Of a stretch of 31,641 nucleotides of DNA, positions 1-31,641 are shown piece after piece. The notes under the pieces are model-generated. The model was given only the letters and a program-made list of their open reading frames with translations, was not told the origin of the DNA and did no database searches. Position 1 is the first letter of the stretch; the number at the start of each line of letters is the position of its first letter. The translations under genes and the position numbers were made by a program. This stretch comes from Stramenopiles sp. TOSAG23-2 (lineage: Eukaryota > Sar). The stretch covers positions 1 to 31,641 of the forward strand of contig LT649369.1 of NCBI GenBank assembly GCA_900128395.1, given 5' to 3'.

Positions 1-1098
1 TAAATATTGTTATTGTTATATACATTAAAAACCACTACTATACGTGAAATGTATTGCAAATTACGACGCTTAGATTAAAAAAAAGTATTTCGCCACAGAA
101 ACGGTTCCCGGCCTTCTTTTAAAATTCTGTACGGTGGAATCTCGTTAAATGTAATTTTCTTCCCCTGGTTAAATTTTGAAGAAATTTTGACCGTGGGAAT
201 TTTTTTCGTTATTTTGCACGAAATGGCCTATGCAGTGGCGCCGAGGTAATATTAGTTTTTGATTTGAATCAGATCTAATTTTTTGGAATACCATCCTTTA
301 ATAAATATTATACTACACTACCTGGTACATACACTTACACTATGATACTACTATTAATACTACTAAAAAATTAGATCTGATAGGAAATCAAAAAAAAAAT
401 ATTACCGAGGTATGTCGAGTACAACTATACTACTGCTGTATGTTTTGCACTTTTTAAAAAATAATAATAATAATGTTGCGTTTTTTTACGAGATATATTT
501 TTTCGGAAATTATTATATTAAATAATTTAATCTACATTTTATTTGTCGTTTTCGTCATTTAAATTATTATAATATAACCATTTTTATAATAATATTTCTT
601 ATAAAATTTTACTAAAATCAGTAATCCCAGGGGAGTCATTTTTGGAATTTAGGTGTGCACAGCAGTAGCTACAGCAGTTAAAAAATTGTGAATTTATGTA
701 AAGTAATACCGAAGCAAATAGTACTGTAATTTCGTACATAGTAATAGTATGTACGGCGTAGCTGCTCTCCAGGCTTCGGTGCAAAAAAGAAGTTATCGAA
801 AAGATTACTATTGTTGCGACGGAAGAAGTGTGGGGGAAAGCCAGGAAAGCCGATACAAATGCTACTACAGTACGCTACAGTATGTAAAAGCTTTGTACCA
901 TAGTAACATAAACTAAAATAAATAAATAAAAAAATAAGAAACCTCCTGGAAAGCCCGAAAGCCCGAAAGCTTGGCATAATCTACAGTACCTCACAATTAT
1001 GTTTGTGTTGAAGAAAAAAAGCAACTGTTGTAAATCTAACCTACTACATAAAAGAAAGATTAATTTCAGTCAGGTCGTAAAGGTATATTCTAGGCACG
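1..1098. other. Gene-free left flank
   Basis: I see no credible coding frame here on either strand; the short open frames run through AT-rich or simple sequence. It holds a MITE-like hairpin element (241-410), poly-A and poly-T runs, and a short triplication of CCCGAAAG-like units near 945-970. The last about 100 bases are probably the 5' leader of the gene starting at 1099. Confidence 0.6.
241..410. mobile_element. MITE-like inverted-repeat element with 6-bp target duplication
   Basis: Two arms of about 40 bases (247-285 and 365-404) are near-perfect inverted complements. Each contains TCAGATCTAATTTTTT (or its complement) and ends in TAATATT/AATATTA. The 78-base centre is AT-rich and non-coding. 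The direct repeat CCGAGG flanks the arms exactly (241-246 and 405-410), as expected of a target-site duplication. The element itself is 158 bp and encodes nothing, which is typical of a non-autonomous DNA transposon. A transcript would fold into a long hairpin. I cannot name the superfamily. Confidence 0.6.
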
Positions 1099-1758
1099 AT
1101 GAATTTGGGGATGTGGACCCGCGTTTTACTTTGTGTTTGTGCAGTATTTTCTACGTTTGATCGCTCCATAGCTGTGGGCAATAAACAACGTGTCTCGACC
1201 AAGATTCCTCCTGTAGTAGGAACAACGTCGCAGCACTCTTTTTCTGTGGGATCAATAAACATGTATGCTTTGGTAAATTACAAGAGTGATCCCAAAAAAA
1301 ATCAACCGTTATATATGATAAAGTCTACAGGTACAAAAAGCACAGGTATCATGAATATCTTTCGTAAACAAAAACTTAAACAAAATGTTGAAACTTGGGG
1401 AAATTATTACAAGCAAAATGTCCGCTTAATGAAGAGACAATATGATTATAAAAAAGACAACGCGCATAAAAGAGCTTGTATAAAAATGAATTTGGAGGAA
1501 GGCATGCACACGTTCCTAAAGTTTGCGAGTACTGCAGAAAAACATTACAAGACAAATATCCAAAGTACAGTAGCTACCCCCCAGTTTCTACAAGTTGGCA
1601 CTAAAATAAGCAAGAAAGGAGGGAAGAAAGGAGGGAAAAATGGAAAACTAAAGAAAAAAATGAAAAAATCAAGCGAATCAGGAAATAAGATAGACAATGG
1701 CAAGTGCGAAAGAATCTCAAAGGGAAGAAAGTTTAAGTTTTGGGGAAGTCGATCATAG
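1099..1758 (+). CDS. Predicted small secreted, lysine-rich protein
   Basis: This 219-aa frame starts at an ATG and ends at TAG. Residues about 7-20 (RVLLCVCAVFST) form a hydrophobic core after a short basic stretch, so it has a signal peptide with likely cleavage near SIA-VG at about residue 25. The mature part is basic and polar. It has few cysteines, and from about residue 170 a lysine/glycine-rich tail (KKGGKKGGKNG) followed by K-runs. No transmembrane segment follows the signal, so secretion or entry into an endomembrane or plastid pathway is inferred. I recognise no family. The tail is low complexity, so matches to other K-rich proteins would mean little. Being encoded in one exon with ATG, signal peptide and stop supports a real gene, but conservation is unknown. 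Confidence 0.55.
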   Translation: MNLGMWTRVLLCVCAVFSTFDRSIAVGNKQRVSTKIPPVVGTTSQHSFSVGSINMYALVNYKSDPKKNQPLYMIKSTGTKSTGIMNIFRKQKLKQNVETWGNYYKQNVRLMKRQYDYKKDNAHKRACIKMNLEEGMHTFLKFASTAEKHYKTNIQSTVATPQFLQVGTKISKKGGKKGGKNGKLKKKMKKSSESGNKIDNGKCERISKGRKFKFWGSRS

Positions 1759-2577
1759 TTTGTAATTGTATTATATATATATAATATATGCGTTACTAAT
1801 CCTTTTTTTTTTGTTATATATATATATACGTTACTAATCCTTTTGATTTTTTTTATTATATATATATTATACGTTACTGATTCTTTTTTTTTCTTTCCAT
1901 CATTAAACTTCACAGACACACACACATGTTCTTTTGATTATTCAATCTCTATATGAATCACGTTTCTATTATTAAAAAATGTAAAATGTGTGTCCAAAAG
2001 AAGCTTCTCATGTTGTTATTGGGATCCCAAAATACGATCCAGAGGTACAAATAATAAAATATGCTTAAAATTATTATTTCTTGAAATAGATATCATGAAA
2101 TAATTTTCAATATTAAGGGTATATAAAAATAGCTACCCAGAGGTTGTTTTATATACCCATACTATATGCTACAGAATGTACACCCCACTAATAAAAAAAC
2201 ATATACTACTGTGTATAAGCTGTGATGGAGACATAAATTTGATTTTTGTATAATTTAAGGTTACCATACTGGCATATATTTGTGTCATATGATGCAAGAA
2301 ATATAGTCATATATTCAGTTACAGTACATATACTTGTATCATCATTTATGAAGATAATTGCATATATAGTCGTCTATATATATTTGTGTGGTCGGTGGAT
2401 TATTGTATGATATCAATTTGATACACACATATATATAGTCGTCGTTTGTTTGTCGTGCATAATCAATTTGTGGTGATATATATATATATATATTTGATTG
2501 AAATATTATATTACAATCCATCACCACCATATATATTATACGGAACAATTTTAGTACACATTTCCAATATCAAAAAC
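1759..2577. other. Intergenic region, AT-rich with TA microsatellites
   Basis: This is the 3' flank of the secreted-protein gene and the 5' flank of the next gene on the same strand. Apart from the tandem units at 1767-1890 it holds several (TA)n runs. An open frame runs upstream of the next gene from 2446, but those 44 codons come from TA-repeat DNA and lack an ATG at their start, so I treat them as leader. I see no RNA gene. Confidence 0.5.
1767..1890. repeat. Three imperfect tandem units (TA run + CGTTACTAATCCTTTT)
   Basis: A unit of about 40 bases is repeated three times just after the stop of the secreted-protein gene. Each unit has a (TA)n tract, then CGTTACTAATCC (CGTTACTGATTC in the third), then a T-run. 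The cores lie near 1790, 1829 and 1871. It is a minisatellite in the 3' flank; the repeated T-runs could act in 3' processing, which is inference only. Confidence 0.6.
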
Positions 2578-3906
2578 ATGGCACATTCATTCATTCATCA
2601 TTTAGAAAGGGTTCAAAAAATATATCAAGAAGATTTAAATCAATTAATTAAAGAATTAAATGATGAATATCAACAATTTGTATTACATGCAAATGTTAAG
2701 AAAGATGATAATCACAACGCCACGTCAACAAAACAAAATTTAAAGAAAGATTTCAAATATCTTAAATCAGCAATAATCAATATGTTTGAAGAGTGCATGA
2801 CGAATCATGATTTATTATTAGATAACAAATGTTTTGAAAATAATACATTAACATTTTATGAATTTTTTACTACAAAACTTTTTCTTCAAGACAATAATAA
2901 TAATGATCATGATATATCAAATAAAGAAATAACAAAATTAGTAAATAATCGTGGTGATCTGGAAAAATTTAAAACAATAAAAAATATAATAGATGCAATT
3001 AAAAACGAGCGTGATGATAGCAATAGTAATATTTCACAACGACAACAAGAAAAAAAAAATGTGTCATGTTGGCCATCCCAAGAGAAAGAATCACAACTGA
3101 ATGTAAATAGCATGTTTCAAATATACAATGGAGATAAATACTGTACCCGATTATCGATGAATAATTACATTCACGGTATTTGTGACTGTTTAAAATTTTA
3201 TTATCACATTGATAAAGGTGTTCATATTCAATTATTAATTGAAAACAATGAAGGGTATATAAAAATATCAAATTTATCTTCATCGGTATTGCAAAACAAT
3301 GCAACAATTGAACAATTAATTTTTAAAAAATTATTAAGTAATAACAGTACCATTAATAATAGTTCGAATAATGGTAATAATAATTTTTCCATTGGTGGTG
3401 GAAGTTCATTGGTTGATATATATGTCTTGGATTCAAATTTTACAGCAAAAGAAACAGTTGATATTGATCTTGCATATAAAAATCATGCTTACAAAATTCA
3501 TCAATTAAAGATACCTAATATTAATGCCAATTTGCGGATAGTTCGTGAAATAATTTACGGCATTACCTTGAAAAATGACGAGGGTGATGGTAGTGGCGGC
3601 AATAAAGATCCAGGCGATGATAGTAGTAGTGATGAAGATAGTGAAAATGATGATAATGATTTTGATTATGATGATGATCTACATCATCGAAAAAATCATG
3701 CAGAAATTATTAAATATAAATATCAAATATTTAGTAAATTAAATCAAAAAGAAACTTATCATTTCTCACATCAAGGTATAAATATTGAACAAGATCAGGA
3801 AATACATACAGGAGCAATTGAAGTTGCAATTGATGAAGGATGCCTTGAAACATATAATGGCGTTGTACAAAGTGAAGAATTAATTTTGTTAATTAATGAT
3901 GAATGA
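2578..3906 (+). CDS. Hypothetical protein with acidic C-terminal segment (442 aa)
   Basis: I chose the ATG at 2578 (context AAAACATGG) because the open frame upstream is TA-repeat sequence without ATG. The protein has a helical, possibly coiled-coil N-terminus (HHLERVQKIYQEDLNQLIKE). The middle is asparagine-rich, with poly-Asn loops. A strand-rich part follows around residues 180-300 (VHIQLLIENNEGYIKI, SLVDIYVLDSNF). A strongly acidic Ser/Asp/Glu block lies near residues 345-375, and the final about 65 residues look folded. No signal peptide or membrane segment is visible, so it is probably cytosolic or nuclear. I do not recognise the family. Asn/Asp-rich insertions are common in AT-rich protist proteins and may hide a known domain. 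It ends with TGA and is convergent with the next gene. Confidence 0.7.
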   Translation: MAHSFIHHLERVQKIYQEDLNQLIKELNDEYQQFVLHANVKKDDNHNATSTKQNLKKDFKYLKSAIINMFEECMTNHDLLLDNKCFENNTLTFYEFFTTKLFLQDNNNNDHDISNKEITKLVNNRGDLEKFKTIKNIIDAIKNERDDSNSNISQRQQEKKNVSCWPSQEKESQLNVNSMFQIYNGDKYCTRLSMNNYIHGICDCLKFYYHIDKGVHIQLLIENNEGYIKISNLSSSVLQNNATIEQLIFKKLLSNNSTINNSSNNGNNNFSIGGGSSLVDIYVLDSNFTAKETVDIDLAYKNHAYKIHQLKIPNINANLRIVREIIYGITLKNDEGDGSGGNKDPGDDSSSDEDSENDDNDFDYDDDLHHRKNHAEIIKYKYQIFSKLNQKETYHFSHQGINIEQDQEIHTGAIEVAIDEGCLETYNGVVQSEELILLINDE

Positions 3907-4350
3907 GAGTAATAAATACAAGAGTTCGTAATTGTACACCCACATCACGTAAAGAATGTGCACGCGTGCATTTAATTTTATTTGAGAATAAACGTTTTAT
4001 TTTTTTCATTGGGTGGCGAGAGAAGTTGTGTGTTTATAATTAAAATGATACACAATATGATTTTATATTTCTAGCTATAATGTTTGAAAATAAATAAAGT
4101 TATTTTTTAATTATTCTGGTAATAAAATTTTTATAGAATATATGATTCGTATAATATAAGAACTCCAGAACTCCTCCTTCGTATAAAATTTTCTCTTACC
4201 TCCATATATATATATACTATGTATGATAATATATGATATATGAATATATATCATAATGATATGCATACCGATAAATAATTAAAAATCTTTTTATTATATT
4301 AAATATATTATATATATTCGTATCATTTTTAAAAAATTAAAAAATTTTAA
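3907..4350. other. Convergent 3'-3' intergenic region
   Basis: AT-rich, between two genes that converge. It contains GAGTTCGTA at 3922-3930, 16 bases after the upstream stop, a perfect 12-bp palindrome TGCACGCGTGCA at 3959-3970, and AATAAA-type sequences that could serve as polyadenylation signals. The dispersed structured element found at three other convergent junctions is absent here. Confidence 0.45.
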
Positions 4351-5112
4351 TCAATAAGATCCATAACGAGGTCTAATCCGTTTTCCTTCATCAAAATTTA
4401 CTTGATGGTTTCTTATTTTACTACTATTTTTGTTTTTCTTGTTTTTACTATTTCGTTTTTTACTATTTGATTTAAATGTTTTGCAAGCTAAAAAATCTTC
4501 CAAAAGCTCTGGATCCTTTAATAATAACTTAAATCCGGCATCTTTCTTTGAGAAGTTTATGCCTAAGGTATCATCTAGAAAGTCGATATTATTAATGCCA
4601 TCTTCGCCAACAGTCTCCCCAAATGTTTTCCAAAAAGCCTCGGAATTCAATAAATGGTTATTATCATAGATACGTTGCTTGCGTCTGCCTAATTTTTTCC
4701 TTCGCCTTTGTCTCGGTTTATCATTACTCGAAGTTGGTTGTATTTGTTTATGATGGTGCATGGTTGGTGACCGCGCCAATGGTGATGCTCTTCTCCGTGT
4801 TTCTTTACTAATTTTATTTGGTGTATGGGCTCGATCATCACCGGATGCTGCATTTCGGGGTGCAATGAGCGGCCCTTCATCCTCGCTGTCACTTGATACA
4901 TTGACTGGATCATCATTAATATTACCCTCAATCAAAATATATTCCTCTTCAATATTCTTAGTTGCAATATTATTATTATTATCATCATTATTACCTACAG
5001 AAAGGATTTCATATTCTTGCAAATCAACATTATCATCAAACGTGACTTTATTGAATTCTAAATCCAATTCATCCATTTCATTTATATTTTCTACTTTTAA
5101 TATACTAGCCAT
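4351..5112 (-). CDS. Hypothetical protein, acidic N-half and basic C-half (253 aa)
   Basis: I start it at the ATG whose complement lies at 5110-5112 (AACAATATGGC). A longer open frame reaching 5244 would add only Arg/Tyr/Asn-rich sequence from simple repeats. Residues 1-90 are acidic and contain two aromatic-aliphatic patches in acidic surroundings (QEYEILSVG, EEEYILIEG). A Ser/Arg-rich linker follows, then a basic cluster (PRQRRRKKLGRRKQR) that resembles a nuclear localisation signal. A likely folded segment of about 60 residues comes next (SEAFWKTFGETVG through LEDFLACKTF), then a Lys/Asn-rich tail. No membrane segment is visible. I cannot assign a function. It ends with TGA, and a divergent gene begins at 5666 beyond a 553-bp shared promoter region. 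Confidence 0.65.
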   Translation of the reverse strand: MASILKVENINEMDELDLEFNKVTFDDNVDLQEYEILSVGNNDDNNNNIATKNIEEEYILIEGNINDDPVNVSSDSEDEGPLIAPRNAASGDDRAHTPNKISKETRRRASPLARSPTMHHHKQIQPTSSNDKPRQRRRKKLGRRKQRIYDNNHLLNSEAFWKTFGETVGEDGINNIDFLDDTLGINFSKKDAGFKLLLKDPELLEDFLACKTFKSNSKKRNSKNKKNKNSSKIRNHQVNFDEGKRIRPRYGSY

Positions 5113-5665
5113 ATTATTGTTATTATTTCTTCTTCTTCTATATATTGCATATATGTTTATATATCGATGTCGTCTATAATGATATTTATTTTTATTATAT
5201 ATAATATTTTTAACACTACTAACAATGGGGAAAGTTTTGTACATGAGCAGTTATTATTCGAAAAGAAACTAAACGCGTGTGCTACAAAATCTTTTAAGTA
5301 TGAATATTTAATACAAGATGAACCCTATCAACACCAGCTTTTTTGTAATAATTTGCATTTTTTGATTTCAATTTCAAAAAAATCATCTTCATCTTCTTCG
5401 CAAATAATAAAAATGCAACGACTAACGCTTTATTACAGGTAAATACCATTATAGATATAAAGGTTATAAAATATATCAATTAGTATTTTTATACTTGTAG
5501 ACAATAATAGTATATATATATGCATTTACAAATAACAATGAATTTTAGTAAAACAAACTCTATTTCGTTTAAATATAAATATATTTCATCATTATCTTGT
5601 CTATTATTAATCAATTATATATTGTTTTTCCTAACTAAAGACGTAGATAGCTTGTAACAACACCA
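5113..5665. promoter_or_regulatory. Divergent intergenic/promoter region (553 bp)
   Basis: This region lies between the start of a minus-strand gene and the start of the large LRR gene, so it must supply both promoters and leaders. It is AT-rich with poly-Asn-like AAT/ATT runs at the left end. An ATG frame of 91 codons on the plus strand (5167-5442) is open, but its composition is that of simple sequence and I do not call it. No clear core promoter motif can be singled out from the AT background. Confidence 0.35.
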
Positions 5666-8600
5666 ATGTTTCCAAGCATCACACCTAAGAAAGGTAGTGA
5701 TGAAGATGTAGATAAAGAAAAAAAGGAAAAAAAAGAAAATAGCAATAGTAATAATATAAATAAAACTAATGAAGACTTTGAAAGTTTTTCCATTAGCAAA
5801 ATTAATAATAATGATAATAATGATATATCAAGACCAAATACAAGCGGGAGTATGGGTGCCATGTCAGACAATAATAACAGCAGGCCAAGCACGCGGGAAA
5901 ATAATATGCGCAGGGATGGGAATTCTAGACCAAGCACCTCTGACAATAATGGTGATAATAGTCTGGGCTTTGTTGAAGGTAACTTAAATTTTTTTCCACC
6001 TAGACCTGGTACGGCGGATTCTGGATATTTTGAGGATGATAATGAAAGTGAAAGCCACTCGAGGCCAGGGACTAGTGGTAGCATGACTTTTTCTAGGCCA
6101 GTAACACGTGAGAATGATATCACTAATTCAAGACCTGGGACACGAGAAGGTGATGACAATAACTCGAGGCCTTCAACACGTGAAGGTTTTGGCCTTGATA
6201 ACTATGACAATAGAAGTGAATATTATAATGATAGTGAAGATGGGAACAATTCTCGTCCTGGAACAAGTGGTAGTATGAATTTTTTCCCACCACGACCAGG
6301 CACGGCAGATTCCATGGATTGGAACAATGAAGTTGGCCAAAACATACGGCCAAGGACCAGCGATACATTTCGTCGCCCAGACACGGCTGATCGACTACGT
6401 AGTGATTTTAGACCCGATAGTGCAGATACATATGGTCAGTTATCTCGACCTGGTACAACAGAAGGACAATTTATTCAAGAACGGCGTCCTGGAACAAGTG
6501 AAACATTTCGTCGGCCGAATACAGCTGATATTATTCGTACTGGTGTTAGACCTGGTACTGCTGATACATTTTATACTGACGAGCAATCAAGTATAGGTGG
6601 TAGTAGTAGGCCACAAACAGCAGCAACGATTCGACCGATGGATCAGCAACAAATGCAACAAAATCAAATACCAAAAAAACATATTAGACCCGTAACTGCT
6701 GCTTTGGATGGTGGATATAATAAGAACAACAATAACGATAACAATATTCAGCAACAATCTCAATTCAACACAAATGATAGAAATAAAAAGCCAGTAGGAA
6801 TTTTAAAGAAAAAAAGGCCACAAACAGCTATGGTTAAATCTCATATTCCAATGAGCGTTGTCGCTGATGCTAAACGTAGTGTAGATAATAAAAAAATGAG
6901 GCCTAGAACGGCAAAATTTAATTTAAGTGGGAAACCACCTACTGGTAAATCTAGGCCAACATCCTCTGCAGCTGGTACGAAGCAAAACCATGCTGGCAGC
7001 CGTCCTCGTCAAAAAATTAAGAAAAGACCAATATCAGGTACAACGCCTTTGCCTAAAGAAGCGGATCCATTGAAAAATACTGGTCCAAAAATTATAATAA
7101 CAAAATCACCTAAAAAAATTGATTTTCGACCATCCAAATTGTTAAAAGATGAGGAACGGATTGGTGGTTTTGGAAAAAGGCCATATGACTTAACAGAGAG
7201 AGAGAAACGAAAAGTGAAAGAAATGGCTGCTATTGGAAAGACAGTGAAGCGGAAAGCGCAAAAATTAAGAAATACGAATAAATTACGAGTTAGTAGAGAT
7301 CCATATGCCGTTAAAGATGCAAAAGATTTTTTTGAAGAGTTATCACGCCCACAATCAGCTGCGTCGCAAATGACATCGCGATCACGACCAAGATCACCAT
7401 CACCAATAGTGCCTCATCCACGTGGTGGAAAAGTTCTGCCAAGGCCAGCAACGGCATCTATAATGGCTCAAATCAGAAAAGAAGCCGAGGATGACGAAGA
7501 CAACAATCCGTGGGAAGTAAATTTATCCAGTTCCGTCCCAATACCACGAACAGCTGCAAGAGCAACTTCTCCGCCAACAGATGCGCAACGCCGTCCATGG
7601 GTACCAGAGAAAAAAAGCATGCCAGAAGGTTGGAAACCGAAGAATCCAAGACCTTGGTCCACCGATGAGACATTAACACGTAACGGTGTAAACCGTGGTT
7701 CGATTCTCCTTGCTGATGGTCGGCCGCATACCGTTGGAAGTTTACCACGACCTACCAAAATCTTGTCTTATAATGAAGCATATGATGTATCCCAATCTCA
7801 TTCAGAAGCTAGAAAAATTATAAAAATGCAACACAAATTGGTGGATGAAGATCAACATCGTATGTATGAAGATTGGGTACTTGATAAAGCTGATTTAGCA
7901 TTAACAAAACGCAACGTGAAATCATGGGGAACAAAAGGGCCAGGTGTAACAGAAAATCCTGTTGTGCGTGCTATCAAAAAAACGGATTTGAGGGAAAAAA
8001 AGAAAAAAAAGAAAGGCACCCATATGCGTTCTCCACAACGAGAAAAAAGACCTCATACTGTGACTGGGGCTACTGGATTAAAAGGAGAAAGGAGAAAAAT
8101 GGTATATAAATACAAAGACGAGCAAACGTACCATGCAGCGCTGTTAGATTCCTATAGAACTGGCGAGTTGGAAATTCTATGGAAAGGCTTGCAACAAATA
8201 CCTAGAAGAATAGCATTTAATACACTTTTGTTGTCGATGCACCATTTGCACACTGTGCGCTTATCTGGGAACAAACTTACGACGATTCCATCTTGGTACT
8301 TTACTACGCTACATTGTACTACCGAATTAAACATTGGAAACAATCGTTTGAAAAAATTACCAGAAGCATTAGGCTTAATGCATCAATTGGTTAAATTTGC
8401 ATGTCCACAAAATCGAATAACTTACATGCCAGAATCATTTACAAAGCTTACCAATTTAACACAATTGAAAGCTGCAGGAAATGGATTGTCGATGTTACCA
8501 AAACGGATTGGGCATTTATATAAATTACGCATCGTCCGTCTGGAAGATAATAATTTAAGAACATTGCCTGGAGATTTTCAAAAGTTAGTAAAATTACAAG

Positions 8601-11600
8601 AACTTTCGTTAAATAGAAATAGGATGGGTTCTCTTGCATTGATAACGCCATTAGATCCTCCAAAGAAGCGGACAGACAATGACGAGGACTGGGTGCAACA
8701 AAAAGTTGGTGATTTTGGTTTGTTATGGTTCAATAAAATTACAGGAGAATGTCGCAGATACAAGCCACCGGCTAGAAAAATAGAAACTAAACTTGATGAG
8801 GATTTAAAAATTGATTTATCAAAATTGAAAAAGCCCGGGCAACATGAAACGTTGGAGTCTGCTTTTGATGGATTATCTAATTTACAGAAACGGGGGAAAT
8901 TAGGGGAAGAAGGCAGAGGAGTTTATGACATACGATTTGATCCGATTGAAGGTTTCCCTTTTTTTGTTAATAATTTGACAAACGAGAAGATAATGGAAAT
9001 GCCATATGAAATAGATAATTTTGGCCGCATTGGAAACATTAAACGTTTGAATTTGTCATTTAATATTTTACATGACATACCAAAAAGTATTGGCAAACTT
9101 CATTACTTAATAGAGCTTATACTCGATCACAATAAATTGACGGTACTTCCAATTGAAATCCAAGGTTTATTTCGTTTGAAAACATTGTCCGTGGTAGACA
9201 ATCGTTTAAAAGAAATTCCATGCCAAATACGAAACATGACGAGTTTAGAGCGCTTAGCTATTAACTATAATAAATTGAAAGAGATTCCACCAGATATTGC
9301 AGAGTTGCCTAAATTGACACGATTATGGATTTCCAACAATTACATAACTGTCATTCCTGCACAATACTACAAGTTGACACTGCTCACACAGCTATATGCA
9401 GGGGACAATCCATGGGAGACACCACCGAAGAAGACGGTTCAAAAGGGCATTGTGCCAATTTTACGTGATTGTAAAGAACGTTGGGAAAGATATCGACGAG
9501 GTGGAAGACCACCTGAAGTCACTACTATGAGTGTTGGGATTTTAAGTGAGGTAGTAGTGCCCGAACCTCGTTATCAAGCTAAACTAGAATCTGCGCATAA
9601 ATCTGCAGCAAGGACGAACCAATTACGTCTCCAATGGCTCCAATTAAAAGAAATTCCTCCTCAATTCTATGAATTAACATCTTTAACAGATTTAGGTGTC
9701 ATGTGTAATTTATTGACCACAATTCCTATTACGCTATGTAAAAAATTAACAGCATTGACGACATTGAATATGTACAACAATAACTTAACGGCAATCCCTG
9801 ATGGCATATCTGCTTTGAAAAATTTAAAAAGTTTAAACCTGGAGAGAAATAAAATTGAGAAAATTTCAGGTCGAATTTCATTTTTAAATCAATTGGAATA
9901 TTTGCGCTTAACGGCAAATCGTATTAAAACGTTGCCGGAAAAATTTCATCGGTTGAAAAATATTAAAGAGTTACATTTGGATGTCAATAATTTGCATAAG
10001 TTACCAGATGCAATAGTTGAATTGCCAAAGTTGCGTGTTTTATTATTAATGAAAAATAAATTAAGAAAATTTCCCCCAAACATAATCCAACTGAAACGTT
10101 TAGAAATTTTAAATTTAAATCAAAATTTTCTTTCACGAATGCCTAAAAGTATACACGAGTTACCGCGTTTAAAGGAACTATGTTTAAGTCACAATCGCAT
10201 AGGGAAACTTGCTGAATCGTTTGGATTAGGGGCATTACAATCAACTTTAGCAAAATTATGGTTGTACGGTAATAATGTCGTGGAATTGCCTTACTCCTTT
10301 CGTTTTTTAACAACATTAGACGATCTAAGATTAGAACATAATCCAATGCGTTCACCACCGCCAGCATTAGCGTTAGAAGGTCCAGCACGAATTCGCATTT
10401 ACTTAGAAGATAGAATAACACGAAATACGGCACTGAAAGAACAATTAAATGAAAAATTGTTACGTTTTAATACACGAAATCTTAGTCCACAATCAAGCGA
10501 AGTATTAATTCGTAGTAAATATTTAGCCGCAGATACGACTGTTGGGTATCTTAATGACGATGATTTGTTATACGTCGATAAAATGGTAGATAATTATATT
10601 AATGCAGATTACTACAACTACGAATTGACATTGCAAGAAATAGTTGCGTGGATTGAAGAAACAAAAGAACACAGGAGAATTGAATTCCAGAAAGAATTAT
10701 TGAATAGATTCTTAGTGTGGATCGAATGGGCTGAAATGGAAGAAAATGAACAGCCAACTTTATTAACTGATGACATCTATCGCTTTGACATGGTTCGTAA
10801 ATGGGGGGAGGAGGTACAAGGGCAGCGCAATGCCGAGCCTGTATTTGCTATTGTAACACCAGCAATTTTCAGGAAGGAAAAATGGGTTCCAGCAGACGAT
10901 GGAATTGAAGAAAAACAAGACAATGAAGTGGGGGATGAAGACGATATATACAAGTCTATTGTAGATCGTGGAAACGATCGTATAAAAAGAAGAAATGCGC
11001 ATGAAGAACATCAGCAAATGATTAAACGAGACTACACATTTGAATATGTTTTGACATTTGATTATTCCGAACGTCAATTATTGGAAGCGGCAAAAATGTT
11101 CCTTGGACCATATGGGCCGGTTGCACAAGTGGAAAGTGGAGTTAAATTTCAACTTGATGCGGCAGGTAAAGCACGTGCAAAAATTCGTGCGCAAGAACGT
11201 TTAGAAAAAATGCGAGAGAAAGAAAGGAAACGACGCCATAAAATAAAGATGGAGAGGGAGAAAAAATTGTTAGAGAAGAAAAATGCAAAAGCGGAGAAAA
11301 AAGAGAAAAAGAGGCTTGCAAAAGAAGCGAAGAAGAAGAAGAAAGGTAATAAAGGTGATGAGAACAAAGAGTCTGATGGTGAAGATGTGACAAGTGGAGG
11401 AGAAGATGTTACTAGTGGTGGGGAAGATGCAACTAGCGGTGATGAAGAGAAACAAAAAGAAACAGATGGAGATGCAACCGAGGGAGAGGAGGAGGAAGAA
11501 GAAGAAGAGGAGGAGGATATATTATTAAAAAAGAATGACGCATTGGTTCTATTGAAAACTATATACACGCAAGAGGAAGTAAATCGAAAATATCAAGAGG

Positions 11601-12457
11601 AACAACGTGACAATCGTGCTCAACAGCAAGCAAGAGATGATGTGACGGAATGGTTTACTTTAAAACAAGGTAAAAAAATGCAAAAGTTGGAATACAAAAA
11701 GCGTAAGAAATATTCAATAAAACGGGTAAGCGTAGTGAAAAAGGCTATTAGAAATTCAAAGAGAGAATTGAAAGAGGCAGAAAAAGAATATAAATACATC
11801 ATGTCCAGAAGCCAGGCTTACGACGACAATCCTGCAGCATTTGAAAACCACAGATTTAACACTATTCAAGAAAGAGATGCGATGGTCATGGATGCTAATT
11901 TAGGTATGAATAAGCTAACTGAGACTCTAGAGCAATATAAAGATAATTTGGAAGAAGTTATTTTGTTAAGCAAACGTAAGAAAAAAGAAATTGAAGAAGA
12001 ATTATATTTCGAGTTATTGGAAAAATATGCAAGGGTGGCGCGTGAAAATGTTATTGATGACGGTAGAGTTTATGCACGAGATCGCAAATTGAGGAGGCCA
12101 TGGGATGGACGAAATGGTAAATTGTATAAACAGTGGTTAAGAGAACAAGCAGATCTGATGGCATTGATCACTGGTGGTGGTGGAGATGATACCGACTCTG
12201 ACTCTTCCTCAGGTGATACACCTCGTGATTTATTTGGTTTCAAAGTCAAAGTGGATCCTCTTGAAACTAAATTTGAATGGGATAAATACGTTGATCCATT
12301 GGAGAAAGAAATGAAAGAGAAAGCTAGGTTGGCAAAAATTGCAAAGAAGAAGGAAAAAGCAGAAAGGCGTGCGTTGGCAGAAGCAGCTGGAGAAGACTTT
12401 GATGAAAGTAGCAGTAGTGAGGATGAAGATGATGATGATGAAGATATTGAAGATTAA
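5666..12457 (+). CDS. Giant flagellum-type LRR protein with N-terminal RPxT repeats and WW-like modules (2263 aa)
   Basis: A single exon runs from ATG to TAA. Residues about 50-800 are disordered and carry roughly two dozen RPxT/RPxS motifs (SRPGTSGS, RPGTADS, SRPSTRE). Leucine-rich repeats follow in three blocks, about 860-990, 1124-1250 and 1318-1580, with the LxxLxLxxNxLxxLP pattern of SDS22/Ras-suppressor-like repeats. Between blocks one and two lie two WW-like modules, near 1006-1035 (W...GLLWFNKITGE...P) and 1083-1113 (GFPFFVNNLTNE...P). The C-terminal 680 residues are charged and largely helical, with a Lys/Glu coiled-coil tract, a poly-Glu run and an acidic Ser-rich end. There is no signal peptide or membrane segment. 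Such long LRR proteins in flagellates are usually axonemal or basal-body scaffolds; that role is inferred from the neighbours and the shared RPxT motif. I cannot name an ortholog. Confidence 0.9.
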   Translation: MFPSITPKKGSDEDVDKEKKEKKENSNSNNINKTNEDFESFSISKINNNDNNDISRPNTSGSMGAMSDNNNSRPSTRENNMRRDGNSRPSTSDNNGDNSLGFVEGNLNFFPPRPGTADSGYFEDDNESESHSRPGTSGSMTFSRPVTRENDITNSRPGTREGDDNNSRPSTREGFGLDNYDNRSEYYNDSEDGNNSRPGTSGSMNFFPPRPGTADSMDWNNEVGQNIRPRTSDTFRRPDTADRLRSDFRPDSADTYGQLSRPGTTEGQFIQERRPGTSETFRRPNTADIIRTGVRPGTADTFYTDEQSSIGGSSRPQTAATIRPMDQQQMQQNQIPKKHIRPVTAALDGGYNKNNNNDNNIQQQSQFNTNDRNKKPVGILKKKRPQTAMVKSHIPMSVVADAKRSVDNKKMRPRTAKFNLSGKPPTGKSRPTSSAAGTKQNHAGSRPRQKIKKRPISGTTPLPKEADPLKNTGPKIIITKSPKKIDFRPSKLLKDEERIGGFGKRPYDLTEREKRKVKEMAAIGKTVKRKAQKLRNTNKLRVSRDPYAVKDAKDFFEELSRPQSAASQMTSRSRPRSPSPIVPHPRGGKVLPRPATASIMAQIRKEAEDDEDNNPWEVNLSSSVPIPRTAARATSPPTDAQRRPWVPEKKSMPEGWKPKNPRPWSTDETLTRNGVNRGSILLADGRPHTVGSLPRPTKILSYNEAYDVSQSHSEARKIIKMQHKLVDEDQHRMYEDWVLDKADLALTKRNVKSWGTKGPGVTENPVVRAIKKTDLREKKKKKKGTHMRSPQREKRPHTVTGATGLKGERRKMVYKYKDEQTYHAALLDSYRTGELEILWKGLQQIPRRIAFNTLLLSMHHLHTVRLSGNKLTTIPSWYFTTLHCTTELNIGNNRLKKLPEALGLMHQLVKFACPQNRITYMPESFTKLTNLTQLKAAGNGLSMLPKRIGHLYKLRIVRLEDNNLRTLPGDFQKLVKLQELSLNRNRMGSLALITPLDPPKKRTDNDEDWVQQKVGDFGLLWFNKITGECRRYKPPARKIETKLDEDLKIDLSKLKKPGQHETLESAFDGLSNLQKRGKLGEEGRGVYDIRFDPIEGFPFFVNNLTNEKIMEMPYEIDNFGRIGNIKRLNLSFNILHDIPKSIGKLHYLIELILDHNKLTVLPIEIQGLFRLKTLSVVDNRLKEIPCQIRNMTSLERLAINYNKLKEIPPDIAELPKLTRLWISNNYITVIPAQYYKLTLLTQLYAGDNPWETPPKKTVQKGIVPILRDCKERWERYRRGGRPPEVTTMSVGILSEVVVPEPRYQAKLESAHKSAARTNQLRLQWLQLKEIPPQFYELTSLTDLGVMCNLLTTIPITLCKKLTALTTLNMYNNNLTAIPDGISALKNLKSLNLERNKIEKISGRISFLNQLEYLRLTANRIKTLPEKFHRLKNIKELHLDVNNLHKLPDAIVELPKLRVLLLMKNKLRKFPPNIIQLKRLEILNLNQNFLSRMPKSIHELPRLKELCLSHNRIGKLAESFGLGALQSTLAKLWLYGNNVVELPYSFRFLTTLDDLRLEHNPMRSPPPALALEGPARIRIYLEDRITRNTALKEQLNEKLLRFNTRNLSPQSSEVLIRSKYLAADTTVGYLNDDDLLYVDKMVDNYINADYYNYELTLQEIVAWIEETKEHRRIEFQKELLNRFLVWIEWAEMEENEQPTLLTDDIYRFDMVRKWGEEVQGQRNAEPVFAIVTPAIFRKEKWVPADDGIEEKQDNEVGDEDDIYKSIVDRGNDRIKRRNAHEEHQQMIKRDYTFEYVLTFDYSERQLLEAAKMFLGPYGPVAQVESGVKFQLDAAGKARAKIRAQERLEKMREKERKRRHKIKMEREKKLLEKKNAKAEKKEKKRLAKEAKKKKKGNKGDENKESDGEDVTSGGEDVTSGGEDATSGDEEKQKETDGDATEGEEEEEEEEEEDILLKKNDALVLLKTIYTQEEVNRKYQEEQRDNRAQQQARDDVTEWFTLKQGKKMQKLEYKKRKKYSIKRVSVVKKAIRNSKRELKEAEKEYKYIMSRSQAYDDNPAAFENHRFNTIQERDAMVMDANLGMNKLTETLEQYKDNLEEVILLSKRKKKEIEEELYFELLEKYARVARENVIDDGRVYARDRKLRRPWDGRNGKLYKQWLREQADLMALITGGGGDDTDSDSSSGDTPRDLFGFKVKVDPLETKFEWDKYVDPLEKEMKEKARLAKIAKKKEKAERRALAEAAGEDFDESSSSEDEDDDDEDIED

Positions 12458-12985
12458 AAAAAATAAAAAAAAACTTTTTTGTTTATCATTATATTTAATT
12501 ATATTTAATCATATACCGAAGTAAAACTACACATGTCATTTCTATTTTTCATTTTACGCCCCACCATTATTGTCATTTAAATCAGAGTTCGTACGAGTAT
12601 CATAATTAATTACATGTATGTACATCGTATTATTTCAATTATACGAATATGATATATATACTAAAAGAAGTAAATTTACGCTCGTACTATGCATACCTTT
12701 TATAATTTCCTCTTCCTCATTTTTTCAAGTCATAAAGCAGATATTATTTTACACAAAAGTAAAATTAATAATTTTTATATCCACCAACCATCATTATAAC
12801 AATTTTTCTCTTACCTTTCCCACTACGAAAAGGAAGATTAAATCAAACGAGAACGCCGAGATGTGATCCTAACTGTATTATACATGTATTGAAAACAATG
12901 GAAAACACATAACTAAAGTATTGAATAAACACGTTCTGTGACATCAGCATATTAATATGTACTCATTTTAATACAAAAAATATAT
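12458..12985. other. Convergent 3'-3' intergenic region
   Basis: It lies between the stop of the giant LRR gene and the distal stop of the glutaredoxin gene. It is AT-rich, begins with an A-rich run after the LRR stop, and contains GAGTTCGTA at 12585-12593 followed by CGAGTA. I see no gene and no copy of the dispersed structured element. A SECIS-like stem for the glutaredoxin gene would have to sit in this region on the minus strand; I found no convincing one by eye. Confidence 0.4.
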
Positions 12986-14086
12986 TTAAACATTTTTTGG
13001 TTCATCTTCAACAGTTGAATATTCATCTGTAGCAACTTTTGACACGTTGTTTTTACTAATATTACTTTTATTAATATTTCTAATCAAACAATTACATGTA
13101 CTGAAAATCATAACAGCTGCCCTGGTTGCAGCTGTACTGGGTCAAAAACGCGTCAGGGCTAACATACTTGAATTAACTATCGCTGATAAAATTAAAATTT
13201 TATTAACATTTGTATTTACACTATTTATGCTAACAAAATGTATGTCATATAATATTTTAATCAATGCATTTAAATATATGAAGAAAACGACTTTGTATGG
13301 AATTGTTGTCACAGCATTGCCCCGCCGTTTCCAAATGATAATGGTACTTAATGTGCTAAGAAATGAAAAAGGATTTGAACCATGAATTTCAAACATAAAT
13401 ATGTCAATAGTCAAAATCCATATTATCAACACTACAATATATATATTAATATTTAATTGTAAAAATATCCAAATCAATAATAATAAAATAACGTGAAATA
13501 AGCTCCATAATCTTAAAACATTGGAGTATACGTGAGTTTGTACGTTGCAAAACAATAATCTCATTGATTTATTTTTTCCACCTGGTGGTACAAATGGTTT
13601 AAATTTGCTGTTTTCTTGTATATATGGACTCCATTCGATATTTTCATGTCCACTTTTGATCGTTAATAGTTCTTTGTTTGTTTTAATTATATTTATAATT
13701 GTTTCAGAATTTTGTACAATATCGTCACTTCCTCCATGAAATATGCCATCAATAATTATAACAGGAAATGATATACTTGGTTTCGCTAGGAGCTTTTTCA
13801 AAGCAAAACGATAGTTGATTGACTCACCATTTTTAACATAAATTTCATTTCCATTGGCATTATTAAATAAAAAATCCTTTCCACTTTTACAATAACCACA
13901 TCCTTCTTTAACATATATAACTATCCTATTTGTTTCTATATCTTGTAAAATTTGATTTGCTGTTTTTTTAACTGACTTGGAATGGTAACATATTAAACCG
14001 CATGTAATGTCATCCAAATATTGGGCGAACCATACCGACAATCCTGTTTTAGCAACTTCCACATGGCTTTTTCGTTTATTCGCCAT
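12986..14086 (-). CDS. Glutaredoxin domain fused to multi-spanning membrane domain; frame interrupted by one TGA
   Basis: The ATG is at 14086. Residues about 54-140 are a glutaredoxin fold: strand IVIYVK, dithiol active site CGYC (63-66), SISFPVIIIDG with the conserved Pro, and GGSDDI for glutathione binding. After a Pro/Gly linker come hydrophobic segments at about 193-213, 214-234, 265-285 and 296-312, so the redox domain is anchored to a membrane. The first in-frame stop is TGA at 13142-13144 (314 aa). The same frame then stays open for 51 codons to TAA at 12986-12988 and encodes the rest of a hydrophobic segment plus a hydrophilic acidic tail. I therefore extend the gene to 12986. A short intron removing the TGA is my preferred reading; read-through or selenocysteine are alternatives. 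If the TGA is a true stop, the gene ends at 13142. The membrane part is not a family I recognise. Confidence 0.7.
13132..13167 (-). other. Candidate 36-nt intron removing the in-frame TGA
   Basis: On the minus strand the sequence has a consensus donor GTATGT, a branch-point-like CTGAC and an acceptor ACAG. Its length of 36 is divisible by three, so removal keeps the frame and deletes the TGA at 13142-13144. A second acceptor (GGCAG, ending at 13117) would give a 51-nt intron, also in phase. This is shorter than the 126-bp intron of the Nramp gene, so it is uncertain. Confidence 0.35.
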
Positions 14087-14713
14087 CGTTTGTTTTTGTC
14101 ATCAAGTGTGGTTATATTATATATATATACTATTTCTACTTCTTTGTTTCATCCTTTATTGATTATAAAGATCTATATCTATATATATATAAAACAACAA
14201 TTTGTTGGGTTTGGTATGCATATTCAATTATCATCAATTATTATTATTATACCTGTGTAGTTAGCATGGTCATAGCACTAACAAAAAGCTATAGTAATAT
14301 TATTAATATTAATATTATAGTTTTTGGTTGATGATTCATACTGGAATATGTTTGCGAATACATGTTCCAAAAAGAACAAAAACTATCAAAACCAAAAGAA
14401 ATACAATTTAATTATTATACCTTAATGTTTTTTATAATGCTATTGCAGTGTTATTGGCACCGGCGTGTTATATTGAAGAACCACAATAATAAAATACACA
14501 CATTATATGCAACACATGATGAATTGTGGTGTATCTTTTTTATAAAAATTGTTGTGCATGTATATAAACTATATCTATATAGAATATATGTTTGTATGTA
14601 GACATGCATAATAATACATAGAGATTATCATTGTATCAGATTTTAAGTTGTTTATACATTAATTTATTTATATATATATATATATATATATTTATATTCA
14701 ATTTTCGACAATA
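14087..14713. promoter_or_regulatory. Divergent intergenic/promoter region (627 bp)
   Basis: It is shared by the glutaredoxin gene (minus) and the Nramp gene (plus). It is AT-rich and holds two small hairpins: an imperfect one near 14285-14325 built on AATATTATAG, and an 8-bp stem at 14343-14368 (GGAATATG with CATGTTCC). A long (TA)n run lies at about 14670-14690, just before the Nramp start. I see no RNA gene. Confidence 0.35.
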
Positions 14714-16738
14714 ATGCCAAGTGGTAACAACGAATTTTCATTATTACAAAACGCAAATAATAATAGTGACAGCGGAAATAGAAAGGTAACGTCTACCTCT
14801 TTAAATATGGTATCCGATACTGATGCATCTTCCAGGAATGTTTCAGGATTTGAGCATACGGCAATTGAAGTGCCAAAATCAGAGGCACCAGGGACACGGT
14901 GCATTGATTTTAAATTACTATGGGCATATACTGGGCCTGGTTGGTTAATGTCTATTGCCTACATAGATCCTGGCAATCTTGAAGCGGACTTACAGTCAGG
15001 GGCATATGCGGGGATGCAACTACTATGGATGTTATTTTGGGCAACTGTTGCTGGTTTGTTGTTGCAAATCTTAGCGTTACGCTTAGGCGTAGTGACCGGT
15101 AAAAACCTTGCACAAGTTTGCAGGGAAAGATACTCAAGACCTACATCATTTATATTATGGATCATGACGGAATTAGCTATTATTGGTTCCGATATACAAG
15201 AAGTGGTTGGCAGTGCAATTGCATTTAAAATATTATTTGGTTGGAAATTATGGGTAGGATGTGTTGTGACAGGACTTGATACTTTCACGTTTCTCCTATT
15301 ACATGTATTAGGTACAAGAGCCTTAGAGGCCTTTTTCACTTCACTTATTTTTATTATGTTGGTTTGTTTTGTGATTAATTTTGCTGGTGCAGATCCACAA
15401 TGGTTAGGTGGCATGAGTGATGATGGTGGTGGTATTTTATTTGGCACGGCTGTGCCAACTGTTGATGATTACGCGCTTGTTCAAGCCGTTGGAATATTAG
15501 GTGCAGTGATTATGCCACATAATATATATTTACATTCAGCACTGGTAACTAGTCGCAAAATCAATCGCCGTGATCCAAAGCAAATTGAATTAGCAAATAA
15601 ATATTTCTCTATTGAAGGTAGTGTTGCACTTTTCGTCTCTTTTTTAATTAATGGTGCGGTAGTCGCGGTGTTTTCACGTGGTTTTTTTAATCGAAATCAA
15701 TGCGCACGACCAGGTTGGGATACACAAACAGGATTAGTAGAGGGGAATGTGATCATAAATGGCAGTAATGTTAATTTGGCTTGTTATCCTGGGCCAGAAC
15801 GCGACGGCTGTCATATCAGTTTACAAACAGGAGAATATTTAAGTTGTGTAACACCGTTAGGTTTGGAAGGTAAATGTTGTGGTATAGGTTTACATAATGC
15901 TGGTACGGCATTAGAAGGTTTTCTTGGTAAAAGCGCTAAATTCGTGTGGGCAATCGGATTATTAGCAGCTGGACAAAGTTCAACCATGACTGGTACGTTT
16001 GCTGGACAATTTGTTATGGAAGGTTTTTTAAATTGGAAAGTCAGTCCATGGATACGGGTTATGATCACACGCACTGTAGCAATTGGTCCCGCAATTGCAG
16101 TGGCGATCATTTCATCATCTAATGCTACTGCTGGTGATGTCTTAAATGAATGGTTAAATGTTTTGCAAAGTGTACAGTTGCCATTCGCTGTGTTACCTGT
16201 TTTACATTTCACTTCAGATTCAAGAGTGATGGGTGAATTTGTTAATCGTGGTCCAGTAAAAGTCGTGTGTTGGTTTTTAGCTGCTCTCGTTATAGTTATT
16301 AATTTTTATTTAGTTACAACATTTGTGACTGCGCCAGATTCGTAAGTTTGCGCCTCCCTTTATATGAACTTGAAAACTTACATATACGTATTTATTTATA
16401 TTTATATATTAATATATATATTCAAAATATCTAACAAAACACCCTTTTTTTTATATATATAACACAGGCCAACACCACAAACTCCACTTTTTTTCATGTT
16501 CGTAATTCTTGTAGGAGTGTTATATTTGACATTTATATTTTATGTTATTAAAGAAGATTTGCAAGAGTTTTGGAAATTGATAAGACGAAGCATGGGTCAA
16601 AATGATACTTTTGATGATAGCTTAAATCTATTGAAGGAAGATAGTAATGAAGGTGATAGTAATATTTATTATGAAAATTTAGATAGTAATAGTAACATCG
16701 TTGATGATTACGGTGCAATAAATAGTGATGAAGTTTAA
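14714..16738 (+). CDS. Nramp (SLC11-type) divalent metal transporter, two exons
   Basis: Exon 1 is 14714-16341 and exon 2 is 16468-16738; joined they encode 632 residues. Family hallmarks are clear. The TM1 motif DPGN is at residues 85-88, with the metal-binding Asp and Asn. TM6 has the A-x-x-MPH motif, whose MPHN is at 267-270 and which favours Fe2+/Mn2+. The conserved transport signature GQSSTMTGTFAGQ is near 418-430. About 65 polar residues precede TM1. A cysteine-rich extracytoplasmic loop with the potential N-glycosylation site NGS lies between TM7 and TM8. Exon 1 carries eleven membrane segments; the twelfth (LFFMFVILVGVLYLTFIF) and a cytosolic acidic tail are on exon 2. It should be a proton-coupled importer or vacuolar exporter of iron or manganese; the membrane is not predictable here. 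Confidence 0.95.
16342..16467 (+). other. Spliceosomal intron of the Nramp gene (126 bp)
   Basis: The donor is GTAAGT and the acceptor is a pyrimidine/AT tract ending in ACACAG. Splicing joins GAT-TC to G-CCA and restores a frame whose next residues form the missing twelfth membrane segment. Without splicing the frame stops at once, because the TAA lies inside the donor itself (TC|GTAAGT reads TCG TAA). Confidence 0.9.
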
Positions 16739-16874
16739 AAATAAATGAAGCGAGAGATTATTTTTTATTTTTGCTTTTAGCTCCGTCTCTTGTTTATTCT
16801 GTGTGTGTGTTGAGTGCTTGTATGCATCATGTGTTTATATTGTTATATATATAATATTTGCTATACGTCCTACG

Positions 16875-17105
16875 TCCAGCGCGTTCAACGAGAGCGCATG
16901 GAAGGATAGAAACCTACTCGTGCTTGTAGAGTATTAGTTTGCAGAGAGGTGCATTAGAGCTTTACTATAGTATCATAGGATAGATTATCATATTATTCTT
17001 GCGATTGAGTATTGAGAGCATAATATTACTTAACACCGAGAAGTGTAAAATTATTATATAACTTAGCTTTAGATTTTAACCATCGATATTCGTAATATTT
17101 TCTAT
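16875..17105 (+). ncRNA. Dispersed structured element, copy A (candidate RNA or 3' element)
   Basis: This is richer in G+C than its AT-rich surroundings and is nearly identical over its first about 110 bases to 30356-30465. It is also recognisably related to 26995-27415. Visible helices are 16879-16897 (GCGCGTTC/GAGAGCGC, loop AAC), 16915-16933 (TACTC/GAGTA), 16940-16953 (TGCA/TGCA) and the palindrome TACTATAGTA. Conserved single-stranded blocks are GATTGAGTATTGAG and AAGTGTAAAATTATT. It lies 136 bases after the Nramp stop on the same strand. It could be an independent RNA, a 3'UTR element or an ancient SINE; no known RNA class fits. Confidence 0.5.
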
Positions 17106-17126
17106 AAATATTATATATATATGCAG

Positions 17127-17449
17127 CTGATGCTTCGTGTAATCGCAGTTCTGATGCCCAAATATCTTTACACAACCTTGTGCCGATTACTGACTCTGAT
17201 GCGAGTCATATTCATTGCACTTTAAACTGTATATGCAAGAAGGATCATGATATACTCTACCACGGTGCGATGTATCACACACCTTTGAACAATACACGGT
17301 TTTCAATTGATGCATATAATGCGTTAATTGCATCTATTTACCTCCACCAATGTTTTTATATCTTAAAAATATTGGCACACTCTGTGGATTTCAATGAATT
17401 CTATCGCAATGTTACGATTCATTGTCCATCTTTCAGTTTAGTGAGATAG
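17127..17449 (+). pseudogene. Orphan open frame of 107 codons without ATG start
   Basis: After an acceptor-like sequence (TATATATATATGCAG ending at 17126) the frame is open to TAG at 17447-17449. It has higher G+C than the flanks and a mixed residue composition with several Cys and His (HIHCTLNCICKKDHD). There is no ATG near its start and no donor partner I can assign. It directly follows dispersed element copy A. It may be an exon of an unseen transcript, a gene relic, or part of a non-coding RNA; I recognise no domain. Confidence 0.25.
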
Positions 17450-17910
17450 ATTTGTCTCAGTTATTGTATTCTTTCTGGAGAGTAGGAATTATCATGAGTA
17501 AATTAAAAAATAAGTTATGCATATTTTAAAATTTAAATATAAAAAATTCTCTTATCATATTTATTAAATATAAAAAATTCTCTTACTTAAAATTTAAATA
17601 TATATATGCATATATATGATATAATATACTTCTACGAAATCTATAATATATTTTATACACGCAAATATAATTTTTTTTAAAATACGAGAGCTTCGTGCTT
17701 CTTGTGTGTGTCTCATTTTTTTACATATCTGTTTTTTTTTGTGCACGTTTTTATTTATTTTTTTACAACCACACACACTGTACACATTAAAAATGCAATC
17801 TCTCTTCTTTTTATTTTATTATAAAAAACAGTATTTTACGAACTCGTGTCTATAGAAATGTACATCTTTTCGTATGCGTGATATACGCTACTACTAGCTT
17901 TCAAATAATT
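17450..17910. other. AT-rich 3' flank of the STPGP-repeat gene
   Basis: Very AT-rich. It contains two direct copies of AAATATAAAAAATTCTCTTA (about 17534-17553 and 17567-17586), TA runs near 17600, and TACGAACTC at 17837-17845. Read on the minus strand the last is GAGTTCGTA, 66 bases after the stop of the minus-strand gene. No coding frame is convincing. Confidence 0.4.
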
Positions 17911-19494
17911 TTAAAATTTCGGCAAATTAGGCGGAGGGCATAAACTAATGTCATATGCATTTGGACCTGGTGTTTCTGAGGCATTATGTATTGTCCATTC
18001 CAAATCTGATTTTGGTCTTGCACTACTAAAACGACCCCCACGTAAGCGACTTGCAACATCTTTATCGGGTGAATATTGATTAGGGCCTGGAGTTTGACTA
18101 GCATTTAAAATGATCCAATCAATATCTGACTTTGGGTTTGCATCAGAAATTTTAATTGCACCAGCTGTATTTGGACGAGTGTAATCGTCATTAATTTTAT
18201 AATAATTTGGACCTGGCGTTTCTGCACTTCGTAGCATCAAAATTTCAGTATCAGTTTTTGGTTTAGCTGTTGAAATTCTTCCACCTTTCATCCTATCTGG
18301 CACATCTGCAAATCCATATTGATTTGGACCAGGTGTTTGACTGGCCCTATATTGTATCAGCTCAATTTCTGATTTTGGTCTACTTTCATTAAATTTACCA
18401 CCAGACATACCGTATGTTCCAGAATATTTTGCCATGTCATATTGATTTGGCCCAGGTGTCTCTGCTGCTCTGATCATTTTAAGATCAATATCACTTAATG
18501 GATTTGCGTCACTAATACGAATTCCACCTTGTCCACTACCAAATTGTGGAAGCTTATATTGTCCCGGGCCTGGTGTTTCTGCCGCTCTCAACATTTTTAA
18601 TTCTATATCTGTTTTTGGGAAGGACGTACTAAATCTACCACCGCCGTCTGCAAGGGTAGATGGAATAGAATATTGATTAGGGCCGGGAGTGCGGCTTGCA
18701 CGAAGCATAATAATTTCGGTGGATGTCATTGGTTTTGCTGTACTAAAGCGTCCACCCCCCATTTTACTATAATCGTGTGCGACATTGTATTGATTTGGCC
18801 CAGGTGTCTCTGCTGCTCTGATCATTTTAAGATCAATATCACTTAATGGATTTGCGTCACTAATACGAATTCCACCTTTTCCACTACCAAATTGTGGAAG
18901 CTTATATTGTCCCGGGCCTGGTGTTTCTGCCGCTCTCAACATTTTTATTTCGATATCACTTTTCGGTCTAGCATTTGAGAATCTACCTCCACCAGGTTTA
19001 CTCCAACGCCCAGTAGCGCTGGATGGTTGGACATGGTATTTACTTGGTTTTTTCTTTTGCCTAGGTTTTGATAAACGATTGATTATATCCATATTTATAG
19101 GTGCGTACTTTTTTGGTGATTTTCGAACTGGTGGGCCACGTTTCCCCCTTAGACTTTGTGATGTGGTTGGTCGTCTGTCATATAACCTACTGCTTCCACT
19201 ACCTGCAGTTCTGGTTTTTGCCCTTAAACTTTTTGCAGATGCCGACTTCGATGGTTGTGACCTTGTCTTTATAGGAGAAGCATACTTTGATGGCCTTTTA
19301 TTTGCTGCTGTGGTCCTCGGTCTACTATTTGCATTTCTGTCATTAATCTGTTTTCTACTTGGTTTTGCCTTCTTAGTTTTATTTAGTGGTTCTTCGTCTT
19401 CAAAAAAATTCTTTAAAAATGCTTTTTTCTCTTGATCTGCGTTTGTTGCCTCATCTAACTTATTTTTCAAATCAACTTCACGCTTATCCGACAT
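17911..19494 (-). CDS. STPGP/SHIPPO-repeat flagellar protein (527 aa)
   Basis: The start is ATG at 19494 and the stop TAA. Residues 1-165 are basic and disordered, with RPRTTAA and RRPTTSQS motifs. From about residue 190 to the end there are nine repeats of 35-45 residues. Each has the core [EQR]TPGPxxY (ETPGPGQYKLP, ETPGPNQY) and a second part resembling GGRFSxARPKSDIEIxMLRAA. This is the STPGP (SHIPPO, ODF3/CFAP-type) repeat. Members line flagellar microtubules or outer dense structures in ciliated eukaryotes, so an axonemal microtubule-associated role is well supported by family. There is no signal peptide or membrane segment. Two internal stretches of 160 bp are almost identical in DNA, showing a recent internal duplication or gene conversion. 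It shares a divergent promoter region with the IQ/LRR gene. Confidence 0.92.
   Translation of the reverse strand: MSDKREVDLKNKLDEATNADQEKKAFLKNFFEDEEPLNKTKKAKPSRKQINDRNANSRPRTTAANKRPSKYASPIKTRSQPSKSASAKSLRAKTRTAGSGSSRLYDRRPTTSQSLRGKRGPPVRKSPKKYAPINMDIINRLSKPRQKKKPSKYHVQPSSATGRWSKPGGGRFSNARPKSDIEIKMLRAAETPGPGQYKLPQFGSGKGGIRISDANPLSDIDLKMIRAAETPGPNQYNVAHDYSKMGGGRFSTAKPMTSTEIIMLRASRTPGPNQYSIPSTLADGGGRFSTSFPKTDIELKMLRAAETPGPGQYKLPQFGSGQGGIRISDANPLSDIDLKMIRAAETPGPNQYDMAKYSGTYGMSGGKFNESRPKSEIELIQYRASQTPGPNQYGFADVPDRMKGGRISTAKPKTDTEILMLRSAETPGPNYYKINDDYTRPNTAGAIKISDANPKSDIDWIILNASQTPGPNQYSPDKDVASRLRGGRFSSARPKSDLEWTIHNASETPGPNAYDISLCPPPNLPKF
18440..18599 (-). repeat. Internal 160-bp duplication, copy 1 (partner 18788-18947)
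   Basis: Aligned at an offset of 348 bases, this segment matches 18788-18947 at 159 of 160 positions. The only difference is G at 18531 against T at 18879. It covers part of two adjacent STPGP repeats. Neighbouring repeats of the same gene differ much more, so this pair is recent or homogenised by conversion. Confidence 0.9.
18788..18947 (-). repeat. Internal 160-bp duplication, copy 2 (partner 18440-18599)
   Basis: Second member of the near-identical pair inside the STPGP-repeat gene. At the protein level the single difference changes GSGKGG here to GSGQGG in the other copy. Confidence 0.9.
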
Positions 19495-20000
19495 AATTTA
19501 TTGTGCTTGTCAACTGTCTGCTTCTTAATTTTTTCCTTTGTTGAGTATAAAGACAAATAAATTATATATTTACAATAAATGATCGTTCTATGCTTGGCTA
19601 TTTAACAATTTGACGTCTTAGCATGGTTTATGTTCATTAACTTTATGCAAAGGTATATATATATATAAATACATTAGTATTAATAATAATAATATATTAT
19701 TATTACTACTAGTAGTTATATGGTATACCAGTATAGTAATAGTAGATATAATAATAATAATAATATTTTTTTAATAATAGCAAAATAATAATAATAGTTA
19801 ACAGTGCTGTGTAATGCTATTATCAGGTATGCCAGGTGGTACTTATTTACCTTTTTGCTTAGAAAAGTCAATGCTATTTGTATGGTACAAAAAGGAGATT
19901 TATCAACGAATAAGTCTGTGTGTCTGTGTAATAATAATAATAATGTGTAAAAAATATTACACTATAAAATACTTCATACTTCATATACCCCAGATATTAA

Positions 20001-20043
20001 TACCAGCGCATACCAGCAGCAGCATACCAGCATACCAGCATAC
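20001..20043. repeat. TACCAGCA minisatellite
   Basis: TACCAG recurs at 20001, 20011, 20025 and 20033, mostly as CATACCAG with AGC interspersed. It is a short degenerate tandem array in the divergent promoter region, probably slippage-derived. Confidence 0.7.
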
Positions 20044-20153
20044 ATTCTAATTCTTTAAATGAAAAATAATGCTGCGATGCTAGGTGATGGTAGACTATGG
20101 TAAATTATAGTAATATTAATAGGAAGACAGCAGTTATTACGTTATTAGTTATT

Positions 20154-20225
20154 ACTTAGCTCTTATAGCTAGACTAGGAGCTAGCTGAGCTAGCCGCCAG
20201 CTAGAGCTAGCTCTAGCTGCCAGCA
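20154..20225. repeat. CTAG/AGCT-rich palindrome cluster with a 22-bp perfect palindrome
   Basis: The tract is made of overlapping GAGCTAGC and CTAGCTC units and ends in GCCAGCAGC. Positions 20198-20219 are a perfect 22-bp palindrome (outer bases CAGCTAGAG, centre CTAG). It is markedly richer in G+C than the surrounding promoter region. It could be a binding-site cluster or a cruciform/hairpin former. Confidence 0.7.
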
Positions 20226-20427
20226 GCATTTGTAATATCACAGGATCACACAGGATGACGTTGAGTGCTGGAGTGCCAAGTGCCAAAATTACAAAAGGAG
20301 AATACTGAGAGATGGTGTTAAAAAAAAAATGTGCGTATTACTAAGTGCCTATAATAACCACAGGCTAAGTATACAGGAGGTATTATTATTACCACAACAA
20401 GAAGAAGACGGTGGTGGTATTTTTTAT

Positions 20428-20623
20428 AAAAAAATCTAGAAGTTAAAGTGTGATTTATGACAATAACATATATGGTGACAACGTCCAGGAAACCACAAAA
20501 CATATAAATCAAATCGTCCATTTCGAAAAAAATCTAGAAGTTAAAGTGTGATTTATGACAATAACATATATGGTGACAACGTCCAGGAAACCACAAAACA
20601 TATAAATCAAATCGTCCATTTCG
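20428..20623. repeat. Perfect 98-bp tandem duplication before the IQ/LRR gene
   Basis: Bases 20428-20525 and 20526-20623 are identical. Each unit starts with seven A and TCTAGAAG and ends with CGTCCATTTCG. The second unit ends 33 bases before the ATG at 20657, so the duplication lies in the leader or proximal promoter. The absence of any mismatch suggests a recent event, or an assembly artefact. Confidence 0.9.
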
Positions 20624-20656
20624 TTCTTGTCGACACAAATAGTCTCCTTTATAACA

Positions 20657-23600
20657 ATGAGACGCCGTGATCCGCTATTGAATCCCCGAGATTATGGCCC
20701 GGAGTCTAAATTTAGAAAACCAAATGGCAATGCTGTCTTTACAAGTTTTTTAGACGGTACGTTTACTCCACAAAGTGCTTTTGTATATAGAAGAAAAAAG
20801 ATAAGACGAAAAGATGATCCTTTGCCGGAAGTTTACACTATGTCGTCACCTTACAAAAAGCGTCGTCCTCGTCCAAAATCTGCCTCATCGTCAACAAGTA
20901 GTATGAAGAGAAGAAGAGCTAGTTTGAAAAATAGAACACCTACAGACTCTCCCTATAGTACACCAAGAGATTTAGGAAAAAGTAGAAGAGGCAGTAGGCC
21001 AAAAACCGCTCCGTTAAATAAGAATAGCAGTAGACGCGGTAGTAACAGTCAAATAAGTCCAAGAACACAAAAATCTGAATTTGCTATCCCTTCTAAAAGA
21101 GAGGAGTCCAAGGATGAGGCGATTGCACGCAGAAGGAAAGAAATTTTAATGAAAAAAAAAGAGCGTGTCCTTCACCTTCGAAGTATGAAACGAGTTAGTC
21201 GTAATCGCCCTGGTATTATAAATGATGATAATGAAGAAAAATACAGTTTGCCTGTCATGGTTGGAAATTATTCTCGTCCAGATGTTGTAAATTATCCCTC
21301 AACCAAAGAGAAAGCAACGCCTAAGCATTTTGAAAATGACGATGGTGGTGCAGAATATAATTCCCAAGCACAACAAAATGATATTGGAAAGCGAACAATA
21401 AATCGTGTCAAGACGACATTTACAATAAAAGAGTTGTTTACATCAATTATTCCAAAACGTATTCTTTATTCAGATTTACTTTATACTATACCATTGATGG
21501 AATTAGTTTTAGATCACTGGCCTATAGACGATCATTTTTTACACATGCTTGCGGCAAATAAATCTGTACATAAAAACTTGACATTACTACATATTGGATA
21601 TTGCCATCGAGTCACTGACAAAGGGTTAAAAGAATTAGATGGTTGTAGAAATATTGAATCATTTGATATTTCAGGCATACAGAATATAACAGATTATGGA
21701 GTGACGATGTTTGTAAAAACACATTCGCGTATAAAATCTTTTAATTTGTCTCATTGTCAAAGCATCACTGGCGTAGGGGTGCAAGCCTTAATCATGGGTT
21801 GTCGAAATTTAGATACTATTACTATGATTAATTGCAATGGGCTGACCGATAGTGCCATGCAAGCGATTGCTCATCATGCAAAAATTCCATATGCAGCTAA
21901 AATGAAACGAGTAAATTTAAAAGGTTGCACATCTGTTAGTGACGCTGGGATGATGCAGTTGATAACATCTTTGCGCGGGCATGTGGAATACCTAAATATA
22001 TGTGGGGCTAAAGGTACAACAGATATAGCATTATCGGCGTTGCATCACCATGGATCTGCATCGTTTAAGTCATTGCGTTATATTGATGTTTCGAATATGC
22101 GTTTAGGTGATTCAGGCTTAGAATGGATTTCAGAAGGCTGCGGACCAGGTTTGTTGCAACTTAATTTGCGAAATTGCAATTATATAAGTGACACGGGAAT
22201 TGAAACATTAGCTGGACGATGCACCAATTTAACGAATTTAAATCTATCCAAGTGCCATTTATTAACAGATCAATCTATGATTGCTCTTGCAAAATATTTG
22301 AATGGCCACAACATTGATGATACCGGGCACGATAACCATGCTGAAAATGAAAATGTTCGTTTAACTACGCTTTCAAAAGCTGTCCTGACTGGCGAAGTAA
22401 GTAGCGTCAAAGTTTTACTTGATGCTGGTGCAAATATTAATCATAAAGATGGAAATTTGAAATTTCCGTTATGGCATGCTTGCGAACTGGGTTATTTAGA
22501 CGTCGCTCTGTTTTTAGTACAACAAGGGGCAGATATCAGTCAAATTTTTAAGCCAACAGGGCAAACCTGTTTGCACATTGCAGCATTTTATGGACATATG
22601 GATATTGTTATGTTATTAGTTGGCAATGGTATAAGTATAAATAAAGAAGACAATCAAGGGCTGACCCCGCTGTCTGCTGCTGCTACAGAAGGAAAAATTG
22701 ATATTGTCAACTTTTTAAGTAAAAAAGGAGCAATTGGTGACCCCGGTCCAGGGCTTCAAGTATTGGACATAACAGACTGCAAATATATTTCGGATGAAGG
22801 CATTCAAGCAATAGCTACTTGCCAACGTTTGAACACTTTAACTATGGTTGGTGTCGAGCGACTAACAAAACGAGGTTTAAAAGCTTTGGCTTATTCTGCT
22901 TCTGGGAAATCTATGACGTCGTTAAACGTTTCTGGTCGTTATAATGTTTCAAATTCTGGGCTGAACGTTTTCTATGGGATAGCCAGTATAACAACACCAG
23001 GAGCTAGGGCTTTGTCGCATATGATACATTTAACAAAATTAAATTTATGTGGTTTACATCAAATTGGCAATGGCGCAATTAAATCTATTGCAACACATTG
23101 TAAGCATCTTGTAGACTTGAATATAAGTGGATGTGGCCATGTTGAAAACCATAGTATTGCTGTATTATCTCAAACTTGCACAGAGTTAAAAATTTTAAAT
23201 CTTTCAGGCGTTGTGAAATTAGGTGATGAAGGCTTAATCAGTATAAGTAAAGGATTGCGTTCTTTAGAATATTTAAATTTATTTCGTTGTGAAGCTATAA
23301 GCGATAATGGCTTAAAAAAACTTGCATCTTGCACCAATTTAACAGAGTTAAATATTCGTTGTTGTAAATGGATATCTGATGTTTCCGTGTGTGAATTAGC
23401 AAAAGGACTTCCCATCTTAAAATCTTTAAATGTGTCTAATAACTTAGATATAACAAATCGCTCGGTGGAATGCCTGGTCGATAACATGAATTCTCTTCAA
23501 AAGTTTGTTTGCAATGGTTGTCCTGAAATAGAGCCGCCCTGCTTGCAATACGCTGCACTTAAATTGCCATTGTTACAACTTGCTACAATGCGAACAGCTG

Positions 23601-26600
23601 GCTTCATAGGTTTGAGACCGTTAGCTAAAGGGGGTTACATGCGTACAAGAGAAGTCTTTTTAAAGAATGAAGAAAGGTACAATGACGCAGCACTTCAAAT
23701 ACAATTTCATTGGAATTTATATTGTCGTAGGCAGGCCGGAAAAGCTGAGTTAGACATGCGCAGGCTTCATTTTCGAGCTTTTGAACATAAAAATGCTCTT
23801 AAGATTCAAACCATATGGCGTATGTATCATTATGGGAAATTAGGGATTATCAAACGAAAAGAAGAATTGAAGCGGGAGCATGAGAAATTAGTAAAAGCGG
23901 TATGTATGGTTCAACGAAATTATCGCGGCCATCTTGGGTACTTTAAATTTTTAGGTAAAAAATCGCAAAGAAAACGTGAGACTATTGCTGCAATTAAAAT
24001 CCAAAAGATGTTGCGAGGGCATTTTGGTCGCTTATATGCAAAACAATATCGTGATGAATTAACCAAAGCATGTGTACGAGTTCAAAGATCATTTCGCAAT
24101 CATTCTGATCGCATACATAGGATTCTTGCTAGAGAAGCAAAATTGTACCGTAAAGAAATGGAACGGAAAGAAAGCACACTTATTCAGACACAATGGCGTC
24201 GATATTATGCTATAAAATCTGTTCAAGCCAAGCGAGCCAAGATGAATAATGCAGCTGTGACCATTCAAAAACACTATCGCTGCTACTATAAAAGAGAATG
24301 GTATAAAACTTGGAGAAAGAAGCTAATAGATGCTGTAAGACTAGTTCAAAATTGCTTTCGCTGTCATGAAGCAAGGTTTCATTTGCATATTAAGAAACAA
24401 GCCAAAAAATTTAGAGATAGCTTAGAAAAAGATGCATCTACAATTATTCAGAAATACTTAAGAAGGTTTTTTCAAAGAAATACTCTCAATTACCATCAAA
24501 GCAGGCGTAACGCGGCAAAGATGTTGCAAAAGCATTGGCGCGGAAGATTGGAAAAAAAGCGCATTCGATTTGACTATTTATATAAACGTTATAATAAACG
24601 TGAAGAGGAAAAACTAGTGAAAAAAGCAAAACAATTGTATGATGTATGGAGGGAGGAGGAAAAATCAACACCACAAGGTAGACGCATCAATATGATAATG
24701 CGAACAGGTGCTGCAATGATATTGCAAAGAACCAGACGCACAATTCTATGGAATAGGAGGCAAATGGCCATACAACGTTACAATCAATTTTGCAAAGAAT
24801 CGGATGCAGCTACTGTCATTCAAGCGGCTATGAGAATGTTTTTAGGCGTCCGACATTATCGTGAATTCGCATGGAGAGCAGATGAAGCTTCATATAATAT
24901 TTCAAGGTGGTTTAAAAGTTTAAAAATTAAATGGGCATTTCGCTTGAAACTTAAAGAAGCCCGAGCCATTGCTCGAGAAAAGCAGATACAGGAGAAAAAA
25001 CGCTTGATCCAACGATCTTGGGATAGGAGATATGACGCATTGCAACATAGAAGATGCGTTAGAAGTGCTAAGATTATCCAAAAACATTATCGAATACATG
25101 TAGACTATGAAAAGAGGATGGCAGAAGCACGCAGAAAATTAGCCGAGGAAAAAGCAGAGGAGATAAGGGTTCAGGAAGCAAGAGAGCGGGTAGCACAAGA
25201 ACGAATTGAGAGGCGGACCTTGAAAGGTAAATTAAAACGATTAAAAAATCACCTAAGCGATCCTGAGAAAGTAAAACAAACTATAAAAAAATATACAAAT
25301 CCTCATATCATATTGGATAAAGTTGGAAACGCTATAAAATATGTGGAAGAATTAAACGACGAGAAAAAAAGGTTTGAACGAGACCAAGAGGAGTTAGGTG
25401 CAATGGTCTACTCTATTCAATCGAGGCAAAAATCTATGGTATCTCAAAGTGGGTGCATTGATATACACGTAACAGTAGGTGAGACGAATATGGATAACTT
25501 CTTAGAAACGCAAAATGCTCATATGAAAGAAGGCCGTCCATACTTTGAGCGTGTTGGTATAGACCTTGGCTCAAAAGCATATAAAATGTCTCAAGGGCAA
25601 AAAGTGTCTCGGCCTAAATTTATATATTTATGGATGAAAATTGGAAAACAGAGGACGGCACATATTATAACAAACATAACGATCGTTCCTTCTCCGAAGT
25701 TGCACAATAAACATGAAGCAGAATTACGTAGATTGGATCTACGCAAGCAAGGGTTTCAAGTTATATGGCATCATAGACTAAAATTTGAACTTCATCTACG
25801 CCGTGATGGTCATAGCTTAATACGAAAAATTACTACTTGTGCGGATAAGAGAAAGAAGCAGCGATTGGTATCTAATTCCTGGGAGCAAATTGAACCTTCT
25901 TTTGATACGTTTGACGACCAATATGATGATGGTTCGAAATTATTCCTTTATCACACAATGCCGCCAAAAAATGCTAAAGCTCAAGAGGCCCAATACAAGG
26001 CCATTATGCCAGATGATGAATTGGATACGGCAAATATTTCAATGGATGCTCATAGCCGTGCACTGCTTTTAGAACAAGTTGAATATGTGGGTTATTCAGC
26101 TGATGATATAGACTATTTACGTGGTGTTTTTCATCTTATGGATGATGACGATAGCGGTACTGTCGATGTTGATGAATTTTTCAATTATATTAAGCAAAAT
26201 CGTACACCAATTTCAAATCATATATTTGAATTTCATGGCCATGAATTTGGTCATAGTGTCGAAGCAGAGGTTCTTGATTTTGGCATGTTTGTCAAGGTCA
26301 TCTCGCATTTTTGTTTATTTGACACTAATTTAATGGCTAGATTTTTTTGGAAAATAATTGACCCTGAAAACATGTTTGAGGCGGAAGCAAAGGATGTTTT
26401 GCGACTAATAAATATGTTGAGTGAACAATACCCTGGTATTATTAGTACAAATGCAATGAAATTAGCAAAATCTAGGTTGAAGTTAGAATATCCTGAAAAT
26501 ATTGTGAAATATAAAGACTTTTACGTGTTCGTAACTAAAATGCCTACGTTTTTATATCCAGTATTTAGGTTACAGCATTCGATACAAGAGAAATTTTTAG

Positions 26601-26758
26601 GACAAAAATATTGGGAAGATAAGAAAATTATGATGGAAAGAGCCAGACAGATGGTTAAAAAACAAAGAGATTCTGGAAACGATCCAAATATGAGACAAAC
26701 TAGAGCAGGGGATGATAAGAAAGTTTTTGTGGACGCAAAAAAGAAGAAGAAACGTTAA
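20657..26758 (+). CDS. Giant LRR-ankyrin-LRR-IQ-EF-hand flagellum-type protein (2033 aa)
   Basis: I start at the ATG at 20657; ten upstream in-frame codons begin at a TTG and are leader. Residues 1-200 are basic and disordered, with RPRPKSA and SRPKTAP motifs. Cysteine-type (AMN1/FBXL-like) leucine-rich repeats occupy about 305-550, with units such as LNLxxCxxITDxG. They are interrupted by three or four ankyrin repeats at about 567-695 (GQTCLHIAAFYGHMDIVMLLV) and resume at about 696-968. About thirteen to fifteen IQ motifs follow (about 1010-1485; AAIKIQKMLRGHFGR, AAVTIQKHYRCYYKRE), giving a long calmodulin-binding lever. Then come a coiled coil, a segment I cannot assign, and one canonical EF-hand loop (DDDDSGTVDVDE, about 1830-1841). 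The C-terminus is basic. A calcium/calmodulin-responsive axonemal role is inferred from the architecture and its divergent STPGP-repeat partner. Confidence 0.92.
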   Translation: MRRRDPLLNPRDYGPESKFRKPNGNAVFTSFLDGTFTPQSAFVYRRKKIRRKDDPLPEVYTMSSPYKKRRPRPKSASSSTSSMKRRRASLKNRTPTDSPYSTPRDLGKSRRGSRPKTAPLNKNSSRRGSNSQISPRTQKSEFAIPSKREESKDEAIARRRKEILMKKKERVLHLRSMKRVSRNRPGIINDDNEEKYSLPVMVGNYSRPDVVNYPSTKEKATPKHFENDDGGAEYNSQAQQNDIGKRTINRVKTTFTIKELFTSIIPKRILYSDLLYTIPLMELVLDHWPIDDHFLHMLAANKSVHKNLTLLHIGYCHRVTDKGLKELDGCRNIESFDISGIQNITDYGVTMFVKTHSRIKSFNLSHCQSITGVGVQALIMGCRNLDTITMINCNGLTDSAMQAIAHHAKIPYAAKMKRVNLKGCTSVSDAGMMQLITSLRGHVEYLNICGAKGTTDIALSALHHHGSASFKSLRYIDVSNMRLGDSGLEWISEGCGPGLLQLNLRNCNYISDTGIETLAGRCTNLTNLNLSKCHLLTDQSMIALAKYLNGHNIDDTGHDNHAENENVRLTTLSKAVLTGEVSSVKVLLDAGANINHKDGNLKFPLWHACELGYLDVALFLVQQGADISQIFKPTGQTCLHIAAFYGHMDIVMLLVGNGISINKEDNQGLTPLSAAATEGKIDIVNFLSKKGAIGDPGPGLQVLDITDCKYISDEGIQAIATCQRLNTLTMVGVERLTKRGLKALAYSASGKSMTSLNVSGRYNVSNSGLNVFYGIASITTPGARALSHMIHLTKLNLCGLHQIGNGAIKSIATHCKHLVDLNISGCGHVENHSIAVLSQTCTELKILNLSGVVKLGDEGLISISKGLRSLEYLNLFRCEAISDNGLKKLASCTNLTELNIRCCKWISDVSVCELAKGLPILKSLNVSNNLDITNRSVECLVDNMNSLQKFVCNGCPEIEPPCLQYAALKLPLLQLATMRTAGFIGLRPLAKGGYMRTREVFLKNEERYNDAALQIQFHWNLYCRRQAGKAELDMRRLHFRAFEHKNALKIQTIWRMYHYGKLGIIKRKEELKREHEKLVKAVCMVQRNYRGHLGYFKFLGKKSQRKRETIAAIKIQKMLRGHFGRLYAKQYRDELTKACVRVQRSFRNHSDRIHRILAREAKLYRKEMERKESTLIQTQWRRYYAIKSVQAKRAKMNNAAVTIQKHYRCYYKREWYKTWRKKLIDAVRLVQNCFRCHEARFHLHIKKQAKKFRDSLEKDASTIIQKYLRRFFQRNTLNYHQSRRNAAKMLQKHWRGRLEKKRIRFDYLYKRYNKREEEKLVKKAKQLYDVWREEEKSTPQGRRINMIMRTGAAMILQRTRRTILWNRRQMAIQRYNQFCKESDAATVIQAAMRMFLGVRHYREFAWRADEASYNISRWFKSLKIKWAFRLKLKEARAIAREKQIQEKKRLIQRSWDRRYDALQHRRCVRSAKIIQKHYRIHVDYEKRMAEARRKLAEEKAEEIRVQEARERVAQERIERRTLKGKLKRLKNHLSDPEKVKQTIKKYTNPHIILDKVGNAIKYVEELNDEKKRFERDQEELGAMVYSIQSRQKSMVSQSGCIDIHVTVGETNMDNFLETQNAHMKEGRPYFERVGIDLGSKAYKMSQGQKVSRPKFIYLWMKIGKQRTAHIITNITIVPSPKLHNKHEAELRRLDLRKQGFQVIWHHRLKFELHLRRDGHSLIRKITTCADKRKKQRLVSNSWEQIEPSFDTFDDQYDDGSKLFLYHTMPPKNAKAQEAQYKAIMPDDELDTANISMDAHSRALLLEQVEYVGYSADDIDYLRGVFHLMDDDDSGTVDVDEFFNYIKQNRTPISNHIFEFHGHEFGHSVEAEVLDFGMFVKVISHFCLFDTNLMARFFWKIIDPENMFEAEAKDVLRLINMLSEQYPGIISTNAMKLAKSRLKLEYPENIVKYKDFYVFVTKMPTFLYPVFRLQHSIQEKFLGQKYWEDKKIMMERARQMVKKQRDSGNDPNMRQTRAGDDKKVFVDAKKKKKR

Positions 26759-26994
26759 AAAGTACGAACTCGTACGAGTAAAAGTTTATATATAAAAAAG
26801 AAAATGTGCTGACTAACCAACAAAATATCAAGGAGCAAATACCCGAGATTCATCACTTGTCAACGTTACCAACTCGTGATAATTTTGTGCATTGCAATCA
26901 CAACCTATTGTCATCCAAGACAACGGTTGCTATGAATCCACCCCTGGGGAATTCAAAACCATCAAATTTTGGAAAACCTATGGACTGTTCACAT
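26759..26994 (+). other. 3' flank of the IQ/LRR gene with open but ATG-less frame
   Basis: Ten bases after the stop lies a 12-bp palindrome ACTCGTACGAGT (26768-26779). From about 26797 a frame without an initial ATG stays open to TGA at 27067-27069, running into element copy B. Its G+C is higher than in other intergenic DNA. I recognise no domain, and it may simply be transcribed 3' sequence. Confidence 0.3.
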
Positions 26995-27415
26995 CACTTT
27001 CATCGAGAGTGTTATGCTGGATTCAGACCTACTTGTGCTTATAGAGTATTAGCTTGCGGCGGCGCATGAGAGCTTTATTAATAGTAGGAGTAAATCTTTT
27101 TTCAGATTGAGAGGATTAACATATATTATTCCTGAGATTGAGTATTGAGCTTGTGCTTATAGAGTATTAGCTTGCGGCGGCGCATGAGAGCTTTATTAAT
27201 AGTAGGAGTAAATCTTTTTTCAGATTGAGAGGATTAACATATATTATTCCTGAGATTGAGTATTGAGCGGTGTAGTATTTTTCCACGGGAAGTAAAATTA
27301 TTTTTATAAAATATACTTCGTACGTCGTATGATATAATATAAATAAAATATATTACGAATTATATCATAAATAAATGATAACTTTAGATTTTAACCATCA
27401 TTTTTACGCCGTATA
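26995..27415 (+). ncRNA. Dispersed structured element, copy B (diverged, internally duplicated)
   Basis: It aligns with copies A and C from the first hairpin (26995-27011, CACTTTC/GAGAGTG, loop ATC) through the shared GATTGAGTATTGAG and CACGGGAAGTAAAATTATT blocks to AGATTTTAACCATCATTTTT. Compared with A and C, helix one swaps a G-C pair for A-T and repairs a G/A mismatch to T-A. Helix three changes TGCA/TGCA to TGCG/CGCA (27055-27066). A 118-bp part is tandemly duplicated, and an AT insertion separates the last two blocks. It lies between convergent genes, in the same orientation as the other copies. Confidence 0.5.
27032..27267. repeat. Perfect 118-bp tandem duplication inside element copy B
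   Basis: Bases 27032-27149 and 27150-27267 are identical, each running from CTTGTGCTTATAGAG to GATTGAGTATTGAG. The other two copies of the element have this part once, so the duplication is specific to copy B. Confidence 0.95.
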
Positions 27416-27502
27416 AAAAAGAAAATAAAATCTCTCACGCACGTTAATGTACAGTTATACTAGAGATAATTTTTCGTATTTGGTGTAATACTACGATATA
27501 AT

Positions 27503-28441
27503 TTATGGATTCATAATATATCCAGGTACGCTATCTCCATGTACAATTACTAAATTATTGCTAAACGATTTGATTTTTATATATTCTAAGAATTCAGGGG
27601 TTAATTTCTTTAAATTTGATTCAGCTTCTTTTTCAATTTTATATTGAAGTGAATCTGCTTTTTGTTTTTCCCGAGCTACATGCATTTTATCTGCAATCAT
27701 TTCGATTTCCACTTGTTTCTTTGCTTCATCTTCTTGTTGTTTCATATTTACTTTTGCAACATCAAATTCTTTCATAGCTTTTTGTATTTTAACAGCACCA
27801 TCATTTTCAACTTTTTTCAATATAGTACGGCGTTGTTGTTTTCGTATAAGCTGTTGTGTTTGTTGATTGGAAATTTCTGAATAATGTGCCATTAATTTAT
27901 CACTTATTATCGGTTTGGTGACACGTATAGATATCAACTCAATGCCAGGCGCCCAAATATTCAGAACTTTTCGGAGTTGAACTAATAAATTCTCATCTAT
28001 TTGATCGAATTTTGATATATAAATATCTTGCAAGGACGACGTTGAGCAAAATTGATTGATTTCATGATGCAACCTATCGACAATCCAAGTTTGTGCATAG
28101 GAAATAGAATAGTTGGCAACAGTTTCAATAACTTTCGGTCTTTTCAGTCGATGGACAACTTCAATCAGTTCAAAATAAATAGTAACACCGCCATTTGTGC
28201 CACAAGGAATATCTTTAACTCGCTCTGTTAAAAATGATAAAGATATTTGCTCAACACTATCAACATATGGTATTTTGACACCGAAACCGGGGTTCAATAA
28301 AGTTTCTTGTAATTTTCCAGCACGATAAACTATACCGACTTTTCCTGATTCTATTTGAATGATTGATTTTGGTATTGATAATATTGCACTAATAGCAATA
28401 AAAGCTATGATTCCTTGAACAATTATTGTTGGTAATGCCAT
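27503..28441 (-). CDS. ERLIN: Erlin homolog (SPFH/prohibitin-domain ER membrane protein, 312 aa)
   Basis: It is an ATG-to-TAA single exon with start context CAACCATGG. Residues about 5-24 are one hydrophobic anchor. The SPFH domain follows, with erlin-specific sequence: VKDIPCGTNGGV, a NQFCSTSSLQDIYI segment, FDQIDENL, APGIELISIRVTKP. A charged coiled coil (about 200-265) and the erlin-type C-terminal stretch KLTPEFLEYIKIKSF end the protein. Length is close to human erlins (about 340). In animals erlins form large luminal ER assemblies that promote ER-associated degradation of activated inositol-trisphosphate receptors and bind cholesterol. Here ER-membrane scaffolding is a safe prediction; the substrate is not. 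The residues between the CGTNGGV motif and the coiled coil align without gaps as far as I can judge, so it appears intact. Confidence 0.93.
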   Translation of the reverse strand: MALPTIIVQGIIAFIAISAILSIPKSIIQIESGKVGIVYRAGKLQETLLNPGFGVKIPYVDSVEQISLSFLTERVKDIPCGTNGGVTIYFELIEVVHRLKRPKVIETVANYSISYAQTWIVDRLHHEINQFCSTSSLQDIYISKFDQIDENLLVQLRKVLNIWAPGIELISIRVTKPIISDKLMAHYSEISNQQTQQLIRKQQRRTILKKVENDGAVKIQKAMKEFDVAKVNMKQQEDEAKKQVEIEMIADKMHVAREKQKADSLQYKIEKEAESNLKKLTPEFLEYIKIKSFSNNLVIVHGDSVPGYIMNP

Positions 28442-29036
28442 GGTTGTGTTATATGTGCTTGTATCTATTATGTATATTATTATTATACCCTATATCCTTT
28501 TGATTCTATTAACATACATATTACATATATCTTTTTTTAATTAAAAAGATATGTGTTGTATTAGATATTTTAGTATTAATATATTGTAGTAAATATATGC
28601 ACATAGGAAGAAGAACAAAAAAAAAAAAAAAAATGTTGGTTTTATTTTTTTTTTTCTTCATTCCTTCCCGTCGTCGCACCGCACCACCGTCCAAAAAAAA
28701 TATTCTTCTGTGACTTTGGCCTAGTATAGATATATATGTGCATATATAATACTTAACTACCAATTCCAGTATTATGAACCAAGGCATCGTTCCTAGCAGA
28801 TTACTATGAGTATAGCAGTATAGCATCGGTGTAAAAAGCATATTTATATGATATAATGATGTATTATTATTATTATTATAGATATGGAGGGAAATGCTAA
28901 AAGGAAGGAATTTATAATAAAAATTGATATAATAATTAGAATAATACCAAGTAAAATATATTGTATACATATATTTACAATAGTTTCAACGATAATAACG
29001 GATTACATAAACATCTAATATCGTTGAATTGTTATT
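28442..29036. promoter_or_regulatory. Divergent intergenic/promoter region (595 bp)
   Basis: It is shared by the erlin gene (minus) and the unrecognised 353-aa gene (plus). It contains an A-run near 28617-28633 followed by a T-run near 28643-28656, a GC-richer patch at 28660-28690, and ATT trinucleotide repeats near 28861-28880. I see no gene; long open frames on the minus strand here are translated simple sequence. Confidence 0.35.
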
Positions 29037-30098
29037 ATGAAGAAAAAACGTAGACGATGTAAAGAAACGAAACATTATAGACGCGTAGTAAGAAATAGGG
29101 TACAAGAAATATTTGGCCGATATGATAAATTATGTAATAATAATAAGAAGAAATTTAATCAAAAAACTGCATTGAACGTAGTTGAAAACCAAACACGACA
29201 AACTACATTAGTAAATAAGTGTACTATGGAACAATTAGTAATGAAACCTCCCGATCAACCTACGCCATCTCCATCGTCGTCCATCCATAAATTAAAAGAT
29301 ATGATAACATCACCTAATAACGGTCTTAATAATAATGTCAACCTCTCTCCAATACTTTCTTCAAATAATTCCTCCTCCATACAAATAATGAATGTTGATG
29401 GAAGTTTAAGTTATAACCAATCACATTTTATGTATGAAAGTTCGGGGATTATGTCTGATATCGATGGTAGTCAATCTCGCCCATTAATCGTTTCGCCATG
29501 CAAAGATGGTGTTACTACTCTTGGCCATGCTAGGAGAGCTCCCAAAACGACATTGCAATTATCATCCTTTGAATCATCATCATCATCCCTTGAAGAAGCG
29601 GAGGAAGATTTGGAATTATTCGTAAAAGAAAATGAAATGATAAAACAACAATTCTTCGACAATATTAAAAAAAGAATATCGTCATTGATGAAAGAAGGTA
29701 GCAGTCATACAAATGTAAATGCATTCATTGAAAAGTATTGCCAGTACGATAGCAATAAATTTAATACTAGTGTAAACATATTGATTGAACGTTTAAAAGC
29801 ATTGGCTTTGTATTTTTCAACAGATCCATCCTCACAATATACAGCGTGGCGAACTTGCAGTGCTTTAAAAGACATTATAACATTATCTAAAGAGGAAGGT
29901 CATAATATACAGCCAAAATACTATTGGAAACATCGATCATTAAATTTTTGTCGACATTATTTAAAAATTGAAAAAAGTAAAGGATTTCTTTTCTCTCCAT
30001 GGTTATTAGATAATGATGAAGTGGATGATACTGAAGAAGATTCATTTGATGATGCGGAAGAACAAGCATTTGCCGAATCAATACCATTTTCATTGTGA
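29037..30098 (+). CDS. Hypothetical protein with basic N-terminus and acidic C-terminus (353 aa)
   Basis: It runs from ATG to TGA. Residues 1-40 are strongly basic (MKKKRRRCKETKHYRRVVRNR) and resemble a nuclear localisation or nucleic-acid-binding segment. Residues about 40-200 are low complexity, rich in Ser, Asn and Pro. A helical segment at about 195-325 looks like the only folded part; recognisable stretches are KENEMIKQQFFDNIKKRI, NILIERLKALALYF, SALKDIITLSKEEGH and KYYWKHRSLNFCRHYL. The last about 28 residues are acidic (DDTEEDSFDDAEEQ). No membrane segment or signal peptide is present. I do not recognise a family; a nuclear role is inferred only from charge distribution. The 3' flank leads to dispersed element copy C. 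Confidence 0.65.
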   Translation: MKKKRRRCKETKHYRRVVRNRVQEIFGRYDKLCNNNKKKFNQKTALNVVENQTRQTTLVNKCTMEQLVMKPPDQPTPSPSSSIHKLKDMITSPNNGLNNNVNLSPILSSNNSSSIQIMNVDGSLSYNQSHFMYESSGIMSDIDGSQSRPLIVSPCKDGVTTLGHARRAPKTTLQLSSFESSSSSLEEAEEDLELFVKENEMIKQQFFDNIKKRISSLMKEGSSHTNVNAFIEKYCQYDSNKFNTSVNILIERLKALALYFSTDPSSQYTAWRTCSALKDIITLSKEEGHNIQPKYYWKHRSLNFCRHYLKIEKSKGFLFSPWLLDNDEVDDTEEDSFDDAEEQAFAESIPFSL

Positions 30099-30355
30099 AT
30101 TAAGATAGTATGGTATCATATGACCCATAAGATATTGATATGATTAGAGATATGCATATCATATTTAAATCTTACTCGTAATATATGATTACAAATTATA
30201 TGGGGACTATTATATATTATATATATTAACTACCAAAAGAGATTCTTAAATCATATAGAAAAATGAGTCAAAAGTTATTACATATATATATATGATGTGA
30301 GTATTGCATGTATACGGGAATGTATTTTTATATGAAATTTATTTTTTTTATATTT

Positions 30356-30608
30356 TCCAGCGCGTTCAACGAGAGCGCACGGAAGGATAGAAACCTACTC
30401 ATGCTTGTAGAGTAATTTAGTTTGCAGAGGTGCATTAGAGCTTTACTATTAATAGTACTCGTAGGATAGAATATTATTCTTGCGATTGAGTATTGAGCAT
30501 ATGGCCATATTACTTAGCACGGGAAGTAAAATTATTATAACTTAGATTTTTAACACCATCATTTTTTAATAAAAATACGACGGTACGAAGTTCGTAATAT
30601 TTTATTAT
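30356..30608 (+). ncRNA. Dispersed structured element, copy C (candidate RNA or 3' element)
   Basis: The first about 110 bases differ from copy A by two substitutions and two 2-base indels. Helices are 30360-30378 (GCGCGTTC/GAGAGCGC), TACTC/GAGTA, TGCA-GAGG-TGCA, and the 14-bp palindrome TACTATTAATAGTA. It shares GATTGAGTATTGAG and CACGGGAAGTAAAATTATT with the others and ends with a T-run after CCATCA. It fills the space between the 353-aa gene and the stop of the actin-related gene, which it reaches directly. It would be transcribed antisense to the 3'UTR of the actin-related gene if expressed in this orientation. Confidence 0.5.
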
Positions 30609-31641
30609 TTAATATTCAGTTACAATACCACCTTTCATAGAATAAAAACTAGACAAACGATCCTCAACAACTTTCGAGCCACTTTCAAAGTACTCATCTT
30701 TTGTCGTCATTAATGATGAATTTACAAAGGAGGAGGATGCGAGTACATTTCCACCCGTCCACGCAAGATGATGTCGCCCTATAGGTGCATATACCTTTGC
30801 ACCGACACTACCCCACCCATAGGAAGATGTTATTTCATTACGAAATCGTTCTAGGAAGCACGGTAACAACGTTGTTCCACCACATAATACTACATTATGC
30901 TGTAATTTTGCACGATTTTCATTTGATAATCGAGTATTTAATATTGCCTTCCAAAACAATTCTTGCAATGGAGGTATCCTTGTATAATCACTTTCATTTT
31001 GATATAAATTTGCACGTCTAGGAGACCATAATGTTCCCTCTTCTCTAGGGCTTCGAGCAACTTTATTTTCTCCAGGAAATTTCCCATAATCACCAATTAT
31101 AGAACCCGAATAACGGCGACCAGGGGAAACATGCATACGTTTTGAACCAGGTGCAAGATTTTTCATCTTTGATCCTGTAAATAATATTTCTGAAAAATTT
31201 GTTAATTCACTGCGCACAATCAATTTGGTTCCATCTGGTAATTTCATCGGGTATTCCTCCGTGCCAGAAGGTAATTTACAATCATATGCAAATAAATAAT
31301 GAAATAAACTTTTACAATCTATTGCTGGCATTTGTCGGATCATCGGTACACTTTCCTTTGCTGAGTATACTAATGATAAACGTCTATTTACAATTTTATG
31401 CCGTGCATCCCAAAGTGCTTGGCCGCCACCTTTGTGCATTGCAATTTTACCATATTTTTCCTTTGTCGATGTCCACATATGTATATTGCCAAATTCCTTC
31501 ATTATTTTTTGACCATATCCATCTTCTGAATTTGATTTGACAATCAAGTCTTTCAATGAATCCGTTAAGTCTTTCCCAGCTAATTTAACGAATTGGCTTG
31601 CTGGCTGGAAAATTTGTCCATTTAAACAGGCATCAATTGCT
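30609..31641 (-). CDS. Divergent actin-related protein, 5' part beyond the window
   Basis: The frame is open from the right window edge to TAA at 30609, giving about 343 residues. Actin landmarks appear in order: LAGKDLTDSL (actin LAGRDLTDYL), LPDGTKLIVRSE...FSEILF (actin LPDGQVITIGNE...PEALF), NVVLCGGTTLLPCFLERFRNEI (actin VLSGGTTMYPG), and a C-terminal part with WTGGNVLAS and DEYFESG. Between the EILF position and the C-terminal third an extra Ser/Pro/Arg-rich stretch of about 60 residues replaces actin sequence, and about 14 residues extend past the normal actin end. The divergence excludes conventional actin. It is an actin-related protein of uncertain subclass, perhaps cytoplasmic or chromatin-linked. 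The nucleotide-binding N-terminal half is mostly outside the window. Confidence 0.88.
   Translation of the reverse strand, partial: AIDACLNGQIFQPASQFVKLAGKDLTDSLKDLIVKSNSEDGYGQKIMKEFGNIHMWTSTKEKYGKIAMHKGGGQALWDARHKIVNRRLSLVYSAKESVPMIRQMPAIDCKSLFHYLFAYDCKLPSGTEEYPMKLPDGTKLIVRSELTNFSEILFTGSKMKNLAPGSKRMHVSPGRRYSGSIIGDYGKFPGENKVARSPREEGTLWSPRRANLYQNESDYTRIPPLQELFWKAILNTRLSNENRAKLQHNVVLCGGTTLLPCFLERFRNEITSSYGWGSVGAKVYAPIGRHHLAWTGGNVLASSSFVNSSLMTTKDEYFESGSKVVEDRLSSFYSMKGGIVTEY

Follow-up and report, generated by a model that had tools for sequence, protein, structure and literature searches.

What is the short element that occurs three times, on the plus strand and each time between two genes that face each other, in the 31,641-nt stretch of contig LT649369.1 from Stramenopiles sp. 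TOSAG23-2 (assembly GCA_900128395.1; the whole stretch is termed the window)? An earlier note on this DNA took paired base changes between the copies as a sign of selection on RNA structure, and proposed a functional RNA, a 3′ processing element or a SINE. The analysis described here points to another answer. The element is likely to be the 3′ end of a retrotransposon that the assembly does not contain in full length; this retrotransposon is most likely a LINE. A new RNA machine is improbable; the element probably represents a new retrotransposon family of a known kind with an unusually strict placement.

The three copies in the window

Three plus-strand copies, each located between convergent open reading frames, were confirmed at positions 16875–17084 (A), 26990–27400 (B) and 30356–30561 (C). 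Copy A is a 5′-truncated element copy; its core starts with TCCAG at 16875 and nhmmer model positions 1–184 match 16875–17084, but likeness to a longer copy begins at 16865, and its full extent is thus 16865–17084. Copy C is also 5′-truncated (nhmmer model positions 1–183 match 30356–30556, and the end at 30561 was placed by sequence reading). Copy B belongs to a second lineage and has the 3′ module in common with the others (nhmmer model positions 3–132 and 43–166). The length of about 230 nt given previously is wrong for this copy, which measures about 411 nt because of an exact 118-nt tandem duplication at 27032–27267 of the plus strand (27032–27149 and 27150–27267 display 100% identity).

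The helix arms are present as first described, i.e. GCGCGTTC/GAGAGCGC (helix one) and TGCA/TGCA in A and C, and CACTTTC/GAGAGTG and TGCG/CGCA in B. Two unpaired blocks had been described as shared. GATTGAGTATTGAG is found in all three copies, with four exact occurrences in the window (once in A, once in C and twice in B); when up to two mismatches are allowed, 0.38 occurrences are expected, and four were reached in 0 of 100 shuffles. CACGGGAAGTAAAATTATT, however, is confined to B and C, and it was not found in copy A even with three mismatches allowed. The copies are GC-richer than the intergenic DNA of the window (A 0.352, B 0.319 and C 0.369 versus 0.278), as had been noted, but in copy B the value is lower than in the left flank of this copy (0.367). 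The T-run after CCATCA, previously assigned to the element, is flanking DNA; bases past AACC(ATC) vary among the 49 copies compared.

Copy A has on its left a gene for an Nramp transporter (positions 14714–16345, plus strand; Pfam Nramp, E-value = 1.5e-104) and on its right a gene for a SHIPPO/PG-rich repeat protein (17911–19494, minus strand; SHIPPO-rpt, E-value = 2.4e-5). Copy B is located between a 2043-aa open reading frame taken from the ORF list (20627–26758, plus strand) and a gene for a Band 7/SPFH protein (27503–28441, minus strand; Band_7, E-value = 1.2e-19). To the left of copy C is a 353-aa open reading frame from the same list (29037–30098, plus strand), which gave no match in the Pfam scan, and to its right an actin-like gene (30609–31556, minus strand; Actin, E-value = 7.9e-22).

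A dispersed family with a common 3′ end

The three copies are members of a large dispersed family with more than 200 sites. In the genome (17.45 Mb), a 14-mer taken from the element is found at 223 sites versus 4 for the reversed control, and a 16-mer from its 3′ end at 234 sites versus 2. Copies were gathered in three ways: by similarity to copy C, by similarity to the open reading frame described below, and from the first 30 sites listed for the 14-mer. Copy lengths are therefore not a representative sample.

Of 73 distinct aligned copies, 54 end at positions 710–727 of the longest copy, i.e. within the last 19 nt of this 728-nt reference, and the 5′ starts are spread over 650 nt, from position 2 to position 652. 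The aligned copies thus display, as a set, the fixed 3′ end and the 5′ truncation at many points that characterize LINEs. Flank matches in 48 copies have a mean of 9.36 bits versus 6.26 (sd 0.62) for mismatched pairs, a value reached in 0 of 300 shuffles. Target-site duplications of variable length, also a LINE property, are therefore present above the level of mismatched pairs; strong ones (at least 18 bits) are found in 7 of the 48 copies (shuffled mean 0.27, maximum 2) and are absent in 41, and two of the seven are plain TA repeats. A comparison of copy ends showed neither poly(A) nor a clear repeat tail at the 3′ end of the element.

The fixed 3′ end, the graded 5′ truncation, the target-site duplications in a subset of copies and the presence at more than 200 sites identify the element as a retroposon. 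The scattered 5′ starts and the target-site duplications speak against a DNA transposon remnant (MITE, Helitron).

Upstream, longer copies include part of an open reading frame that ends, stop codon included, inside the element as it was first delimited. In copy A the last codons are at positions 16877–16909 (plus strand), with the stop codon TAG at 16907–16909 in the frame of the longer copies; in copy C they are at 30358–30390 (plus strand), with TAG at 30388–30390 by sequence reading. Helix one therefore overlaps the last codons of the open reading frame. Copies A and C derive from the tail of a coding element and do not form a self-contained SINE; thus, among the options proposed earlier, the retroposon kind was right and the SINE assignment does not apply to A and C.

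The open reading frame is conserved. Differences at codon positions 1, 2 and 3 number 21, 34 and 46 in 18 near alignments and 70, 100 and 122 in 17 far alignments. The frame is also kept in a second family of this genome, 37% identical at the protein level, whose matches are again mostly C-terminal. Public protein sets contain 148 relatives at an E-value of 0.01 or less, in a search limited to proteins between about 73 and 233 aa; none of 179 candidates for long relatives scored. A Pfam scan of the known piece of the open reading frame gave no match, GIY-YIG included, and sequence and fold searches of the PDB also gave none. The AlphaFold model is poor (mean pLDDT 54).

The element would consist of the last codons of the open reading frame and about 180 nt of the 3′ UTR of a retrotransposon. 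At a nicked target, copying of the retrotransposon RNA would begin at its 3′ end (target-primed reverse transcription) and would mostly end early, leaving a dead 5′-truncated tail with a short target-site duplication around it. The common 3′ module may be the part recognised by the reverse transcriptase, which would explain the occurrence of the same module in the lineage of copy B (SINE/LINE-type parasitism). The zebrafish elements ZfL2-1 and ZfL2-2, described as LINEs with stringent 3′-tail recognition (PMC4176376), also have a conserved 3′ tail, 5′-truncated copies, target-site duplications and an open reading frame that ends just before the 3′ UTR. Unlike the description given there, no reverse transcriptase or endonuclease is seen here, tail recognition is putative, and covariation in the tail is unsupported.

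Placement between convergent genes

The window's three copies alone prove little about placement. By intergenic bases (convergent 3947, divergent 2276 and tandem 898 in the window, element copies included), the chance that all three are in convergent gaps is about 0.17. The wider sample proves more. Among 80 merged copies, 24 are without an open reading frame on one side and one is inside an open reading frame; the 55 left for classification, with gene context judged from open reading frames and not from annotation, are 47 convergent, 7 tandem and 1 divergent. None of the three copy-gathering routes considers gene order. The null is that the two gap types, convergent and divergent, follow one another in alternation, so that their counts on any contig deviate by no more than one. 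Under this null, 47 convergent versus 1 divergent gives p = 3.5e-13 against a ratio of 1:1 and p = 9e-8 against 2:1. Among the copy-free gaps in the sequence pieces around the copies, the convergent, divergent and tandem types number 8, 6 and 9, respectively.

Convergent placement of the sampled copies is strongly supported, and the placement described earlier for the window extends beyond it. Random placement with target duplications had been named as the mark of an inert repeat; duplications are present in a subset of copies, but placement is not random. Copies would survive almost exclusively between convergent genes, most simply because those gaps hold no promoter, and we infer purging of promoter insertions as the cause of the bias.

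The same retrotransposon may instead owe its bias to targeting, with an integration machinery that prefers convergent gaps, e.g. transcription-termination zones. This is a tentative alternative, possible although doubtful. It is in accordance with the 47 to 1 ratio and with the 12 youngest-looking copies, which are already 9 convergent, 2 tandem and 1 divergent; purging, however, predicts an equal picture. The sole divergent copy and two of the seven tandem copies are among these 12, which leans weakly to purging, although copy age and gene context show no significant difference (p = 0.47). To our knowledge, there is no rule of targeting to convergent-gene gaps for non-LTR elements, and none of the papers seen in search listings of an open-licence library reports confinement of LINEs to such gaps, as judged from these listings. 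Dictyostelium TRE5-A is described as targeting sites about 47 bp upstream of tRNA genes (PMC5391098); it is likewise a non-LTR element in a gene-dense genome with sites harmless to genes, but the sites here are convergent-gene gaps and targeting is only a candidate.

An unlikely extension of the targeting alternative would pair a novel LINE, probably carried by an uncultured marine protist, with a SINE-like partner (the lineage of copy B). The LINE would integrate by choice into convergent gaps, and its tails would put a 3′ module with a hairpin between genes that face each other, where the module may come to serve the 3′ ends of these genes.

A puzzling structured element thus becomes a retrotransposon family with more than 200 sites in one genome and relatives in public protein sets, whose copies show strict confinement to convergent gaps in a gene-dense genome. 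If this confinement reflects targeting and not purging, it would add to tRNA-gene targeting a further way of living in a compact genome.

The parent element, lineage B and RNA structure

The parent retrotransposon is most likely of the LINE class. Every copy seen is truncated, with only the C-terminal part of the open reading frame. An RVT_1 search of the genome gave two places, neither of them at a copy, which on visual inspection look like a DIRS-like fragment (contig C230) and a telomerase; a genome search for the PF14529 endonuclease gave no match. A DIRS parent was rejected in spite of the fragment on contig C230, as DIRS elements are not known to truncate in such a manner.

Another retroelement that leaves 5′-truncated copies, e.g. 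a Penelope-like element, is a rather improbable parent. The LINE reverse transcriptase and endonuclease were not seen, and partial tandem copies, an arrangement known for Penelope elements, are common (among 92 hits, neighbours less than 400 nt apart are 14 same-strand and 3 opposite-strand). The known piece of the open reading frame, however, is without GIY-YIG, a domain that often accompanies Penelope reverse transcriptase, and without any other Pfam domain, and the 118-nt duplication in copy B looks like ordinary slippage.

A phage-borne element was also considered and rejected because no phage record matched. An element of viral contigs was rejected as well: an exact 17-mer occurs there in 12 stretches, none of which matches the module profile, and none of the 33 stretches that fitted the pattern in a protein scan is a relative. 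Utopia and other non-LTR elements of oomycetes, a host group presumably related in view of one stramenopile-like protein, can be set beside the element by their description (PMC4640811, PMC5348765).

Copy B belongs to a separate lineage that has only the 3′ module in common with A and C. Matches of lineage B copies to the module profile begin at its position 3, and the upstream sequence of these copies is unrelated to the A/C lineage. In the window the lineage-specific upstream part is at positions 26806–26989 (plus strand); parts of 26800–27000 have 17 other matches in the genome, and tblastn and tblastx comparisons with the A/C-lineage open reading frame gave no convincing similarity. A 3′ tail in common with a partner LINE is a SINE property, and lineage B looks SINE-like. 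SINE/LINE partners are described as having the 3′ end in common (PMC3747384); here also there are two lineages with unrelated upstream parts and a common 3′ module, but lineage B is without an established 5′ end or promoter.

A reading of the whole element as a self-contained SINE, 5′ head included, is very unlikely. The copies are short and the module is common to two lineages, but the A/C lineage has the conserved open reading frame upstream and scattered 5′ starts, no tRNA-like gene is present in the window, and lineage B copies reach upstream to differing points.

Selection on RNA structure through paired changes is unsupported in 33 copies. In these modules 80.6% of cells pair versus 79.8% in shuffles (42 of 500 shuffles are as high), the covariation score is reached in 94 of 500 shuffles, and RNAalifold gives a weak consensus with a covariation term of −0.13; covariation is thus not above background. 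The paired differences that had been noted divide lineage B from A and C, and therefore amount to about one event. A self-contained structured RNA was rejected on the covariation result, the weak consensus and the scattered 5′ starts. An Rfam family was likewise rejected: the element has no match at gathering thresholds, and a single match far below the gathering score (E-value = 0.59) is at positions 30593–30636, outside copy C.

A conserved functional RNA, or a 3′ processing or terminator element, working at convergent gene ends would fit the strong convergent bias and a hairpin found at an equal place in the A/C, C23 and B type folds, but is hardly probable in view of covariation no higher than in shuffles, the weak consensus, the Rfam result, the scattered 5′ starts with target-site duplications and the overlap of helix one with the conserved end of the open reading frame. 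The mean fold z over 33 related copies (−1.34 sense and −0.16 antisense), which also accords with such an RNA, is in favour of some structure, but taken alone the three window copies are weaker, at −0.68, −1.03 and −0.85.

Copies of the repeat and their ends

Copies A (16875–17084), B (26990–27400) and C (30356–30561) are present in the window in plus orientation, together with the neighbouring genes and helix arms described in the earlier note. The size of about 230 nt given there does not extend to copy B, which has an exact 118-nt tandem duplication inside. A block quoted as common to all copies is found in two only, and a T-run assigned to the element is flanking DNA.

The window belongs to a 17.45-Mb assembly of 793 contigs. 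A search of this genome with copy C yielded 47 matches, with 40 of 274 candidates scored. The 14-mer GATTGAGTATTGAG, with one mismatch at most, is found at 107 forward and 116 reverse sites (reversed pattern, 2 + 2), and the 16-mer AACTTAGATTTTAACC, taken from the element's 3′ terminus, at 111 and 123 sites (control, 1 + 1). Thus the genome-wide collection of copies, proposed earlier, shows a repeat that is dispersed over more than 200 sites and occurs in either orientation. Several of the listed sites lie 150 nt or less from a contig start, a pattern that would follow from breaks in the assembly caused by the repeat.

Of the first 57 copies, the 29 with high scores and lengths under 300 nt were aligned; they stop at one shared 3′ end, and their 5′ ends are ragged. 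The 92 profile hits gave 73 distinct alignments to the longest copy (728 nt); 54 of these reach position 710 or beyond, and their 5′ starts are spread from 2 to 652. Adjacent hits less than 400 nt apart form 14 same-strand and 3 opposite-strand pairs, and partial tandem units are common in the retrieved pieces (e.g. contigs C18, C207, C305, C621, C632 and C11).

Target-site duplications were sought in copies whose 3′ end lies at or past position 715 (49 copies; one containing Ns was left out). In the remaining 48, the 5′ and 3′ flanks were compared; their best match has a mean of 9.36 bits, compared with 6.26 (sd 0.62) for mismatched pairs, and this mean was equalled in none of 300 shuffles. 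At least 18 bits are reached in seven of the 48 (shuffled mean 0.27, maximum 2). Strong duplications are found on C48 (17 nt), C305 (15 nt), C140 and C161 (12 nt) and C466 (11 nt); the strong matches on C37 and C13 are plain TA repeats. A gap of 2 to 22 bases separates the aligned element end from the duplication in the seven strong copies. The element is a new retrotransposon family of known kind, visible through its truncated tails.

The open reading frame and the common 3′ module

Longer copies display an open reading frame upstream, and its stop codon falls within the element as originally delimited (TAG, plus strand, at 16907–16909 in copy A and 30388–30390 in copy C), so that helix one, the first helix of the earlier note, covers the last codons. 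A 133-aa piece of this frame matches 60 places in the genome (E ≤ 0.01), with the full span found at the query's own place only; a 190-aa relative gives 59 matches (E ≤ 0.1), and the same single place spans the whole. A related second family of truncated retrotransposon ends (L045:2061–2618 and L093; contigs C33, C207 and others) has 34%–37% protein identity and likewise mostly C-terminal matches; at E ≤ 0.1 its matches number 57, some of them cross-matches to the first family.

Differences at codon positions 1/2/3 number 21/34/46 in 18 near alignments and 70/100/122 in 17 far ones, the reading frame is preserved in the second family, and 148 related proteins are present in public sets (73 to 233 aa searched; 'ena' is the source of most among 120 listed). 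The frame therefore looks like a real coding region. The Nramp protein of the window has 96% identity to an 'ena' protein, and named proteins among its 120 listed matches are mostly oomycete; by this one protein, the host is probably a stramenopile-like protist that is uncultured. Genomes of such protists have been obtained by assembly out of ocean samples (PMC9903769 and PMC8163842).

No Pfam family matched the frame; its predicted model is poor and gave no PDB match at E ≤ 0.001, and its profile found nothing convincing in PDB (best E 1.2). None of 179 candidates is a long relative. RVT_1 matches two places in the genome; inspection by eye points to a DIRS-like fragment in one and telomerase in the other. 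PF14529 has no match across the genome. Thus the parent, i.e. the full-length element behind the truncated copies, is missing. The first RVT_1 place (C230:1261–1701, L061; DIRS/Ngaro-like) has a 330-aa frame running into an AT-rich repeat; the second (C329:16647–17045, L062), an apparent telomerase reverse transcriptase, has a long open frame.

The genome contains 17 further matches to the region upstream of copy B, and this region does not convincingly resemble the open reading frame. The 3′ module, from about the first hairpin onward, is common to lineage B and the A/C lineage. According to PMC3747384, SINEs relate to partner LINEs by such a module; the two lineages resemble these partners in having different upstream parts and one tail. 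PMC4176376 reports that LINE protein binds LINE tails in zebrafish elements, and by analogy the module may be recognized by a LINE protein in the present family.

Base pairing in the module

The base changes had been taken as compensatory, a reading that fails over more copies. RNAalifold, applied to 33 modules spanning most of the profile, gave 17 pairs, two with both sides changed (covariation term −0.13), and helix one is absent from this consensus. The proposed helices have 80.6% of cells paired; the figure for shuffles is 79.8%, and 42 of 500 shuffles are as high. The covariation score of the helices was reached by 94 of 500 shuffles. Both values drop when partners are slid (at best 60.0% and 0.062, versus 0.091), as expected for a structure drawn from the same sequences. 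By eye, the right arm is rewritten in nine of the 33 rows; one of these, C23, the only one whose fold was printed, forms a different hairpin in the same place. Template switching that duplicates the left arm in inverted form could produce such an arm in the absence of selection. The folds of sense strands are slightly more stable than those of shuffles (mean z: sense −1.34, antisense −0.16, last 80 nt −0.62); the window copies alone reach no more than −0.68, −1.03 and −0.85.

Placement between convergent genes

The convergent placement claimed for the three window copies holds over more copies. Merging gave 80 units, of which 55 are placed between two open reading frames with a minimum of 120 aa: 47 convergent (including the three in the window), 7 tandem (5 sense, 2 antisense) and 1 divergent. 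Another 24 have no such frame on one side and one is inside a frame. Convergent/tandem/divergent counts for 75 clusters are 46/8/1, 44/5/1, 40/6/0, 36/4/0 and 30/4/0 at cut-offs of 90, 120, 150, 200 and 250 aa, the others being unclassified. Along a contig, convergent gaps alternate with divergent ones; on this basis, 47 versus 1 gives p = 3.5e-13 against a 1:1 ratio and p = 9e-8 against 2:1.

The simplest explanation is that promoter insertions have been purged. Targeted insertion, known at tRNA genes for Dictyostelium TRE5-A (PMC5391098), would be a less probable cause of the bias. When age is estimated with a score-based proxy, the 12 youngest-looking copies comprise 9 convergent, 2 tandem and 1 divergent; for the remaining 43 the numbers are 38, 5 and 0, respectively (difference, p = 0.47).

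At window positions 1099–31640, strand alternation of the genes is almost perfect: the 12 open reading frames with 120 aa or more are separated by 5 convergent, 4 divergent and 2 tandem gaps. A 98-nt tandem duplication (20423–20618, 98% identity) lies immediately upstream of a 2043-aa open reading frame. A PG-rich repeat gene (17911–19494) has a repeated 196-nt segment with 93% identity, which suggests a recent internal duplication.
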